Positions 1 to 64,000 of a stretch of 64,000 bases of DNA are shown in pieces. Under the pieces are notes generated by a model that did no database searches, was not told where the DNA came from, and saw nothing but the letters and a program-made list of their open reading frames with translations. The DNA comes from Pseudonocardia sp. SCN 73-27 (lineage in GTDB: Bacteria; Actinomycetota; Actinomycetes; Mycobacteriales; Pseudonocardiaceae): the NCBI GenBank assembly GCA_001725415.1, contig MEGH01000002.1:62001-126000 (forward strand). Reading direction: 5' to 3'. Numbering within the stretch: position 1 is the first letter of the stretch; every line of letters begins with the position of its first letter. The translations under genes and the position numbers were made by a program.

Positions 1-18
1 AGCCGTGAGCGCCGCGGG

Positions 19-1116
19 TCAGCGGTCGCGTGCGGGACCGGTCGAGCCGCGGGGGATGTAGACCGCCGAGTCCTCGACGATGACGTCCGTGATGGGTTTT
101 CCGTCGAGGGCGTCGAGCATCGCGGCGGCCGCTGCCCGGCCGATCTTGTCGTAGTCCGACCTGATGCTGCTCAGCGGCGTGCGCAGCAGGGGAGCGGCGT
201 CGGAGTCGGACAGTGCGACGACGGACAGGTCCTCCGGTACCCGGATCCCGAGCTCCTCGCAGACGGACAAGATGTCCAGTGCGACGGCCATCGTCGCGAA
301 GATGGCCGTCGGTGGGCGCCGCTTGTTCAGCGTCGCGATCAGCAGGTCCCGCACCTCATCGCGGCTGTGGCCGGCTTTGAGGTCCAGCCACTTGACACGG
401 CGGGCGGGCACGAACAGCTTGTGCGTGAAGATGTCGCGGTTCACAGCGAATTCAGCGACGACGCGATGACCGAGTGCGGTGAGGTGTGAGATCGCCGCCT
501 CGTAGGCCGGGCTGCCGTTCATGGAAACCAGCGGCAGACTCGTGCAGTCGTCGCTGCGGAAGCCGACCGCTATGACCGGGACCCCCGCCTGCTCGTAGAG
601 CGACAAGGAGTCTGCCTGCTGGGCGTTCCAGTAGAACAAGCCGTCGACGCGGTGGGCGATGAAGCGCCGCAGCAGGGTGTCGATGTCGACCCCGGAACTG
701 GTCACGACGGACAGCAGGACGTTGTACCCCACCGACTCCATCTGCCCGATCATGCTCTGGAACACGGTCATCAGCTCGTTGCGCGGATGGCCGTCGAAGT
801 TCACCGCCATGCCGATCGTCATCGACCTGACGTTGCGCATGCTCCGTGCCGCGAGATTGGGGATGTACCCGAGCTCCTTCGCCGCGGCGAGGACGCGCTC
901 GAGGTTCTCCGGCGAGACCGGCAAGCCGTTGAGCGCCTTCGATACCGTCGCGGTCGAACACCCCGCGGCCGCGGCAACGGCGTGAAGGGTGGCCGCTCGC
1001 CTGCCGGTGGTCGTGCTCCTGCGGGTCCGGCGTGCCGGACCGTCGGCGCCCGCAGGAGAGGTCTCGGCGCCGTCGCCGGCGGCTACGGCGCCGGCATCAC
1101 CAGGAGGTCTCGCCAC
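19..1116 (-). CDS. LacI family transcriptional regulator
   Basis: DNA-binding repressor of 365 residues. Residues 43-64 form the LacI helix-turn-helix (AAAAGCSTATVSKALNG) and 87-94 the hinge helix (NLAARSMR); the rest is a periplasmic-binding-protein-like sensor domain. An Ala/Gly-rich tail of about 40 residues before the HTH is unusual, so the true start may lie inside the GTG-initiated frame used here. It is transcribed away from the Baeyer-Villiger operon at 1420, across a 303-bp intergenic region that holds ACGTTTA motifs, so it is the likely local regulator. The ligand cannot be deduced. Confidence 0.9.
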   Translation of the reverse strand: MARPPGDAGAVAAGDGAETSPAGADGPARRTRRSTTTGRRAATLHAVAAAAGCSTATVSKALNGLPVSPENLERVLAAAKELGYIPNLAARSMRNVRSMTIGMAVNFDGHPRNELMTVFQSMIGQMESVGYNVLLSVVTSSGVDIDTLLRRFIAHRVDGLFYWNAQQADSLSLYEQAGVPVIAVGFRSDDCTSLPLVSMNGSPAYEAAISHLTALGHRVVAEFAVNRDIFTHKLFVPARRVKWLDLKAGHSRDEVRDLLIATLNKRRPPTAIFATMAVALDILSVCEELGIRVPEDLSVVALSDSDAAPLLRTPLSSIRSDYDKIGRAAAAAMLDALDGKPITDVIVEDSAVYIPRGSTGPARDR

Positions 1117-1419
1117 TGCGGGAGCATAGCAATGTTCGGGCGTAAACGTGTCACCTCCCTGGTCAGGACCGAGAGATACGCGTCGGCTCCTTTCGCCTCG
1201 GGGCGGGCCGTGTTGCGCGTCGTCGGCGGAGGAGGTCGGGACAGTTGTCGGAAAACGTTTAAGGCGGTAGCGTCAGGCTCTCGAAGCCGCGATCCACAGC
1301 TGCGGAACCACCGGCGCGAGCCCCGGTATCGGGACGGGCGCGCCGCGGCAGCACAGGCGCCGGTGCGGCCTCACCGCGCGCCGGCCGGTCCGTGCGCAGA
1401 CCCGAAGGGATGACGAGCA
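1117..1419. promoter_or_regulatory. Divergent control region between lacI-type gene and ketone operon
   Basis: Intergenic region of 303 bp without a convincing gene. It contains the 8-bp palindrome AAACGTTT (1253-1260), inside ACGTTTAAGGCGGT (1255-1268), and a reversed relative ACGTTTACG on the - strand (1149-1141). LacI-family operators often centre on a CG step flanked by A/T, so these are plausible operators for the adjacent regulator. The 1255 motif recurs almost unchanged at 14161. The assignment is inference. Confidence 0.5.
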
Positions 1420-2922
1420 ATGGGCATCGTGGATGACGACCGCGATCACCCCACCGAGGTGGACGTGATCATCGTCGGTGCAGGTTTCGCAGGCCTCGGA
1501 ATGGCGATCCGGCTGGCCCGATCCGGGGAGCACTCGTTCCTCGTCCTCGAGCGTGGCGCCGACGTGGGTGGAACCTGGCGGGACAACACCTACCCGGGCG
1601 TCGCCTGCGACGTCCCGTCCCACCTGTACTCCTTCTCGTTCCTGCCGAACGCGCGGTGGTCACGGGTGTTCTCCCCGGGCGGGGAGATCCAGGAGTACCT
1701 ACGCAGGGCGGCCGAGGACGAAGGAATCCTGCCGAACGTCCGGCTGAACGCCGACATGCTGGCCGGTACCTGGGACGCGGTGGGGCAACGGTGGACCGTC
1801 ACCACCTCGGGCGGCGTGTACACCGGCCGGTACCTGGTGCTCGCCGCCGGACACCTGGCCGACGAGAAGCTCGCGCAGATCCCGGGCATGGACTCCTTCA
1901 GCGGTGAGCTCTTCCACTCCGCGCGCTGGAACCACGACGTGTCGCTCGAGGGCAAGCGGGTCGGCGTAGTGGGTTCGGGCGCCTCGGCGATCCAGATCGT
2001 CCCGGCTGTGGCCCACCAGGTGCGCGAGCTGGTCGTCTTCCAGCGATCGGCGCCATGGGTCGTTCCGCGGATGGACGGTGCGTACACCGAGGCCGAGAAG
2101 CGGTTGTTCGAACGTGCCCCGGAGACGATCCAGGACCTCCGTAACGACATCTTCTGGACCTTCGAGCAACAGTACGCGGCTCGCCGAAAGATCGAGCCGT
2201 TCTTCTCCGCCATCCGGAAGTTCGCGACCCGACACCTGCACGACCAGGTCCCCGAAGGAGAGCTCCGCCGGCGGCTCACACCGGACTACGACCTCGGCTG
2301 CAAACGGATGCTGATCTCGAGCGACTACTACCCGGCGCTGCAACAGCCCCACGTGACGCTGGAGGCCTCGCCGCTGGCGAAGATCGACGGAACGACCGCG
2401 GTGAGCGCCGCGGGCAACAGCTTCGAGCTCGACGTCCTGGTCTTCGCCACAGGTTTCGAGGCGGCCGAACCCCCGTTCGCGCACCACGTCACCGGCAAGG
2501 ACGGGCGCTCGCTCGCCGCGCACTGGGCCGCGGGCATGCACGCGCTGAACTCGACCGCGGTCCCCGGGTTCCCGAACATGTTCGTCCTCAACGGGCCGAA
2601 CACCGGGGTTGGGCACACCTCCACCCTCTTCCTGATCGAGACCCAGGTGGAGTTCGTGCTCTCGGCGATGGCGCACGCCCGGGCCGGTGACATCGGGACC
2701 GTCGAGGCCACGAGTGTGGCCGAGGCCGGCTACCAGCAGGAGGTCCGCGACCGCAGCGCCGGCACGGTCTGGGTCGACGGCGGCTGCAAGAACTGGTACG
2801 TCGACCCGCGGTCGGGGGACCTCACCGTGATCTGGCCGGACTTCGCCTACGTCTTCCGGGACCGTAACGGTTCCTTCGACCCTGACGGGTACGAGCTCGT
2901 CCGCGGGGAGGTGTCCGCATGA
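1420..2922 (+). CDS. Flavin-containing Baeyer-Villiger type monooxygenase
   Basis: NAD(P)H- and FAD-dependent monooxygenase of 500 residues, expected to insert oxygen next to a ketone and yield an ester or lactone. The FAD Rossmann motif GAGFAG is at 20-25, followed by GGTWRDNTYPGVACD (50-64). The BVMO fingerprint F-x-G-x3-H-x3-W is complete at F160, G162, H166 and W170. The second nucleotide-binding motif GSGASA is at 185-190. It is the first gene of the operon, and the next gene overlaps its stop by 4 bp (ATGA). It is a different subtype from the second BVMO at 5344. The substrate is unknown, probably a cyclic or terpenoid ketone given the neighbours. Confidence 0.88.
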   Translation: MGIVDDDRDHPTEVDVIIVGAGFAGLGMAIRLARSGEHSFLVLERGADVGGTWRDNTYPGVACDVPSHLYSFSFLPNARWSRVFSPGGEIQEYLRRAAEDEGILPNVRLNADMLAGTWDAVGQRWTVTTSGGVYTGRYLVLAAGHLADEKLAQIPGMDSFSGELFHSARWNHDVSLEGKRVGVVGSGASAIQIVPAVAHQVRELVVFQRSAPWVVPRMDGAYTEAEKRLFERAPETIQDLRNDIFWTFEQQYAARRKIEPFFSAIRKFATRHLHDQVPEGELRRRLTPDYDLGCKRMLISSDYYPALQQPHVTLEASPLAKIDGTTAVSAAGNSFELDVLVFATGFEAAEPPFAHHVTGKDGRSLAAHWAAGMHALNSTAVPGFPNMFVLNGPNTGVGHTSTLFLIETQVEFVLSAMAHARAGDIGTVEATSVAEAGYQQEVRDRSAGTVWVDGGCKNWYVDPRSGDLTVIWPDFAYVFRDRNGSFDPDGYELVRGEVSA

Positions 2923-3767
2923 TCGTCGACCTCCGGCGTCCTCGCATGCTCTCGGTCGGCTCCTTCGAGGTCGGCATCGTCGACTCCGGGGAGGACCACG
3001 AGGACCAGGCGCCGATCCTGCTCCTCCCCGGAACCGGCGGGAGCACGAAGAGGCACTACGGGTTCGTCCACCCGATGCTGAGCCTGCGGCGGAGGGTCGT
3101 CGGCGTCGACTTCGGGCCGGCGCCGAGCCCCGACGGCGCCATGAGCCTCGACGACCTGCGCGATCAGGCCCTGGCCGTTGCAGAGGACGTGTTGCCTGGC
3201 CGGCGCTTCCTGATCTGTGGCTACTCGCTCGGAGCGGAGGTGGCGGCACTGGTCGCAGCCGAGCGTCCTGACCTCGTCGAGGGCCTCGTGCTCGTCGGTG
3301 GCTGGCTGCGTTCAGACGCGCACCAGCGCCTTCGCAACTCGGTGTGGCGGACACTGCGCCGGGAGGACTCCGCCGCCCTTCGCGACTACATGACCTTCTG
3401 CGCCTTCAGCAGCGCCTATCTCGCGGCGCGGGCCCCGGAGGAGCTGGAGCGGCTGCCGGAACGGTTCGTGCTGGGCGACCTCATCGACCAGCACATGCGG
3501 CTCACGCCGACGATCGACCTCACCGAGGTGGTGGAGAAGGTCGTCGCTCCGACACTGGTGGTCGGGTGCTCCCTCGACCAGATGGTGCCGCCTCGGGCGA
3601 CCAAGCAGTTGTTCGGCGCGATCGCGGACGCGCGCTACGCGGAGGTCGCGTCCGGCCACGCGATCCACACCGAACGTCCCGCCGAGATGCTGCGGCTGGT
3701 GGAGCAGTTCGCGTCGGAACCCACCGGCACCCCGGCTGGCTCGATCCTGCGCGGGATCACGGCCTGA
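2919..3767 (+). CDS. Alpha/beta hydrolase (likely lactone/ester hydrolase)
   Basis: A 282-residue alpha/beta-hydrolase. The oxyanion segment is LLLPGTGG (35-41), the nucleophile elbow GYSLG has S103, the likely acid is in CSLDQMVPP, and the His is in ASGHAIHTERP near the C terminus. Its start overlaps the BVMO stop (ATGA), so the two are translationally coupled. A hydrolase directly after a BVMO suggests opening of the lactone or ester product. The exact substrate is inference. Confidence 0.85.
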   Translation: MIVDLRRPRMLSVGSFEVGIVDSGEDHEDQAPILLLPGTGGSTKRHYGFVHPMLSLRRRVVGVDFGPAPSPDGAMSLDDLRDQALAVAEDVLPGRRFLICGYSLGAEVAALVAAERPDLVEGLVLVGGWLRSDAHQRLRNSVWRTLRREDSAALRDYMTFCAFSSAYLAARAPEELERLPERFVLGDLIDQHMRLTPTIDLTEVVEKVVAPTLVVGCSLDQMVPPRATKQLFGAIADARYAEVASGHAIHTERPAEMLRLVEQFASEPTGTPAGSILRGITA

Positions 3768-3799
3768 CCCCCGACAGGACGAGCAACGAGAGTCGAGTG

Positions 3800-5344
3800 A
3801 TGACAACAGTAGTGCGAACCGAGGCGCCCGTGCGGCATCCGGGGGAGTTCTTCGTCGACGGCAGGTGGGTCGGACCGTCGTCCGACGCCGTGGTGGAGGT
3901 GATCGATCCCGCGACGGAGGAGGTTTTCCTCCGGGTCGCCGAGGCCCGGCGACCCGATGTCGACCGGGCCGTCGACGCCGCCCGTCGGGCTTTCGACGAC
4001 GGACCGTGGCCGCTGTTGAGCCACGCGCAACGGGCGGGATACCTGCGGGCGATCGGGGCCGGACTGCGCGAGCGGGCCGAGGACATCGGCCAGATCTGGC
4101 CACGTCAGTCCGGGGCCCTGCACTCGGTCGCCGTCGCCAGGGGCCGGGGACTCGCAGCCGTCCTCGACTACTACGCCGACCTTGCGGACTCCTTCCCCTT
4201 CGAGGAACCGGCGACCGTGACGACTGGCGGGAAGTTCGGCCTGCTGGTGCGCGAGCCGGTCGGTGTGGTCGCCGCGATCGTGCCATGGAACAGCCCGCTC
4301 TCGTTGATCGTCTTCAAGCTCGCGCCTGCGCTGCTCGCCGGCTGCACGGTCGTGCTGAAGCCGGCCCCCGAGGCGCCGGGGGAGGCCTACGTCCTCGCCG
4401 AGATCGCTGAGTCGGTCGGCTTGCCGCCAGGGGTGCTGAACGTCGTCACCGCCGATCGCGAGGTGTCGGAGCTGCTGGTCCGCGACCCGCGGGTCGACAA
4501 GGTCGCGTTCACGGGCTCCACCGCGGCGGGGCGCCGGATCGCCTCCCTGCTCGGTGAGCGGATCGGGCGCTTCACGCTGGAGCTCGGCGGCAAGTCCGCC
4601 GCGGTGCTCCTCGACGACGCGGACCTCGGCGCGGCGGCACGCACCCTCGCCACCGCAGAGTGCTTCCTGTCCGGGCAGGTGTGTGCCTCGCTGACCCGGA
4701 TCGTCGTGCCCCGCGGCCGGCACGACGAGTTCGTCGAGGCCCTCGCCGAGGCGTTCGGGTCCACTGTCGTCGGGGACCCGTTCGATCCCACCACCCAGAT
4801 GGGACCGCTGGCGATGCGCAGGCAGCGGGACCGGGTCGAGCGCTACATCGCACGCGGGGTTGAGGAGGGCGCGCGGCTGGTCACCGGCGGTGGCCGCCCG
4901 GCCCACCTCGAGCGCGGCTTCTACGTGGAACCGACGGTCTTCGCGAACGTGGACAACGCGCAGACGATCGCGCAGGAGGAGATCTTCGGGCCGGTGCTCA
5001 GCGTCATCCCGGCCGCGGACGAGCGCGACGCCGTCCGGATCGCGAACGACACGATCTACGGGCTGAACGCCGCGGTGTTCACCGAGGACGCCGACCGGGC
5101 CCGGGAGGTCGCCCGGGCGCTGCGCTCGGGAACGGTGGCCCAGAACGCCTTCCGGCTCGACTTCGGCATCGCGTTCGGTGGCGTCAAACAGTCGGGTGTC
5201 GGCAGGGAGGGGGGCACCGAGGGCTTGCTGCCGTACCTGGAGACCAAGACGGTCCTGCTCGACGGGACCCCGGAACGGTATCGGCCGGATTCCGGAGCCG
5301 AGCACAGGGCCGTGTCAGCGGCCGAGTCAGCAAGGAGGACGTGA
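3800..5344 (+). CDS. NAD(P)-dependent aldehyde dehydrogenase
   Basis: ALDH superfamily enzyme of 514 residues that oxidises an aldehyde to an acid. It shows PWNSPL (N164), the general base in LELGGK (E261), and the catalytic Cys in SGQVCAS (C295). The ATG at 3800 is chosen because the family N terminus begins there; the frame is open upstream but overlaps the hydrolase. The stop overlaps the following start (TGATG). In the operon it would oxidise an omega-hydroxy-acid-derived aldehyde released after ring opening. Confidence 0.92.
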   Translation: MTTVVRTEAPVRHPGEFFVDGRWVGPSSDAVVEVIDPATEEVFLRVAEARRPDVDRAVDAARRAFDDGPWPLLSHAQRAGYLRAIGAGLRERAEDIGQIWPRQSGALHSVAVARGRGLAAVLDYYADLADSFPFEEPATVTTGGKFGLLVREPVGVVAAIVPWNSPLSLIVFKLAPALLAGCTVVLKPAPEAPGEAYVLAEIAESVGLPPGVLNVVTADREVSELLVRDPRVDKVAFTGSTAAGRRIASLLGERIGRFTLELGGKSAAVLLDDADLGAAARTLATAECFLSGQVCASLTRIVVPRGRHDEFVEALAEAFGSTVVGDPFDPTTQMGPLAMRRQRDRVERYIARGVEEGARLVTGGGRPAHLERGFYVEPTVFANVDNAQTIAQEEIFGPVLSVIPAADERDAVRIANDTIYGLNAAVFTEDADRAREVARALRSGTVAQNAFRLDFGIAFGGVKQSGVGREGGTEGLLPYLETKTVLLDGTPERYRPDSGAEHRAVSAAESARRT

Positions 5345-7203
5345 TGACCGGCAAGCCGTGGGACGTGTCGGGTGCCTGGGCGGAGCTCGGCTACGACCCC
5401 GATGCTGTGCGGGACAAGTATCGCGAGGAACGCGAGAAGCGGTTGCGGGCCGAGGGGTCGCGCCAGTACCAGCGCCTGACGGGCGAGCTCGCGTCCTATC
5501 TCCGCGACCCGTTCCGGCAGCGCATCGAGCGCGCGCCCGTCGCGGACACCGTCGAGGTGGCCGTGATCGGCGGCGGGTTCGGGGGGCTTCTGCTCGGGGC
5601 CCGGATGCGCGAGGCCGGCGTCGAGGACTTGCGGATCGTGGAGCAGGGCGGTGACTTCGGCGGGGCCTGGTACTGGAACCGCTACCCCGGCGTCCGGTGT
5701 GACACCGAGGCCTACGTCTACCTCCCGCTGCTGGAGGAGACCGGTTACATCCCAAGCGAGAGATACACCCAGGGAGACGAGATCCTGGCCTACTGCGGCC
5801 GGATCGCGCGCCACTTCGGTCTCTACGACAACGCCCTGCTCGAGACGTCCGTGACCGAGCTGCGCTGGTCTGACGAGGACGACCTGTGGTCGATCACGAC
5901 GGACCGGGGGGACGACTTCAGGGCCCGCTACGTCTGCATGACGACCGGGGCCTTCGTGCGGCCGAAGCTCCCGGGCGTGCCGGGGCTCGCCGACTTCGAG
6001 GGCAAGGCGTTCCACACTGCGCGCTGGGATTACGAGTACACGGGCGGCAGCAGCCGCGGTGGCCTCACCGGCCTCGCCGACAAGCGGGTGGCCCTCATCG
6101 GCACCGGGGCAACCGGCGTGGGGTGCATCCCCGTCGTCGCGCAGAACGCAGGCCACCTCTTCGTCGTCCAGCGGACGCCGGCGGCCGTGGGTGAGCGGAA
6201 CAACGGCCCGACCGATCCGGCGTGGGTCGAATCGCTCGAGCCCGGATGGCACCGGCGCCGGGTGGAGAACTTCTCCGCATACCTCGCGGGAGAGGACGCG
6301 GAGGAGGACCTGGTCCGGGACGGCTGGACCGAGATCATCCGGCGGTTCCGCAGCATCCGGGGGTCGGAGGACGGTGCCGACGTCAAGGCGTCGATGGAGC
6401 GTGCTGACTTCGAACGGATGGAGGAGATCCGTTCGAGAGTCAGCGCCTCCGTGCACGACCCGGCGGTTGCCGAGGCTTTGAAGCCCTACTACCGGGCCCT
6501 GTGCAAACGTCCCTGCTTCCACGACGAGTACCTCGGCGTGTTCAACCAGCCGAACGTCACGCTCCTCGACACGGACGGTCGCGGCGTCGAATCGATCACG
6601 AACAACGGCATCGTGGTGCAGGGCGAGGAGTACGGGGTCGACTGCATCATCTTCGCCAGCGGTTTCCAGGTCGGTGGGTCGCTCAGGAGCCGGGTGGGCT
6701 ACGACGTGTACGGCCGGGACGGTTTGGCGCTGAGCAGCAAGTGGCGCACGGGGATCTCCACGTTGTTCGGGATGCAGACCAACGGTTTTCCGAACCTGTT
6801 CGTCGTGACCCAGGCACAGGTCGGGATCAGCTCGAACCAGACCCACCCGCTCGACGTGCAGAGCCGCCACGTCGCGGCCGTCGTGGCCGAGGCGCGCAAG
6901 CGGGGGGCGGTCTCGGTGGAGGTCACGGCCGAGGCCGAGGACCAATGGGTGAACGAGGTGATGACCGCCTCGCGGGTCGACATCGAGTTCTTGGAGTCGT
7001 GCACGCCCAGCTACTACAACAACGAAGGCCAGCCGCACGCAGAGCTGTTCCGGCGCAACGGATCGTATGCGCCCGGAGTGGGCGCGTTCTCCCGCATCGT
7101 CGAGGAGTGGCGCGCGTCGAACGACTGGAAGGGCGAGGTGTTCCGGCTCGCCGGTCAGCCACAGGAGACGTCGGGGGACGTCGGGACGAAGGAGTCCGCA
7201 TGA
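5344..7203 (+). CDS. Baeyer-Villiger monooxygenase with N-terminal extension (CPDMO-like)
   Basis: FAD/NADPH monooxygenase of 619 residues. A 70-residue charged N-terminal extension precedes GGGFGG (76-81), then GGAWYWNRYPG (106-116). The fingerprint F218-x-G220-x3-H224-x3-W228 is intact, and GTGATG (253-258) marks the NADPH domain. The extension and the text around residues 100-140 recall cyclopentadecanone/steroid-type BVMOs, recalled from memory. The ATG at 5344 fits AAGGAGG (5332-5338) better than the GTG at 5341. Two BVMOs in one operon suggest two ketone steps or two ring sizes. Confidence 0.9.
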   Translation: MTGKPWDVSGAWAELGYDPDAVRDKYREEREKRLRAEGSRQYQRLTGELASYLRDPFRQRIERAPVADTVEVAVIGGGFGGLLLGARMREAGVEDLRIVEQGGDFGGAWYWNRYPGVRCDTEAYVYLPLLEETGYIPSERYTQGDEILAYCGRIARHFGLYDNALLETSVTELRWSDEDDLWSITTDRGDDFRARYVCMTTGAFVRPKLPGVPGLADFEGKAFHTARWDYEYTGGSSRGGLTGLADKRVALIGTGATGVGCIPVVAQNAGHLFVVQRTPAAVGERNNGPTDPAWVESLEPGWHRRRVENFSAYLAGEDAEEDLVRDGWTEIIRRFRSIRGSEDGADVKASMERADFERMEEIRSRVSASVHDPAVAEALKPYYRALCKRPCFHDEYLGVFNQPNVTLLDTDGRGVESITNNGIVVQGEEYGVDCIIFASGFQVGGSLRSRVGYDVYGRDGLALSSKWRTGISTLFGMQTNGFPNLFVVTQAQVGISSNQTHPLDVQSRHVAAVVAEARKRGAVSVEVTAEAEDQWVNEVMTASRVDIEFLESCTPSYYNNEGQPHAELFRRNGSYAPGVGAFSRIVEEWRASNDWKGEVFRLAGQPQETSGDVGTKESA

Positions 7204-8369
7204 AGGTAGGGGTGTTCTTCAACTGGCAGAACCATCTCGATTGGGACAGGTACCGAGCAAAGGGAACCGAGCCGCCGATCGTCGCGGACGCGACGATCTA
7301 TGACGAGGAGCTCCATCTCGCGGGCCTGGTGGAGCCGCTCGGTTTCGACTCGTACTGGGCCATCGACCACTACGTCACGCCCTATGGCATGACCGGCGGG
7401 GTGATGCAGCACCTGTCGAACATCGCGGGACGGACGAGCCGGATCGACCTGGGCACCATGGTGCTCGTCCTGCCCTGGTACGACCCGATGAAGGTCGTCC
7501 ACCAGATCAGCGCACTCGACAACATGCTGCAAGGCAGGCGGCTCACCCTCGGTGTCGGCCGCGGCGCCGCCATCCGGGAGTTCGACGGCTTCCGCATTCC
7601 CATGAGCGACGCCAGGGGCCGGTACGAGGAGTGCCTCGCCATCATGAAGTTGGCGATGACGCAGGAGTGGTTCTCCTTCGACGGTGAGTTCTTCACGATC
7701 CCGGAGACGACCGTCCGTCCGCACTTCCGCAACCCCGAACGCCTGCTGGCGGACATGAAGTCCGGCTGGGCGAGCCCCGCGAGTCTGCCACTCGCCGCCA
7801 ATGCAGGGCTGGGAATGCTCCTCACCAATCAGAAGAGCTGGGCGGATTACCGCAAGGACGTCGGGGACTTCAACCGGATCCGCAGCGAGAACGGATGGGC
7901 CGCGACCCAGCCGACGGTCGTGGTACGGGCCGCATGCCTCGAGTCCTCGCAGGAGGCGTGGGACGCCATGTCGACGTACACGCTGGAGGGCCAGCGAAGC
8001 AGCGCCAATCATTACCAGCTCGACGACACCGAGCGCCTGCTCAACACCAAGGGCTACGAGCAGTACGCCCAGCGCCGCAAGGCCGACCCGACCGACGAGC
8101 AGATCGTCGAGGCGGCGGCCCGTCCGCAGGCGTGGGGGACACCCGACGAGGTGTACGACCGCCTCCGGCTCATCCAGCAGCTGACCGGTGCGAACGAGTT
8201 CGTCCTGAGTTTCCGGTACGGCACGATGCCGGTCGAGCTGGCCGAGCGGTCGATGCGGCTGTTCGCCGAGGAGGTGCTCCCGCGGCTGCACAAGGACGAC
8301 GCGCCGTTGGACGTCGAGCTCAGCGGCCGCGCTCCGATGGCCGGAACCCTGGATCCGGGGCACGGATGA
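7200..8369 (+). CDS. LLM class (luciferase-like) flavin-dependent oxidoreductase
   Basis: A 389-residue bacterial-luciferase-like TIM-barrel protein. Typical features are the N-terminal beta strand MKVGVFF, the DHYVTPYG region near residue 60, RIDLGTMVLVLPWYDP, and LTLGVGRG with a flavin-phosphate loop. The ATG at 7200 overlaps the preceding stop (ATGA), although the same frame is open far upstream within the BVMO. Members use FMNH2 or F420 and include monooxygenases. The flavin reductase at 19276 could supply reduced flavin. The substrate is unknown. Confidence 0.85.
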   Translation: MKVGVFFNWQNHLDWDRYRAKGTEPPIVADATIYDEELHLAGLVEPLGFDSYWAIDHYVTPYGMTGGVMQHLSNIAGRTSRIDLGTMVLVLPWYDPMKVVHQISALDNMLQGRRLTLGVGRGAAIREFDGFRIPMSDARGRYEECLAIMKLAMTQEWFSFDGEFFTIPETTVRPHFRNPERLLADMKSGWASPASLPLAANAGLGMLLTNQKSWADYRKDVGDFNRIRSENGWAATQPTVVVRAACLESSQEAWDAMSTYTLEGQRSSANHYQLDDTERLLNTKGYEQYAQRRKADPTDEQIVEAAARPQAWGTPDEVYDRLRLIQQLTGANEFVLSFRYGTMPVELAERSMRLFAEEVLPRLHKDDAPLDVELSGRAPMAGTLDPGHG

Positions 8370-8427
8370 CGCCCGCTCGCCCGGGGGCGCCGGTGCCGAT
8401 GGCCAGCCGAGCAGGTGGTGGGGGCCG

Positions 8428-9633
8428 ATGAGCGGGCCGCTCAGTGGCGTCCGTGTCGTCGAGGTCGCCTCGGTGATCGCTGGCCCGCTGGCGTCGATGT
8501 GGCTGGCCGACCAGGGGGCCGACGTCATCAAGATCGAGCCGGTGAACGGCGGGGACACGACACGCGCCCTCGCGTCCCAGCCGGAGCTCGGCGGCATGGC
8601 GGGGTTGTTCGTCAACGCCAACCGCGGCAAACGCTCGGTGACGGTCGACCTGGGCGTCCCGGAAGGCCGGGACCTCGTGCTCGACCTGTGCCGCGAGGCG
8701 GACGTGTTTCTCCAGAACTGGCGGCCCGGCGCCATGGAACGAGCGGGGTTGGACTATGCCGCCGTGTCCGCCGTCGCGCCGGAGATCGTGTACGTCTCGG
8801 TCAGCGGGTTCGGTCCGGACGGGCCCTACGCCCACCGCCGCGCGTACGACCCGATCGTGCAGGGGCTGACCGGATACGTCGCGGTGCAGCGCAATCCCGA
8901 GATCCCCTTCCCGGATCTCGTGCGGACGCTGGTCGCCGACAAGGCGACGGCGCTGGTCGTCGCGCAGGCGGTGGTGGCCGCCCTGTTCGTGCGCGAGCGA
9001 GGACAGGGCGGCCAGCACATCGAGGTACCGATGCTCGACTCGGCCCTGGCGTTCCTCTTCCCGGACGCCTACATGGCCCGAAGCCTGCTCGACGACCCGA
9101 AACGCGAGGTCCGGCCCACGATCGCCCAGACCTTCCGCGTCGCGACGACCAGCGATGGTCAGGTGATCACCCACACCGGCAACCTGGGGCAGATGCACGG
9201 CTTGTTCCGCGCCCTCGGTCACCCCGAATGGGCAGAGGACCCGCGCTTCGCCACCCCCACTGAGATCCGCCGGAACTTCGAGGTCCTCGGGCCGATGCTG
9301 GCAGCGGCTTTCGAGGAGTCGGTGACGGCGGACCTGTCGGTCGCGCTCGAGGCCGAGGACGTGCCGTTCGCCCCCGTCGCGGGACTCGACGACGTCGCGG
9401 ACGATCCGCAGGTGCGCCACAACGGGGCGCTGTCCGTCCGCACGGTCGCGCCGGTCGGCCGGGTCCTCGAGGTGGCGCACCCCGCCCGGTTCTCGGGCAC
9501 GCCGGTGCAGCTGGCACCCCCGGCCCCGCTGCTCGGTCAGCACACCGACGAGGTGCTGGCCGAGCTCGGACGGACCGGCGACGAGATCCAGGCGCTGCGC
9601 CGCACCGCCGTCATCGGCCCGAAGCACGACTGA
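8428..9633 (+). CDS. CaiB/BaiF (class III) CoA transferase
   Basis: A 401-residue family III CoA transferase that moves CoA from one carboxylic acid to another through an aspartyl anhydride. It shows the family N terminus (LSGVRVVEVASVIAGPLASM), GADVIKIEP, the NRGKRSV motif and the VADKATAL segment around the conserved Asp, all in normal order and length. It is spaced 58 bp after the LLM gene. In context it would activate the acid produced by the aldehyde dehydrogenase and send it to beta-oxidation. Confidence 0.92.
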   Translation: MSGPLSGVRVVEVASVIAGPLASMWLADQGADVIKIEPVNGGDTTRALASQPELGGMAGLFVNANRGKRSVTVDLGVPEGRDLVLDLCREADVFLQNWRPGAMERAGLDYAAVSAVAPEIVYVSVSGFGPDGPYAHRRAYDPIVQGLTGYVAVQRNPEIPFPDLVRTLVADKATALVVAQAVVAALFVRERGQGGQHIEVPMLDSALAFLFPDAYMARSLLDDPKREVRPTIAQTFRVATTSDGQVITHTGNLGQMHGLFRALGHPEWAEDPRFATPTEIRRNFEVLGPMLAAAFEESVTADLSVALEAEDVPFAPVAGLDDVADDPQVRHNGALSVRTVAPVGRVLEVAHPARFSGTPVQLAPPAPLLGQHTDEVLAELGRTGDEIQALRRTAVIGPKHD

Positions 9634-9660
9634 CCACTGTCGACACCCGAGGGAGAAGCC

Positions 9661-10998
9661 GTGCCCGGCCCGAGCCACCCGATCGACGACCACGATCCCG
9701 CCGTGGTCACCAGGGCGTTCCGCGAGATCTGGCGTGCGCGTGGCGAGCAGCTGGGCGCCGAGTTCCCGGTTCCGGACTGCCCCTACTCCGCGGCGGAGCT
9801 CGCCGGGCTGGCCCGGCAACGCCGCCGTCCCGGATACCTGCCTGCCGGGCTCGCCACCCAGGACGGCCGGGCGTTGCTCGCCACGCTCTTCCCCGCCCTG
9901 TGCTCCTGGGCCGCGGTCGAGGACTCCGTCGTCGTCAACGACCGGGACGCGTGGGGCTGGTTCGACTACGAGACCGATGTCGAGGCCCCGCACGCGGGGA
10001 CGGCGCAGAACGAGCTCCTGGACGTCACCGCCGACGGCGGCCCTACCCTGCTGACCCTCAACCAGTACATCGTGGCGGGCCACGACACGCTGCTCGCGAC
10101 CGGGCGGTACCTCGACGAAGGAGGTACCTGGAGCCGTGTCGCCTCCCGCATCGACGGGCGCATGGTCTCCTGTCGTCTCGACGGACCGGCACCGCCGGAC
10201 GACCCGTACGGAGAACAGCCGGAACCGGGGAGTCTGCTGGTCGCCTACGACCTCGGCGCGACCGACCGAGGGCCCACCACAGGCGCCAGGTCGTCGACGC
10301 GAGGCCCGTCCGGGGACCGGCCGGCCACTCCGCGAACGACCTACGACGTGGGGCGTTTCCCCACTCCGATCGTGCACGACCTCGGGCAGCGTCGCCGTGA
10401 TCTCGTCGGGCGCTACCTGGAACTCGGGTTCCACCGGCGGCTCGGGATGTCGGAGGACGACTACAAGCGGTCCATGCCGGCGTTGTCGGCCCGGCCCGCG
10501 TCCTATGCGGGGCGCTTCGAGGTTCCGCTGCTCGTCGAGACCCGGATCGACTGGCGTACGCAGGCCGAGCTCGCCGGCATCGCCATCGGTGGCGGCCGGC
10601 TCGACCTCGACTACGTGCCGCTCGACGCGCGGTGGTCGCAGATGGGCGAGCCGTACTCCGCCTGGTTCGCGTGGTGGGGCGCCCGCTTCCCCGATGCCAT
10701 CGCGCCCGACGAGGCGCGTGCTGCACTCGCGCCCGACGAGGCCGGGGCCGACCTGCGGGAGCTGGTGGCCATGCACGTGGCCCACCCCGAGCTCGTGGCC
10801 GAGGGGCGATACTTCGAGCCGCTCAACGCCGTCCTCGACGGCTCCTACGCGACCGGCCTCACCGGCTTCGACGATGACATCCTCCGCACCGCCTGCCTGT
10901 ACTGGTGGCGGGGTAGACCCGAGATCGGGGCGAACCTGCGGCCGAAGGCGATCAGCATCTGCCGGCCGCTGCTCCGCGGCGCGGCGGTCGGCCGATGA
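9661..10998 (+). CDS. Unrecognised 445-residue protein of the ketone operon
   Basis: I do not recognise this family. It starts at GTG 9661 and ends by overlapping the next ATG (10995), so it is a coupled member of the operon. There is no signal peptide or membrane segment and no nucleotide-binding loop. It is rich in Trp, Asp and Arg, with WAAVEDSVVVNDRDAWGWF near residue 85 and a polar, low-complexity insert at about 180-225 (Gly/Ser/Thr/Arg). The second half has a regular helical look (SQMGEPYSAWFAWWGARFPD). The coding frame is well supported by third-position G/C. A cofactor-free enzyme or binding protein is possible, but no function is claimed. Confidence 0.75.
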   Translation: MPGPSHPIDDHDPAVVTRAFREIWRARGEQLGAEFPVPDCPYSAAELAGLARQRRRPGYLPAGLATQDGRALLATLFPALCSWAAVEDSVVVNDRDAWGWFDYETDVEAPHAGTAQNELLDVTADGGPTLLTLNQYIVAGHDTLLATGRYLDEGGTWSRVASRIDGRMVSCRLDGPAPPDDPYGEQPEPGSLLVAYDLGATDRGPTTGARSSTRGPSGDRPATPRTTYDVGRFPTPIVHDLGQRRRDLVGRYLELGFHRRLGMSEDDYKRSMPALSARPASYAGRFEVPLLVETRIDWRTQAELAGIAIGGGRLDLDYVPLDARWSQMGEPYSAWFAWWGARFPDAIAPDEARAALAPDEAGADLRELVAMHVAHPELVAEGRYFEPLNAVLDGSYATGLTGFDDDILRTACLYWWRGRPEIGANLRPKAISICRPLLRGAAVGR

Positions 10999-11906
10999 GG
11001 CGCCGAGAGACCGGGCTCGCCCGGGTCCGGGACCTCGACCTGTGCTGGTCCCTGGTCGGCGAACCCATGAGCCCGATACTCATGACGATCATGGGTCTCG
11101 GTGTGCAAATGACGGAGTGGGACGACGCGTTCGTGGGCGAATTCGTCCGGGCCGGCTTCCAGCTGCTCCAGTTCGACAACCGGGACAGCGGGCTCTCGTC
11201 GAAGGTCGACGAGGCCTACACCCTGGAGGACATGGCGGACGACGCCGCCGGTCTCCTCGACGCCCTCGGCATCCCCCGGGTGCACGTCTTCGGGATGTCG
11301 ATGGGCGGAATGATCGGCCAGGCCCTCGCCATCCGCCATCCGGACCGGGTGCTGTCGCTGGCGTCGGTCATGTCGACGACCGGGGCGAAGGGCGTCGGGC
11401 GGACCGCCCGTCATGTGATCGACGCGATGATCGGTGCGCCCCCGTCTACCGGGCGTTCCGCGGTCGTCGCCGCGCAGCTCGCCGCCGCGGAGCTCGTCAA
11501 CGGCGAGGGGTATCCGCTCGACGTGGAGGCGATGAGGCGGCGAGCTGCCGCCGCGTACGACCGCGGCCACTACCCCGAGGGCAGAGCGAGGCAGTCCGCG
11601 GCGATCCGTCGCTCCCCGGACCGGACCGCGGCGCTCGCTGCCGTCGGAGTCCCGGCTGTGGTGATCCACGGCGACCAGGACCCGGTCATGGACGTCAGCG
11701 GGGGGCGGGCGACCGCCGCCGCGATTCCCGGCGCACGGTTGATGATCCTGCCCGGAATGGGCCACCTCGTTCCGGCCGAGCTCGCCCGGACGGTCGTGGG
11801 CGCAGTGCGGGCCAACGCCGAGCGGGCCCGTACTGCGGCGGACAGCGGAACTGAGGGCGTCAGCCCGCCAACGGGGCGGGGCCCCGCGCGACCAGGAAGC
11901 CCTTGA
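10995..11906 (+). CDS. Alpha/beta hydrolase
   Basis: A 303-residue hydrolase with nucleophile elbow GMSMGG (S102), DNRDSG at 61-66 typical of the TesB/rhodinone-esterase-like branch, an acid in HGDQDPVMD and a His in MGHLVPAELA. The start overlaps the unknown protein by 4 bp. It is the second hydrolase of this operon, perhaps an esterase for a downstream intermediate. Its last 47 bp overlap the 3' end of the convergent P450 gene. Confidence 0.85.
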   Translation: MRRRETGLARVRDLDLCWSLVGEPMSPILMTIMGLGVQMTEWDDAFVGEFVRAGFQLLQFDNRDSGLSSKVDEAYTLEDMADDAAGLLDALGIPRVHVFGMSMGGMIGQALAIRHPDRVLSLASVMSTTGAKGVGRTARHVIDAMIGAPPSTGRSAVVAAQLAAAELVNGEGYPLDVEAMRRRAAAAYDRGHYPEGRARQSAAIRRSPDRTAALAAVGVPAVVIHGDQDPVMDVSGGRATAAAIPGARLMILPGMGHLVPAELARTVVGAVRANAERARTAADSGTEGVSPPTGRGPARPGSP

Positions 11907-13092
11907 CCCCTCGGACAGAACCCCGGGACGTCTGCAGCGCGGAGCCCGCGGGCACGTGGAACTCGGGGACGCGGCGCAGGAAGGTCTGCAGCGCCACGCG
12001 GAGCTCCATGGTCGCGAGGGCTGCCCCAAGGCAGCGATGGATGCCCGCACCGAAGGTGAGGTGCGGGTTGTGCCTGCGGTCGAGCCGCACGTCGTCGGCG
12101 TCGTCGAACACGCTCGGGTCGCGGTTCGCCGCCCCGAACTGCAGCAGCAGCCGACCGCCCTCGGGAACCGGGCATCCCTCGAGCTCGGTGTCGCGGGTCG
12201 CCCGGCGCCCGACCGTGACCGGGGCGAAGTAGCGCAGGAACTCCTCGACGGCGGTGTCCCAGAGCGGTGACCCGAGGTCGGCGTCGCCGGTCAGGGCCGC
12301 GAGCCGGCGACGGTCCCCGGGATGGCTCGCCAGGTGCGCCAGGCTCCCGCCGATCACCGTCCACGTCGTATCGATGGCCGCGACCATCAGCACCCGGCAG
12401 ACGCGGACGAGCGCGTCGTCGTCGAGCAGGTGTCCGTCCACACGGGCCGTCAGGAGCCGGGAGACGATCGAGTCGCGGGGTTCCTCCCGCGCCGCGCGCA
12501 CCGTGCGCGTGAACACCTCGTTCATGTCCGTCAGCATGGTCATCAACGTCGAGATGTCGGCGTGGTGCGCCTCGGGGATGATCTCGATCCATTCGGCGAA
12601 CCTGTCCGCGTCGTCCTCCGTGACGCCGAGGAGGTGGGAGATGACGGCGAGCGGGATCCGCTGGGCGAACCGGTAGCCGGCGTCGAAGATGTCCGAGTCC
12701 TCGAGCGCGTCCAGGCAGTAGTTCGCCACCTCACGGGTGACCTGTTCGAGTCGGCGGACGTTGCCCGTCGTGAAGAACCCCATCACGGCGCGGCGATAGC
12801 CGGTGTGCCGAGGGGGGTCCATCGAGATCGGCGGGTAGTCGGCGGCGGTCGCCCCCGGGACGGCCGGCACAGTCGCGTCCGCCGACGAGTACGTCTCAGT
12901 GTCGAGCGTGACCGCGCGGATCGTGTCGTAGCCCGTCGGGATCCAGTGCCCGCCGAAGTGGTCGCTGTGGGCGACCGGGCACGCGTCACGCATGGCGCCC
13001 CAGGTCGGGGCGGGATCGCGGCTGAAGGCGTCGTCGAAGAAATCGAAGGACGAGAACCGCGAGGTCCGGTCGTCCGGGCCGTGCTCGACCAT
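11860..13092 (-). CDS. Cytochrome P450
   Basis: Class I soluble P450 of 410 residues. The heme ligand loop FGAGIHRCLGAAL has Cys354, the K-helix ExxR is EFLR within AVEEFLRYFAP, and the I-helix segment AAIDTTW carries the acid-Thr pair. It is encoded opposite the ketone operon and converges on the hydrolase with a 47-bp overlap. No ferredoxin gene adjoins it; the nearest ferredoxin in the window belongs to the Rieske system at 49728. It may hydroxylate the substrate before ketone formation. Confidence 0.95.
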   Translation of the reverse strand: MVEHGPDDRTSRFSSFDFFDDAFSRDPAPTWGAMRDACPVAHSDHFGGHWIPTGYDTIRAVTLDTETYSSADATVPAVPGATAADYPPISMDPPRHTGYRRAVMGFFTTGNVRRLEQVTREVANYCLDALEDSDIFDAGYRFAQRIPLAVISHLLGVTEDDADRFAEWIEIIPEAHHADISTLMTMLTDMNEVFTRTVRAAREEPRDSIVSRLLTARVDGHLLDDDALVRVCRVLMVAAIDTTWTVIGGSLAHLASHPGDRRRLAALTGDADLGSPLWDTAVEEFLRYFAPVTVGRRATRDTELEGCPVPEGGRLLLQFGAANRDPSVFDDADDVRLDRRHNPHLTFGAGIHRCLGAALATMELRVALQTFLRRVPEFHVPAGSALQTSRGSVRGVKGFLVARGPAPLAG

Positions 13093-13203
13093 GGTGCGCT
13101 ACCAACTCTCCGTCATTCACCGACATCGGGACTTCTGTGCAAGGTCCAGGGGGCGGGGGCGCTGTGCCGGAAGCGCTGTCGGGCCGCTCGGCCCCCGGTC
13201 GCG

Positions 13204-14118
13204 TCAGAGCCGGGCGCGGGTGACGATCCCGTCGAGGGCTCTCAGGGTGTCGTCGGGGGTGGGTGACGGGTTGTGGCAGGCCGCGATGGCAGTCTCCAGC
13301 CATCGGTCGTGTCCTACCGGTCCCCCCGGGTGGTTGTAGAGCAGGGCGATGAGCCGGTCGGCGCCCGCTTCCTCGAACGCGTCCCGGGTGGCCGGGTCGA
13401 TCTCCCACACGCCTGCCGAGATCTCGATCTCGGCGGGGTCGCGGCCGATCTTCTCGCACTCGGCGGTCAGTGCCTTGCGGGCCTGTCGCACCGTGTCGGG
13501 CCCGGCTCCCATGGCCACCCACCCGTCGCCCCAGCGCGCGATCCTGCGGAAGGTGGTCTCGGTGGGCTGGGCCCCGAAGATGACGGGCGGGTGCGGGCGC
13601 TGCGCCGGCAGGGGGTCGCAGATCAGCTCCCGGAACTGCACGTACTTGCCGTCGTAGGACGCGGTTCCGTTCGCCCACAGGCCCTTCATCGCCTCGACGG
13701 CCTCGCGCGTGTACGACCAGCGCCGGTCGAAGTCCACGCCGAAGAGCTCGATCTCCTCCCGCATCCAGCCCACCCCGATCCCGAAGAGGAGCCGCCCCCG
13801 GGAGAAGTTGTCGAGCGTGCTCACCATCTTGGCCAGGATCAGCGGGTGCCGCTCCGGCACGATGCAGACGCCGGTCGCGAGCTTGAGGTTCGTCGTGGCC
13901 GCTCCGATGAAGGAGAGCAGCACGAAGGGATCGGCCATCTCCCCGTAGAGGCGCGGGACGTCCCCTCCGGTCATGCCGAAGCGAGTTTCCGGGTTGGTGG
14001 GAAGCACTGCGTGCTCCGGAACCCAGAAGGACTCGAAACCGGCGTCCTCGACGGCGCGGGCGATGGTGACCGGGTCGATCGTGTACCCGGTGACGTAGTA
14101 GTGCACACCCAGTTTCAC
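13204..14118 (-). CDS. LLM class F420-dependent oxidoreductase
   Basis: A 304-residue luciferase-like protein starting at GTG with GGAGA five bases upstream. Features are KLGVHYYVTGYTIDP, the FWVPEHAVLP strand, LKLATGVCIVPERHP and GRLLFGIGVGW, all classic for the F420-dependent branch. It would reduce or oxidise an organic substrate with F420H2. It is in the same direction as the P450 (111 bp apart) and divergent from the SDR at 14238. Confidence 0.87.
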   Translation of the reverse strand: MKLGVHYYVTGYTIDPVTIARAVEDAGFESFWVPEHAVLPTNPETRFGMTGGDVPRLYGEMADPFVLLSFIGAATTNLKLATGVCIVPERHPLILAKMVSTLDNFSRGRLLFGIGVGWMREEIELFGVDFDRRWSYTREAVEAMKGLWANGTASYDGKYVQFRELICDPLPAQRPHPPVIFGAQPTETTFRRIARWGDGWVAMGAGPDTVRQARKALTAECEKIGRDPAEIEISAGVWEIDPATRDAFEEAGADRLIALLYNHPGGPVGHDRWLETAIAACHNPSPTPDDTLRALDGIVTRARL

Positions 14119-14237
14119 GGCATCTCCGATCTTGGCTGACCTGCGGAAGTAGAACCTAACACGTTTAAGACAGTTTCTGGCTTCTACGTTTCAGGTGCGG
14201 TAGGAAGGGAGCCACGGCGGGTGCGAGGAGGAGTCGA
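14119..14237. promoter_or_regulatory. Divergent promoter region with ACGTTT repeats
   Basis: Intergenic region of 119 bp between the LLM/P450 pair and the SDR. ACGTTTAAGACAGT (14161-14174) matches 12 of 14 bases with 1255-1268 upstream of the BVMO operon. A second partial copy, ACGTTTCAGG, starts at 14186, 25 bp downstream. Shared control by the LacI regulator at 19-1116 is a reasonable inference. Confidence 0.5.
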
Positions 14238-15146
14238 GTGAGTACGGACTACCTGCAGGAGCTGCTGCAGAGCCAGGTCGCGGCCGGGACGGACCCCGCC
14301 TACTGGTGGGGCGACCGGGTTCCCGTCGCGAGTATCGACAAGTCGGTGACCGACCTGCTCGATCTCACCGGGAAGAAGGCGATCGTCACCGGGGGTGCGG
14401 GACGCAACCTCGGGCAGGCGTGCGTCAATCGTCTGGCGGCCCTCGGGGCCGATGTCGCGGCGATCGATCTCCCTGCCACGGAGGCGGTCCGGAAACGGCT
14501 GCGGTGGGCGGAGCCGCCGGACGTCAAGGCGGTCGCTGCGCGGGCCTCCGAGAAGTGGGATGCGCGGGTCGTGGGGATCGAGGGTGACGTCGTGACGAAG
14601 ACGGGCATCGAGGCCGCGATCGCGGAGTCGGTCGAACAGCTCGGCGGCGTCGACATCCTCGTCAACAACGCCATCGAGGTCCGGGTAGGGGACTTCCTGG
14701 GGATGTCCTACGAGGACATCGAGCTCTCCGCGCGGGGAACCTTCGTGGCGCCCGTCTACTGCACGCGGGTGGCGCTCGAGCACATGATCCCGCAGGGCCG
14801 GGGCGTGATCGTGAACGTCTGCTCCGAGGCCAGCCAGACCGCGACACCGTCGCTCACGGTCTACGGCGCCCTGAAGCTCGGCATGAACGGCTTCACCAAC
14901 TTCGCGGGCAAGGAGCTCGCCAGGCACGGTATCCGGGTGGTGGGCGTGAACCCCGGCTGCATGTGGGGGCCCGACCGCGATCTGCTCGACGACACACCCG
15001 AGGGGCTGTACCCGTTGGTCCGCACCGCGATCCAGCGCTTCCAGCTGCCGGAGGAGGTCGCCAACATGATCGCTTTCCTGTCGACGGACGCCGCGAGCTG
15101 TATGGCCGGCACCATGGTCAACATGGGCGGCGGCATGTCGCTGTGA
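14238..15146 (+). CDS. SDR family oxidoreductase
   Basis: NAD(P)-dependent short-chain dehydrogenase of 302 residues starting at GTG. It has a 45-residue N-terminal leader, then TGGAGRNLGQ (a variant of TGxxxGxG), VNNAIE, the serine-bearing strand VNVCSEAS and the catalytic pair in YGALK. Its C terminus is the usual MAGTMVNMGGGMSL. The leader and the altered glycine motif set it apart from a minimal 250-residue SDR. It probably oxidises an alcohol to the ketone used by the BVMOs. Confidence 0.88.
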   Translation: MSTDYLQELLQSQVAAGTDPAYWWGDRVPVASIDKSVTDLLDLTGKKAIVTGGAGRNLGQACVNRLAALGADVAAIDLPATEAVRKRLRWAEPPDVKAVAARASEKWDARVVGIEGDVVTKTGIEAAIAESVEQLGGVDILVNNAIEVRVGDFLGMSYEDIELSARGTFVAPVYCTRVALEHMIPQGRGVIVNVCSEASQTATPSLTVYGALKLGMNGFTNFAGKELARHGIRVVGVNPGCMWGPDRDLLDDTPEGLYPLVRTAIQRFQLPEEVANMIAFLSTDAASCMAGTMVNMGGGMSL

Positions 15147-15219
15147 ACGGCCGGATCCTGCAGGTGACCCGGTGGCCCGGTCTGGCCGGCGCATCGTGAG
15201 CGCCGGGCCGGAGGCGCGG

Positions 15220-16248
15220 ATGGCGACTCTGCCCGGCGCCGTCCACGCAGTGCGCTACGACAGGTACGGGCCGCCGGAGGTCCTCCGGGTGGTGGCGGTG
15301 CCTCGTCCTGTTCCGGACCGCGGTGAGGTGCTGGTCGAGGTTCACGGTTCGGGTGTCGGCGGTGGTGAGCCGGCGATCCGGCAGGGCCGGCTTCGGCGGG
15401 TTCTGCGCAACCGCCTTCCACAGGGTGTCGGTGTGGACTTCGCGGGGCGGGTCGTCGGCGTCGGTGAAGGGGTGAACGGTCTCGCGACCGGCGATGCCGT
15501 GTGGGGACTGATGGAGCATCTGGCCTTCGGCAGTACGGCGGAGTTCGTAGCGGTGTCCGCCGCCAGGGTCTCGCTGGCGCCGTCGGGGGTCGACCTCGTC
15601 GAGGCGGCGGCGCTTCCGTCGGTCGGGACGACTGCGGTCGCCGCGCTCGTCCACCGGGCCGGGATCAGGGCGGGGGAGAGGCTGCTGGTCCGCGGCGCCG
15701 GGGGAGGGGTTGGCACCGTGGCGGTGCAGCTGGGCGCTGCTCTCGGCGCGCAGGTCACCGCCCTGACGGGGAGCCGGAGCGTCGACCTGGTCCGGGAGCT
15801 GGGAGCCCAGGTGGTACTGGATCATCGAACCACGCGTCCGTCCGACATCGAACCCGTCGACGTCGTGCTGGATCTCGTCGGTACGGATCTGGCCGCCTAC
15901 CGGCGACGCCTCACCGACCGGGGGCGGCTCGTGGCGCTGGCCGTGGACCCTGTCCGGCCCCTGCGGGCCGGCCTGGCGATCGCGTGGAACGGCGCGGTCC
16001 GCCGGGGCCGGTTCCTCACATTCAGCAACGATCCTTCGCCGGAGCACATCATGCAGCTCGCCGGGTACGTCGAGGACGGCACGATCCGACCCGTCATCGA
16101 CTCCGTCGTCGCCCTCGACGAGACCGCCGAGGCCCATCGCCGCCTGGAACGGGGAGGGGTCCGGGGCCGGATCGTCGTCGACGTGCGCCACCGTGGACGG
16201 GCGAAGCGGCCTCGACCGCCGACTGCGGGCGGTTCCACCAATCCTTGA
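15220..16248 (+). CDS. MDR family NADP-dependent oxidoreductase (quinone-reductase-like)
   Basis: Medium-chain reductase of 342 residues. The GroES-like half begins at HAVRYDRYGPPEVLRV, followed by GVDFAGRVVGVG, PSVGTTAVAALVHRAG and the NADP loop RGAGGGVGTVA. No zinc-binding cysteines are present, so it is the zinc-free type. The ATG at 15220 is preceded by GGAGG at 15210-15214; GTG codons at 15172 and 15196 are longer alternatives. It follows the SDR on the same strand. The basic C-terminal tail (RHRGRAKRPRPP) is atypical. Confidence 0.85.
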   Translation: MATLPGAVHAVRYDRYGPPEVLRVVAVPRPVPDRGEVLVEVHGSGVGGGEPAIRQGRLRRVLRNRLPQGVGVDFAGRVVGVGEGVNGLATGDAVWGLMEHLAFGSTAEFVAVSAARVSLAPSGVDLVEAAALPSVGTTAVAALVHRAGIRAGERLLVRGAGGGVGTVAVQLGAALGAQVTALTGSRSVDLVRELGAQVVLDHRTTRPSDIEPVDVVLDLVGTDLAAYRRRLTDRGRLVALAVDPVRPLRAGLAIAWNGAVRRGRFLTFSNDPSPEHIMQLAGYVEDGTIRPVIDSVVALDETAEAHRRLERGGVRGRIVVDVRHRGRAKRPRPPTAGGSTNP

Positions 16249-16306
16249 ACGTCTAGCGATGGTCGGTGCGCGGCGTCGTCCGGCGGGCACCCCCCGAGGT
16301 CGAGGA

Positions 16307-17905
16307 ATGATGACCACTTACGACTACATCATCGTCGGTGCCGGTGCGGCGGGCTGCGTACTGGCCGACCGGCTGACTGAGGACCCGTCGATCCGGGTAC
16401 TCCTACTGGAGTTCGGCGGTCGCGACAGCAATCCCCTGCTGTACATCCCGAAGGGCTTCTACTTCACGCTCCAGGGCGATCGCTACTGCTACCACTACCC
16501 GACCCAGCCCGTCGGCCCCGGTGGTCGGCCCGAGACGTGGACGCGCGGCAAGGTCGGCGGCGGCTCGACGTCCGTCAACGGGATGATGTACATCCGTGGG
16601 GCGCGCGCGGACTACGACGCGATCGTCGAGCGGGGTAACCCCGGGTGGGGCTGGGACGCGATGCTCCCGGTCTTCAGGACACTGGAGGACCACGATCTCG
16701 GTCCTTCGCCTTCGAGAGGTGCCGGCGGCCCTCTCGGAGTCTCAGTTCCGACCCGGGACGACCAAGTGTGCGAGGCGATCTTGGGCGCCGCCGAGAAGAT
16801 GGGCCTGCGCCGCACCGCCGACTTCAACGAGGACGACGACGACCGGATCGGCTTCACCCCGTCCACGATCAAGAGCGGTGTCCGCGTCGGAGCTGCGAGC
16901 GCCTTCCTCAGACCAGCTGCCAGCCGGCCGAACCTCACGGTCCAGTACCGGACGCGAGTAGGGCACCTGCGCTTCGACGGCCCCCGCATCGTTGGCGTCC
17001 GGGCCAAGGTGGGCTCGTCCCACCGGGACTACACCGCATCGCGCGAGGTGATCCTAGCCGCCGGCACGGTCGAGAGTGCGGTGCTGCTCGAACGGTCTGG
17101 CGTCGGCAACCCGGAGGTCCTCGCCCGTGCCGGGGTGGAACTGCGCGTCGAGAGTCCCAACGTGGGTGAGCGTGTGACCGAGCAGCGGGGAGTGAGCCTG
17201 CAGGTGAGGCTGAGGGGCAAGCTCGGGCTCACGCACACGTTGAACAGCCGGCCCAAGCAGGGGCTGCAAGGGGCGAGGTACCTTCTGACCCGTCGCGGTC
17301 CCATCGCCACGGCGGGGTACGACCTGGTCTGCGCCTTCCGATCGTCGCCCGAGCTGGACCGTCCGGACGTCCAGGGCATTTGGATGCCGATGGCCCTGGA
17401 CACTCGCGCCAACAAAATGAGGCTGGCGAAGTACGCCGGTGCGACGTTCGTCGGCTACCCGATTCGGCCCACCACGCGCAGTTCCGTTCATCTCGGTGGC
17501 GCGCTGCCGGAGAACGCACCAGTGATCAGCCCGCGGTTCCTCGAATCCGAGGAAGACCGCTCGTCGACGTCCCGGATCCTGGACTGGGGCCGGGAGGCTG
17601 TGGCGCAGAGTCCACTGGTCGAGATGGTGTGGGCCGAGGACCTGCCTGGCCCGTCGGTCTCGACCCCCGACGAGGTCATCCGGTACGCCATCGACAGTCC
17701 GCTCGGCATCTACCATGCCGTCGGCTCCTGCGCTATGGGCCCGAATGCGGAGGACGTCGTCGACCACCGACTCCGCGTGCGCGGCGTGGAAGGCCTTCGT
17801 GTCGTGGACGCGTCGGTGTTCGCCGAACAGCCTGCGGGCAACACCGCGGCACCCACCATGGCCCTCGCATGGCGAGCCGCCGACCTCATCCGCGAAGAGC
17901 GGTGA
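16307..17905 (+). CDS. GMC family FAD-dependent oxidoreductase
   Basis: Glucose-methanol-choline oxidoreductase of 532 residues that oxidises a primary or secondary alcohol. The FAD loop GAGAAGCVLADRL is at the N terminus, the GMC signature is in KVGGGSTSVNGMMYIRG, and the second signature in AAGTVESAVLLERSG. The catalytic His is in IYHAVGSCAMG and the partner Asn in PAGNTAAPTMALAW. Two adjacent ATGs (16307 and 16310) are possible starts. It probably supplies a ketone or aldehyde to the neighbouring enzymes. Confidence 0.93.
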   Translation: MMTTYDYIIVGAGAAGCVLADRLTEDPSIRVLLLEFGGRDSNPLLYIPKGFYFTLQGDRYCYHYPTQPVGPGGRPETWTRGKVGGGSTSVNGMMYIRGARADYDAIVERGNPGWGWDAMLPVFRTLEDHDLGPSPSRGAGGPLGVSVPTRDDQVCEAILGAAEKMGLRRTADFNEDDDDRIGFTPSTIKSGVRVGAASAFLRPAASRPNLTVQYRTRVGHLRFDGPRIVGVRAKVGSSHRDYTASREVILAAGTVESAVLLERSGVGNPEVLARAGVELRVESPNVGERVTEQRGVSLQVRLRGKLGLTHTLNSRPKQGLQGARYLLTRRGPIATAGYDLVCAFRSSPELDRPDVQGIWMPMALDTRANKMRLAKYAGATFVGYPIRPTTRSSVHLGGALPENAPVISPRFLESEEDRSSTSRILDWGREAVAQSPLVEMVWAEDLPGPSVSTPDEVIRYAIDSPLGIYHAVGSCAMGPNAEDVVDHRLRVRGVEGLRVVDASVFAEQPAGNTAAPTMALAWRAADLIREER

Positions 17906-17948
17906 CGCGGTAGCGACTGACTTTCCGACACATCGATCTGGAGCGCGA

Positions 17949-18917
17949 GTGTTTGCCGTCTATGCGTCCGGGCCCAACCCGGAATTCCCCCTCGACGCGC
18001 TGGTCGTGGGGGAGCGCCCCGACCCCGTTGTGCCGGACGGCTACGTGGCCGTCAGGCCGGTTGCCGCAGGTCTCAACATGCACGACCTCTGGACCCTTCG
18101 AGGGGTGGGGATCAAGGCCGAGAGGTTCCCGATGATCGTGGGGATGGAGGCTGCGGGAACCCTCGCGGACGGCACCCACGTCATCGTCTACCCCGTTGTG
18201 GGCGACCCGGACTGGTCCGGCGACGAGACGTTGGACCCGAGACGCACGACTCTGAGCGAGAAACATCAGGGAACCTTCGCCGACTCCGTCGTGATTCCGG
18301 CGCGGAATGCCGTGCCGGTCCCCGCCGGTCTCTCGCTGACGGCCGCTGCGGTGATGGGGACGGCTTGGCTCACGGCATACCGGATGCTGTTCACGAAGTC
18401 CGGACTGCGGCCCGGGCAGGTGATGCTCGTACAAGGCGCATCAGGCGGCGTGTCGACCGCGCTGATCCAGTTGGGCCGCACAGCCGGCATGATAGTCTGG
18501 GTAACCGGCCGCACGCCCGACAAGCGCGAGTTGGCAGAGGAGCTCGGCGCTCATGCAGCGTTCGAGCCCGGAGCGCGCCTGCCATCAAGAGTGGACGCGG
18601 TGTTCGAGTCGGTCGGCGCCGCCACCTGGGAGCATTCGATGCGGTCATTGCGCCCTGGGGGTTCCATCATCTGCTGCGGCTCCACCTCGGGCGCCAACCC
18701 CGAGGCCGACCTGCAGAGACTCTTCTTCTTGCAGCTGAGGGTGGAGGGGTCGACCATGGGTACCCGCCAGGAACTCGTCGATCTCCTGTCGTTCGTGACG
18801 AGAACAGGCCTGGAGCCGCGGATCGGCCTGCAACTGCCGATGGAGTGCGCGCGCGACGCTTTCGAGGCGATGGCCTCCGGTGAAACGGCGGGAAAGATCG
18901 TGCTGACCCGTGGTTGA
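17949..18917 (+). CDS. MDR family zinc-free alcohol dehydrogenase / enoyl reductase
   Basis: A 322-residue medium-chain reductase. It has GLNMHDLWTLRG, MIVGMEAAGTL, a central AVMGTAWLTAYRML and the nucleotide loop VQGASGGVSTALIQLG, where the third glycine of the usual GGVG is followed by Ser. No structural zinc cysteines are seen. The GTG at 17949 has GGAG (17940-17943) five bases upstream, and the open frame further upstream overlaps the GMC gene. It lies 43 bp after the GMC oxidase in the same direction. Confidence 0.83.
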   Translation: MFAVYASGPNPEFPLDALVVGERPDPVVPDGYVAVRPVAAGLNMHDLWTLRGVGIKAERFPMIVGMEAAGTLADGTHVIVYPVVGDPDWSGDETLDPRRTTLSEKHQGTFADSVVIPARNAVPVPAGLSLTAAAVMGTAWLTAYRMLFTKSGLRPGQVMLVQGASGGVSTALIQLGRTAGMIVWVTGRTPDKRELAEELGAHAAFEPGARLPSRVDAVFESVGAATWEHSMRSLRPGGSIICCGSTSGANPEADLQRLFFLQLRVEGSTMGTRQELVDLLSFVTRTGLEPRIGLQLPMECARDAFEAMASGETAGKIVLTRG

Positions 18918-19275
18918 GCGAAATGGGCGAGAGGTGCGACGGAGCCGAGCGGCTGGGCGAGCGACGCGGGGGAAACGTCGTGAATTCGTCACCAGCGGCG
19001 TCCGATCCCGAGGATCGCGGAGACCAACGGCTTTGTCGGCGCCCGAATGATCAGCAGCTCACTATGACCGACCACTCGATCATGGGCACTCGACCCGGTC
19101 CTGCACTCCCGTGGTGGCCTGCATGCCGGATGCACGACTGTGGGGGTTCGTCCTGCGCGGTGCGGCGGACTACCTGTCCGCGCCGGCGGGTGCCGAGGGA
19201 GAGCCGAGGTCGGCGTGCCCGAGGCTGTGTCGACCGAGATCTGGAGCAATATGCATCGAAGGGGAGTGAATTGGG
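18918..19275 (+). other. Intergenic, no gene seen
   Basis: Region of 358 bp between the MDR gene and the flavin reductase. Short open frames on both strands lack family features and good ribosome sites. The end (GAAGGGGAGTG near 19258-19268) supplies the Shine-Dalgarno-like stretch for the flavin reductase. Confidence 0.6.
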
Positions 19276-19791
19276 ATGGAAGAACCGGATGTACACAGCG
19301 CCGTGGACTTGCGTGAGCTCTTCGGCTGTTTCCCCAGCGGCGTCACCGCAGTGTGTGCCCTGAGCGAAGGGCGCCCGGTGGGTCTGGCAGCCAGCTCATT
19401 CACCTCGGTTTCCATCGATCCACCGCTGGTGGCAGTGTGCGCGCAGGCTGGCTCCATGACGTGGCCGATTCTCAGGAAGGCACCAAAACTCGGCCTGACG
19501 GTGCTCGGTGAGGAACATGGAGACGTGTGTCGCGCTCTCGCCGCAAAGGATCCGTTGGCCCGGTTCCTGCACGCTACGTGGAACGGCGACGCCACCGGAG
19601 CTGTCTTCATCGACGGTGGTGTCGCCAGCATCAGGTCATCGGTCTACGACGAGTTCCCTGCTGGCGATCACCAGATCGTCGTTCTTCGAGTCGAAGCGTT
19701 CTCGTCCGCGCCCCATGCACAACCCCTCGTGTTCCACGGGTCGCGCTTCCGCGGTCTCACACCCGTTACTCGGGAGGACGAGACCGCCTGA
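19276..19791 (+). CDS. Flavin reductase domain protein (FMN split-barrel)
   Basis: A 171-residue flavin:NAD(P)H reductase of the HpaC/DIM6-NTAB type. It shows CFPSGVTAVCAL, ASSFTSVSIDPPLVAVCA (the FMN-binding core at about 38-56), and VLRVEAF followed by PLVFHGSRFRGL at the C terminus. Length is normal. It would provide reduced flavin to two-component monooxygenases, and the LLM enzymes at 7200 and 13204 are candidate partners. An IS3 remnant starts immediately after its stop codon, so its 3' side has been rearranged. Confidence 0.9.
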   Translation: MEEPDVHSAVDLRELFGCFPSGVTAVCALSEGRPVGLAASSFTSVSIDPPLVAVCAQAGSMTWPILRKAPKLGLTVLGEEHGDVCRALAAKDPLARFLHATWNGDATGAVFIDGGVASIRSSVYDEFPAGDHQIVVLRVEAFSSAPHAQPLVFHGSRFRGLTPVTREDETA

Positions 19792-20142
19792 CACCGCTGC
19801 GTGGTGGATGTCGACGGCGGCGTTGAGCAGGTGGGCGTCGTCGTGGTCGCGGTCGGATACGCGTTCGGCTTTCCACTGGTAGAAGGCCTGTTTGCTGAAG
19901 CCGAGTACCCGGCAGGTCACCGCGGCGGGGACGTTGTCGTCGGCGAGGTGCGCCGACCAGCGGGTACGTCATTTCGGGAGGACGTCGCGGGCGAAGCAGG
20001 CGGTGGCCCGGCGCAGGATCTCGTTCTCCTGCTCGAGTTGCCTGGCCCGTTCACGCAGCTCGCGGTTCTCCGCTCCCAGGTCCGCTGCGGTGGCGCCGGG
20101 CCGGGCCGGGGTGGTGTCGGTGCCGAGTGCCACGAGCCGGCA
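19792..20142 (-). mobile_element. IS3-family transposase remnant (3' part of orfA, 5' part of orfB)
   Basis: Reading the - strand, about 20140-19969 encodes the end of an IS3 OrfA leucine-zipper segment (ENRELRERARQLEQENEILR, then a stop at 19969). This overlaps an OrfB start at 19972, and OrfB residues such as VTCRVLGFSKQAFYQWK and DRDHDDAHLLNAAVDIHH are clear. OrfB stops matching after about 60 residues at the flavin-reductase stop, and an extra base breaks its frame near 19955. No DDE catalytic core and no terminal inverted repeats are visible, so it is dead. Confidence 0.8.
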
Positions 20143-20399
20143 GCACCCGAGCGACCGCTCCGACGACGACGCCCGGCACGTTCCCGTCGGAGCCGGGAGG
20201 GAAGTGGTCCGCTCAGCCGGACGGCGCGGTGGTGGCGAACAGCACGCCCGGGGTCGCTCATTGTGGCGACAGCCCTCTCGACGGCGATTCGATCGCTGGT
20301 GGGAACGCCGGGGCTAACACCTCGACCAATTGGCGCGAGTACCCGGTTGTGACGCTCCCGAGCCCGGGCCGTCGTCGTCGGCCGAGGAGCATTGCCATC

Positions 20400-21710
20400 A
20401 TGGACACGATCAGGCGGCGGGTCGGCTGTGTGGCCGGCGGGGCGGTGATCGCCGCGGGTCTCCTGCTTCCCGGGGCGGGAATCGCCGCAGCGGCAGACGG
20501 GACGTGCGCCACAGCGGGCACGACGACGACCTGCACCTTCGGCTACACCGGGACCGAGCAGACCTTCACCGTTCCGCCCGGGATCACCTCGGTGCAGGTG
20601 ACCGCGGTCGGCGCGGGGGGCGGGCAGAGCATCAACGGCAACTCCCCGTCGCGCGGGGCGCGGGTCGTCGGGGCACTGACCGGGCTGACGGCGAACCAGG
20701 TGCTCTACGTCGAGGTCGGCGGCACCGCGCACGGCGACCCCACCGGCAAGGACTGCGAGCCGACCGACCAGTGCAAGGGCGGGTTCAACGGCGGCGGCAG
20801 TGCAACCTTCGGGTTCGGGGGCGGCGGGGGCGGCGCGTCGGACGTGCGTACCAGTCCTTCCACAACGGCGACATCGCTGGACTCGCGGCTGATCGTCGCG
20901 GGGGGCGGGGGCGGCGGCGGGGGCGACGCGTTCAACTGCACACCGGGCGACGGCATCCTGAAGGGAGGCGACGGCGGCGATGCCGGTGCGCCGGGAGCGG
21001 GGGGCGAGCTCTGCCCCATCATCGGCCCTTCCAGGAACGACGGTGGCGGCGCCGGTACGGCAACCGCAGGTGGCACGGCCGGGGTTGCCGGCGACTCTCC
21101 CGACGAGATGTCGACGGGCGCTGCCGGCGGATGGGGCTCCGGGGCCGAGTCAGGCAACGTCGGTGGCGGTGGTGGCGGGGGTGGCCTGTGGGGAGGCGGC
21201 TCCGGTGCCGACAGCTACACGAACGTGAACATGGAGGACGCCGTGGCGGCCGGTGGCGGTGGGGGCGGCTCGTCGCTGGTACCCGCGGGCGGCACGCTGG
21301 GTCTGAGCGACGGCCCGGCCGCGGTGACGATCTCCTACGGCACAGGGGTCAGTGAACCGCCGGTCGCGACCCCGACAACGGTCCGCGGTGGTGGTGTGCT
21401 GGCCGCTGGCGGCCAGCGCTACACGGTCGCCGTTGCGGCGAGCGTGACCGGCAGCGGCAGGGTGACCGGGTCGTTCGGCCTTGCAGGCGGGGGAGCCGAC
21501 ACCACCGCAGGCTCTCGCACGATCACGAAGGTCACCAGGACCGCAACGGGCGCCACCGTCGCGGGGACGGCAGTCACGGCGGCGGGCAGGACGGTGTCGT
21601 TCTTGCTGACCGTCGTCGACAAGCCGGGCGGCAAGGACCAGATCACCCTCTCCCTTGGCCCCAGGACCGTCAGCGGCAACCTCGCCACCGGTGACATCAG
21701 CACCAGGTAG
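20400..21710 (+). CDS. Secreted glycine-rich domain protein
   Basis: A 436-residue exported protein. The signal peptide is MDTIRRRVGCVAGGAVIAAG plus AAAA near residue 30. The body has the bacterial glycine-rich fold: FGYTGTEQTFTVPPGITSVQV, then GARVVGALTGL, long Gly runs (GGGGGGASDVRT, GGGGGGGG) and the closing GGGGGGSSLVPAGGTL. A C-terminal region of about 120 residues (VRGGGVLAAGGQRYTVAVAA onward) is beta-rich. The ATG at 20400 follows GAGGAG at 20384. The architecture matches the frameshifted gene at 27456. It is probably a cell-surface or matrix protein; function is unknown. Confidence 0.8.
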   Translation: MDTIRRRVGCVAGGAVIAAGLLLPGAGIAAAADGTCATAGTTTTCTFGYTGTEQTFTVPPGITSVQVTAVGAGGGQSINGNSPSRGARVVGALTGLTANQVLYVEVGGTAHGDPTGKDCEPTDQCKGGFNGGGSATFGFGGGGGGASDVRTSPSTTATSLDSRLIVAGGGGGGGGDAFNCTPGDGILKGGDGGDAGAPGAGGELCPIIGPSRNDGGGAGTATAGGTAGVAGDSPDEMSTGAAGGWGSGAESGNVGGGGGGGGLWGGGSGADSYTNVNMEDAVAAGGGGGGSSLVPAGGTLGLSDGPAAVTISYGTGVSEPPVATPTTVRGGGVLAAGGQRYTVAVAASVTGSGRVTGSFGLAGGGADTTAGSRTITKVTRTATGATVAGTAVTAAGRTVSFLLTVVDKPGGKDQITLSLGPRTVSGNLATGDISTR

Positions 21711-21982
21711 GTAGCCCGTCACGTTACGAAGGTGTGCCGTGGGCAGATCAGGCCGACGAGTGCATGCGCCAGCGGTCGCGTTCCTCGAGCACCGCATGTG
21801 GCACGAGATACCGTCGGCCGGAGTGATCCTGGATGCTGGCGAGAGTGCGGCCCGACGAGGGTGTCGGCAAGTCCCTGCGGTCCGTCCTCGGTCGAGGAGT
21901 CGAGATGACGTCAGCGGCTACATGGAAACTGCCGCCTGCCGGCCAACCGCATCGCGCGGCGGCCGGCATCGCGGATGCGCTA
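21711..21982. other. Intergenic, no supported gene
   Basis: Region of 272 bp between convergent genes. A 73-residue open frame on the - strand (21748-21969, ending LVPHAVLEERDRWRMHSSA) looks mildly protein-like, but it has no recognised domain or ribosome site. Confidence 0.5.
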
Positions 21983-22723
21983 TCAGGACTGAGCCGGAGC
22001 AGCGGCTCGCATGCGCTGCGCGCCTGCCGCCGTCGAAGTGTCAGGCGCCTGGGGCGCCCTGAGGCCCTTGACCATCAGGTAGATGCCGAGTGAGAACTCC
22101 CAGACGGCGATGGGGATGGCCGCGATCGCGACGATCGGGGAGACACGGTCCCATATGCCGAGGAGGGTGCCGATGTCGGAGGCGACGAGCATGCCGGCCC
22201 CGACGAACCCGATCACGGGCAGCGCTCGCGGGACGAGGCGTGTCTGATAGAGCAGGGTGCCGAGCAGCAGCGCGTTCGCGGCGGGGATGAGACCCTGACT
22301 GAGCAGGAAGTTCGCGTCGTAGAAGGCGACGAGGGCGTGGCCGGTGGTCAGGGTGTCGGCGCCTGCGCCTGCGCGTTTGAGGGCGAGAACGGTGAGTAGT
22401 GCGGCGACTCCGACGAGGATGGCGGTGCCTTCGGTGACGCGGGCTGCGACGAACCCGAGTGCCCGGGCGGGACCGTGTGTTCGGAGGGCGGGGTAGAGCG
22501 CGACCGCCGTCCCGATACAGGCGAGCGCGACGACGATTTCAAGGATGCCGCCGATGACGACCGGGGTCTGTGAAGCGGCGCTGGTGATGAACTCGGGGTC
22601 GTGGATTCGGCTGTAGAGGATGAGAGTCGGTATCGAGACGAAGGAGAGCAGGTAGAACCCGCCGGCGATCCGTGCGGTCCTGCGGACGGTGGGGTCGGCG
22701 GTCGGCTGTTCGGTAGCGGTCAT
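21983..22723 (-). CDS. DUF4386-like integral membrane protein
   Basis: A 246-residue protein with about six hydrophobic segments (IAGGFYLLSFVSIPTLILYS, GGILEIVVALACIGTAVALY, GVAALLTVLAL, and others). The phrase ALVAFYDANFLLSQGLIPAANALLLG is typical of DUF4386 proteins. The ATG at 22723 has GGAGG eight bases upstream. The frame stays open upstream into the membrane-protein relic at 22724-23050. It is the last gene of a four-gene - strand unit with an FAD oxidoreductase. The role is unknown. Confidence 0.8.
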   Translation of the reverse strand: MTATEQPTADPTVRRTARIAGGFYLLSFVSIPTLILYSRIHDPEFITSAASQTPVVIGGILEIVVALACIGTAVALYPALRTHGPARALGFVAARVTEGTAILVGVAALLTVLALKRAGAGADTLTTGHALVAFYDANFLLSQGLIPAANALLLGTLLYQTRLVPRALPVIGFVGAGMLVASDIGTLLGIWDRVSPIVAIAAIPIAVWEFSLGIYLMVKGLRAPQAPDTSTAAGAQRMRAAAPAQS

Positions 22724-23050
22724 GACGTTGCCTCCAACGGATTGGGGCGGGCAGGGTTCGCACGCTGTGGGTCGGCGGGTGTGCGGGCGTAGCGGGTTGC
22801 AGGCGTGGCGCCAGGGGAATACGGCCGCGATGACCACAACCAGCGAGCAGCTGAGGAGCACGTCGGCGAGGGCGGCCTCGAGGTTGTCGGTGATGAGGTG
22901 AGGGAGTGCGATCGCGGTGATCCAGATCGCTTTTCACACCACCTCGGACAGCAGGATCGGCGCCATTGCGGCGGGGCGTCGCAGGCCGAGAAGCGCCATC
23001 AGAGACATGACGATGAGCAGGCACCGATCTGTAGTGGTGTGGGCGCTCAC
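22724..23050 (-). pseudogene. Small membrane protein interrupted by TGA
   Basis: A GTG at 23050 overlaps the stop of the previous gene (GTGA). It opens a frame reading MALLGLRRPAAMAPILLSEV, then TGA at 22936-22934, then in the same frame KAIWITAIALPHLITDNL and SCSLVVVIAAVFPWRH. The hydrophobic pattern is continuous across the stop, and Trp (TGG) would fit at that place, so one base change seems to have broken it. After the stop the frame runs without another stop into the DUF4386 gene. A sequencing error would be an equally simple explanation. Confidence 0.5.
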
Positions 23051-23349
23051 GATGTGCGCCGGCGGGTTGCGGCCTTGACCATCAGTTGGCGTCGAATGCG
23101 GTGCAGCTGCGGCATCAGGCCGTAGATCACGATCGGGACGGCGACGGTCGCGAGCACGAAGGTGCGCACGATGGGTGGCAGGGTCTGGAGCCAGGCCCCG
23201 AACCCGAGGTTGAGCACTGCGAGGGTGGGGAAGACGGCCAGCCAGATCATCAACGCTAGCTGGTGAATGGTCGGTGGCTGCAGGGTCTCGGGCCGCGCGT
23301 TCGGATCCGGGCTCGGGCCGCTTGCCGGTGTGGGTGTCGAGGCGGTCAT
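23047..23349 (-). CDS. Small two-helix membrane protein
   Basis: A 100-residue protein with a Pro/Thr-rich N terminus (1-28), two predicted membrane helices (LALMIWLAVFPTLAVLNLGF; IVRTFVLATVAVPIVIYGLM) and a basic C-terminal end (RIRRQLMVKAATRRR). Its ATG overlaps the stop of the FAD oxidoreductase (ATGA). Similar two-helix segments occur as C-terminal parts of antibiotic-biosynthesis-monooxygenase-domain proteins, recalled from memory; no such domain is present here. Confidence 0.7.
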   Translation of the reverse strand: MTASTPTPASGPSPDPNARPETLQPPTIHQLALMIWLAVFPTLAVLNLGFGAWLQTLPPIVRTFVLATVAVPIVIYGLMPQLHRIRRQLMVKAATRRRTS

Positions 23350-24317
23350 GCGGTCTCCTTGGTTCGCCGCTCGGTGGTGAGCGATGTGTGAGGTGGGAAT
23401 GCGGCAACGGCGGTGCGGATGTCGTCGTCGACCAGGTCGGCGTTGAGCGCGATGGCGGTCGCAGACCCGGCACCGGCGGCGGTGATGACCTGGGCGCGCG
23501 GGTCGACGACGTTGCCCGCGGCCCAGACCCTGGGAACACTGGTCCGTCCCGCGCCGTCGACGACGACCCAGCCGCGGTGGGCGACGGTGGCGCCGAGGCC
23601 GGTGAGGAGGGTGTCGTTGGCGACGAACCGGGGTGGCACGAACAGCGCGTCGCAGGCGACGACGCAGCCGTCGTCGAGCTGCAGGCCACGCAGGTGGTCC
23701 TCCCCGTCAACGACGAGTTGCTCGACCGGGCCCTCGACGATCCCGATCCGACGCGCTCGCAGTGCGGTTCGTTCGTCGGGCGTGAGGACGCCTGGTGCGA
23801 CGACGTAGGTGAGGTCGTCGGTCCACTGGCGGACGATCTGAGCGTAGCGGGCGGCGTCGGGCGTGGCGGCGAGTACGGCGAGGCGGCGGTCGCGGACCTC
23901 GTGGCCGTGGCAGTAGGGGCAATGCAGGACGTCACGGGCCCACCGTTCGCGAAGACCGGGAATGTCGGGGAGCTCGTCGCGCAGCCCGGTGGTGACGACG
24001 ACGTGGCGGGTGGAGAAGGCCGGTCGACCGTCGGCTTGCGCGACACGGAAACCACCCTTCCCGTCGGCGTTGATGTCGGTGACGAGGCCGTCGACGATCA
24101 GACCGCCGTAGCTGCGCACCTCGGCCCGGCCGGCGGCCAGAAGCTCTGCGGCTGGCATGCCGTCGCGAGAGAGGAATCCGTGCATGTGCGCGGCGGGGCC
24201 GTTGCGGGGACTGCCCGAGTCCAGCACCACGACGTCGCGGCGGGCGCGAGTGAGCACCAGCGCTGCGGACAGGCCGGCCGCGCCAGCTCCGATGATGACC
24301 ACGTCATGTCGTTGCAT
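23346..24317 (-). CDS. NAD(P)/FAD-dependent oxidoreductase, thioredoxin-reductase-like
   Basis: A 323-residue flavoprotein. It has GAGAAGLSAALVLTRARR (11-28), LDSGSPRN, a redox motif CPYC followed by HGHE (about 133-140), an AATPDA segment in place of the usual second Rossmann glycines, and VWAAGNVVDP near the C terminus for FAD. Related proteins sit beside XRE-cupin regulators, as here (24388, divergent, 70 bp apart). The second nucleotide-binding glycines (GxGxxG) are absent, as in the branch that lacks canonical NADPH binding. The partner is unknown. Confidence 0.87.
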   Translation of the reverse strand: MQRHDVVIIGAGAAGLSAALVLTRARRDVVVLDSGSPRNGPAAHMHGFLSRDGMPAAELLAAGRAEVRSYGGLIVDGLVTDINADGKGGFRVAQADGRPAFSTRHVVVTTGLRDELPDIPGLRERWARDVLHCPYCHGHEVRDRRLAVLAATPDAARYAQIVRQWTDDLTYVVAPGVLTPDERTALRARRIGIVEGPVEQLVVDGEDHLRGLQLDDGCVVACDALFVPPRFVANDTLLTGLGATVAHRGWVVVDGAGRTSVPRVWAAGNVVDPRAQVITAAGAGSATAIALNADLVDDDIRTAVAAFPPHTSLTTERRTKETA

Positions 24318-24387
24318 GCCGGACAGGTTGGGACCCGGACGGGTAGTTGCTCCACCTTCGTTGCCATTTGTGGGAATCGGCGGTCAG

Positions 24388-24978
24388 ATGAACGGCGTGG
24401 AGGACGTCTCTGCCGCTGCTATCGCTGCGTCCCTCGAGCAGGTCGGGGACCGGCTCAAACGCATCCGTACCCAGCGTCGCTTGACGTTGACCGCGGTCGC
24501 GGACACGACGGGCATTTCGAAGAGCACGCTGTCGAGGCTGGAGACCGGGCAACGGCGGCCCACCCTGGAGTTGCTGCTCGCACTCTCCCACGAGTACCGG
24601 GTGCCGCTCGACGAGCTCGTCGGCGCACCACCCGAGGGCGATCCACGGCTGCGACTCAAACCGGGCCGGGTCAAGGGCCGCACCGTCATCCCGCTCACGC
24701 AGCTCCCCGGCGGCACCCAAGCATGGAAGATCATCGTCCCCGCCGACAAGACCACGCCAGAGCTGCGAACACACGAGGGTCGCGAGTGGATCTACGTCCT
24801 GTCCGGGCAGCTACGGCTCGTCCTCGGAGACCAGGACCTGACCCTCGCACCCGGCGAGGTGGCGATCTTCGACACCGCCGTGCCGCACTGGTTCGGCACC
24901 GACGGATCCGGGCCGGCAGAAATTCTGAGCATCTTCGGCCGCCCGGGCGAGCGGATGACCATCCGAACCGAGCCCTGA
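24388..24978 (+). CDS. XRE family regulator with C-terminal cupin
   Basis: A 196-residue transcription factor. The HTH is at about 18-72 (RLKRIRTQRRLTLTAVADTT, then ISKSTLSRLETGQRRPTLE). The cupin is at about 120-190 (THEGREWIYVLSGQLRLVLG, PGEVAIFDTAVPHWF). The ATG at 24388 is chosen; an in-frame GTG lies at 24370. It is divergent from the flavoprotein operon and probably regulates it. The HxxxE motif may bind a metal or small ligand. Confidence 0.92.
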   Translation: MNGVEDVSAAAIAASLEQVGDRLKRIRTQRRLTLTAVADTTGISKSTLSRLETGQRRPTLELLLALSHEYRVPLDELVGAPPEGDPRLRLKPGRVKGRTVIPLTQLPGGTQAWKIIVPADKTTPELRTHEGREWIYVLSGQLRLVLGDQDLTLAPGEVAIFDTAVPHWFGTDGSGPAEILSIFGRPGERMTIRTEP

Positions 24979-25419
24979 GGCCAGGCCGGCATGCAGGGAC
25001 GATGCCGGCGACGGAGGGACTCGACGCGGTTGCCGGGGTGGCTTCCTCAGTCGTCGAGGTCAGCGCCAGGACGTACCCGTTCATGGCGCGGGAGCGACAC
25101 ACAGCGGTTCAATGACGTGGTCCAGCACTCTCGGAACAGCGCTGCCTGGCAGCCTTGATGACCTCGAGCGCCGGACCGGTCGAATGGTCCACGTTGATCG
25201 GCGGGTGCAGCGCTCGGATGACGTCGCCCTCCACCCTCATGGGGTGCCGGATGCTCACACCAGGACGCACGCAGGTTCGCCTCCATCCAACTGTTGAGCC
25301 GAGCTTCGTCCCCGTTCACGAGGACAACGCGGTCGGTCCAGCGGGTCCGGTAGCCCTGCTCGGCGAGCAGCAGGCCGGCCAGTGTGCGGCGCAGAGGGAC
25401 GAGGCATGCGACGGACACC
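24979..25419. other. Degraded stretch without an intact gene
   Basis: This stretch contains only fragments. A 49-codon - strand frame (25258 to 25109, GTG start, containing LHPPINVDHSTGPALEVIKA) looks coherent but is not recognised and has no clear ribosome site. It lies downstream of the flavoprotein and MDR relics on the same strand, in keeping with decay of this segment. Confidence 0.4.
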
Positions 25420-25540
25420 GCGAAGGCCCCGGCGTCGAAGACGACGACGACCCGGCGCCGGGCCCGGAGCAGGACGAGCGCTGGGGGTAGCCCGGCAGCC
25501 CCGCCACGGACGACGACCACGTCCAGCACGTCGAGCTGGT
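25420..25540 (-). pseudogene. Fragment of an FAD oxidoreductase N terminus
   Basis: About 38 codons on the - strand read LDVVVVRGGAAGLPPALVLL and RARRRVVVVFDAGAF. This is close to the first 40 residues of the flavoprotein at 23346 (VVIIGAGAAGLSAALVLTRARR). The second glycine of the FAD loop is changed to Arg and the match ends abruptly, so this is a dead relic, perhaps from a duplicated gene. Confidence 0.6.
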
Positions 25541-25567
25541 CGTGCAGCGGGTCGCTGCGGCGCCCGT

Positions 25568-25801
25568 TCACGGCCACGTCGGTGCGGCTCCTGGAGTGAC
25601 CACGATCGTGCGGGACACGCGGCCGTGCTCGAGCGGTCCACCCCGTCCGCGACGTCGCCCAAGCGGCCGGTAGTAGCGGTCGCCGCGCCCGCGGACCTGG
25701 TCGGTGAGGTCGCCGGCGGTGTCGTCGATGACGTTGTCGGCCCCGAGGGTGCGAGCAGGGACCTCATCGCAGAGGCCCGCCGCCTGCGCAACCAGTGAGC
25801 C
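25568..25801 (-). pseudogene. C-terminal fragment of an MDR quinone oxidoreductase
   Basis: The - strand reads ARTLGADNVIDDTAGDLTDQ, VRG, then after a frame break PLEHGRVSRTIVVTPGAAPT. The LGADxVIDYT and the gain-of-turn before VVTPG are typical of the NADP-binding half of zinc-free MDR enzymes. The catalytic glycine loop and N-terminal half are missing here. A matching N-terminal fragment lies on the same strand at 29609-29790, 3.8 kb upstream. Confidence 0.55.
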
Positions 25802-25899
25802 ACGCCGGCCGCGTATCGACCTGGTCGGCGGAGCACCCGGCCGTGGGTGAGTGCCACAATCGAACCGATCCCGTTGCCGGAGCTGGAGGGGAACCACTC

Positions 25900-26640
25900 A
25901 TGGCTCGTTCCCACGCTGCGGCCGACGGCCGCGACGACAAAGCCGCCGACCGGGACGACACCGCCGACCGGCGCGACGACTCCGCCCGCGGACGCGACGA
26001 CACCGCCATCCGGCGCGACAGCGACGCCGCCGCTCGCGACACACTGGCCAACCGCAGGTTGCACGACCTCACCGACGACCTTCGTGATGCCCGTGAGCAG
26101 ATCATCGGTGGCTTCGCCCGTGTCGAGAACACGACCATTGATCCCCTGAATTGGCCCGATCTGCCCCTGTCCACGTTGGCACGCCTGCAGGCCTACGTTG
26201 CCGATCAGCGTCAGCTCGCCGGGCGCGCCCGGGAGAGCGTCACCGTCCTGTTCGACCGGCTGAGTGCAGATCTGCACGAAGCGCGGGTGAATCGTCTTGA
26301 GGCCGCCGCCGACCGGCTGGCATCGTCGGGTGACCGCAACCGCTCCGCCGGCGACCGCCTCGACTCCGGCCGAGACCGCAGCGCGTCCGCGGCTGACCGC
26401 GAGCAGTCCGCGATCGAGCGCGAACAGGTCGACCCTCGCGACCTTCCCCCCGACCACGGCGGCGGCCGGGACCCGGACTCGCGCGAGCACCCCGGCCGGA
26501 CGTCGTCCCTGCCCACGGAACAGACGCTCGACACCTCGCGCCGGCGGATCCTCGACAGTCGGGACCGGATCGAGCGCGCACGTCATCCAGGCACCCCATC
26601 CCCCAGCACCGACGTGCCACCCCAGGAAGTCCAGGACTGA
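25900..26640 (+). CDS. Arg/Asp heptad-repeat protein of unknown function
   Basis: A 246-residue soluble protein. Residues about 5-48 repeat a seven-residue unit of the type xRDDxAx (DDKAADRDDTADRRDDSARG), and a second looser set runs at about 145-180 (SSGDRNRSAGDRLDSGRDRS). Between them is a helical segment (ARLQAYVADQRQLAGRARES). Charged heptads suggest a long single helix or coiled coil. Similar blocks occur in actinobacterial GAF, ANTAR and GGDEF signalling proteins, recalled from memory, but no such domain is attached here. GGAGGG at 25885-25890 supports the ATG. Function is unknown. Confidence 0.75.
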   Translation: MARSHAAADGRDDKAADRDDTADRRDDSARGRDDTAIRRDSDAAARDTLANRRLHDLTDDLRDAREQIIGGFARVENTTIDPLNWPDLPLSTLARLQAYVADQRQLAGRARESVTVLFDRLSADLHEARVNRLEAAADRLASSGDRNRSAGDRLDSGRDRSASAADREQSAIEREQVDPRDLPPDHGGGRDPDSREHPGRTSSLPTEQTLDTSRRRILDSRDRIERARHPGTPSPSTDVPPQEVQD

Positions 26641-26775
26641 TCGACGAAAGCCGGATGACCCGGGTCACCGCACCATGTCGCCGCCGGCCGCTGCACGGCG
26701 GCCGGCAGGTGCTGACCCGACGATCTCCCAGGGGCCGTGACGCGGGGTCCGTGAGCGGCACGGCCAGTCTGTCGG

Positions 26776-27246
26776 CTAGGACTCGGCGATCTGGTGCTCG
26801 CGGCCGTTGAGGATGCCCAGCGAGACCTGCGCCCAGACTGTCTTGGCCCTCTCGTCGACCGGCCGTACCCCCCACGCATCGCTGAGCTTGTGCACAACGA
26901 GCAGCCCGAGTCTGTCCCCGCCCAGGTAGGCGCCACCCTCTGAGAACGGATAAGGCACCGGGCGCTCCGGAGCGAGATCGGTGACCTCGACGAACATTCC
27001 GTGTGTGCCGGTCAAGCTGAGTGCCACGCTGAAGTGGGTTGCAGCGTGTCCGATTGCGTTGTCGACCAGCTCGGAGACGACCGCGAGCGCGGTCCGGCCC
27101 AGCGAACTCCTGGGGTCGATCGCGAGAGTGTGGAGAACCCCGCAGACGTCTGTACGTGAGCATCGCAAGGAAGCTCGTTCCGGCGGGTACATGATCGCGT
27201 TGCTCCCTAGGTGCGCACCGGCGCGGAGCTCGCGATCGGCGCGCAC
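26776..27246 (-). CDS. RsbW-like ATP-binding (HATPase_c_2) regulator
   Basis: A 156-residue GHKL-fold protein of the anti-sigma-factor kinase group. The N box is VVSELVDNAIGHAATHF, the G1 region EVTDLAPERP, and the G2 region LGGDRLGLLVVHKLSDAWGV. The first 18 residues may be extra; ATG at 27192 (MYPPERA) would give a more usual length. Such proteins bind and often phosphorylate STAS antagonists and are opposed by SpoIIE phosphatases, two of which lie in this window (32591, 60553). No STAS gene is nearby. Confidence 0.85.
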   Translation of the reverse strand: MRADRELRAGAHLGSNAIMYPPERASLRCSRTDVCGVLHTLAIDPRSSLGRTALAVVSELVDNAIGHAATHFSVALSLTGTHGMFVEVTDLAPERPVPYPFSEGGAYLGGDRLGLLVVHKLSDAWGVRPVDERAKTVWAQVSLGILNGREHQIAES

Positions 27247-27455
27247 CAGTTACCCGGCGACGAGCCCGGCAAACTTCTCCCGCGGCGGGAAGGTGCCACG
27301 CGTCCGGAGGCGACAGGATGCGCTGGGAGGCTTCAGCTTCGCGGCGCTCATGTCGTGCGAAGCGCCGGGCGGGCTCGCTGACGATGATGGGTCCGAGATC
27401 GAGTTCTCTTCCAGGGCTCGACCACGGGCGGCCCCGGAGGAAGGGGTCACAACCG

Positions 27456-29504
27456 ATGAAGCGTGTGTCGGCTGCTGTCGGTCTGCGGCGGTCCGTGCGG
27501 CATCCCCGGGGTCCGAGGCGGTTGCTAGTCGTTGTCACCGGGACCGCGGTGGTGGCCGGGTTGTCGCTGGTGGCTCCGGTTGCGGCGAGCGCTGCTCCGG
27601 GGGTGCCTGCGGCCTCGGCGTTGCCGGCGGGTTGTAGCCAGACGGGGCCTGTGGCGGTGTGCCGCTTCAGCTACACCGGCGCGGAGCAGTCGTTGACTCT
27701 TCCCGCCGGGGTGAGCTCTGTGGACGTGGTCGCGGTGGGTGCGGCCGGTGGTTCCGACCTCGACAACGCCCATCCGGGGGGGACGGGGTGCGCGGGTCGC
27801 GGGGACGTTGTCCGGGCTGGCTGGGAAGACGCTGTATGTGGCGGTGGGGCAGCACCCGGACACCGAGACAACCGAGTTCGGTACGGCGCCGAGGGCCTTC
27901 AACGGAGGTGGCGCGCCGGGAGTCGGGCGGATCTCCGGTGGCGGGGGTGGGGCGTCGGACGTACGGACCGTCTCGAGCGCGGCCGCCGCGTCGCTGGCGT
28001 CGCGGTTGGTCGTGGCGGGCGGCGGTGGCGGGCACTCGGGGACCGGGTCCGTTGCTGCGGCTGACGCCGGGCAGAACGGGCTGCCGGCGGCTGCGGTCGG
28101 CGCCGACGGGCAGGGCGGGTTCGCCGGCTCCCAGACCGCGGGTGGTGCGGGTGGAGCTGCAGCGCCACCCGGCCCGCAGGGTGGTGGCGTTGCCGGGAAG
28201 GCAGGGTCGGCGGGCCAGGGTGGAGATGGCGCGCTCGGCGTCGGTGCTGGTGGCGGCGGTGGTGGCGGCTTCTACGGTGGTGGCGGGGGTGGCGCGGCGA
28301 TCGACGGTGCCGACGACAAGCCCGGCCGGGCCGGCGGAGGCGGTGGTGGGTCGTCGCTGGTGCCGGCCGGTGGTTCCCAGGCCCTCACGTCGGACCCGGC
28401 GTCGGTGACGATCACGTTCCGTACCTTCGCGCCGCCTGCTCCGTGCGGGGTGACGGGTCAGGCGATCAGTTGCACCTTCGGCTTCACCGGGGCCGAGCAG
28501 AGCTTCGTCGTCCCGGTCGGCGTCACCTCGGTCGAGGTGGCCGCGATCGGTGCCGCTGGTGGTGGGGACGGGACCAACGCAGGCGGTCGCGGGGCGCGGG
28601 TCACCGGCACGCTGACGGGGTTGTCCGGTGGGCAGACGCTCTATGTGGTGGTCGGCGAGCACCCGGACACCGCGACCACCCCGTCGAACGAGCTCAGGGA
28701 CGCGTTCAACGGCGGCGGCAAGTCTGGTCGGCCTGGCCGCGCGGGTGGCGGCGGCGGAGCGACGGATGTGCGGACCGTCTCCGGTACTTCGGACACGTCG
28801 TTGATGTCCCGGCTGATCGTCGCGGGCGGAGGTGGCGGGCGAGCCGAGCCCATCCCCCCGATGTCTACCCGGCGGCCGACGCGGGGCAGAACGGGTCTCC
28901 GGCCGAACCGGACGACTATCGGGGACAGGGCGGGTTCGCCGGTACCCAGACCGCAGGTGGAGCCGGGGGCGCCGGTAACTTCTTCGGCACCTACGCGCAG
29001 GGGGAACCTGGGGAGCCCGGAAGGCTTGGCCAAGGTGGTGACGGAACGCGTGGAAGTCCCCCTGGCACCGGGGGTGGCGGTGGCGGCCTCTACGGCGGTG
29101 GCGGTGGCGGTGCTAGCGCTGACCTGGTTTTCCCGGCTGGCGGTGGCGGTGGCGGTTCCTCTCTGGTGCCGGCCGGCGGCTCGCTGAGCGTGACCTCCGA
29201 TCCGGCGTCGGTCACGATCTCGTACATCCCCGCTGACTCGACGATCGGCGCTCCGGAGAACGCGTCCGGTCTGCTGACCGCTCTGGCGGCGGCGCTCAAG
29301 GGTGTCGGCCCGGGGACCAGCCTGGCGGACAAGGTCGCTGCTGTGCAGCGTGCGCTGGCGGCCCTGGACACCCGCGCTGCCTGCGGGGTGCTGACCGGCC
29401 TGGCCAACCAGCTCTCGGCGCAGTCGGGCAAGCAGGTGCCGGCGGGCACGGCGGCGCAGCGGCTTGCCGACGTCCGCACCATCCAGGGGCTCCTCCGCTG
29501 CTGA
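27456..29504 (+). pseudogene. Secreted protein with two glycine-rich domains, two frameshifts
   Basis: The start ATG 27456 opens a signal peptide (LLVVVTGTAVVAGLSLVAPV) and a first glycine-rich domain (CRFSYTGAEQSLTLPAGVSS). The frame breaks in a run of seven G at 27776-27782, where one G fewer would restore it. It continues through GRGARVAGTLSGLAGKTLYV and the start of a second domain (CTFGFTGAEQSFVVPVGVTS). It breaks again in a run of six C near 28854-28859, where one more C would restore it. The rest, including a helical C terminus of about 95 residues ending QLADVRTIQGLLRC-like, is intact. Full length would be about 680 residues. The shifts are opposite in sign and both lie in homopolymers, so either recent mutation, slippage or sequencing error could explain them. 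Confidence 0.75.
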
Positions 29505-29608
29505 GCCGAGGTCCCACTGATCGCTGCCGCGCCCAGCAGTTCCCGCCGGCATCTGGTCTACATTGGACGAGGCGGGTGCAGAGACCATGATCGTCACGGT
29601 CGACAACG

Positions 29609-29790
29609 CGTGAACAGGAGCACGGTCTGCCCGACGGCGAGGCGGGCGTGGTCGAACAGGGCTTGCCATGCGGTGAGCCCGGAGATCGGCAGCGCGGCCG
29701 CGACCGTGTGGTCGACGTCGGCGGGCAGGGGGGCGAGGTTGCGGGCTTCGACGGCGCAGTACCGGGCCAGGGAGCCGAAGTGCGGCGACG
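29609..29790 (-). pseudogene. Internal fragment of an MDR quinone oxidoreductase
   Basis: The - strand encodes ARYCAVEARNLAPLPADVDH, then TVAAALPISGLTAWQALFDH and ARLAVGQTVLL, the middle of a zinc-free MDR enzyme. It stops just before the expected nucleotide-binding GGVG loop. It abuts the end of the LysR gene and the end of the glycine-rich gene. The missing downstream half resembles the fragment at 25568-25801. Confidence 0.6.
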
Positions 29791-29828
29791 AGGACGGCGG
29801 TGCCTCCGCCGCGCCGAGCGGTGCGGTG

Positions 29829-30707
29829 TCAGCCGACGGGAACTGCCGGCCCGGTCCGGTTTCTCGCGATCTCGTCGAGGAAGGCACGCGCCGCGGGCGA
29901 CGCGCTCGCGCTGACGGCCACGGCGAGGGTGCGGACGGTCCGCGGCACGAGCGGCCGGACGATCGTCTCGACCGGCACCGCCCGCAGGGCCACCGCGGGG
30001 ACGATGCTCACGCCGAGCCCGGCGCCGACCATTTCCAGCACCGCGGACAGCTCGCGCGCCTCGAAGGCGACGTCGAGCCGGACACCCACCTGCCTTGCCA
30101 CGCTCTCGAACACCTGCGCGCAGCCACAGTTCGACCGGATGAACGGCTCGGCGGCCAATGCCTCGTAGTCGACGGTGTCGCGCGCGCCCAGCGGATGGCC
30201 GGCGGGCAGGACCGCGACCATCTCGTGGCTGTCCAGCAGCTCGAGGCGCAGGCCGGGGGCCGGCATCGTCACCACGGCGGCGTCGACGACGCCCTGGTCC
30301 AGCCAGTCGCGGACCTCGCCGTCGCTGCCTTCGAGCAGCCGGACCTTGACCAGCGGGTACCGCTCGGCGAAGGGGCGCAGGCGGGGCGCGACGAGGGTCC
30401 CGGTCGCCGACGGCAGGCTGGCCAGCCGCAGCGTGCCGGTGACCTGCCCCGACACGGCGGCCACCTCCGCCCGCAGCAGATCCGACTGCCGCACGGCTTC
30501 CCGGGCGTGCGTGACCGCCCGGACGCCGGCCTCGGTGAGCGTCACGCCGTCGCGGTTGCGGGTCAACAACGGAGCACCCAGCTCGGCCTCGAGGGCCGCG
30601 ACCGAACGGCTCACCGCGGGCTGGGACATGCCCAGCGCCGCCCCGGCCGCCGTGAACCCGCCCCGCTCGGCCACGGCGATGAGCACCTTGAGCTGCAGCA
30701 ACGTCAT
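29829..30707 (-). CDS. LysR family transcriptional regulator
   Basis: A 292-residue LysR regulator. The winged HTH is at the N terminus (MTLLQLKVLIAVAERGGFTA, MSQPAVSRSVAALE), followed by a periplasmic-binding-like effector domain (LRLASLPSATGTLVAPRLRP). The start at 30707 has AGGAGG nine bases upstream, better than the ATG at 30725. It is divergent from a truncated SDR and an LLM oxidoreductase, with an inverted repeat in between. Cys-Gly-Cys (SNCGCAQ) in the effector domain could be redox-active, which is speculative. Confidence 0.93.
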   Translation of the reverse strand: MTLLQLKVLIAVAERGGFTAAGAALGMSQPAVSRSVAALEAELGAPLLTRNRDGVTLTEAGVRAVTHAREAVRQSDLLRAEVAAVSGQVTGTLRLASLPSATGTLVAPRLRPFAERYPLVKVRLLEGSDGEVRDWLDQGVVDAAVVTMPAPGLRLELLDSHEMVAVLPAGHPLGARDTVDYEALAAEPFIRSNCGCAQVFESVARQVGVRLDVAFEARELSAVLEMVGAGLGVSIVPAVALRAVPVETIVRPLVPRTVRTLAVAVSASASPAARAFLDEIARNRTGPAVPVG

Positions 30708-30751
30708 GGAGCCGGACCTCCTCATGCGCCCGCGGCCATGGCGTCATACCC

Positions 30752-30766
30752 GTGAAGGTATTTCAC
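30752..30766. promoter_or_regulatory. Inverted repeat GTGAA-N5-TTCAC, candidate LysR site
   Basis: A perfect 5-bp inverted repeat with a 5-bp AT-richer spacer sits in the 121-bp divergent region between the LysR gene and the SDR relic/LLM unit. LysR-type proteins bind short interrupted dyads in such positions. The assignment is inference. Confidence 0.5.
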
Positions 30767-30828
30767 CCTGGGGGCGCTACAACCTTAGCGTTATGCCCCC
30801 GGGGGATCGTGGGAGAGGAAGAGCGCGC

Positions 30829-31023
30829 GTGACGAGGAGGCGGGTTCTGTCCACCGGTGTGTCCGGGGGGATCGGCCGTTCGGTCGCGGAGCAGCTCGCC
30901 ATGGCGGGCCATCGCCCGGTGGGTGTCGCACGCACGGTCCCGGAGATGCTGTCGGAGGACACAGGCTTCATCACGGGTCGGACGCTCCGCGGCGACGGGG
31001 GCGGGAGTCCGGCCGCGGCATGA
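30829..31023 (+). pseudogene. Mini-ORF: SDR with internal deletion
   Basis: The 64-codon frame starting at GTG 30829 reads the N terminus of a short-chain dehydrogenase (VLSTGVSGGIGRSVAEQLAM, with TGxxxGIG). It is joined directly to a typical SDR C terminus (DTGFITGRTLRGDGGGSPAA). Everything between, including the catalytic Ser-Tyr-Lys, is missing, a loss of about 180 codons in frame. Its stop overlaps an in-frame ATG of the next gene at 31020. Confidence 0.75.
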
Positions 31024-31040
31024 GAGGAGAGCGAGGCGAC

Positions 31041-32060
31041 ATGAGGTTCGGGTTCATGCTCCTCCCGCGCGACATCGACGAGACGCGCGACGTCGCGCGG
31101 GTCGGGGACGCCGCGGGGTTCGACTGGATGGGCGTCGCGGACTCGCCGACCGTCTACCAGGAGAGCTACCTGCACCAGCTCGAGGCCGCCCGGGTGACCG
31201 AGCGCGTCCGGATCGGGCCCATGGTCACCCACCTCGTCGCGCGGCATCCGGTGATCGTCGGCAACGTCCTCGCCACCTTCAACGAGTTCACGGGTGGACG
31301 CGGCATGGCTGCCGTCGGTACCGGGAACAGCGCAGCGCGCGGGCTGGGGCTGAAGCCGGCGACGATGGCCGAGCTCGAGGACGGCGTCGAGGCGCTCGAG
31401 TCGTACTGGCGCGGCGAGAGCGCGGCCTTCTCCTCCACCACCTACCCGCACAGCCGCATCCCCGGCACCGGCTTCCGACGCCTGCGCCCCGAGCTGCTGG
31501 TCGCCGCGGACGGTCCGCGGGGGACCGAGCTGGCGGCGCGGATCGGCGACGGCCTCCTGTACGGGGGCACGTTGGACCCGGACGTGCTCACGCGGCGTAT
31601 CCGGGCCGTCCGGTCGGCCGACTCGGCACGGTCGGTCTGGGTCGCGCCCAGCGTGTCGGTGCGCGCGACGAAGGACGAGGTGCGCGACGACCTCGGAGCG
31701 ATGATCGTGGCGATGGCGAACCGGGCCTTCCGCGGCGACCTGTCGGACCGCAATCTGCCGCCCGCGATCGAGCGCGACGTGCACGAGATGTGGCGTCGCT
31801 ACGACTACGCCTTCCACGCCGACAACTCCCGCCCGGCCAACGTGGAGGTCGTGACGCCGGCGCTGTCGGACTACTTGATCGACCACACGTGCGTATGGGG
31901 CGACGAGGACCGCTGGCGCGCCCGGCTCGACCTGCTCGAATCGCAGGGCTGTGACGGGGTCATGTTCATCATGGGGCAGGCCGACCAGGCCGCCGCCCTC
32001 CGTGAGATCGCTCAGCGTCTCGTCGCCCTGGGCCGCCTCCCGGCGTCGGTCACCGGCTGA
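31041..32060 (+). CDS. LLM class F420/flavin-dependent oxidoreductase
   Basis: A 339-residue luciferase-like protein (MRFGFMLLPRDIDETRDVAR, then FDWMGVADSPTVYQE, VRIGPMVTHLVARHP, GRGMAAVGTGNSA). It resembles the methylene-tetrahydromethanopterin-reductase-like branch. The ATG at 31041 has GAGG five bases upstream; ATG 31020 is seven codons longer. It lies behind the SDR relic and divergent from LysR, so it is probably LysR-controlled. The substrate is unknown. Confidence 0.87.
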   Translation: MRFGFMLLPRDIDETRDVARVGDAAGFDWMGVADSPTVYQESYLHQLEAARVTERVRIGPMVTHLVARHPVIVGNVLATFNEFTGGRGMAAVGTGNSAARGLGLKPATMAELEDGVEALESYWRGESAAFSSTTYPHSRIPGTGFRRLRPELLVAADGPRGTELAARIGDGLLYGGTLDPDVLTRRIRAVRSADSARSVWVAPSVSVRATKDEVRDDLGAMIVAMANRAFRGDLSDRNLPPAIERDVHEMWRRYDYAFHADNSRPANVEVVTPALSDYLIDHTCVWGDEDRWRARLDLLESQGCDGVMFIMGQADQAAALREIAQRLVALGRLPASVTG

Positions 32061-32206
32061 CGCCGGATCGTTGGTCGCGCTGCCCGGCGGTCGACGAGAT
32101 CCCGGGTGAGGGCGTCGAAGGCTCGGTCAGGGGTCACGTGGTCGGCGACGGGGACGAACGGGTCGGGCGTCTGCGGCTCGGGCACGACACCGCGGCCCAG
32201 GACGCG

Positions 32207-32390
32207 TCAGCCGACGGGCGTCGCGACATCGAGATCGACGGACGCCAGCCTGCGGACGAGCTCGGTCGTCGAGATGCCGCACACCCGTGCAGCTCCAAGA
32301 CGCGGACGCCGGCCGGGCCGACCGCGAAGGTGGCGAGGTCGGTGTCGACGCGCTCGATGCAGCCGACGCCCGTCAGCGGGTAGGTGCGAC
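32207..32390 (-). pseudogene. C-terminal relic of a 3-oxoacid CoA-transferase subunit B
   Basis: The - strand reads YPLTGVGCIERVDTDLATFA, VGPAGVRVLELHG. One base out of frame it continues CGISTTELVRRLASVDLDV to a stop at 32207. This is the usual end of ScoB/PcaJ-type beta subunits (PLTG-GV---TDLAVF---VELA). The upstream three quarters are absent. The stretches to either side (32061-32206 and 32391-32590) hold no recognisable gene. Confidence 0.55.
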
Positions 32391-32590
32391 CACGATCGGG
32401 AATGTTCGCGGCGAGCAGATCGACGACGGGGCATCGTGTCGCGTCGCCCGCAAGGTCGTGGGAGGTCGCGGAGGTCGTGGCAACACCGTGGGGAACGTCG
32501 GGCATGAGCCGGCAGGTGGTATGGACCCTCGTCTGGATGCCTGAACCGCTCGGCCGCCTGCCGCATCGGGTATCGCCGATGGAGTGATGC

Positions 32591-33829
32591 TCATGGGGAG
32601 GCGTGCTCCCGGCTGGCGCCGTGGAGGGCTTGGCGCCCGGCCGCCCCGCCGTACCAGTCGAGGCAGAGCACGGTGGCGTCGTCGCGCAGGTTGCCGCCGC
32701 AGATCCGGAGCACCGCGTCGCCGTGCGCGTGCACGACCTCGCGCGGGTGTAGGTGGGCGGTCTCGCGCATGGTGGTGTGGAAGTCCAGCTCTGCGGCGTG
32801 CCGTTCGAGCATCCCATCCGTGACGAACATGATTCGGTCGCCGGGCACCAGGGCGAGCGGCTGGACCCGGAACGACCTACCGGGCTCGAGACCGAACGGC
32901 ATGTCAATGGCGAGGGCGATCTCCTCGACCCGGCCTCCGCGAAGCCGAAGCGGGAACGGGTGGCCGGCGTTGACGATGGAAGCGGCATGGCGGACGAGGT
33001 CGATGCGAACAACCTGGCCGGTGACGAATTGGCCCACCGAGGAGTAGGCCGCGAGACTGTCGTTCGCGGTGATCACCTGCGAGGACAGGTCCAGCCCGGC
33101 GCGTCGGGCGTTGCGGAGCGCACCGACGAGGACCGTGGCCAGCATGGCCGCGTCCACGTCGTGACCGGCGGCGTCGGTGATCGACAGGTGCAGGGTCTCC
33201 CGGTCGAGCGCGTAGTCGAAGGTGTCGCCGCCGACGGTGCTGGCCGGTTCGAGCCAGCCGGCCAGTGTGAACTGGCCCGCCTCGCAGGTGAACGCCTGCG
33301 GCAGGAGTCGTCGCTGGATTTCGGCGGACAACGACACGGTGGTGGTGCGCTGTCCCCACTCGAACAGATCTGTGTAGCGCCGGTTGACGACGACGACGTG
33401 GCCGAGCAGGTGGCCTATGCCCGCGATGTCGGTCATCTGCTGCGGCGACGGTGGGGCGGCGAGCACGAGGTCCATCGCGCCGATGACGTCGCCGCGAACG
33501 GTCACGGGAGCGGTCACCCGGGTACCGCTGTCGGTCTCGCGGACCGCGACCCGCTGGGTGCGCAGCACCTCGTCGTACACGGTTCCGGCCATGGGCACGG
33601 ACGAGGCGTTCTCGGTGTCGTGTGTCCGGCCTGCCACCGCGTTCGGCGTGCGCCCGAGGCGGACGAGTGTGCGGCCGCCGTAGTCCACGATGAGAAGGCT
33701 GACCTCGCGCGCGCCGAGGATCCTGGTGAGCTCGTCGGCTGCGACGTCGATCGCATCGACCGGCGGAGCTGCCTCGACGCGCTCCAGCAGCGAGCGAAGA
33801 TCCATCCCCTGCCCGCCTGTGTCAGACAT
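32591..33829 (-). CDS. GAF-like sensor fused to SpoIIE/PP2C phosphatase
   Basis: A 412-residue protein. An N-terminal GAF-like sensor (about 1-150) is followed by a short linker with LSAEIQRRLLPQAF and a PP2C-type SpoIIE phosphatase. Metal-site aspartates are likely in VGGDTFDYALD and SITDAAGHDVDAA, with NAGHPFPL, VTDGMLER and LRDDATVLCLDW following. It is a paralogue of 60553-61764, aligned over its whole length. These enzymes dephosphorylate STAS antagonists in partner-switching control of sigma factors. The start is uncertain (ATG 33829, ATG 33841 or TTG 33850); 33829 matches the paralogue best. No strong ribosome site is seen. Confidence 0.9.
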   Translation of the reverse strand: MSDTGGQGMDLRSLLERVEAAPPVDAIDVAADELTRILGAREVSLLIVDYGGRTLVRLGRTPNAVAGRTHDTENASSVPMAGTVYDEVLRTQRVAVRETDSGTRVTAPVTVRGDVIGAMDLVLAAPPSPQQMTDIAGIGHLLGHVVVVNRRYTDLFEWGQRTTTVSLSAEIQRRLLPQAFTCEAGQFTLAGWLEPASTVGGDTFDYALDRETLHLSITDAAGHDVDAAMLATVLVGALRNARRAGLDLSSQVITANDSLAAYSSVGQFVTGQVVRIDLVRHAASIVNAGHPFPLRLRGGRVEEIALAIDMPFGLEPGRSFRVQPLALVPGDRIMFVTDGMLERHAAELDFHTTMRETAHLHPREVVHAHGDAVLRICGGNLRDDATVLCLDWYGGAAGRQALHGASREHASP

Positions 33830-34704
33830 GGCATCGAGCATAGGGATCAATCAGGGGACGTGTTGGCCCGGAATGGATGCGCCGCATGACAACGTGGCCG
33901 AGTCCCCGCCCCTCGGCAACGGTCGAACCGCACCCGTACGTGCGGACACGACGACCGCGCGCGCGAGTTCGCGCAGGGGTTCGAACGTGTCCGTACCACG
34001 GTGGAAACGCCCACTTGCACGACGACTTGAACTGCACTGAATCGACGGCGAGGGACGAACGATCCACTGGGCGCGGCGCAACGCCGCGAGGTGACGCTCG
34101 GCAGCGGGTGACGTCGCCCCGATCAGTCCACCATGTCCCGTGACCGAGCCGCCGAGTCGACCTCCGACCCGTCGCCTCGACCAGGTTGGTGGCGGAGGCG
34201 GGTGGCCGGCGGCGACACCTGACCGCGGAACCCGCCGCAGCCGCACCAGCTCGGGCGGTGGAGGTCACGGCTACTGCCTGCTGCCGGGCTCCGGCACGAC
34301 CCACCCACGGAGCCCTCGAACGACCTTGAGCAGGCAAGACACCCGCGCGACGCCAGGCGACAAAATCTCATCCGACGACGCTAGACATTCGGCATCTGTC
34401 ATGTGTAGTCTCGGCTCCGTTGAAGCGACGAGGTCCAGTGGCGCGGGAGATGACGCAACTACCCGCGAAGCAACACCAGCAAGTCCGCAACACCAGCAAG
34501 TCCGCAACACTGAGGAGGAGGGAAAGCGCGCGCTGTCAGGTCCGTTGTTCGCTTTCGCGCTCGACGGGCACCACGACCACATGAGAACGGAAGGTTGGTA
34601 TCGGTTACCACGCGGATGACGTGTCCCGCAGGAACGGTTCCCGAGTTCTGTGGGTCGAGGAAGCCGACGATCAAGTCGGTCGATGGTGTTGAGTAGCTAA
34701 CCCT
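33830..34704. other. Long intergenic region without a supported gene
   Basis: Region of 875 bp. Open frames here (for example 34140-34619 on the + strand) are low-complexity Arg/Ser/Gly translations without family features. It includes a 17-bp tandem duplication at 34471-34504 and less G+C-biased stretches near 34350-34600, and may hold the promoter of the MerR-like gene and of the SpoIIE phosphatase. Confidence 0.6.
34471..34504. repeat. Tandem duplication of a 17-bp unit
   Basis: CAACACCAGCAAGTCCG occurs twice in direct tandem (34471-34487 and 34488-34504) and a third copy begins (CAACAC, 34505-34510). It is not in a convincing gene. Replication slippage is the simplest origin. Confidence 0.85.
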
Positions 34705-34735
34705 GGGGCCCCGGTGCAGATTGCACCGGGGCCCC
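34705..34735 (+). promoter_or_regulatory. Perfect 14-bp stem-loop in the leader of the MerR-like gene
   Basis: GGGGCCCCGGTGCA (34705-34718) and its exact complement (34722-34735) flank GAT. The hairpin ends 17 bp before the ATG at 34753 and 8 bp before GGAGGTG, the ribosome site. There is no T tract, so a classic intrinsic terminator is unlikely. An attenuator, mRNA stabiliser or temperature-sensitive leader is possible. A dimer-binding DNA palindrome is the alternative. Confidence 0.7.
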
Positions 34736-34752
34736 TCGTCCATGGAGGTGCA

Positions 34753-35097
34753 ATGGCCCAAGGGGCCCGATCTGCGGCTGACAAGCTTGATGACGACCAT
34801 TACCCCGCATATACGATGGGCCGGGCCGCGGAAATGCTCGGTGCCACAGCGGGGTTCCTGAGAAGCCTCGACGAGGTGAAACTCCTCGTCCCGCAGCGTT
34901 CCGCTGGGGGACACCGCCGCTACTCCCGCTATCAGCTGCGCCTGGCGTCACGCGTCCGCGCCTTGGTCGACGAGGGCATCGGCCTCGAGGCGGCATGTCG
35001 TATCGTCATCCTGGAGGACCAGCTCGACGAGGCTCGGCGCATCAACGCCGAGATGCAGGAGCAGAATCGCGCAGGGAAGCTGGCCACGTCCGATTAG
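34753..35097 (+). CDS. MerR family transcriptional regulator
   Basis: A 114-residue MerR-type protein. The HTH is YTMGRAAEMLGATAGFLRSL, followed by VPQRSAGGHRRYSRYQLRLA (wing) and a long C-terminal helix (ACRIVILEDQLDEARRINAE). It lacks metal-binding cysteines, so it is not a classic metal or redox sensor. Relatives of this short kind are common in actinobacteria. ATG 34753 is preceded by GGAGGTG at 34744-34750. It follows the stem-loop at 34705. Confidence 0.88.
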   Translation: MAQGARSAADKLDDDHYPAYTMGRAAEMLGATAGFLRSLDEVKLLVPQRSAGGHRRYSRYQLRLASRVRALVDEGIGLEAACRIVILEDQLDEARRINAEMQEQNRAGKLATSD

Positions 35098-35111
35098 ACG
35101 TGACGCGACGG

Positions 35112-36278
35112 TTACCGCGGCGAACTCTCGTCCGTGGCGAACTGCTCATCGGTGAAGCCGCGGCCTTTCGGCGGGAACGCGTTGGCTGCGTTCCGGCCGG
35201 CGCGACGCAAGGTCTCCGCGGGACTTGATCCGTATCGTGAGGCGTAGGTCGCGGCGAAACGGCCGTAGTGGTGGAACCCCCATCGGCGGGCGATTGCCGA
35301 GGCAGTGGTCGAATCGGGTTGTGCGGCCATCAGTTCAGTGTGTGTCTGCGCAAGGCGGAACTCGCGCAGACATCTCATGGGGGATTTGCCGACATGTCGG
35401 CGGAACCCGTCTTCGAGAGCCCGCACGCTCAGGCCTGCGGCGGCAGCGAGATCGGCGACGGTCACGATGTCGGCGGCTTTCTCCTCGATGAGCTCGAGTG
35501 CGTTCCGGATGCTCGCGGGCGTGACACGTCGCTCGGGCCCGAACAGCTTGTCCGAGTAGTTATGGGGCTGGCCGCGTAGGAGCCCCGTCATGGCGAGACC
35601 GGCGAGGCTTCCCGCCATGACCGGGTCGGACGTCATTCCGTCCGGTCGAGTCGACTCGGACTGGAGCAGCTGGATGGTGCGTAGGAAGGAGCCGGCGCGG
35701 GGCTCGGCGAGGTTCAGCCCGATGTCGAAGCGGAGAGGGGTGGTCGGGGCCCGCCCGAGCAGCGAGGCGAGCATGTTCTCCAGCGCAGCAGGCTCGAACC
35801 GTGCGGTGACCAGCTGGCAGTCCGGGCTCCAGTCCTCGAAGTACACCGCTTCGTCGGGCGAGACCACGACGGCGCGATCACGCGTCGCGAGGACCGTGTC
35901 ACCCCGTTGGCCGATCCGCACGTGCCCGGAACCGGCAAGGACGACGATGTAGTACCGGGGCGGAGGCGCATAGAGCCGGACGTCGGTACCCAACTCGACG
36001 TAGCCGAAGTCGACGCCGGGCATGTCGTTGGTCCACAGCCGCAGCTCGAAGCGGCTCGGTCGGCCGACGACGTGCAGCTTGTTGGGCGCGTAGGCCGTCG
36101 ATATCGCCGCGCTTGCCTCGTCGACGTCGCTCGTGCGCAGCAGCGTTCCCGCCGGGGGGCCATCCACGTCGGCGCGCAGGCCGTGTCCGCGTCGGTCCGG
36201 CTCTGTTACCTCGCACTCCTTCCCGTGCGCGCCACGACGCGTGCCGAATCCTGCGCCATCGCTCGGAGTCAGGGTCAT
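35112..36278 (-). CDS. AraC family transcriptional regulator
   Basis: A 388-residue regulator. The N-terminal AraC-binding-like domain (about 45-220, starting LLRTSDVDEASAAISTAYAP) is followed by a C-terminal double HTH (ADIVTVADLAAAAGLSVRAL and RWGFHHYGRFAATYASRYG). The C-terminal motif GSSPAETLRR is diagnostic. It is divergent from the LLM/mhpB operon across 199 bp and is the likely activator for it. The first 40 residues may not be real, but no better start was seen. Confidence 0.92.
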   Translation of the reverse strand: MTLTPSDGAGFGTRRGAHGKECEVTEPDRRGHGLRADVDGPPAGTLLRTSDVDEASAAISTAYAPNKLHVVGRPSRFELRLWTNDMPGVDFGYVELGTDVRLYAPPPRYYIVVLAGSGHVRIGQRGDTVLATRDRAVVVSPDEAVYFEDWSPDCQLVTARFEPAALENMLASLLGRAPTTPLRFDIGLNLAEPRAGSFLRTIQLLQSESTRPDGMTSDPVMAGSLAGLAMTGLLRGQPHNYSDKLFGPERRVTPASIRNALELIEEKAADIVTVADLAAAAGLSVRALEDGFRRHVGKSPMRCLREFRLAQTHTELMAAQPDSTTASAIARRWGFHHYGRFAATYASRYGSSPAETLRRAGRNAANAFPPKGRGFTDEQFATDESSPR

Positions 36279-36477
36279 CGTAGGCCTGCGGCGGTGGATC
36301 GACAGCCGCTTTGCGCTGGTGGTGCGCCGGTTCGCGCTGTGTCCTGTGATGTCACGGATCGGCGCGAGAAATGGATCGTCGCGAGCGACGAGCGGATTGT
36401 TGTGGCCGATGACGGCTCCTAGAGTCGCCTCTGCCTCACGGAGATCGTCCTCACGAAGAATCGCTGAGGGCGTGCCG

Positions 36478-37587
36478 ATGTCGGAGTGGACGGAGCATCA
36501 AGTGGTCAAGTCGTGGCTCTTCGAGATCTTCAGCTATCCCTACGATCCGGACCCCACGAAATTCGACCCGCAGCTGTGCAAGGAGCTGTACGACTGGAAG
36601 TTGGAATCGTGGGTCGCCGCCGAGGAACAGGGTTTCGACGGGGTCTTCTTCTCGGAGCACCACTTCACCCCCTACAGCATCAGCCCGTCGCCGAACCTCC
36701 TGGTGGCAACGCTCGCCCAGCGCACCAGCCGTATGAACATCGGTGTGATGGCGAACATCACGGCCTTCCACAACCCGCGCCGGCTCGCGGAGGAGGGGGC
36801 GATGCTCGACCACCTCACCGGCGGTCGGCTCGAGGTCGGCATGGGCCGCGGCGTGGACGAGCCCGAGTTCATCCGCGAGGGGGTGAGGATGGAGGAGACC
36901 CGGGCGCGGTTCGAGGAGTCGGTCGCGCTCATCCAAACCGCATGGACGGAGCCGACCTGGTCCTTCCACGGCGAGTTCTACAACTACGACAACGTCGGGA
37001 TCTGGCCGCGCCCGCTGCGCCCCGAGCTGCCGATCTGGGTCACCGCGTTGAGCCCGAACACCGTGGCATGGGCCGCGAAGAACAACTTCAGGTTCACCTC
37101 GGTGTTCTCGCCCACCGAGCAGATGCGGACGATCTTCGACGGCTACAGGAAGGCCGCCGCGGACGCCGGCCGGGAGGCGCAGCCGAGCGACATGGGCGTG
37201 TGCCGCAACGTGGTCATCGCCGATTCGGAGCAGGAGGCGCGCGACCTCGCCGAACCGGCGTTCGACGCGCTGTTCGCCGCGTTCAAGGAGGCCGCGGTGT
37301 TCCACGACCTCGACAACGTGCCCGCGGGCTACGAGCACTACCAGTCGTTCTTCCGGCCCTTCGCCGGCGACGACGTGTCCTTCGACGCCCTCGTCTCGAT
37401 CGGCGCGATCTGCGTCGGGACACCCGAGATCGTCCGCGACCAGATCGTGGACCAGATGGAGACCATCGGCTGCGGGAACTTCCTCAACTGGGGCTCCTTC
37501 GGCACCCTGACCAAGGAACAGACGATGCGCTCCTACCAACTGTTCGGCGAGCACGTGGTGCCGGTGCTGCGCCGGCTGAACGTCTGA
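36478..37587 (+). CDS. LLM class flavin-dependent monooxygenase
   Basis: A 369-residue luciferase-like protein. It shows FEIFSYPYDPDPTKFDP, GFDGVFFSEHHFTPYSISPS, MNIGVMANITAFHNPRR, LTGGRLEVGMGRG and WSFHGEFYNYDNV. It is the first gene of the extradiol operon, 2 bp before mhpB. By position it would hydroxylate or otherwise prepare an aromatic compound for ring cleavage. The ATG at 36478 is the family start; the frame is open upstream. Confidence 0.87.
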   Translation: MSEWTEHQVVKSWLFEIFSYPYDPDPTKFDPQLCKELYDWKLESWVAAEEQGFDGVFFSEHHFTPYSISPSPNLLVATLAQRTSRMNIGVMANITAFHNPRRLAEEGAMLDHLTGGRLEVGMGRGVDEPEFIREGVRMEETRARFEESVALIQTAWTEPTWSFHGEFYNYDNVGIWPRPLRPELPIWVTALSPNTVAWAAKNNFRFTSVFSPTEQMRTIFDGYRKAAADAGREAQPSDMGVCRNVVIADSEQEARDLAEPAFDALFAAFKEAAVFHDLDNVPAGYEHYQSFFRPFAGDDVSFDALVSIGAICVGTPEIVRDQIVDQMETIGCGNFLNWGSFGTLTKEQTMRSYQLFGEHVVPVLRRLNV

Positions 37588-37589
37588 CG

Positions 37590-38546
37590 ATGGCCTCCGA
37601 CCTCGCCCTCTGCTGCATGTCGCACTCGCCGCTGATGCACACCGCCGACCCGGGGGAGTCGGTGGCCCGTGCGGTGGCGGACGCGCTGCGCGGGGCCCGG
37701 GCGTTCGTCGACGCCTTCGACCCGGACCTGGTCGTGGTCTTCGGACCCGATCACTACCAAGGGTTCCGGTACGAGCTGATGCCGCCGTTCTGCGTCGGTA
37801 CCGCGGCGACCGCGATCGGGGACTACGGCACGAGCGAAGGCCCGCTCGACGTCCCGCAGGACCTCGCGGATGACCTGATCGCCCACCTCCTGAACGCCGA
37901 CCTCGACGTGGCGATGTCGGAGAAGATGGTCGTCGACCACGGGATCTCCCAGCCGCTGGAGGTCCTCCTCGGCTCCAGCGCGGCGCAGCCCGTCATCCCG
38001 GTGTTCCTGAACTCGGTCGCCGAGCCGCTGGGCCCGCTGCGGCGAGTCCGGCGACTCGGCCACGCGGTCGGGGAGTGGACAGCGCGCCTCGACCGGAGGG
38101 TCCTGTTCGTCGGCTCGGGAGGCCTGTCCCACGACGTGCCGATCCCGCGGCTGCGCGAGGCCCCCCCGGAGGCTGCCGCCTACCTGATCGACCGACGCCG
38201 CACCCCGGCCGAGCAGCAGGCCCGGGAGGAGCTGATCCATGAGGCGGGCCAGGCCTTCGCGCGCGGCGAGTCGCCGCTCATGGACCTGAACCCGGAGCTC
38301 GACCGCGAGCTCCTCGGACTGTTCGCGACGGGCGAGCTCGCGGCCTTCGACGAGCTCGACGTCGGATGGCTCGGCGAGCAGGGGGGCAGCTCCATCCACG
38401 AGGTCCGGTCCTGGATCGCCGCCCACGCGGCCCTGCGAACCGCGGGGCCGTATCGGACCGAGTCGACGTTCTACCAGCCGATTCGCGAGTGGATCATCGG
38501 CTTCGGGATCACCACCGCATCGTCAGGAGGAGAGGGAACGACATGA
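37590..38546 (+). CDS. mhpB: MhpB-like class III extradiol ring-cleavage dioxygenase
   Basis: A 318-residue Fe(II) dioxygenase of the LigB superfamily, matching the MhpB length (about 314). It has MSHSPLM (H12), VVFGPDHYQGF, the acid/base region MVVDHGISQPLEVL (H117) and SGGLSHDVPIPRL (second conserved His). MhpB cleaves 2,3-dihydroxyphenylpropionate at the meta position, and the real substrate here may be another alkylcatechol. The stop overlaps the next ATG (ATGA). The LLM gene upstream and C-C hydrolase downstream complete a meta pathway. Confidence 0.88.
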   Translation: MASDLALCCMSHSPLMHTADPGESVARAVADALRGARAFVDAFDPDLVVVFGPDHYQGFRYELMPPFCVGTAATAIGDYGTSEGPLDVPQDLADDLIAHLLNADLDVAMSEKMVVDHGISQPLEVLLGSSAAQPVIPVFLNSVAEPLGPLRRVRRLGHAVGEWTARLDRRVLFVGSGGLSHDVPIPRLREAPPEAAAYLIDRRRTPAEQQAREELIHEAGQAFARGESPLMDLNPELDRELLGLFATGELAAFDELDVGWLGEQGGSSIHEVRSWIAAHAALRTAGPYRTESTFYQPIREWIIGFGITTASSGGEGTT

Positions 38547-39283
38547 TCGAGAAGGAACTGGATGTGCAGACCGTGGGCGGGCCGATGGCCGTCGCGGTCC
38601 GCCACCCGGACGGTGCGGGACCGTATCCCGTCGTCGTCGTGTTCCACGACGGCCCGGGGCTGCGGCCGGATGTCTACGACGTCGCCGGCACCCTGGCCGA
38701 GGCCGGTTACTACGCCGTCCTGCCCGACCTCTACCACCGGATCGGACCCAGGATCGCCTTCGACCTGGCCGGCATCGGCCAGGGCCCCGGCTCCGCGGAG
38801 TTCGAACGCCTGATGGCGGCAGTCGGCTCGCTCGACGACGACGTGGTGCTCGCCGACGTGACCGCCCTGCTCGACGCCGTCGCCGAGGATCCGGCCGCCC
38901 GCCGCGGGACCAAGGGCGCCGTGGGGTTCTGCGTGGGCGCACGGCTCACCTTCCGCCTGCTCGCCGCCCGGCCCTATGAGTTCACCGCCGGCGCGACGAT
39001 GCACCCGTCGTTCTGCGTGACCGACGAACCGGACTCACCGCACCTGAGCGTCGGCTCGCTCGGAGCCGAGCTGTTCGTGGCGTTCGGCGCCGCCGACACG
39101 CTCGCCCCGCTGGAGGTGAACAAGCCGCTGCGGGACGAGCTGGCCAGGGCGAACGCGACCGTCGAGATCTACGACGGCGCCGACCACGGCTTCATGTTCC
39201 CCGGCCTCCCGGCCTACGACGAGCACGGCGCGACGACGTCCTGGACGAGGATCCGCGAGCTGTTCGGGCGGGCGCTCGCGTGA
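38543..39283 (+). CDS. Dienelactone hydrolase family protein
   Basis: A 246-residue alpha/beta hydrolase of the DLH family. The nucleophile is Cys130 in GFCVGARL, the acid is in FGAADTLAPLE and the His in GADHGFMF, giving the Cys-Asp-His triad of the family. The ATG overlaps the mhpB stop, and its own stop overlaps the next GTG. A DLH gene between an extradiol enzyme and a C-C hydrolase is uncommon; it may act on a lactone side product. Confidence 0.9.
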   Translation: MIEKELDVQTVGGPMAVAVRHPDGAGPYPVVVVFHDGPGLRPDVYDVAGTLAEAGYYAVLPDLYHRIGPRIAFDLAGIGQGPGSAEFERLMAAVGSLDDDVVLADVTALLDAVAEDPAARRGTKGAVGFCVGARLTFRLLAARPYEFTAGATMHPSFCVTDEPDSPHLSVGSLGAELFVAFGAADTLAPLEVNKPLRDELARANATVEIYDGADHGFMFPGLPAYDEHGATTSWTRIRELFGRALA

Positions 39284-40092
39284 GGACCGACGTGCTCGTG
39301 AGCGGCCCGGACACCACCCGCTTGGCGACGACGGGCGCACCGGACGGCCCGCCGGTGTTGTTCCTGCACGGCACCGGACCCGGAGCGACCGGGGCGCTGA
39401 GCTTTGCGCCGATCCTCCCTGCCCTCGGCGGGTTCCGTTGCCTCGTCCCCGACCTCGTCGGGTTCGGGAACAGCGGCCATCCGCAGGACGTGCCCGCCGG
39501 GCCCGGCCCCTGGTTCGCCCGGCGGGTGGACGCCGCGCTCGCGCTGCTCGACACGCTCGGCCTGGATCGCGTGCACCTCGTCGGCCACTCCTACGGCGCC
39601 CGGGTGGCGCTGGAGATGACCCTCCGGGTCCCCGACCGCATCTGCCGGGTCGTGTTGCTGGCCGCCGGCGGCACCCCGGTCAAGGCGAACCTGACAACCT
39701 TGACCGGCTTCTACGGCAATCCGGACGAGGCGGGCATGCGCGCCCTGGTCGATGCCCAGCTCTCCCGTCCGGTGCCCGGCATCGAGCGCTACGTCACCGA
39801 GCGGCTGGCCACCGCCGTCCGACCCGAGGTCAGGCGATCGTTCCAGGCGGCGATGGGGGGCGGTGACCCGATGCCGACCTACGACGAGACGGTGCTCCCC
39901 GACATTTCGCACGCCGTTCTGGCGGTGCACGGAAAGAACGACGCGACGATCTCCGCGAGCGCGTCGCTGTTCCTCGCCGAATACCTTCGCCGCGGTGAAC
40001 TGCACCTGTTCGCGGGCTGCGGGCACCTCCTGCAGTACGAGGTCCCGACACGGCTCGGCTCCCTCGTCCACGACTTCCTGGCTGAGCCGTGA
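39280..40092 (+). CDS. MhpC/BphD-like alpha/beta hydrolase (C-C bond hydrolase)
   Basis: A 270-residue hydrolase. The oxyanion segment HGTGPGATGALSF (34-46) is typical of meta-cleavage-product hydrolases. The nucleophile elbow is VGHSYG, the acid is in HGKNDATISAS and the His in GCGHLLQYE. It starts at GTG overlapping the DLH stop. It would hydrolyse the ring-fission product of the mhpB-like enzyme. No downstream hydratase or aldolase follows here; those steps could be supplied by the cluster at 52-59 kb. Confidence 0.87.
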   Translation: MRTDVLVSGPDTTRLATTGAPDGPPVLFLHGTGPGATGALSFAPILPALGGFRCLVPDLVGFGNSGHPQDVPAGPGPWFARRVDAALALLDTLGLDRVHLVGHSYGARVALEMTLRVPDRICRVVLLAAGGTPVKANLTTLTGFYGNPDEAGMRALVDAQLSRPVPGIERYVTERLATAVRPEVRRSFQAAMGGGDPMPTYDETVLPDISHAVLAVHGKNDATISASASLFLAEYLRRGELHLFAGCGHLLQYEVPTRLGSLVHDFLAEP

Positions 40093-40363
40093 CCGCGACC
40101 CGAGTACCGGCCGCGATCCTCGACCCCGGGACCTCACCGACGACCCGGTGCTCGAACCCCGCGCCGTCGTCGGCCGCCGTAGATCGTGTCGGGAGCGACT
40201 TGATCGTCCCGGTGGCGACGCCCCGATCTTCGATCCGCGGATCGTCCTTCGTGCACATGGGTGTCACTGGGCTCGGCTCGATGTGCGCGTGGGCGTCGAG
40301 TGTGACGGTCGTACGGGCGCGACCTCCTGGCGCGGATTCCTCGGCGTCGTGAGGTGTGCGAAG
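40093..40363. other. Intergenic between convergent genes
   Basis: Region of 271 bp between the hydrolase and the TetR gene. A short + frame starting at GTG 40089 overlaps the hydrolase stop but has no recognised features. Confidence 0.55.
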
Positions 40364-41020
40364 TCAGGTCGTCGAGGCTTGACAGCGGGCGTCCTTGAGA
40401 AGCACTTCTGCTGCTTCGCGAGCTCGGGCAGCAGCCTGGTCGTCGTTCTCGATGAAAGCGGTGATGATCGCGCCCTCCATCAGCAGCATCAGGTGTGCCG
40501 AGAGGGATTGACAACGCTCGGGCGGCACGTCGGAGATCGTGGCGAGGTCGTGAAGCCACTTCCGGGTCTTGCCCTTGTGTCGTAGGACGGCGATCTGGGC
40601 GTCCGGCATGGTCGATCCGACTTCAACAGAAGCGTTCTGGTAGGCGCAACCACGGAATATCGAGCTCTTGAACCACAGGTCGAGGACGTCGAACGGGGCA
40701 AGGGCGGGCACGACTCCCTGATCGACGTACTCCGCGAGGCGACGTTCGAACCAGCTGAAGTGGCTCGCCTCGACCCTGTTCAGGGCGGCGCCGACCAGCG
40801 CTTCCTTGGAGTTGAAGTGTGCGTAGAGAGTCGGTTTGGTGACCCCGACGTGGGCGGCGACGTCTTCCATCGACACGGTCGCGATGCCGTGTCGATAGAA
40901 GAAGTCGGCCGCTTTGATCAGGATCCGTTCCCGGGTCTCCTCGCGGCGTCGGTTGCGGGCCGCGTAGTTCGGCGTCGCTGTCTCGGCCTGTCCGGAGCTG
41001 GTCGGATGGGATGCCATCAT
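40364..41020 (-). CDS. TetR family transcriptional regulator
   Basis: A 218-residue repressor. The HTH is at about 27-75 (ETRERILIKAADFFYRHGIA, VAAHVGVTKPTLYAHFNSKE), and the C-terminal ligand domain contains FRGCAYQNASVEVG (a frequent TetR C-terminal motif with a Cys). It is the last gene of the - strand operon with an alcohol dehydrogenase and two acyl-CoA-synthetase-like genes. The mirrored palindromes at 45215 and 45553 are its likely operators. ATG at 41020 or 41017. Confidence 0.93.
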   Translation of the reverse strand: MMASHPTSSGQAETATPNYAARNRRREETRERILIKAADFFYRHGIATVSMEDVAAHVGVTKPTLYAHFNSKEALVGAALNRVEASHFSWFERRLAEYVDQGVVPALAPFDVLDLWFKSSIFRGCAYQNASVEVGSTMPDAQIAVLRHKGKTRKWLHDLATISDVPPERCQSLSAHLMLLMEGAIITAFIENDDQAAARAREAAEVLLKDARCQASTT

Positions 41021-41024
41021 GCCT

Positions 41025-42431
41025 CTAGTGCGGTGTCGTCGTCTGGGAGTTCACGCGGTGTCGGATGACGCGAGGGACCTTGTACTTCGCCAATCGCTCG
41101 GCGAGCTGTGAACGGAACTCCGAGTCCGACGGGGGAACGGTGCCGACTGCCCAGTCTACGGTCGCAGCGACGGCTTGGCCCCGGCGTGGGTCCGGCTCGC
41201 CCTGCACGTCCGCCGCAACGGCGGCCGGATACGTCGCCAGGATCGCCGCGACGACCTCGTCGGGGTAGACGTGGAAAGAACCGGTGTTGATCATTCCGTC
41301 GACCCGCCCGTGCAGCCTCAGGTAGCCCTGCTCGTCGATGGACGCGACATCGCCGAGGGAGCACCAGCCGTCGGGATCGCGGAACGACGGTGACACGCAC
41401 CCGCTGCGCACCCGCAGCTCGTGGCGTCCGTCCCCGACCGCGCGCAGATCGACGTCGACGCCGTCGACGACACGGCCGCAGCTGGTCGCCAGTGTGTCGT
41501 CGCCGGCGCCGATGCGTGCATGGTCGTGACCGTCGAGGACGGTGATCGGCCAGCCGCCCTCGAAGCGCCCGTAGAGCTGTGTGAACCGCGGACCGAAGGT
41601 TCTGATCGCTGTCCGCATCTCCTCGAGCGGGAACGGTGCGCCGCCGTAAAGCACGTGCACCCGCCAGTCCGACGCACCGTCGGGGGCCTTCTCCGCGAGC
41701 CGGGTGATCATGCCGGGGACCATGAAGGTGGCGCTGACGCCGAAACGGGCAGCGGCGTCGAGAACCGCGCTCGGGTCGAAGCTGCGCAGGATCACCTGCG
41801 GCCAGCCGGCCTCGAGGAACGGGAAGGTGCCGACCAGGCTCGTCCCATACATCATCTGCTGCACGGTGAGGTAGCAGCGGGGCTGATCGACCAGGCCGTA
41901 CACGCCCGATCTCCACAGCCGTCCCGCAAGGGCCATGTGGGCGGCCCAGTTGCCGTAGGAGATCGGGATCGCCAACAGGCCCTGTGCCGTCACGCTTCGC
42001 ACGATCTGGCACGCAGTGTCGTCGGCTTCGACGTCGACCAGGTCGGTGTGGGGTGCGTCGACCTCCCACAGCTTCGTCGACAGCACGAGCTCGTCTGCTC
42101 CGGAACCGGCGTGCTCGGCGTCGACCACGACCGCGTCGAGCGCGGCGGCCTCGCGGATTGCGTTCGCCTCGGCCGCCGGCGCGCCAGGGTCGATCGGGAC
42201 CCGGGTGAGACCGGCACGCTCGGCGGCGAGATGGGCGACGAGGGTCTCCGCGGAGTTCCAGGCCTGGATCCCGACCCGGCCGCCGAGCCCGGCCCGACCT
42301 CGGAGCTCCGTCGACAGCCACGCAACGGCGGCATCGAGCTCTGCACCGTAGCGCCACGTGTCGCCATCGTGGACGAGCGGATCGTCCGCTGCAGCCGCCA
42401 GGGCGTTGGCGATCCGTCTACCCGCGATCAC
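41025..42431 (-). CDS. Atypical AMP-binding superfamily protein (acyl-CoA-synthetase-like)
   Basis: A 468-residue member of the adenylate-forming superfamily. It shows VHVLYGGAPFPLEEM, and near the C terminus WCSLGDVASIDEQGYLRLHG and RVDGMINTGSFHVYPDEV. The P-loop SGTTGxPK is absent (the region reads TAQGLLAIPISYGNW). The YGxTE motif is replaced by YGRFEGG, and the C terminus ends AKYKVPRVIRHRVNSQTTTP without the adenylation lysine. It may be inactive in adenylation, or a partner of the full enzyme upstream, with which it overlaps (GTGA at 42431). Confidence 0.8.
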   Translation of the reverse strand: MIAGRRIANALAAAADDPLVHDGDTWRYGAELDAAVAWLSTELRGRAGLGGRVGIQAWNSAETLVAHLAAERAGLTRVPIDPGAPAAEANAIREAAALDAVVVDAEHAGSGADELVLSTKLWEVDAPHTDLVDVEADDTACQIVRSVTAQGLLAIPISYGNWAAHMALAGRLWRSGVYGLVDQPRCYLTVQQMMYGTSLVGTFPFLEAGWPQVILRSFDPSAVLDAAARFGVSATFMVPGMITRLAEKAPDGASDWRVHVLYGGAPFPLEEMRTAIRTFGPRFTQLYGRFEGGWPITVLDGHDHARIGAGDDTLATSCGRVVDGVDVDLRAVGDGRHELRVRSGCVSPSFRDPDGWCSLGDVASIDEQGYLRLHGRVDGMINTGSFHVYPDEVVAAILATYPAAVAADVQGEPDPRRGQAVAATVDWAVGTVPPSDSEFRSQLAERLAKYKVPRVIRHRVNSQTTTPH

Positions 42432-44005
42432 GACGAGACTCCTTGCAGACGTTCGCGCAGGACCGCGCGTTGGACCTTCGCTCCGCCCAGCACCGTCGGG
42501 AGCTCCTCGACGACCACGACACGGTGCGGCGCCTGCTCGTCGGGCAAGGCAGCACACGCGGCGGTGTGGATCGCGTTGATCGTGTCCTCGGTGGCGGGCA
42601 GACCCGGCTTGAGCAGCACCGCCCCGACGATCCTGGTGCCGGCCTCGTCCTCGATCCCGACCACACCGCAGTTGGCGACGGTGTCGTGGCTGAGCAGCGC
42701 GGCCTCGACCATGTGCGGGTAGACGGCTGTGCCGTCGGCCAGGCGGATCGTGTCGCCGGCGCGGTCGGCGTAGAAGAGGAACCCGTCGTCGTCGATGTGC
42801 CCGACGTCGCCGCTGCGGAACCAGTCGCCGGGGAAGTACGAGTCCGTGCTCAGCTCGGGCATTCCCCAGTATGTGCCCTGCGACATCGGGCTGCGGACGA
42901 CGATCTCGCCCACCTCGCCGCGTGGTAGCCGGTTGCCGTCGGGGTCCATCACGGCGATCTCGAGGTTCGGTGCGGCGGGGCGCCCGACGCTGCCGAGCCT
43001 CGGCGGGGATGCGGCAACGTCGCTGGGCAGGAGCCGGGTCGTCACCGCGCCCTGTTCGCTGGAACCGAATCCGTGTGCCCACACCGGCCCGAGCAAGCGG
43101 CCGGTGCGCTCCAGCAGGTCCGGGGTCCCGAAGAACACCACCACGCGGTCGAGCGCGCTGTCGATACCGCCGCGAGCATCGATCACGTCGAGCAGGGGTG
43201 ACAGGAGTGGGCCCGGCGCGAAAGTGCCGGTCACCCCCTCGGAAAGGATCGTGTCGACGACGGCGTCGGCGTCGAAAGGGTCGTCGGCCACCAGCACGGT
43301 GCGTGCCCCGCGGATCAGGTAGGGGTAGAGGGTCTGGAAGCCCGTGGCCCACTGCAATGGATGAAAGTGCAGGTTGACGTCATCGGGCCCGATCGCCGGC
43401 GCAGTGTCGAAGGTGTCGAGGTGCGTGGCGTTATGACTGATCACCGCCACCCAGGAACGGTAGGTCTTGATCCAGGGCTTCGACATTCCCGTGGTCCCCG
43501 ACGTCAGTTGCAGGAAGCACGGGTCGTCCTCGTCGACCTCCAGGTAGGGGTCGGCGGGTGTGCCCTTGCGGGCGACATCGGCGTAGGGGATCGCCCACTC
43601 GGGGCACCCGTCGCCGATCGCGACGAACGTCCGCACGGTCGTGAACTCGTGCCGGTGTGGGGCGAGTCCCTCGGTGAACGCTGTGTCGAAGATCAGAACC
43701 GTCGCCTCGACGTGGTTGAGAAGCGCGATGTGATCACTCCACGGGTTGTGCGAGTGGAGCGCCACCCGCACCAGTGCGAACTTCTCGCAGGCCAGCCAGG
43801 TCTGGACGACCTCGGGTCGGTTCTTCGACAGCAGCGCGACGCGATCACCGCGCTGGGCTCCCAGCGTGGCCAGCCCGGACCCGACGGTGTTGGCCGATGC
43901 GTTGAGGTCCCGGAACGACGTGTGTCGGCCGTCGAAGGTCAACGCCGGACGATCACCGAACTGCTCGGCGGCTTGGCGGATCAGTAGTCCTGCTTCGTAC
44001 TTCAT
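42428..44005 (-). CDS. Acyl-CoA synthetase (AMP-forming)
   Basis: A 525-residue adenylate-forming ligase that makes an acyl-CoA from an acid, ATP and CoA. The P-loop TSGTTGMSKP is at 168-177, HGFGSSEQGAV gives the A5 motif, WFRSGDVGHIDDDGFLFYAD the A7/A8 hinge, and GGAKVQRAVLRERL the end with a plausible catalytic Lys. It lies between the alcohol dehydrogenase (23 bp) and its degenerate paralogue (4-bp overlap). The substrate is probably an aryl or medium-chain acid. Confidence 0.9.
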   Translation of the reverse strand: MKYEAGLLIRQAAEQFGDRPALTFDGRHTSFRDLNASANTVGSGLATLGAQRGDRVALLSKNRPEVVQTWLACEKFALVRVALHSHNPWSDHIALLNHVEATVLIFDTAFTEGLAPHRHEFTTVRTFVAIGDGCPEWAIPYADVARKGTPADPYLEVDEDDPCFLQLTSGTTGMSKPWIKTYRSWVAVISHNATHLDTFDTAPAIGPDDVNLHFHPLQWATGFQTLYPYLIRGARTVLVADDPFDADAVVDTILSEGVTGTFAPGPLLSPLLDVIDARGGIDSALDRVVVFFGTPDLLERTGRLLGPVWAHGFGSSEQGAVTTRLLPSDVAASPPRLGSVGRPAAPNLEIAVMDPDGNRLPRGEVGEIVVRSPMSQGTYWGMPELSTDSYFPGDWFRSGDVGHIDDDGFLFYADRAGDTIRLADGTAVYPHMVEAALLSHDTVANCGVVGIEDEAGTRIVGAVLLKPGLPATEDTINAIHTAACAALPDEQAPHRVVVVEELPTVLGGAKVQRAVLRERLQGVSS

Positions 44006-44028
44006 GGTCCGTCCTCTCGGGCGCCGGG

Positions 44029-45087
44029 TCAGGGATGAACGATGATCTTGATGTGCTGGTCCTTGTCACGCATCAACTCTTCGAAACCCTTCTCGACCAC
44101 GTCCTCGAGGGAGGTCCGGGCAGTGATCATGTCAGCGGGCTTGATGCGCCCGTCGTTGAGCGCAGCGATGACGCTGGGGTGCACATTCGCGAAGCCGAGC
44201 GTTGACGCGAGTTTCTTGCCACCGGTGACGAGCGTGTTGATGTCGATGCTCACCGGAGCCTCCCAGATCGCCACGTTGAACGCGGTTCCCTTCGGGCGCA
44301 CTGCGGCGATGCAGGTGGCGATCGTCGCCGGGAGTCCGGAGGCGTCGAAGGAGACGTGCGCCCCGAGCCCGTCGGTCGCGGACCTGACCTCCGCGGTGAC
44401 GTCGTCGACGGTCGGATCGAACACCGCGTCGGCACCGAACGCCAGCGCCTGTCGTTTCCGTGCGTCGGCGATCTCGCTGATTCCGACCCAACGTGCCCCG
44501 CTGGCCTTGAGTGAGAGCAGGAGTGCCAGCCCGATCGGCCCGGCCCCTGCGATGAGGACACTCTGCCCCGGCTGGTACCCCGAATCGATCATCGCCTGCC
44601 ATGCGACAACCAACGGATCGATGAGCACGCCGACGTCGGTGGGCACTGAAGGTGGCAGAACGTAGAGGTTGCGGGCGTCGATCACGGCGTACTCGGCGAG
44701 CCCGCCGCCCCATCCCGACAGGCCGTAGAAGCCGCCGCTCGAGCAGAGGTTGTACGACCCGTGCCGGCACTGGTGACAGGTGTTGTCCCGGATGTTCGGC
44801 TCGACGATCACCGGGTCGCCGACGTCGAAGCCGGTCACGCCCTGGCCGATCTCGGCAACCCGACCGGTGAACTCGTGACCCATCACCACGGGCATCGTCT
44901 CGCCCGTGAGCGGATGCGGCGAGCCCGCCGGCGGAATCAGGATCGGGCCGCCCTGGTACTCGTGCAGGTCGGTACCGCAGATTCCGCACCATTCCACCTT
45001 GATCTTGACGAGACCTGGGCCCACCTCCGGCTCCGGCACGTCGTCGATCCGAAGATCGCCCTTCCCGTGGAAACGCAGTGCTCGCAT
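44029..45087 (-). CDS. Zinc-dependent alcohol dehydrogenase, butanediol-dehydrogenase-like
   Basis: A 352-residue MDR dehydrogenase. The catalytic zinc residues are in CGICGTD (C34/C37) and GHE (H71, E72). The structural zinc segment NTCHQCRHGSYNLC shows three cysteines (C104, C107, C115) where four are usual, as in several butanediol dehydrogenases. The NAD loop is IAGAGPIGLAL. The ATG at 45087 follows GAGAGGG by seven bases; the ATG at 45102 lies too close to that site. It is the first gene behind the - strand promoter at 45256. Confidence 0.92.
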   Translation of the reverse strand: MRALRFHGKGDLRIDDVPEPEVGPGLVKIKVEWCGICGTDLHEYQGGPILIPPAGSPHPLTGETMPVVMGHEFTGRVAEIGQGVTGFDVGDPVIVEPNIRDNTCHQCRHGSYNLCSSGGFYGLSGWGGGLAEYAVIDARNLYVLPPSVPTDVGVLIDPLVVAWQAMIDSGYQPGQSVLIAGAGPIGLALLLSLKASGARWVGISEIADARKRQALAFGADAVFDPTVDDVTAEVRSATDGLGAHVSFDASGLPATIATCIAAVRPKGTAFNVAIWEAPVSIDINTLVTGGKKLASTLGFANVHPSVIAALNDGRIKPADMITARTSLEDVVEKGFEELMRDKDQHIKIIVHP

Positions 45088-45206
45088 GTAACGCCCTCTC
45101 ATTGGCAGGCGGGAATGAGGTCACACAGAACTGGCGGTGACCGAGAACGACGACGCGTGGAGGACCGGCGCCCGCACCCGCTGCGACGCGCGGCGCCGAC
45201 CAGCGG

Positions 45207-45256
45207 CAGTGGCTTTACTGGATGGGTAAGCTACCGCAGCATTCGATGATGTCAAG
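45207..45256 (-). promoter_or_regulatory. Promoter and palindromic operator of the alcohol dehydrogenase operon
   Basis: On the - strand, TTGACA (45256-45251), 16 bp, then TAGCTT (45234-45229) form a good sigma70-like promoter aimed at the dehydrogenase. Overlapping the -10 and start region is TTAC-TGGATGG-GTAA (45215-45229), a 4+7+4 dyad. The block 45207-45253 is repeated in inverted orientation at 45529-45575. A TetR site is the likely meaning. Confidence 0.7.
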
Positions 45257-45526
45257 ACTCGCGAACCGGCGATGCCGTGGAGTTCCTTGCGCAGCTGACC
45301 GCGTCCGTTCTGGTGACGGCAGTGACGGCAGTGACGGCCCTTCGGCCGGGCGGATGGCTGGAGGTGAAGTGGGTGCAGTCGGCCGGCGTCGTGGCGGGAC
45401 CTCCCTCGAAGCACAGGCGCGCGGCAAGCTCGGTGTCCGCTCAGTCGGGTCTGGTCTGCGCCACTGACCAGGGGGGATCATGTCGGATACGCGTGTGTAC
45501 GCGTCACCGTCCCGCCGGCCCCAGGC

Positions 45527-45575
45527 TTGACATCGAATGCTCGCCCGGTAACTTACCGACACGGTAAAGCCACTG
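45527..45575 (+). promoter_or_regulatory. Mirrored promoter and operator facing the DUF1097 gene
   Basis: TTGACA (45527-45532), 16 bp, TAACTT (45549-45554), with TTACCG-ACA-CGGTAA (45553-45567), a perfect 6-bp inverted repeat, overlapping the -10. The block is an imperfect inverted copy of 45207-45253. It points to the DUF1097 gene, 208 bp downstream. The 275 bp between the two copies contain no gene. Confidence 0.7.
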
Positions 45576-45782
45576 ATGCATCGGTGACCCGACGCCGGTC
45601 ACCGTAGTCAGGACCGACTCCGGACAACTTCCGGGCAGTGTCCCGACTTCGAGACGCAACCTCGCGCGGCTGTCAGGCCGCGGCCACATTCGAGCCTCGC
45701 CGCACAGGTGCCGCCGAGGGGCCGTCGCGTCCTCTCCCGCCCAGATCATGCAATGGCACCCACCGGCACACAGGAGAACATC

Positions 45783-46315
45783 ATGAGCGAAACGAACGGG
45801 TTGGCCACGAGCATCGGCATCCTGGCCGGCGTCTCGGTCTTCGTCACCGGATGGATCGGGATGCCGACCTGGTTGCTCTTCCTCGCCTGGCTGACCACTT
45901 CTTCTGCGGCGGTGGTGTCGAGGGCCTGAAGCTGCAGCTGGGTACGAACCTCTTCGGGGTCCTGATCGGCGTCATCACGCTCGGCATCGTGTCGCTCGTG
46001 AGCGCGCCTCAGTGGCTGGTCGCCCTCCTGGTCGTGCTCGCTGCGTTCACGATCGCCCAGTCCGGTCGGATCGGCGGGCTCCGCCAGACGCCCGGAGGGT
46101 TCGTCGGCTTCGCCATGATGGCCGCGGCAGTCCAGGTCACCGGAAAGTCAGTGCTCGAACCCAGCTGGTCGAACCCGATCATCCTCACGGTGGGTGCCGT
46201 ACTGCTGGCGTCGGTGTTCGCGGTCGCGTCGGAGCTGGGCGGTAAGATCATGTCGAGGCGCTCCCTCTCGCTGCGCTCGCCCGTCCTCGATGCGCCCGCG
46301 GCCGATCAGGGATGA
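45783..46315 (+). pseudogene. DUF1097 membrane protein gene with a frameshift
   Basis: The ATG at 45783 follows AGGAG by six bases. The first 40 codons (SIGILAGVSVFVTGWIGMPT, WLLFLAWLTT) belong to a DUF1097-type membrane protein. At about 45898 one T is missing (ACTTCTTC where ACTTTCTTC is expected). The remaining frame, FFCGGGVEGLKLQLGTNLFG through five helices to 46315, is the natural continuation. With the T restored it would be about 178 residues, normal for the family. The base loss may be real or a sequencing error. Confidence 0.7.
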
Positions 46316-46703
46316 GTTGGGCGGCGCACACCGGGGAGTGGGTCAGGAGACCGGACCGCGCCTGTCCGCGTGCGCTCGAGGGGTACTCATGCTGGAGGGC
46401 GAAGTCGCTTGATACTCGTGACGGCTCGAACGTCGGGCTCGACGTCGCGTCGACCGCCTTGTATCCGGAGGCTGGTCGTGACACGCCATGTGGCACGAAA
46501 CGTGGCACGTAACGTAGGCGGTGGAAAGTCTGTGATCGGGCCGGGCGATCGTGACAGCCGAGTTCCTGCGGTACACCGCTTCTTGCGAACGGCGGGCCAG
46601 GCCCACCCCACGCGCGGCGTCGCCAGACGATCACGGTGGCGGTCCCATCGTTCACCGTGATCGTCGTGGGTTGGTCTGTCCTGCAGGGACCGGACTGTCG
46701 ATC
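46316..46703. other. Convergent intergenic region with short iterated repeats
   Basis: Region of 388 bp with no supported gene, between the DUF1097 gene and the end of the transporter gene. It holds the 12-bp repeats described at 46478-46513. No clear terminator hairpin with a T tract was found. Confidence 0.6.
46478..46513. repeat. Three tandem 12-bp repeats GTGrCACGnnAy
   Basis: GTGACACGCCAT, GTGGCACGAAAC and GTGGCACGTAAC lie head to tail at 46478, 46490 and 46502. Units two and three differ in one base, and the first is more diverged. They lie in a convergent non-coding region. Iteron-like protein-binding repeats or a small duplicated sequence are both possible. Confidence 0.65.
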
Positions 46704-48044
46704 TCAGGTCGAGACCGTCGGCCGCTCATTGGTTCGCTGCAGCTCGTCCGGCCGTCGGCCGACGACTGCCACGCCTGCTATGGCGACCGCCGCGACGACG
46801 AGAGGCACCACGAACAGCCCGAACAGGCCGCGGCCGGACCACCCGGCGTCGACGAGCGCCCCGGCGACGAGCGGGGCGACGATCGCGCCGACCCGTCCGA
46901 CGGCGAGCGCCCAGCCCACGGCCGTCGTCCGCACGGACACGGGGTACAGGCTCGGCGCGACGGCGTACAGCAGCGCGCCGTTGGCGTTCACCAGGAGCCC
47001 GACGAGCACGGCGGCGGCCATCGTCGCGGCGAGGCTGCCGAGCGCCATCGTCATCAGCCCGAACGCGACCGCGCCCAGCAGGAGGGCCACCACGGCCAGC
47101 TTGTTCACCGCGACCCGCAGGGCGAGCGCGGCGACGATCAGGACCCCGACGACGCCGCCGGCGTTGAGCAGGATCCCGCCGCTGATCCCCTGCTGCGTGG
47201 ACAGTCCGCTCTGCTCCAGCAGCCGCGGGGTCCAGCTCCCGGCGAAGTAGGTCGCGGCGAACAGGCAGAAGAACGCCATCCAGAGCAGGACGCTGCGGAT
47301 CCCGTTGCGCCCGCGGAGCACGTTCCGCCCGACCCCGGTCGCGGCCCGGTCGACGGGGGCCGGCAGCGCCTCCAGCGGGGCGATGCGCATTCGGGCGAGG
47401 ATCGTGTTCATCCTGGCGAGCGCCCCGGCCGGGCGGCGGGCGGCGAGGTAGTCGATCGACTCGGGCAGCACCGCGGCCATGGCCGAGACGGTGACCAGGC
47501 TGAGCACGGCGCCGAGCAGGAACGTCGCCCGCCACCCGTACCCGGCGGTGACCAGCGCGGCGATCGTGCCGCCGACCACGCCGCCGAGCGGGAGCCCGAC
47601 CGCGAAGAACGCCGTCGAGGTCCCGCGGCCGCGCCTGCTGGAGTACTCCGCGATGATCACCGGGAGGCTGGCGATCACGCCGCCGACGCCGATCCCGGTG
47701 AGTACCCGGCAGAGGCCGAGCTGGACGCCGCCCGTCGTGAGCGCGGACAGGAACATCCCGACCGTGGCCACGGCCAGGCAGGCCAGCGTCAGCGGGCGCC
47801 GGCCGATCCGGTCCGCCAGCGGCGCGACCAGGGCGGAACCGAGCGCCATGCCGATCAGGCCGCTGCTCAGCAGCAGCCCGACCTGCGATGCGGTGAGGTG
47901 CCACTCGGCGGCGACCCCGGACGCGGCGAAGGCCATCACGAGGATGTCGAAGCCCTCGACGACGTTCATCACCAGGCACAGCGCCACGACCATGACCTGG
48001 AACCTCGTCATGGGCGATCTGTCGATCACGTCGGGAATGTTCAT
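46704..48044 (-). CDS. MFS transporter, aromatic acid:H+ symporter (AAHS) type
   Basis: A 446-residue permease with about 12 hydrophobic segments. The motifs are GFDILVMAFAASGVA in helix 1, PLADRIGRRPLTL between helices 2 and 3, and RVLTGIGVGGVIASLPVIIA in helix 4. This pattern is typical of PcaK/MhpT-like aromatic acid importers. It is the last gene of the aromatic cluster, and a 17-bp palindrome lies 84 bp upstream, so it has its own control point. Confidence 0.9.
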   Translation of the reverse strand: MNIPDVIDRSPMTRFQVMVVALCLVMNVVEGFDILVMAFAASGVAAEWHLTASQVGLLLSSGLIGMALGSALVAPLADRIGRRPLTLACLAVATVGMFLSALTTGGVQLGLCRVLTGIGVGGVIASLPVIIAEYSSRRGRGTSTAFFAVGLPLGGVVGGTIAALVTAGYGWRATFLLGAVLSLVTVSAMAAVLPESIDYLAARRPAGALARMNTILARMRIAPLEALPAPVDRAATGVGRNVLRGRNGIRSVLLWMAFFCLFAATYFAGSWTPRLLEQSGLSTQQGISGGILLNAGGVVGVLIVAALALRVAVNKLAVVALLLGAVAFGLMTMALGSLAATMAAAVLVGLLVNANGALLYAVAPSLYPVSVRTTAVGWALAVGRVGAIVAPLVAGALVDAGWSGRGLFGLFVVPLVVAAVAIAGVAVVGRRPDELQRTNERPTVST

Positions 48045-48127
48045 GGACGCACCTTCGGGTCTCTCGGGGGGTGTGCCGGATTCGGCCGCGTGAGCATCGG
48101 GCGGATCGAAGATCGTCGGGGCAGTCC

Positions 48128-48144
48128 GGTCCGTGCAGTGGACC
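48128..48144. promoter_or_regulatory. 17-bp palindrome GGTCC-N7-GGACC, candidate IclR site (1)
   Basis: GGTCCGTGCAGTGGACC lies between the stop of the aldehyde dehydrogenase and the start of the transporter. The same 5+7+5 pattern with AGT before the second arm recurs at 52235 (one arm base changed), 59335 and 60015. Assignment to the IclR regulator at 53177 is inference. Confidence 0.65.
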
Positions 48145-48158
48145 GCCGTCCGAGCCGG

Positions 48159-49682
48159 TCAGCCGGGCAGCACCAGGCTCCCGTCGACCCGGCGGGGCAC
48201 GCCGGCGGCCGGGACGTCGCGCAGCTCGTCCGGGAGCACGTCGGCCGGAGCGTCCTGCCAGGTCAGCGGGCGCAGGAACCGGCGGATCGCGGTCGCCCCG
48301 ACGGAGGTGTGCAGGCTGTTCGTCGCCGGCCACGGCCCACCGTGGTGTTGCGCCCAGCTCACGGCGACACCCGTCGGGTAGCCGTTGAAGACGAGGCGGC
48401 CGGCGGTCCCGGCGAGGACGCCGGCCAGTTCGAGGACCGGCTCTCCGGCACCGGTGTGCACGGTCGCGGTGAGCGACGCGGGGAGCCGGCGCAGGACGGC
48501 CGTCAGCTCCGCGGGCCCGGCGTAGCGGACGACGACGGCGGCCGGCCCGAAGTACTCCGCGAAGGCCTCGTCCGGGAGGTCGTCCGCCCGGGCGGTGACG
48601 AGCAGCGGCGCCACCGTGAACCCCGCGTCCGCCGGGTCACCCGCGGCGACGGCCCTGACGCCGGGGGCGCACGCGAGCCGCGCGGTGTCGTCGACGTAGG
48701 ACCGGTGGATGCGTTCGTTGAGCAGCGGGACGACGCGCGCGCCGCCGAGAGCGGCTGCCGCCGCGGCCACGACGGCGTCGCCCGCCTGCCCGTCCGGGAC
48801 GAGGACGAAGCCCGGCTTGGTGCAGAGCTGGCCCGCCGACCCCGTGACCGAACCGACGAGACCCGCGCCGATCTCGCCGGCCCGTTCGCGCGCGGCCGCC
48901 TCGGTCACGACCAGGGCGTTCAGACTGGAGAGCTCGCCGTAGAACGGGATGGGCTCCGGGCGGGCGTCGATGATGTCGAGCAGGGCCCGCCCACCGGAGA
49001 GCGACCCGGTGAAGCCGACGGCCCGGGTCGCCGGGTGCGCGACGAGCTCCTGCCCGGCCCGGCGCCCGAACACCAGGCCGAGTGTCCCGCGTGGCAGCCC
49101 CGCGGCCTCCAGCGCCCCGGTCAGGACCTCGTGCACGAGCCGCGAGGTACCCGGGTGCGACCCGTGCCCCTTGACCACCACCGGGTTGCCGGCGGCCAGC
49201 GCCGACGCGGTGTCCCCGCCCGGCACGGAGAACGCGAGCGGGAAGTTGCTGGCACCGAAGACGGCGACGGGGCCGATCGGGACGAGCATCCGGCGCAGGT
49301 CCGGGCGCGGCCCCATCGGCGTCGGGCCGGCGTGGTCGATCGCGGCCTCGAGGTAGCCGCCGTCGGTCACGACGTCGGCGAAGAACCGGAGCTGGAACGC
49401 CGTGCGGGTCAGCTCGCCGTTCAACCGGGTGTCGCCCAGCGCGGTCTCGGTGTCGGCGATCTCGACGATCGGCGCGCGGGCGGCCTCCAGCGCGTCGGCG
49501 AGCGCGACGAGCACGCGGGCCCGTCCGGCCCGGTCCAGTGCGGCGAGGGCCGGTGCCGCGTCGGCGGCGGCCCCGACCACGTCGCGGACGTGGTCGTCGG
49601 TGCTCTCGACCACCTCCGGGGGCAGGTCGAGCCCGGTGCGGGGATCGGTGCCGGTGACGGGACGGTGTTCGGTGGTGGTCAC
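48159..49682 (-). CDS. Aldehyde dehydrogenase (NADP), ketoglutarate-semialdehyde type
   Basis: A 507-residue ALDH. The branch-specific segment FGASNFPLAFSVPGGDTASA and VKGHGSHPGTS match alpha-ketoglutaric-semialdehyde (2,5-dioxovalerate) dehydrogenases. The catalytic Cys is in GSAGQLCTKPGF and the base in YGELSSLNALVV. In this cluster it more likely oxidises a ring-fission semialdehyde or a related intermediate. It is transcribed 45 bp after the ferredoxin gene. Confidence 0.87.
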   Translation of the reverse strand: MTTTEHRPVTGTDPRTGLDLPPEVVESTDDHVRDVVGAAADAAPALAALDRAGRARVLVALADALEAARAPIVEIADTETALGDTRLNGELTRTAFQLRFFADVVTDGGYLEAAIDHAGPTPMGPRPDLRRMLVPIGPVAVFGASNFPLAFSVPGGDTASALAAGNPVVVKGHGSHPGTSRLVHEVLTGALEAAGLPRGTLGLVFGRRAGQELVAHPATRAVGFTGSLSGGRALLDIIDARPEPIPFYGELSSLNALVVTEAAARERAGEIGAGLVGSVTGSAGQLCTKPGFVLVPDGQAGDAVVAAAAAALGGARVVPLLNERIHRSYVDDTARLACAPGVRAVAAGDPADAGFTVAPLLVTARADDLPDEAFAEYFGPAAVVVRYAGPAELTAVLRRLPASLTATVHTGAGEPVLELAGVLAGTAGRLVFNGYPTGVAVSWAQHHGGPWPATNSLHTSVGATAIRRFLRPLTWQDAPADVLPDELRDVPAAGVPRRVDGSLVLPG

Positions 49683-49727
49683 GGGAGTCCTCCAGGGGGA
49701 TCGGCGCGGTGACGGTCGGCGCTTCGG

Positions 49728-50069
49728 TCAGCGCGGCGGCAGCGCGGCGACGGTCTCGGTGTCCACGCCGACCGGGCCGAGGTGCGTGGCGCCGCCCGGG
49801 GTGCCCAGCGGCGCGTCGCGGCCGGCCAGGACGACGTCGAAGAACGACGCGTTGTCCGTGGTGTTCCAGGCGGCGTCGGTGCCCGCGATCGTGCGGTCGG
49901 CGACGGCCGCCGCGGTCGGGCAGGCCTGCTCGCACGCCCCGCAGTCGATGCACTCGACCGGGTTGATGTACATCTTCCGATCGCCCTCGTAGATGCAGTC
50001 GACCGGACATTCCTCGAGGCAGGACCGGTCGAGGACGTCGACGCAGGCGTCGGTGACGACGTAGGTCAT
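49728..50069 (-). CDS. fdxA: 7Fe ferredoxin ([3Fe-4S][4Fe-4S])
   Basis: A 113-residue FdxA-type ferredoxin. Cysteines at 9, 17, 21 and 25 and at 40, 43, 46 and 50 fit the two-cluster pattern (C-x7-C-x3-CP and CxxCxxCxxxCP). The typical IYEGDRKMYINPVECIDCG is present. The C-terminal half after residue 60 is Thr/Gly-rich and longer than that of a standalone FdxA. With the reductase at 50087 it should carry electrons to the Rieske oxygenase. [3Fe-4S]-type ferredoxins serve actinobacterial phthalate- and phenanthrene-type dioxygenases. Confidence 0.92.
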   Translation of the reverse strand: MTYVVTDACVDVLDRSCLEECPVDCIYEGDRKMYINPVECIDCGACEQACPTAAAVADRTIAGTDAAWNTTDNASFFDVVLAGRDAPLGTPGGATHLGPVGVDTETVAALPPR

Positions 50070-50086
50070 GGCGGTGCCCCTCTCGC

Positions 50087-51091
50087 TCAGATGAGTACGC
50101 CGGCCTCGGCGACGAGGGCGTCCGTCGAGTGGCCGGGGAAGGTCGAGGCGGTGGGGTCGAGGCGGACCGCGGCGTGGTTGACGGCCGTGGCCGCCTCACC
50201 GAAGCCGACAGCGATCAGCGGAACCCGCCCGGGATGGGTGCAGACGTCGCCCGCGGCGAAGACGCCGGGCCGCGACGTTCGCATCGCGGTGTCGACGACG
50301 ATCTTGCGGTCGGCGACGTCGAAGCCCCAGCCGAGCAGCGGGCCCGGGTTGGCGACGAAGCCCAGCGCGGCGACCACGCTGTCGCATCCGACCTCGGTGA
50401 GCCGCCCGGTGGCGATGTTGCGCAGGACGGCCCCGCTCACCCGCGTGTCCCCGCGCAGCTGCTCGACGACCGTCTCGGTGTGCACGCGGGCCGGTCCGGC
50501 GAGCACCTGGTCGACGGTGTGCCGGTGCGCGCGGAAGCTGTCGCGGCGGTGCACCAGCGTGACCTGGGCCGAGTGCTGCAGGGCGTCGGCCCAGTCGAGG
50601 GCCGAGTCCCCGCCCCCGACGACGAGCACGCGCCGGCCGGCGAGCTCGGCGGGGTCGTGGACGAAGTAGGTCAGGCCACGGCCGAGGAAGTCCTCACCGC
50701 ACGGCAGCGTGCGGGGTGCGAAGGTCCCGATCCCCGCCGTCACCACGACGGCGCCCGCTTCCAGCGTGCCGCCGTCGGCGAACCCGATCTCGAAGCGCCC
50801 GCCGGGGCGGTCGTCGAGCCGGGCCGCCTGCCGGCCGAGCAGCATCTCGGTGCGGAACGGCCGGACCTGCTCGACGAGCGAGCGCACCAGGTCCCGCCCC
50901 TTGACCGCGGGGAACCCGGCGACGTCACGGACGAGCTTCTCGGGGTAGAGCGCCGAGATCTGGCCGCCCGGTTCGGGCAGGGCGTCGACCAGTGCGACCG
51001 ACAACCCGCGCATCCCGGCGTAGAACGCGGCGAACAGCCCGGTGGGCCCCGCGCCGATCACCGCGACGTCGGCCACCGCTGCGGCGCTCAC
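50087..51091 (-). CDS. Ferredoxin--NADP reductase, thioredoxin-reductase-like
   Basis: A 334-residue FAD protein. GAGPTGLFAAFYAGMRG (13-29) binds FAD, PEPGGQISALYPEK is typical of the FNR2 branch, VVGGGDSALDWADAL binds NADPH, and GVFAAGDVCTHPG closes the FAD site. No CxxC is present, consistent with a ferredoxin reductase. It is adjacent to the ferredoxin (17 bp) and overlaps the extradiol gene by 4 bp. It completes the electron chain. Confidence 0.9.
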   Translation of the reverse strand: MSAAAVADVAVIGAGPTGLFAAFYAGMRGLSVALVDALPEPGGQISALYPEKLVRDVAGFPAVKGRDLVRSLVEQVRPFRTEMLLGRQAARLDDRPGGRFEIGFADGGTLEAGAVVVTAGIGTFAPRTLPCGEDFLGRGLTYFVHDPAELAGRRVLVVGGGDSALDWADALQHSAQVTLVHRRDSFRAHRHTVDQVLAGPARVHTETVVEQLRGDTRVSGAVLRNIATGRLTEVGCDSVVAALGFVANPGPLLGWGFDVADRKIVVDTAMRTSRPGVFAAGDVCTHPGRVPLIAVGFGEAATAVNHAAVRLDPTASTFPGHSTDALVAEAGVLI

Positions 51092-52161
51092 CGGGCCGCA
51101 CCGTCATAGATCGCGAAGACCTTGTTGGACACGAAGATGTTCGACGCGGCGAACGTCGTCCAGCTGGGCGCGAGACCCAGCTCGCGCATCGCCCCGACCA
51201 GCGCCCACCAGTTCAGCAGCTCCTGCTGGCCCGCCTTCTCGGCGTCCTCGAGGGTCGTGTTCTCCCAGACGGAGTGGTCCCCGGTCACCAGCGCGTCGTA
51301 CATGCGCTCGTCGGCCGCCGAGTCCGGGAACAGCCGGAACGTCGAGTCGACCAGGAAGCTGTGCGACCAGCTCGAGCTCGCGACGAGTGCCACCCGGTAC
51401 GGGCTGTCGGCGCAGATCCGGGCGACGGCCGCACCGACGTCCATGATCCGCGACGGGCTCGGCGACGGGGGGTCGAGCTCGCGCTCGACGCCGAGCGGGG
51501 AGATGTTGCCCTGGTAGCTGATCACCCTGCGGCCGTAGCAGTTCAGCGGGAAGGCGACGACGGGGTGGTCGAACCCCTGGCGGTCGTAGTCCAGGTAGAG
51601 CACGGTGTTGAGGAACGCGTGGGCGAAGCCCGGGTGGTGCAGCGGCTCGTAGGCGTAGGGCACGTCGACGCCGCAGTTCATCAGTCCCTCGACGAGGTGC
51701 CTGGCGAACGGCCGGTGGCCGCGGATGGTGCGCGCGGTGTCCTCGTCCTCGCCCCAGACGTTCGGCGTGCCCTTCATGTTCGAGGACTCGTCGGCGTGCC
51801 GCCACGGATGGACGACCTTGTCCTCGTAGGCCAGTACGGCGTACGGCGGCACGAGGTCCTCGCGGAAGTTCTCGTACTGGTCGTCGCCCCAGATCAGCAC
51901 GACGTCGGGGCGGAACTCGTCGAGCGCCGCACGGGTGCGGCGGAAGCCCTCCAGCAGCGCCGCGCGATGGGCCTTGCCCGCCGCGACACCCTCGTCGTCC
52001 GCCCACTCCCGGCGGGCCCGCTCCGGCCAGGACGCCGGGTCGCGGAGCTCGGCGGGCAGCCGCGGATCGGCCAGCGCGCCGCGGAAGACCCTGGACAGGT
52101 TGTCGTCCGTGCCGCTCAGGGGTGGGTAGTGCGTGACCCCGAGTCCCAGGATCTCGGCCAT
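51088..52161 (-). CDS. LigB-superfamily extradiol ring-cleavage dioxygenase
   Basis: A 357-residue class III extradiol dioxygenase subunit B-like protein. It has GVTHYPPLSGTDDNL (N-terminal His of the metal site), DVVLIWGDDQYENFRED, YEPLHHPGFAHAFL and SSSWSHSFLVD. It is longer than MhpB and lacks a LigA-like partner. It would cleave the dihydroxylated (or aminophenol-like) product of the Rieske system. It is the first gene of the 46-52 kb - strand unit and shares a 133-bp divergent region with the hydratase at 52295. Confidence 0.83.
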   Translation of the reverse strand: MAEILGLGVTHYPPLSGTDDNLSRVFRGALADPRLPAELRDPASWPERARREWADDEGVAAGKAHRAALLEGFRRTRAALDEFRPDVVLIWGDDQYENFREDLVPPYAVLAYEDKVVHPWRHADESSNMKGTPNVWGEDEDTARTIRGHRPFARHLVEGLMNCGVDVPYAYEPLHHPGFAHAFLNTVLYLDYDRQGFDHPVVAFPLNCYGRRVISYQGNISPLGVERELDPPSPSPSRIMDVGAAVARICADSPYRVALVASSSWSHSFLVDSTFRLFPDSAADERMYDALVTGDHSVWENTTLEDAEKAGQQELLNWWALVGAMRELGLAPSWTTFAASNIFVSNKVFAIYDGAAR

Positions 52162-52234
52162 GGGTGCTCCTCCTCGTCGTCGAGCGGGTTGTGCCGTCGA
52201 GTCTCGGAAGCCCGGGCGGCCGCGACCACGACTC

Positions 52235-52251
52235 GGACCGGCCAGTGGACC
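52235..52251. promoter_or_regulatory. 17-bp palindrome, candidate IclR site (2)
   Basis: GGACCGGCCAGTGGACC lies in the 133-bp region between the divergent extradiol and hydratase genes. It fits the consensus except for one base in the first arm (GGACC for GGTCC). Confidence 0.6.
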
Positions 52252-52294
52252 GGCGGGTTACCGCACCGGACCGCCACGCCGGACGATCGGAGCC

Positions 52295-53128
52295 GTGACC
52301 GACCTGATCGAGACCCAGGCGCCCGACACCGCGCGACTCGCCCACGTCCTGCACCGCGCGCGAACCGGGCACGCCCTGCTCGACGCGACCGTCGAGACCG
52401 ATGCGCTGTCGCTGGACGACGCGTACGCGGTGCAGGACCGGCTGACGGCGCTGCGGCTCGACGAGGGCCGCTGCCACGTCGGGTGGAAGCTCGGCTACAC
52501 CTCGGCGGTGATGCGCCGGCAGATGGGCGTGTCCGTCCCCAACCACGGCCCGTTGCTCGACGACATGGTGCGCCACGACGGGGCCACCGCGGCAGGGTTC
52601 CTGCACCCGCGCGTCGAGCCCGAGATCGGCATCGTCCTGGCCCGGGACCTGTCGGGGCCCGGGTTGCTGATCACCGAGGTCGCGGACGCGGTCGCCGAGG
52701 TCCGCGCCTGTCTGGAGATCGTCGACTCGATCTGGCTGGACTACCGGTTCTCCGCCGAGCAGAACACCGCGGACGGCTCGTCGGCGGCCGGGGTCGTCCT
52801 CGGGCCCGCCCTGGACGTCGACCCGCTCCGCTGCCACCGGGTGCCGGTCGAGCTCACCGAGGACGACGTCCCGCTGGCCACCGCCGTCTCGGCCGCCGCG
52901 AGCGGGCACCCGCTGCACGGGGTCGCCTGGCTGGCCGCGGAGCTCGCGGCGCGCGGCCGCCACCTCCAGGCGGGCGAGCTGGTGATCACCGGCGGGCTCA
53001 CCGCCGCCACACCGCTGCGGGCCGGGCGGGTCCTGTCGGCGCGGTTCGGGGGGCGCACCACCGTCTCGGTGCGCCGGCCGGCGGGCGAGCCCGACGCCGC
53101 GCTCGGTGCGCCGACGGCCGGCCGCTGA
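52295..53128 (+). CDS. 2-keto-4-pentenoate hydratase family protein
   Basis: A 277-residue fumarylacetoacetase-fold enzyme. Signs are GWKLGYTSAVMRRQMGVSVP, HPRVEPEIGIVLARDLSGPG with the metal-binding Glu residues, and the C-terminal ITGGLTAATPL. It is one of three such paralogues here, the others being at 57717 and 58484, and the only one on the + strand. Together they could act as oxalocrotonate decarboxylase, hydratase and a third, unassigned enzyme. GTG start. Confidence 0.88.
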   Translation: MTDLIETQAPDTARLAHVLHRARTGHALLDATVETDALSLDDAYAVQDRLTALRLDEGRCHVGWKLGYTSAVMRRQMGVSVPNHGPLLDDMVRHDGATAAGFLHPRVEPEIGIVLARDLSGPGLLITEVADAVAEVRACLEIVDSIWLDYRFSAEQNTADGSSAAGVVLGPALDVDPLRCHRVPVELTEDDVPLATAVSAAASGHPLHGVAWLAAELAARGRHLQAGELVITGGLTAATPLRAGRVLSARFGGRTTVSVRRPAGEPDAALGAPTAGR

Positions 53129-53176
53129 CGCCGACCCCCGCCCCCGACCCCCGACCGCCGACGCGAAGCGGTCCGG

Positions 53177-53968
53177 TCAGCGGCCGAGCTGCGGGTGGCC
53201 GAGACCGCGGCTGATCGCGAGTGCGGCGGTACGGACCGCCGCCTCCAGCCGCACCGGCTGCAGGCGCTGGGCCGGGCCGGTGACCGAGAGCCCCGCGACG
53301 GCACGGTGCCCGTCGCGACCCACGTAGCTCTCGACGACGATCGCCGCCGCCACGCAGACGATGCCCCGGGTCCCCTCCTCGCGGTCGTGGGCCAGACCGG
53401 TCTCGCGGATCCGGTCGAGCTCGCGGCGGAACCGGGCGGGGTCGGTGATCGTGGTGCTCGTCCGCGCGGGCATCGGCGCGCTGACCACCCGGTCCACGGC
53501 GCTCTCGTCGCTGAAGGCGAGTATCGCCTTCCCGAGCCCCGTGCAGTACGCGGGTAGCCGCGCCCCGACGGCCGACGGTGCGGGGACGCTGTGCCGGCCG
53601 GTGAGCTTCTCGATGTAGATGATCTCGGTGCCGTCGAGCACCCCGAGCTGCACGATCTCCCCGGTCGCGACGAGCAGGTCGGACATGAACGGCAGCGCCG
53701 TGGCCCGCAGCCGTCGTGAGGCCGGCACGTGCTGGCCGAGCTCGAACAGGTGCAGCCCCAGCCGGTAGCCGTAGCCGCCGCGCTCCAGCATCCGATGGGC
53801 CACGAGGTCCGTGGCGAGCCGGTGCACCGTGGCCTTCTTCAGGCCGGTCCGGCGGGCGAGCTCGCTGAGCCCGACCTCGCCGGGGGACTCGGCGACCGCG
53901 TCGAGGATGAGGAGCAGCCGGTCGCCCACGGACCGCTGCTCACCGGCCTCGTCGGCGCTGATGCGCAT
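53177..53968 (-). CDS. IclR family transcriptional regulator
   Basis: A 263-residue regulator. The winged HTH (VGLSELARRTGLKKATVHRL, ATDLVAHRMLER) is followed by an effector domain (IVQLGVLDGTEIIYIEKLTG, LPAYCTGLGKAILAF). The Cys-Thr-Gly-x-Gly-Lys is typical. ATG 53968 is chosen, since the longer frame reaches into the Rieske gene. It lies inside the aromatic cluster and is the probable controller of the four palindromes at 48128, 52235, 59335 and 60015. Confidence 0.94.
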   Translation of the reverse strand: MRISADEAGEQRSVGDRLLLILDAVAESPGEVGLSELARRTGLKKATVHRLATDLVAHRMLERGGYGYRLGLHLFELGQHVPASRRLRATALPFMSDLLVATGEIVQLGVLDGTEIIYIEKLTGRHSVPAPSAVGARLPAYCTGLGKAILAFSDESAVDRVVSAPMPARTSTTITDPARFRRELDRIRETGLAHDREEGTRGIVCVAAAIVVESYVGRDGHRAVAGLSVTGPAQRLQPVRLEAAVRTAALAISRGLGHPQLGR

Positions 53969-53978
53969 GCGACGGCGC

Positions 53979-55268
53979 TCAGCGCGAGCCGAGCAGGTCC
54001 CGCCAGCGACGCCAGAACGCACGCTGCTGGATCTCGTCGGCCGCCGTGAACGGCTCGTCCGTCGCCTCCTTGTGGATCCCCCGCGAGATGTCCGACCACG
54101 GTGACTCCGCCGCGGCGGCGAAGCCCTCCTGGCAGGACTCGCAGGCCTCCATGTCGTCCGGCGTCGCCAGCCCACCCGGGCCCTGGAAGGTGACGTAGGA
54201 GTCCAGCCTGCGCTCGCGCACGGACTCCGGCTCGCCCTTCGTCGCGAGCGTCCACTGCGCGATGACGGTGCGACCCGCCGAGGTCGGGGTGATGGTGCGG
54301 ATCACGACGCCCATGATGTCGTTGATGACCAGGTTCGGGAAGACGAGCAGGTTGCGGTCCGTCGTCGCGATCCGCCGGGCGCGGTCCGCGTCGAACCGTT
54401 CCTCCAGCTCGGTCCTCCGTGCCTCGACATAGGCGCGGTTCTCCTCGCCCATCGACGGGGTCCAGCGCGCCACCGGCCGTGCCCACGGTCCCTCGACGGT
54501 GATCACCGCATGTCCGTCACCGAGATCGCGGGCCTCGGTGGGCCTGCGCGGATCGAGGTAGGAGTCCTCGGTCGACTTGAGGTAGTCGAAGTAGGTGCGG
54601 TGCAACGGGATCAGGTGGTAGCCGTCGAGGCTGTTCTCGACGAAGAGCTTCCAGTTCGCCTCCATCGAGTACTCGTGCATCCCGTCGACCACCTCCATCT
54701 CCGGAGACTGGTCGGCCACCAGGTCGAGGTACTCGCGCGCCCCACCGAGATAGGTGGGCAGGTCGACGGCGTCGGGGTCGAAGCAGCAGAACACGAAGTC
54801 GCGGTAGACGTCCACGCGGGGTGGGGAGCTCAGCCCGAACCGCGACCGGTCGAACCCCGGCCCGTACCCGTCGGCGTCGGGCAGCCCGGTGAGCCGACCG
54901 TCGTTGGCGTAGGTCCAGGCGTGGTAGAAGCACGACATGCCGCGGGCGTTGCCGTCGGGGACCCGGCACAGCTGGGCGCCGCGGTGCCGGCAGGCGTTGA
55001 GGAAGACCCGGACCTCGCCGTCGGTCCCGCGCCAGAGGATCAACGGCCGTCCGGCCACGGTGCGGGTGCGGAAGTCGCCGGGCGCGGCGATCTCCGAGGT
55101 GTGGCCGACGTAGAGCCAGCACCGGTCGAAGACGGCCTGCTGCTCCTCGGCGAACACGGCCTCGTCGACCATGGCGGACCGGTTGACCCTGAAGAAGCCG
55201 TCGGCGGGGCGGTCGTCGACGAGCCCGGCGGTGGGGGTGGTGGCGGCGGGTTCGAGCAGTTCGGTCAT
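53979..55268 (-). CDS. Aromatic ring-hydroxylating dioxygenase, alpha subunit
   Basis: A 429-residue Rieske oxygenase. The [2Fe-2S] ligands are C93, H95, C113 and H116 (C-x-H-x17-C-x2-H), and the mononuclear iron site has D215, H218 and H223 in NSLDGYHLIPLHRTY. The size is normal for the large subunit. It adds O2 across the ring, or demethylates, with electrons from the ferredoxin. The beta subunit is at 56279, separated by the amidohydrolase gene, an unusual alpha-hydrolase-beta order. Confidence 0.94.
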   Translation of the reverse strand: MTELLEPAATTPTAGLVDDRPADGFFRVNRSAMVDEAVFAEEQQAVFDRCWLYVGHTSEIAAPGDFRTRTVAGRPLILWRGTDGEVRVFLNACRHRGAQLCRVPDGNARGMSCFYHAWTYANDGRLTGLPDADGYGPGFDRSRFGLSSPPRVDVYRDFVFCCFDPDAVDLPTYLGGAREYLDLVADQSPEMEVVDGMHEYSMEANWKLFVENSLDGYHLIPLHRTYFDYLKSTEDSYLDPRRPTEARDLGDGHAVITVEGPWARPVARWTPSMGEENRAYVEARRTELEERFDADRARRIATTDRNLLVFPNLVINDIMGVVIRTITPTSAGRTVIAQWTLATKGEPESVRERRLDSYVTFQGPGGLATPDDMEACESCQEGFAAAAESPWSDISRGIHKEATDEPFTAADEIQQRAFWRRWRDLLGSR

Positions 55269-55284
55269 GGCTCCAGCTCCTTCG

Positions 55285-56268
55285 CTAGGAGGCCGGCAGG
55301 CCCAGCAGGGCGGCCGGGTTGTGCGTGCGGACGGCGACGGCGAGGCCTGCCGGCAGCAGGGGGTCGTCGAGGAAGGACACGGGATCCACGGGCATGAACG
55401 GGTGGTCGGTGCCCAGCACGATGCGGTCGGCGCCGACGACGTCGACGAGGAGCCGCAGCAGGCCGGCGTCGAACAGCAGCGGGTCGTACCAGAGCCGGCG
55501 CGCGGACTCGACGGCCGACTCCGGCATCAGCTCCCGCAGCGCGGGCGTCGTGTCCCGCAGGAAGTCGATCCGGGGCAGCTCGGTGACCAGCGAGCCGGCG
55601 CCGTGGCTCGCGAGCAGCCGGAGGCGGGGTCTGGCGGCGATCGCGCCGGTCGCGATCAGCCCACCGATCGCGGTGCCGATGCTGGCCGGGAACAGCACCC
55701 CGTTGGCGGCCATCGGGTGCGGGTAGTCCGCCACCCCCGGGCCACCGACGGCGTGGACGAAGACCACCAGCCCGAGCCGCTCGGCCTCGTCGAGGAACCC
55801 GGCCCAGGCCGCGGTGTGCAGGGCGGCCGTCGGCGGGTCGGCGGGCAGCTCGACGCCGACGAGCCCCGCGCGGGCGACGTCGGTCAGCAGGGCCGCGGCC
55901 GCGTCGGGGTCGCGCAGCGGCACCACGCCGAGCCCCGCGTAGAAGCCGCCGTGGCGCGGAAGCTCACCGGCGAGCCAGTCGTTGAAGGCGCGCGCGTAGT
56001 CGGCGCCGTCGGCCGAGGGAGCCCAAGGTGCGAACAGCTCCGGCATCGCCGACAGCAGCTGCCCGGTCACGCCGGCCGCCTCCGCGGCGTCGCGGCGGGC
56101 GTCGAGGTCCCACGCCACCCGCCGGACCGTCCGGAAGACCCTGCCCGCCACGAGCACGTCGCCGGTGTCGGGTCCCGGTTCGAGCCGGGCCCACCGCGGG
56201 TCGGCCGTCGCGAGGCGGTCGAGGAACGGGGTCGCGGGCGGTACCACGTGGGTGTGCAGGTCGTGCAC
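55285..56268 (-). CDS. Amidohydrolase family (ACMSD-like) decarboxylase
   Basis: A 327-residue TIM-barrel metalloenzyme. HxH at 5-7 (MHDLHTH), VVFVHAVGG, LLASHGAGSLV and VLGTDHPFMP give the zinc ligands of the ACMSD/gamma-resorcylate decarboxylase branch. It would decarboxylate an aromatic acid or a carboxymuconate semialdehyde. It sits between the alpha and beta subunits of the oxygenase (16 and 10 bp). Confidence 0.88.
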   Translation of the reverse strand: MHDLHTHVVPPATPFLDRLATADPRWARLEPGPDTGDVLVAGRVFRTVRRVAWDLDARRDAAEAAGVTGQLLSAMPELFAPWAPSADGADYARAFNDWLAGELPRHGGFYAGLGVVPLRDPDAAAALLTDVARAGLVGVELPADPPTAALHTAAWAGFLDEAERLGLVVFVHAVGGPGVADYPHPMAANGVLFPASIGTAIGGLIATGAIAARPRLRLLASHGAGSLVTELPRIDFLRDTTPALRELMPESAVESARRLWYDPLLFDAGLLRLLVDVVGADRIVLGTDHPFMPVDPVSFLDDPLLPAGLAVAVRTHNPAALLGLPAS

Positions 56269-56278
56269 GACGACGCCT

Positions 56279-56791
56279 CTACAGGATGATCGAGACGGTT
56301 CCGCCCGCCTCGACGATCCCGTGGTCGAGCGTCGCGACCCGCTCGCGGACGAGGAAGCCCGCCCCGTCGGGCACCAGGACGAACCGGTAGGTCCCCAGGA
56401 AGTGGTCGAGCTTGCCGAGCCGGGTGCGCATGACGTGGAAGTTCGCCGCGACGGTGACCTCCCCCGCGTCGCCGACCGGGCCGTCCAGCACCCGGACGTT
56501 GGTCACGAACCGGCGGGTGCGCGAGCGCGGGCTCTCCGCGTGCGCGTGCTTGCTCTTGAGCCGGGCCACCCGCCCGCCGAGGCGCGTGTGGTCGTCGTGG
56601 ATCACCTGCAGCGTGTGCCGCGGGTCGAGGTGGTCGGAGCCGGGCGCGGGGACGCGGTACTCGACGTCGGGGTGCATGAGCGCGAACCAGTCGTCGAGCC
56701 GCCACTCGTCGAGCAGCGCGGCCTCGCGGTAGAGGAACTGTTCCACCTCGTGGTGGGAGGCCGCCGTGGTCGGGGTGAGCGGCGCGGTCAT
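56279..56791 (-). CDS. Aromatic ring-hydroxylating dioxygenase, beta subunit
   Basis: A 170-residue NTF2-like small subunit. The usual pattern is EVEQFLYREAALLDEWRLDD, WFALMHPDVEYRVP, and RTRRFVTNVRV, FHVMRTRLGKLDHFLGTYR. The ATG at 56791 overlaps the stop of the hydrolase gene. It forms the structural partner of the alpha subunit at 53979. Confidence 0.93.
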   Translation of the reverse strand: MTAPLTPTTAASHHEVEQFLYREAALLDEWRLDDWFALMHPDVEYRVPAPGSDHLDPRHTLQVIHDDHTRLGGRVARLKSKHAHAESPRSRTRRFVTNVRVLDGPVGDAGEVTVAANFHVMRTRLGKLDHFLGTYRFVLVPDGAGFLVRERVATLDHGIVEAGGTVSIIL

Positions 56792-57492
56792 CGGGCCTCC
56801 AGGGTCAGCAGGACCTCGGCCAGCCCCTCCGGGTCGGCGAGGAAGGGGCTGTGCGAACCGTCCAGCCAGGTCACCTCGGTCCCGAGCCGCGCGCGGGCGG
56901 CCTCCGCGGCCCAGGCGCCGGAGACCGCCCGGTCGGACCGGCAGCCGACGTAGTGCATCGGTACGTCCGGAAAGGCCGTCACCGGAGTCGGTTCGGCGAC
57001 GGGCGTGGGCGACTGCGGGCGCAGCCGTGCCGCGGCCGCGGCGGCGACCTGCGGCGGGCAGTCGTGGTAGAAGAGCTCGGTCGCGACGTCGGCGGGCCAG
57101 ACGGTCCGTCCCTGGTCGTCGCGGCCCTGCTTCGGCAGCCCTTCGGCGTAGAACCAGTCCGCCATCGGGCGTTCGGCGCCGAGCTGGTCGCGCCACGAGC
57201 GACCTGGGTCCGGGAGCAGCGAGGCGAGGAACACCAGTGCGCCGACCCGGACCCGGTCGGGCACGAGCGGGATCGCGAGCCCGGCCAGCGAGTGGCCCAC
57301 GACGACGTCGCGGCCCGGCTCGCGGACCGCGCGGGCGATCACGTCGGCGTACACGGCCGCGCCGGCGCCGATCTCGTCGGACGGCAGGGCGACGGCGGTG
57401 GCGTCGTGCGCGCGCCGGCGCAGCGCCGCGACCTGGTCGGCCCAGCACCACGGCCCGTGCCAGGCGCCGTGCACGAGGACGAAGTGCGTCAT
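56788..57492 (-). CDS. Alpha/beta hydrolase (MES/HNL-like)
   Basis: A 234-residue hydrolase. It starts THFVLVHGAWHGPWCW, has the elbow VVGHSLAG, the acid region in GCRSDRAVSG and His in LDGSHSPFLADP. This resembles salicylate-methyl-esterase/hydroxynitrile-lyase-like enzymes. In the cluster it may hydrolyse an ester or an enol-lactone intermediate. It overlaps the beta subunit start and the tautomerase stop by 4 bp each. Confidence 0.87.
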   Translation of the reverse strand: MTHFVLVHGAWHGPWCWADQVAALRRRAHDATAVALPSDEIGAGAAVYADVIARAVREPGRDVVVGHSLAGLAIPLVPDRVRVGALVFLASLLPDPGRSWRDQLGAERPMADWFYAEGLPKQGRDDQGRTVWPADVATELFYHDCPPQVAAAAAARLRPQSPTPVAEPTPVTAFPDVPMHYVGCRSDRAVSGAWAAEAARARLGTEVTWLDGSHSPFLADPEGLAEVLLTLEAR

Positions 57493-57704
57493 GGCCGGCT
57501 CTGCGGTACGGCGGCGGCCTGCTTCTCGGCGAGGGTCCGCCCGCCGACGAGGACCTCCGTCGCCGGGACCTCGACGAGCCAGACGCGCACGGACGCCTCC
57601 GGCACCGAGATCGCCTCCGCGGCCGCGGCGGACACCGCCCGGATCAGCGCGTCCTTCTGCTCCGCGGTCCGGCCGGCACCGAGGTTGACCTGGATGAACG
57701 GCAT
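57489..57704 (-). CDS. 4-oxalocrotonate tautomerase family protein
   Basis: A 71-residue tautomerase. Pro2 follows the initiator Met (the catalytic Pro1 after processing), then PFIQVNLGAGRTAEQKDALI. The second half VRVWLVEVPATEVLVGGRT is typical, and length is slightly above the standard 62. It isomerises 2-hydroxymuconate to the oxo form in meta pathways. Confidence 0.92.
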   Translation of the reverse strand: MPFIQVNLGAGRTAEQKDALIRAVSAAAAEAISVPEASVRVWLVEVPATEVLVGGRTLAEKQAAAVPQSRP

Positions 57705-57716
57705 GGGGGTTCTCCT

Positions 57717-58487
57717 CTACTCCGCGCCGAGGGTGACGCTGCCCAGCCCGCTGAGCGTGGCGGTGACGGTGCTGCCGGGCAGCAGGGGGACGGGGGCGGT
57801 GAGGCCGCCCGAGAGCACGACCCAGCCCGCCTCGAGGCGGCGGTCGGTGGCCACGAGCTGGTTGGCCATGTAGGCGACGGCCGCTGCCGGGTGTCCCATC
57901 ACGGCGGCACCGGCGGCGGACTCCACCACCCGGCCGTTGACCTCCAGCACACAGCCGGTCAGCGCGAGGTCGCCCCTGGGCTCGACCAGGTCGTCCCCGA
58001 GCGCGAACACGGCGGAGGACGCGTTGTCGGCGATCGCGTCGAGGTGGGTGAACCTGAACCCTTCGTACCGGCTGTCGATCACGTCGAGCGCGGGGCAGAC
58101 GTAGCGGGTCGCGGCCAGCACGTCGGCGACCGTGACGCCGGGGCCCTCCAGGGGCTCCCCGAGCACGAACGCGATCTCGGGCTCGACGCGCGGGTGGATC
58201 AGCTCCTCGAGCGAGAGCCGGCTGCCGGAGTTGCGGGCCATGCCGCTGGTGACGAGCCCGTACAGCGGACGGTCCACGCCCATGGCGATCTGCTTCGCCC
58301 TGCTCGTGAGGCCGAGCTTGCCGCCCAGGAGCCGCTCACCGCGGCCCAGCCGCAGCCCGACCAGGCCGCGCTGCACCTCGTAGGCGACAGCCAGGTCGGT
58401 CAGCCCGTCGCCGCTCAGCGGGGCGGTCGGCGCCGTGCCGGTGGCGGCGTCGTCGAGCCGTGCGGCCCATGTCGCGACATCGGTCAT
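57717..58487 (-). CDS. 4-oxalocrotonate decarboxylase / 2-oxopentenoate hydratase family
   Basis: A 256-residue FAH-fold protein. GGKLGLTSRAKQIAMGVDRP, HPRVEPEIAFVLGEPLEGPG and VLSGGLTAPVPL are diagnostic. It is in tandem with a related gene (4-bp overlap). One of the pair probably decarboxylates 4-oxalocrotonate and the other hydrates 2-oxopent-4-enoate; which is which cannot be told. Confidence 0.9.
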   Translation of the reverse strand: MTDVATWAARLDDAATGTAPTAPLSGDGLTDLAVAYEVQRGLVGLRLGRGERLLGGKLGLTSRAKQIAMGVDRPLYGLVTSGMARNSGSRLSLEELIHPRVEPEIAFVLGEPLEGPGVTVADVLAATRYVCPALDVIDSRYEGFRFTHLDAIADNASSAVFALGDDLVEPRGDLALTGCVLEVNGRVVESAAGAAVMGHPAAAVAYMANQLVATDRRLEAGWVVLSGGLTAPVPLLPGSTVTATLSGLGSVTLGAE

Positions 58488-59293
58488 GCCGCACTCCCCA
58501 CGGCCGCGCTGAAGGTGACGCCCACGTGGCCGAGGTGCTCGAAGTCGGCCCGCACGGTGTCCCCGGGGCGCATGTCCACCGCGCGCGTACAGGTGCCGGG
58601 CATGATCAGGTCGCCGGTGCGGAGCATCCCGCCGCCGGGCGCGATCGTGTTGGCGAGCCAGGCGACGGCCTGGGCCGGGTTGCCCAGCACCGCCCCGCTC
58701 GCACCGGTCTCGACGATCTCGCCGTTGCGCCGCAGGACCACCCCGATCAGCCGCGGGTCCAGCCCGGCGATCGGGGTCCGGACCCCGCCGAGCACGACCC
58801 GCGCCGACGACGCGTTGTCGGCGACGGTGTCCACGATCCCGATCTGCCAGTCCTCGATCCGGGAATCGATGATCTCCAGGGCCGGGAGCACGAACGCGGT
58901 CGCCGCGAGGACGTCGGCCACGGTCACCCCGGGCCCCTGCAACGGCCGGTCCAGGACGAACGCCAGCTCGGGCTCGACGCGAGGGGCGATCAGCGCGTCG
59001 ACCGGCAGCGGCTCGCCCTCGGGGTGGAACATGGACCCGAGCAGGTGGCCGAAGTCCGGGCGGTCGACGCCGAACTGCTGCTGCATGACCCGGGCGGTCA
59101 GGCCGACCTTGTGACCCCGCACGGAGTCGCCCTGCGCGACGCGCAGCCGGACGCCCTCGAGCTGGATCCGGTAGGCGTCGTCGACGTCGGCGCCCGGGTG
59201 CCGACGGCTGATCGGCTCCACCGGGACCGAGCGCTGCTCCGCGTCCCACAGCTGCGCGGCCAGCCGCCGGACATCCTCTTCGGTGAGTGACAT
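58484..59293 (-). CDS. 2-oxopent-4-enoate hydratase family protein
   Basis: A 269-residue FAH-fold enzyme. GHKVGLTARVMQQQFGVDRP, APRVEPELAFVLDRPLQGPG and LIMPGTCTRAVDMRPGDTV are present. It is the first gene of the 56.8-59.3 kb - strand unit. ATG 59293 is chosen over the longer frame. The palindrome at 59335 is only 42 bp upstream, overlapping where the promoter should be. Confidence 0.9.
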   Translation of the reverse strand: MSLTEEDVRRLAAQLWDAEQRSVPVEPISRRHPGADVDDAYRIQLEGVRLRVAQGDSVRGHKVGLTARVMQQQFGVDRPDFGHLLGSMFHPEGEPLPVDALIAPRVEPELAFVLDRPLQGPGVTVADVLAATAFVLPALEIIDSRIEDWQIGIVDTVADNASSARVVLGGVRTPIAGLDPRLIGVVLRRNGEIVETGASGAVLGNPAQAVAWLANTIAPGGGMLRTGDLIMPGTCTRAVDMRPGDTVRADFEHLGHVGVTFSAAVGSAA

Positions 59294-59334
59294 GGCCCCA
59301 GCGTGGGAGCAGCGTGGGCGCCGCAGTAGCGATC

Positions 59335-59351
59335 GGTCCGTCGAGTGGACC
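59335..59351. promoter_or_regulatory. 17-bp palindrome GGTCC-N7-GGACC, candidate IclR site (3)
   Basis: GGTCCGTCGAGTGGACC lies 42 bp before the start of the hydratase at 58484-59293, in the 75-bp gap before the DUF421 gene. It is placed to block or activate the hydratase-decarboxylase-tautomerase unit. Confidence 0.65.
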
Positions 59352-59368
59352 GGCCGGCTCACGGGGTG

Positions 59369-59902
59369 TCAGGCCGGCCGGTCGGGCGCCTGCGCGCGCA
59401 CGTCCGTGAGCAGCGCCGGGTCGAGTCCCGACGACGCCCGGACGACGCTGATCCGCCCGCTGCGCTCGAGGACGACCCACCCGACCTCCCGCGGGTCCCC
59501 GATGCCGGCGAGCCGCAGCCGCTGGCGGATCTCGTCCTCGGTCACCCGGGCCCGGCGCATCGCCTCGTGCCGCATCCCGCCGGCGTCCATGAGCAGCACG
59601 GCGTCGCGGTCGAGGAGGCGCCGGACGGCACGGCTGCGCCGGCAGCGACCCAGCAGCCGCTGGACGGCGAACAGCGTCGTCAGCGCGACGACCCCGGTGC
59701 CGAGGGTCGGCACCTCGAGCAGCGTCGTCCGGCCGAGCACCGCGCCGGCTGCGCCGACGCAGGCCAGCTCGTACCCCGACAGCGCAACAAGACTCCGCTG
59801 GCCCGAGATCCGTACCAGCGCGACGAACAGTAGATACATCGCAACCGTTGCGACGACGACCCGCACTGCTGCCAGCGGGTCGATTCCGAGCTCACCGAAC
59901 AC
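59369..59902 (-). CDS. DUF421 / YetF-like membrane protein
   Basis: A 177-residue protein with three N-terminal membrane helices (VVVATVAMYLLFVALVRISG; LSGYELACVGAAGAVLG; VALTTLFAVQRLLG) and a soluble tail. The tail has the family's LMDAGGMRHEAMRRARVTED. GTG 59902 has GGAGG six bases upstream, and earlier in-frame codons lack support. The usual RISGKRSL reads RISGQRSLVAL. Function of the family is unclear. It is not obviously part of the aromatic pathway. Confidence 0.8.
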   Translation of the reverse strand: MFGELGIDPLAAVRVVVATVAMYLLFVALVRISGQRSLVALSGYELACVGAAGAVLGRTTLLEVPTLGTGVVALTTLFAVQRLLGRCRRSRAVRRLLDRDAVLLMDAGGMRHEAMRRARVTEDEIRQRLRLAGIGDPREVGWVVLERSGRISVVRASSGLDPALLTDVRAQAPDRPA

Positions 59903-60552
59903 TGCATTCCTCCGCAGGAGCACGGCAGCCGCTCGAACGCCCGGCGCGGCCGACCCCGGATCCGTCCAGGTTTGTCTCGATGCTGGCGACACAACGTTCG
60001 CCCGACGGGCCGGCGGTCCCTGGAGTGGACCACAACGAGGTGGCGTTCGTCGTGGCACGGCTGTGGCTTCGACGAGCCTGTCTTCGCTCTGGTCCGTGTG
60101 TCTGGCGCGCAGCGTGGCGACGGCCTGGTTGCCGGGAGACCGCCGGCCGTCGACGTCGGTCGGGTGAGCGGCGACGACGGTGCCCAGCTCATCGGTCGGG
60201 ACGATCGTCCGGGCCACGCGTGCGAGGTTGCCGCCGCTGCGCTCGGAGGCTGTACGCGAGGAGTTCGTGAGCTTGTGCGAGGTCAGCAGCGTCGCTCATG
60301 CGTAGCCTCCGGCGCCGGAGTGGTCGTGGCTGTGGCCCTCACGATGAGACCCAGGATTCGTGGCTCCTGCAGCTGGGACGGATCGAGCTCGACGCACTGG
60401 ACTGCATGATCGACGCGGACAGGTAGTCGTCGCGCAGCGCCGCGAACGGCCCGGTACCCGGCGGCGCGCGGCAGGTCGTCGCCGGTGCGTGACCTGTCGC
60501 TGGGCCTGTGGGCGTCGCGGTGCCGAGGAGCCGGTCGCACTAGTCTCGTCGA
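59903..60552. other. Intergenic region upstream of the second SpoIIE phosphatase
   Basis: Region of 650 bp with no supported gene; open frames on both strands lack recognised features. It carries the palindrome at 60015 and must hold the promoters of the divergent DUF421 and phosphatase genes. Confidence 0.6.
60015..60031. promoter_or_regulatory. 17-bp palindrome GGTCC-N7-GGACC, candidate IclR site (4)
   Basis: GGTCCCTGGAGTGGACC lies 113 bp upstream of the DUF421 start and 522 bp upstream of the phosphatase. It matches sites 1 and 3 in both arms and the AGT. It is outside the catabolic genes, so the regulator may reach further than the pathway. Confidence 0.6.
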
Positions 60553-61764
60553 ATGTCGTCGTCCCGGGTTCCGACGCTGGACCTGCGGGAGCTCCTCGAC
60601 CGGGCGGAAGGGGCCTCGCCGGTCGAGGCGATCGACGTCATGGCCGACGCGATGGCCGAGATGTTGTCGGCGACCGACGTCTGGTTCTGGATCACCGATC
60701 TCAGCGGGCGTGCGGTCGCCCGGTTCGGCGGCACGGACGCCAATGCGGCCCGGCTGCATCAACGCGCCGCCGAGGACGTTCCCACAGTGGACCTGCCGGG
60801 CACCGTGTACGAGGCGGTGTTGCGTTCGCAGCGACCCGACCTGCGCACCGACGCCGCCGGGAGCCGGCTGATCGTGCCGGTGACCGACCGAGGGGACACG
60901 ATGGGTGTCGTCGAGGTCCGCATGGCGGAGGTCCCCGACGAGGTCGCGGTCGCGAGCATCGCCGCGGCGGCTCGGGCGCTCGCCTATGTCGTGGTCGGCA
61001 GCCGCCGGCACACCGACCTGTTCGAGTGGGCGCAACGCAGCACCCCGTTCTCGCTCGCTGCGGAGATCCAGCGCAGGCTGTTGCCGAGCGCGTTCACCTG
61101 CGAGGCAGGGCAGTTCACGGTGTCGGGCTGGCTCGAGCCGGCCAACGCTGTCGGCGGTGACACGTTCGACTATGCCCTCGACCGCGACAGCCTGCACCTG
61201 TCCATCACCGACGCCGTGGGGCACGATGTCACCGCGGCCCTGCTCGCGACGGTGCTGGTCAGCAGCCTGCGCAACGGTCGTCGTCACCAGCTCGACCTGT
61301 CTGACCAGGCCGGTACGGCCAACGATGCGCTGGTCGCCCACTCGAGGCCTGGTGAGTTCGTGACCGGCCAGCTCGTCCGTGTCGACCGGGCCGACGCTCG
61401 TCTCACGATGGTCAGTGCTGGGCATCCGTTGCCCTACCGGGTCCGTGAGGGCGTGGTCAGCGAGATCGAGCTCGCGATCGACATCCCGTTCGGCCTCTAC
61501 GCCGGCCACGAGTTCATGCTGCAGCACGTCGACATGCGGGCGGGAGACCGGATCGTCCTGATCACAGATGGGATGCTGGAACGCAACGCCGAGGTGGTCG
61601 ACGTCGAGGCGGTGCTGGCCGCGACGGCCGACAAGCATCCCCGCGAGGTGGTCTACACCCTCGGCGAGGAGGTCCTTGCCGCGACGGGTGGTGACCTGCG
61701 CGACGACGCCACGGTGGTCTGCCTCGACTGGCACGGCGGGGGAGCGCTCGGTAGGCCTGTCTGA
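60553..61764 (+). CDS. GAF-like sensor fused to SpoIIE/PP2C phosphatase
   Basis: A 403-residue paralogue of the protein at 32591, same two-domain layout. The sensor runs over residues 1-150 (ITDLSGRAVARFGG) and the phosphatase has LAAEIQRRLLPSAFTCEAGQ, VGGDTFDYALDRDSLHLSIT, SAGHPLPYRV, LITDGMLERNAEV and LRDDATVVCLDWHGG. The metal-site acids are kept. It would dephosphorylate an anti-anti-sigma protein; the HATPase at 26776 could be the opposing kinase, though none lies beside it. ATG at 60553. Confidence 0.9.
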   Translation: MSSSRVPTLDLRELLDRAEGASPVEAIDVMADAMAEMLSATDVWFWITDLSGRAVARFGGTDANAARLHQRAAEDVPTVDLPGTVYEAVLRSQRPDLRTDAAGSRLIVPVTDRGDTMGVVEVRMAEVPDEVAVASIAAAARALAYVVVGSRRHTDLFEWAQRSTPFSLAAEIQRRLLPSAFTCEAGQFTVSGWLEPANAVGGDTFDYALDRDSLHLSITDAVGHDVTAALLATVLVSSLRNGRRHQLDLSDQAGTANDALVAHSRPGEFVTGQLVRVDRADARLTMVSAGHPLPYRVREGVVSEIELAIDIPFGLYAGHEFMLQHVDMRAGDRIVLITDGMLERNAEVVDVEAVLAATADKHPREVVYTLGEEVLAATGGDLRDDATVVCLDWHGGGALGRPV

Positions 61765-62178
61765 GCATCGCGTCGCGGAACTGGTTCCTCACGGCGCGTC
61801 GGCTGAGGCAACCGCTTCCCCGCTCGACGTGGTCGACCGCCGGCCGTCGGTCCCGGTCCGGCGCCGTCGTGGTGGGCAATGCCGAAGCGCTGCGTGGGGG
61901 AGGCCGACACAGGGAGCTGACCGGATGTGACTTCGCGTGTTGCCACGCCTGCCTGCTCTTGATCTGGGTGGGACGGAACAGGCGCGAGGGCGCGCCCTGT
62001 GCTGCACCGTGCACGTCATCGGTGACGGGGCGCGATCTTCGATCCGACCCTCGGTGTTCGATCCCCGGGGGTCTGTTCCTCTGCAACGCGACCTGGGCGC
62101 TTGACTTGCGTGACGTGACGCACTACTTCACATGCCACGCCTCTGCATCGTGGATGGCGTAGCGCGGAGGAAGGCCGA
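61765..62178. other. Intergenic, no gene seen
   Basis: Region of 414 bp between the phosphatase and the GAF gene. No supported gene on either strand. GGAGGAAGG near 62166-62174 serves the downstream GTG start. Confidence 0.6.
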
Positions 62179-63252
62179 GTGCCCGGGCTCGCTTCCCCGA
62201 CAGGCTGGGCGGCAAGAGTCGGACTCGCCCCGGTCGGTGTCATGGCTTGCTCCGTGCTGCCCGGGGGGCGGCTTCCGAGGGGACTCGACATGGTCGCTGC
62301 CCGTTACCGGGTCCGGTCCGACGTTGTGCAGTGGGCGCTGAGAGCGCACCGCTCGTGGCCGTCGACGCCATCAGGCGACGGCAGGGCAGACGACGGCACG
62401 ATCTCGGCCCATCGTGCGGGGCGCCTGCTCTCCGCAGTTCAGGTGCTGGTGGACCGGGAGGCACCGGCGGGGCTGCGGAGCACGACGCGGCCCCGGTCGG
62501 GGCCCGCGTCGTTGACGGCTCTGCTGGCGACCATCCTCGAGGAGGCGGTCGTGCTGACGGGCGCGGACTCCGGGATCCTTCAACTGCGCGATCCTGACAC
62601 CGGTCAACTGCGCATCGTGACCCACACCGAGCTGGACGCGGCATTCCTCGAGCACTTCTCGGTGGTCGACGACGATCTGGTCGTCTACGGACGGGCCGCC
62701 CGCGACGGTGTCCAGGTCGTCGTGACCGATGTGATCACCGATTCCGGGTACGCGCCGCATCGTGCCGTCGCCGCGGCAGCCGGTATCCGCGCGATCCAGT
62801 CCACCCTGCTCGCGGACCACAACGGCCGGGTCGTCGGTGTCGTCTCGACGCATTTCCGGCGTGTCCACCGCCTGACCCAGCCGGATCTCCGATTGCTGGA
62901 GGTGTTCGCGGACCTGGCCGCCGAGCTGCTCGCGGCCAGGCTCGCCGCAGACGACACGGCGCCGTCGAGGACGGCCCCGTCGTCGATCGCCGGCGACGGT
63001 CGTCCCGCGCGCCGTCCCGTCGCGTCACCTCGGGCCTCCGACGACGACATGGCGGAGCTCGCGGACTACGTCGTGACCCGGCTGTTCGAGGTGGTGCTGA
63101 GGCTCGACGGCCTCCGCAGCATTGTGGGCCGTGGCACTGCCGACACGCGGCTGGCCGCGGCGTCCGACCAGCTCACCGACATCGTCGAACACGTCCGCAC
63201 GGTCCTCGTCGCACGCGACGAGCCCGACGCGATGGGGTCACACAGGCTCTGA
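62179..63252 (+). CDS. GAF domain protein with degenerate HisKA_3-like segment
   Basis: A 357-residue soluble sensor. A GAF domain spans about 110-250 (LLATILEEAVVLTGADSGIL, QLRDPDTGQLRIVTHTEL, STLLADHNGRVVGVVSTHF). The C terminus (ELADYVVTRLFEVVLRLDGL and DIVEHVRTVLVARD) aligns with the DevS/DosS-type dimerisation helices, where DLHD-V-QRLF carries the phosphorylated His. Here the His is replaced by Ala (ELAD). No ATPase domain follows. GTG 62179 is supported by GGAGG; ATG 62290 is an alternative. It may be a pure sensor or adaptor. Confidence 0.82.
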   Translation: MPGLASPTGWAARVGLAPVGVMACSVLPGGRLPRGLDMVAARYRVRSDVVQWALRAHRSWPSTPSGDGRADDGTISAHRAGRLLSAVQVLVDREAPAGLRSTTRPRSGPASLTALLATILEEAVVLTGADSGILQLRDPDTGQLRIVTHTELDAAFLEHFSVVDDDLVVYGRAARDGVQVVVTDVITDSGYAPHRAVAAAAGIRAIQSTLLADHNGRVVGVVSTHFRRVHRLTQPDLRLLEVFADLAAELLAARLAADDTAPSRTAPSSIAGDGRPARRPVASPRASDDDMAELADYVVTRLFEVVLRLDGLRSIVGRGTADTRLAAASDQLTDIVEHVRTVLVARDEPDAMGSHRL

Positions 63253-63650
63253 GCAATCGATGTCGCGGTCGCCGGACGAGTCCCGCTGGGTCCGCCGGTC
63301 GTTCCCGACACGTCCTCGGCAAGCCGCGGGCACGAGCCCGCCGGTGCCGCCCTCGACGCGACTCATCCACTTCGCCGTTGTCGACGCATCCTGCCTGAAC
63401 GTCCCGCTCGACCGCGGGGACCTCTTTCAACCGGACTCCGGGACCACGGCCCCTGCCGTGCTGACGCGGCGAGATCAGCGGCGGCCCGCGCCGCAACCGA
63501 TCGTGTTCCGCGCGAACGTCCGTCCGCTGCGAACGGACCCTCGGGGCTCGACCCCTTCGGTCGTTCGCGACGGACTCCAGCGAGCAGGTCGAACGCCCCT
63601 GCCGGACGCGGTCGGCCCGCCCGAGGGTGACCGGTACACGAGGAGGGCAG
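63253..63650. other. Intergenic, no gene seen
   Basis: Region of 398 bp with no supported gene. It ends with AGGAGGG at 63641-63647, a strong ribosome site for the next gene. Confidence 0.6.
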
Positions 63651-64000
63651 ATGGGCTACGACAATCGCAGGGACGCCGGGTGCAGGCTGGCATCACGACT
63701 GCGCCGTCTGACCGTCCACAGTGACGAGGTCGTGACTCTCGGGCTGCCCCGGGGCGGCGTTCCCGTCGCCTTCGAGGTGGCCCGGGCTCTCGGCACACCG
63801 CTGGACGTGCTGGTCGTACGCAAGCTCGGCGTGCCGTTCCAGCCGGAACTCGCGATGGGAGCGGTCGGTGAGGACGGTGTCCTGATCCTGAACGAACGTA
63901 TCGTGCGGTCGGCACATGTCAGCGAGGCCGAGCTCGGCGAGGTGGAGCGGCAGGCGCGCGTGGAGGTACGCCGGCGGGCGGAACGCTTCCGCCGCGGCAG
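63651..64000 (+). CDS. Phosphoribosyltransferase family protein (partial, runs off the window)
   Basis: The first 116 residues of a PRTase-like protein: GCRLASRLRRL, VVTLGLPRGGVPVAFEVARA, LGTPLDVLVVRKLGVPFQPE, LAMGAVGEDGVLILNE. This N-terminal pattern is common in actinobacterial PRTases often fused or paired with dienelactone-hydrolase-like proteins. It has no stop before 64000, so the 3' end is missing. ATG 63651. Confidence 0.87.
   Translation, partial: MGYDNRRDAGCRLASRLRRLTVHSDEVVTLGLPRGGVPVAFEVARALGTPLDVLVVRKLGVPFQPELAMGAVGEDGVLILNERIVRSAHVSEAELGEVERQARVEVRRRAERFRRG

Follow-up and report, generated by a model that had tools for sequence, protein, structure and literature searches.

Four 17-bp palindromes as predicted operators of the IclR-family regulator of an aromatic-degradation cluster in Pseudonocardia

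We analysed a stretch of 64,000 nt of Pseudonocardia DNA (the window, meaning the whole stretch at this length) and propose, with a probability of about 0.88, that four 17-bp sites in it are operators of the IclR regulator encoded at 53177-53968, which would control the transcription units of the cluster. This control would be of an ordinary kind, the operator being unusually well conserved. We observed the presence, the position and the conservation of the sites, their association with the iclR gene and their fit to a family consensus; it is because they accompany IclR orthologs, keep their position and fit the group 1 consensus (in the form given in the main text of the source cited below) that they are read as IclR operators.

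An earlier note had placed the palindrome at 48128, 52235, 59335 and 60015, and so it is: the motif GGTCCNNNNAGTGGACC (GGTCCACTSNNCGGWCC in gene direction) is exact at 48128, 59335 and 60015 and has one mismatch, in its GGACC arm, at 52235. The features of the window (70.65% G+C) which concern us are listed here, with predicted operon limits.

46704-48044, minus strand: MFS transporter gene, related to the aromatic acid:H+ symporter family (TIGR00895, 322 bits, under the 419-bit cut-off)
48128-48144, minus strand: predicted operator 1, GGTCCACTGCACGGACC in gene direction, centred 92 nt ahead of the ATG of the MFS transporter
48159-52161, minus strand: operon B, four genes, behind operator 2
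48159-49682, minus strand: operon B, aldehyde dehydrogenase
49728-50069, minus strand: operon B, FdxA ferredoxin
50087-51091, minus strand: operon B, thioredoxin-reductase-like FAD reductase
51088-52161, minus strand: operon B, LigB-type extradiol dioxygenase
52235-52251, minus strand: predicted operator 2, GGTCCACTGGCCGGTCC, centred 82 nt ahead of the LigB gene
52295-53128, plus strand: 2-oxo acid hydratase/decarboxylase-like gene, transcribed away from LigB on the other side of operator 2
53177-59293, minus strand: operon A, eight genes ending with iclR, behind operator 3
53177-53968, minus strand: iclR, last gene of operon A, 263 aa, HTH_IclR and IclR_C domains, recognition helix KKATVHRL
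53979-55268, minus strand: operon A, Rieske alpha
55285-56268, minus strand: operon A, amidohydrolase
56279-56791, minus strand: operon A, ring-hydroxylating beta
56788-57492, minus strand: operon A, alpha/beta hydrolase
57489-57704, minus strand: operon A, tautomerase
57717-58487 and 58484-59293, minus strand: operon A, two FAA-fold hydratases/decarboxylases, named after their similarity to the 52295 gene
59335-59351, minus strand: predicted operator 3, GGTCCACTCGACGGACC, centred 50 nt ahead of the first operon A gene
59369-59902, minus strand: DUF421 (YetF C-terminal domain) membrane-protein gene, behind operator 4
60015-60031, minus strand: predicted operator 4, GGTCCACTCCAGGGACC, centre 121 nt upstream of the DUF421 gene

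According to the codon-usage gene caller all four sites are intergenic, as the note had said. The cluster has three internal gaps longer than 70 bp, each with one copy of the motif, and the shorter gaps have none. The divergent hydratase gene lies 52 nt downstream of the centre of operator 2, and a divergent SpoIIE-domain gene is found 530 nt from the centre of operator 4. The assignment of the sites to promoter regions of the aromatic cluster stands for 48128, 52235 and 59335; the site at 60015 is upstream of the DUF421 gene, which is not catabolic. The gene at 53177 does belong to the IclR family (HTH_IclR 54.3 bits for a cut-off of 22, IclR_C 138.3 bits for a cut-off of 24), and its start is most likely 53968.

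The exact motif occurs four times in the host genome (6.95 Mb), three times within 12 kb of the window and once inside pgi (C13), against two exact occurrences of the reversed control. Under a Poisson model, 12 kb would hold three exact copies with a probability of about 7e-9 to 5e-8, or about 4e-6 to 3e-5 when corrected for the 580 12-kb stretches. The claim of the earlier note that the spacing and the conserved AGT go beyond chance is sustained for the exact motif and fails as soon as one or two mismatches are allowed. In the window, the 17-mer with up to two mismatches occurs 6 times, where shuffles give 4.17 and 29 in 100 of them have at least 6, and GGTCC-N7-GGACC with up to one mismatch 15 times against 10.07; genome-wide, the bare palindrome has 38 places and the reversed control 46, and the 17-mer with up to one mismatch gives 20 rows (19 places) where its reversed control gives 29 rows. 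Loose matches being as common as in shuffles, one may ask whether the sites are due to chance or to a dispersed genomic repeat. We hold this for practically negligible, as exact copies cluster in the window and other genera have them again at orthologous positions and next to iclR; for the exact motif, chance is refuted by the 12-locus shuffle test and by the mycobacterial conserved block described below. The exact matches are not scattered over the genome, three of the four standing at the heads of transcription units in this cluster.

Four of the 19 places are the sites of the window. The remaining 15 comprise nine coding places and six counted as non-coding (L007, L010, L011, L014, L018 and L019), two of the latter adjoining other IclR genes; around L011, L014, L018 and L019 gene calls are sparse. 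L010 was moved from the "coding" class of the caller to the intergenic one because its CB1190 copy is intergenic and because the site precedes the start of the acetaldehyde dehydrogenase model. With nine of the 15 places coding, one-mismatch matches outside the window are for the most part taken as noise. We rejected extra regulon members outside the cluster, and likewise the fourth exact copy, located within the pgi coding sequence.

The LigB promoter site (operator 2) and the operon A promoter site (operator 3) are kept in all seven related clusters, our own included, which belong to three genera. Operator 3 has the exact motif in six of the seven (own included) and one mismatch in the MAG 73-21. 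Operator 1 has counterparts in CB1190, in N23 (one mismatch) and in 73-21; operator 4 is retained in CB1190 and N23 although its flanks have diverged, and 73-21 showed no counterpart of it ahead of DUF421. The motif also accompanies the IclR gene in Streptomyces clusters whose genes are ordered differently: in the rearranged cluster of Streptomyces sulfonofaciens (IclR 58%) there are four sites, each in the gap ahead of a transcription unit.

An inverted repeat of 5 bp with a loop of 7 nt could also be imagined to act as an RNA hairpin, either an attenuator or a stability element. This is very improbable. Operator 2 retains the GGTCC variant of its proximal arm in 7 of 7 clusters (own included), its arms reading GGACC-N7-GGACC, or GGACC-N7-GAACC in two of them, so that arms unable to pair fully have been kept in all seven; moreover the loop letters ACT are conserved as sequence, and the sites have no T-run terminator. 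We dropped this reading together with that of a promoter element. A sigma-70-like promoter was looked for and none was found, a point against our own reading.

The association with the regulator gene was evaluated at 12 IclR-ortholog loci, leaving aside the window and CB1190 (the source of the motif), L105 (27% identical) and second copies of the same genomes (L099, L101, L103, L121-L123). These loci hold 14 exact copies against a shuffle mean of 0.03 (at most 1 in 100 shuffles) and, with up to one mismatch, 29 rows (26 places) against a mean of 1.7 (at most 6); 8 of the 12 have the exact motif and 11 have it with up to one mismatch. Six LigB-paralog control loci have no exact copy and two one-mismatch places. 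At four mycobacterial loci the region upstream of the hydrolase-IclR genes has a single long conserved block, which is the site, and the IclR gene is the only one in common with the window, 14 other window proteins used as queries finding nothing nearby except one distant hydrolase match (30%). At the scale of whole genomes, exact GGWCCGNNNAGTGGACC falls in the cluster or beside iclR in 3 of 3 cases in G113, 1 of 1 in G109, G385 and G1287, 4 of 5 in CB1190 and 1 of 2 in G142, a tally in which rows of G000, G273, G269, G818 and G1009 were not among the matches listed. Against our reading, in G1394 (M. sherrisii) the sole exact copy is elsewhere and the IclR-adjacent site has one mismatch, and the whole genomes of G1248 and G676 have no exact copy, the G676 IclR (50%) being accompanied only by GTCTCGTTGAGTGGACC. 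One-mismatch counts in most of the other whole genomes are equalled or exceeded by the reversed control. Ortholog counts in the order, class and genus samples are to be read as "at least", since only part of the first-look candidates was scored.

Another regulator might read the palindrome, for instance a TetR-family protein encoded nearby. There is a TetR gene at 40364-41020, TetR-like matches are found near the clusters of Streptomyces, Kutzneria, G109 and CB1190, and the exact motif also occurs in genomes without a window-like IclR nearby: it is present in 79 of the 249 genomes of the family sample, and among 30 such loci inspected (22 coding, 8 intergenic) none has a window-like IclR within 1.5 kb. 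We nevertheless consider it very improbable. The window TetR matches at just 25-30%, in 4 of the 12 loci and in neither the mycobacteria nor G113; IclR is the only known common regulator among the genes annotated at the motif loci, and the motif fits the IclR group 1 consensus as the main text of its source gives it. The proposal of the earlier note that these are IclR operators is thus supported both by the association across genera and by this fit.

A point against assigning the sites to one regulator is that two other IclR genes of the host genome have related palindromes nearby. In support of our reading, the Burkholderiales contig L105 carries exactly two perfect GGTCC-N7-GGACC where 0.04 are expected, and each immediately precedes one of its two distant IclR genes (27%, KATVHR helices). 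Both cases hint at a helix-to-operator rule and at cross-talk. A tentative and rather doubtful joint reading would be that the KATVHR-type helix specifies GGTCC/GGACC half-sites across distant IclR groups, that replacement of TAHRL by TVHRL/TIHRL in the DmpFG-linked IclR shifted its operator from the GTTTC/GGAAC type to GTTCC/GGACC, and that two or three paralogous IclRs share half-sites and cross-talk, wiring the unlinked window upper cluster, the DmpFG aldolase/acetaldehyde-dehydrogenase operon (C16:80708) and the catechol meta-cleavage cluster (C4:106541) into one network.

IclR binding, the sign of control and the effector are predictions made from the DNA. An IclR dimer, or a pair of dimers as is usual on operators in this family, would bind GGTCCACT-NNN-CGGWCC through its winged helix-turn-helix, the recognition helix KKATVHRL reading the GGTCC half-sites. 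Once bound, it would control the MFS transporter gene, the LigB operon with the divergent hydratase gene, the Rieske operon including iclR itself (hence autoregulation) and, probably, the DUF421 gene. Most likely, at somewhat better than even odds, IclR is a repressor released by an aromatic substrate or by a pathway intermediate. The catabolic and transport sites are 50-92 nt from start codons, and the closest could overlap the core promoter. IclR might instead be an activator, bound upstream of the promoter and recruiting polymerase with an aromatic ligand as PobR and PcaU do, which is a serious though less probable alternative. Centres at -82 and -92 suit it, and the motif is asymmetric and similarly oriented, with the RYT triplet (positions 6-8) distal in 13 of the 15 sites with a single downstream gene, a tally which amounts to few independent events since many of these sites are related by descent. 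The family includes repressors, activators and dual regulators, as the main text of PMC8222616 has it. However, the operon A site has its centre only 50 nt from the ATG, and inspection of the palindrome flanks by eye showed no third box like those of PcaU and PobR.

The reading of the sites as operators of the window IclR gives a precise predicted operator, a regulator and a set of targets to an aromatic-degradation cluster also present in Pseudonocardia dioxanivorans CB1190 and relatives, for which we found no published regulator in open-licence PMC papers; a simple reporter could serve to look for inducer and substrate. With its natural series of recognition-helix/operator pairs, the DmpFG-linked paralog lends itself to testing IclR site choice, and if paralogs do share half-sites, they may tie control of the upper part of one pathway to that of its lower part.

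Finally, we compared the system with known ones. Like the window IclR, the PcaR/PcaU/PobR regulators are IclR-family proteins of aromatic catabolism, and the solved Pca regulon regulator 8eju matches it at 3e-18; at 126 bits, under the cut-off of 284.75, the window IclR falls outside TIGR02431, the family of these regulators. Its best NCBIfam match is BhcR (NF045644), at 145 bits, far under the 350-bit cut-off. PcaU and PobR sites have three boxes, according to the main text of PMC8222616. Our searches of open-licence PMC papers turned up no description of this motif, nor any of an IclR operator from Pseudonocardia, and neither "GGTCC" nor "Pseudonocardia" appears in the main text of Suvorova and Gelfand 2021 (PMC8222616), on which the rest of this comparison is based. 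The consensus of group 1 operators given there is GKTYCRYW3-4RYGRAMC. With W3 read as NNN, it has zero mismatches in the 64-kb window only at 48128 and 59335, one at 60015 and two at 52235, so that operator 2 is off consensus at two positions, a point against our reading. A second is the centre, A/T-rich (W3) in group 1 and GC-rich in the window, positions 9-11 being mostly G/C in 34 sites. Other differences are the nearly strict ACT after the distal arm and the outer triplets, GGT...ACC in the window against TGT/ACA, GTT/AAC or WTT/AAW in group 1, in whose TGT-11-ACA subgroup aromatic genes are over-represented. Group 1 sites lie upstream of the operon of the transcription factor and of adjacent operons, mostly at -20 to -80; the window sites do likewise with centres at -50, -82 and -92, and the DUF421 site has its centre at -121. 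In both cases the operators are 17-bp odd-length palindromes (17-18 bp, GKTYCRY-N3/4-RYGRAMC, in the group definition) with GKTYCRY and RYGRAMC half-sites, placed upstream of genes for aromatic catabolism and transport.

The codon-usage gene caller written for this analysis gave two operon-like runs of genes on the minus strand, plus one gene for a transporter and one that is divergent. The two runs are the following:

59293 to 53177, minus strand: operon A, two FAA-fold hydratase/decarboxylase-like proteins, tautomerase, alpha/beta hydrolase, ring-hydroxylating beta, amidohydrolase, Rieske alpha subunit, IclR
52161 to 48159, minus strand: operon B, LigB-type dioxygenase, thioredoxin-reductase-like reductase, FdxA ferredoxin, aldehyde dehydrogenase

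For the IclR gene, 53968 is the most likely start. The two FAA-fold proteins resemble the product of the gene at 52295. We infer from the enzyme set that the cluster acts on an aromatic acid through dioxygenation, extradiol cleavage and hydratase reactions. Using phmmer, no solved-structure relative of the LigB-type dioxygenase (51088-52161) was found at E <= 0.001. The FdxA-type ferredoxin and the thioredoxin-reductase-like reductase (49728-51091) lie within a Rieske dioxygenase cluster, and seem to be an unusual electron supply for an enzyme of that kind.

As the earlier note had read, the window (C2:62001-126000 of the genome) contains four copies of a palindrome: three of them, at 48128, 59335 and 60015, match GGTCCNNNNAGTGGACC exactly, and the one at 52235 has a single altered arm base. 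The placing of three copies at promoter regions of the aromatic cluster was also borne out: only three gaps of the cluster exceed 70 bp (48045-48158, 52162-52294 and 59294-59368), each of them holds one site, and the shorter gaps (up to 70 bp) hold none. The fourth site (60015) precedes a DUF421 gene adjoining operon A, within a gap of 650 bp. The distance from site centre to gene start is 92 nt for the MFS transporter, 82 for LigB, 50 for the first gene of operon A and 121 for DUF421. Between operator 2 (52235) and the LigB start, CGAGTCTCGGAA (52198-52209) is identical in five aligned clusters; it is possibly a promoter element or a second binding site.

The claim that the motif goes beyond chance stands for the exact count, as three of the four exact copies in the 6.95-Mb genome lie in one 12-kb stretch of the window (the fourth is within a phosphoglucose isomerase gene), but not for loose counts: the window has 6 matches with up to two mismatches against 4.17 expected, which makes the loosely counted motif unremarkable, and the whole genome has 20 rows at one mismatch against 29 for the reversed pattern. 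In the family sample, 79 of 249 genomes contain exact GGTCCNNNNAGTGGACC. We examined 30 loci with an exact match (part of all matches), 22 coding and 8 intergenic, and none has a window-like IclR gene (E <= 1e-8) within 1.5 kb. Hence, the motif alone is no proof of IclR control. Six of the eight intergenic loci (L055-L057, L059, L060 and L064, at 1501-1517), from two other genera, carry identical letters, GGTCCGTGGAGTGGACC, and no window-like IclR lies within 1.5 kb of it in those six genomes.

The motif accompanies the IclR gene. Orthologs of the window IclR (E <= 1e-70) are rare: with part of the first-look candidates scored and centres counted in, there are at least 4 in 62 Pseudonocardia genomes, at least 4 in 248 of the mycobacterial genus sample, at least 2 in 295 of the Streptomyces genus sample, at least 3 in 397 of the order sample and at least 4 in 394 of the class sample. 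At four mycobacterial loci the IclR is 72-73% identical and its gene lies downstream of an alpha/beta hydrolase gene; searches near these four genes with 14 other window proteins gave no match except a distant 30% hydrolase (G1287). There, the intergenic region has a single long conserved block, the site CGGTCCAYTGGGCGGACC. Three loci have it immediately upstream of that hydrolase gene; the other, G1287, has a further alpha/beta hydrolase gene in between. The cluster of Streptomyces sulfonofaciens (IclR 58%) has a different gene order, with sites in four gaps preceding transcription units. Evidence of greater independence comes from the mycobacterial and Streptomyces loci; those of Pseudonocardia and Kutzneria have a common descent with the window.

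We counted GGWCCNNNNAGTGGACC in 12 IclR-ortholog loci (the window, P. dioxanivorans CB1190, the distant Burkholderiales locus L105 and duplicate genomes being omitted). Exact copies number 14, in 8 of the 12 loci; the mean over 100 shuffles is 0.03 (at most 1), and 300 permuted motifs give the same two values; with up to one mismatch there are 29 rows (26 places, 11 of the 12 loci) against 1.7 (largest 6) and 1.5 (largest 13), respectively. Six control loci with LigB paralogs gave 0 exact copies and 2 with one mismatch. In whole genomes, among the matches listed (rows of five genomes are not among them), exact GGWCCGNNNAGTGGACC falls in the cluster or beside iclR for 3/3 copies in G113, 1/1 in each of G109, G385 and G1287, 4/5 in CB1190 and 1/2 in G142; the single copy of M. 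sherrisii (G1394) is elsewhere, and G1248 and G676 have none. The logo of 34 collected sites, selected for matching, reads GGTCCACTSNNCGGWCC in gene direction, and the RYT triplet is distal in 13 of the 15 sites that have just one gene downstream.

Seven clusters from three genera were compared: our own, CB1190 (same genus, LigB 98% identical to that of the window), Pseudonocardia N23, the MAG Pseudonocardia 73-21, G113, G109 and Kutzneria CA-103260. Operators 2 and 3 (59335) are present in all seven, own included. The proximal arm of operator 2 is of T type (GGTCC, gene direction) in 7/7, with one distal base altered in G109 and Kutzneria; operator 3 is of A type in 7/7, with one distal base altered in 73-21. 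The DUF421 site is retained in CB1190 and N23 despite diverged flanks, and was not found in 73-21. Near operator 3 an extra copy lies 53 nt away in G113 and 28 nt away in G109 (the latter with a mismatch). G113 also has an intergenic GGACCGGCCAATGGACC (C1:5020824, L155:7325), some 6 kb past the orthologous cluster and upstream of a gene for a zinc alcohol dehydrogenase. The CB1190 IclR (L084, complement of 9784-10572) has the helix KATVHRP, against KATVHRL in the other aligned window-type orthologs.

Related sites accompany other IclR genes. Unlinked to the window, GTTCCGTTGAGTGGACC (C16:80708, L166:8709) lies between a second IclR gene (50% identical to the window IclR, helix KATVHRL) and DmpF/DmpG-type genes for an acylating acetaldehyde dehydrogenase and a 4-hydroxy-2-oxovalerate aldolase; these are the terminal steps of meta-cleavage, which were not seen among the annotated genes of the window cluster. 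Likewise, GTTCCGCTCAGTGGACC (C4:106541, L167:9542) is flanked by a third IclR gene (39%) on one side and by hydratase/decarboxylase-like and tautomerase genes on the other, near two catechol 2,3-dioxygenase genes (catechol meta-cleavage). Both palindromes have the same places in CB1190 (L159 for the latter). We surveyed the second IclR at loci from 30 of 44 genomes, taking the best group-1 match in the ~290 bp upstream of each. With the dehydrogenase adjacent and a TVHRL or TIHRL helix (G000, which is our genome, G292, G273 and G169, which is CB1190), the site is GTTCC...GGACC in 4/4; these form one close clade, and the switch is therefore counted as one event. In the other 16 with the dehydrogenase adjacent (TAHRL helices; TALRL in G259), the right half is GGAAC, GGAAT or GAAAC in 15 and never GGACC, G269 having no clear site. 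Of the ten loci with no adjacent dehydrogenase match, one (G288) has a GGAAC site and the remaining nine, which include G283 (TVHRL helix), show no clear site. The GGACC site is present in G292, where the search detected no window IclR, and absent from G269, which does carry the window cluster; the C16-type site thus belongs first to its local IclR, and cross-talk between the paralogous regulators is a hypothesis. The G676 IclR pairs helix PKATVHRL with GTCTCGTTGAGTGGACC, parallel to the GGACC/TVHRL pairing. In L105 (CANJOT010000074.1, a Burkholderiales MAG), perfect GGTCC-N7-GGACC at 3089 and 9849 stands just ahead of each of two IclR genes (27%; helices GLKKATVHR and GLEKATVHR), the sole two in 12.3 kb against 0.04 expected. 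The window lineage, G676 and L105 would be parallels to the helix/half-site pairing of the second IclR.

The interpretation of the four palindromes as IclR operators holds, and it is a well-supported prediction that they form a group 1 set with a GGTCC half-site. The window IclR would bind them and control the transporter and operons A and B, its own gene included. We prefer repression that a pathway compound relieves, at roughly 60:40, because operator 3 is so near the gene start; our scan found no sigma-70-like promoter, so that the layout alone cannot decide the mode of control.

In PMC8222616, the group 1 consensus is GKTYCRYW3-4RYGRAMC, sites lie mostly at -20 to -80, and a TGT-11-ACA subgroup is linked to aromatic regulons. 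With W3 read as NNN, this consensus is matched without mismatch only at 48128 and 59335 in the 64-kb window; 60015 is one of four places with one mismatch, and 52235 has two. An intergenic GGTCCGTGGCGCGGACC elsewhere in the genome (C4:24448, L090:9449) also has zero mismatches; it precedes an HpaB-type hydroxylase gene by ~220 bp and lies near a LigB paralog, and no IclR match (E <= 1e-6) was found in the 20 kb around it. Compared with the group 1 operators of PMC8222616, the window sites differ in having no A/T-rich centre, but agree in their positional range and in the link to aromatic regulons.
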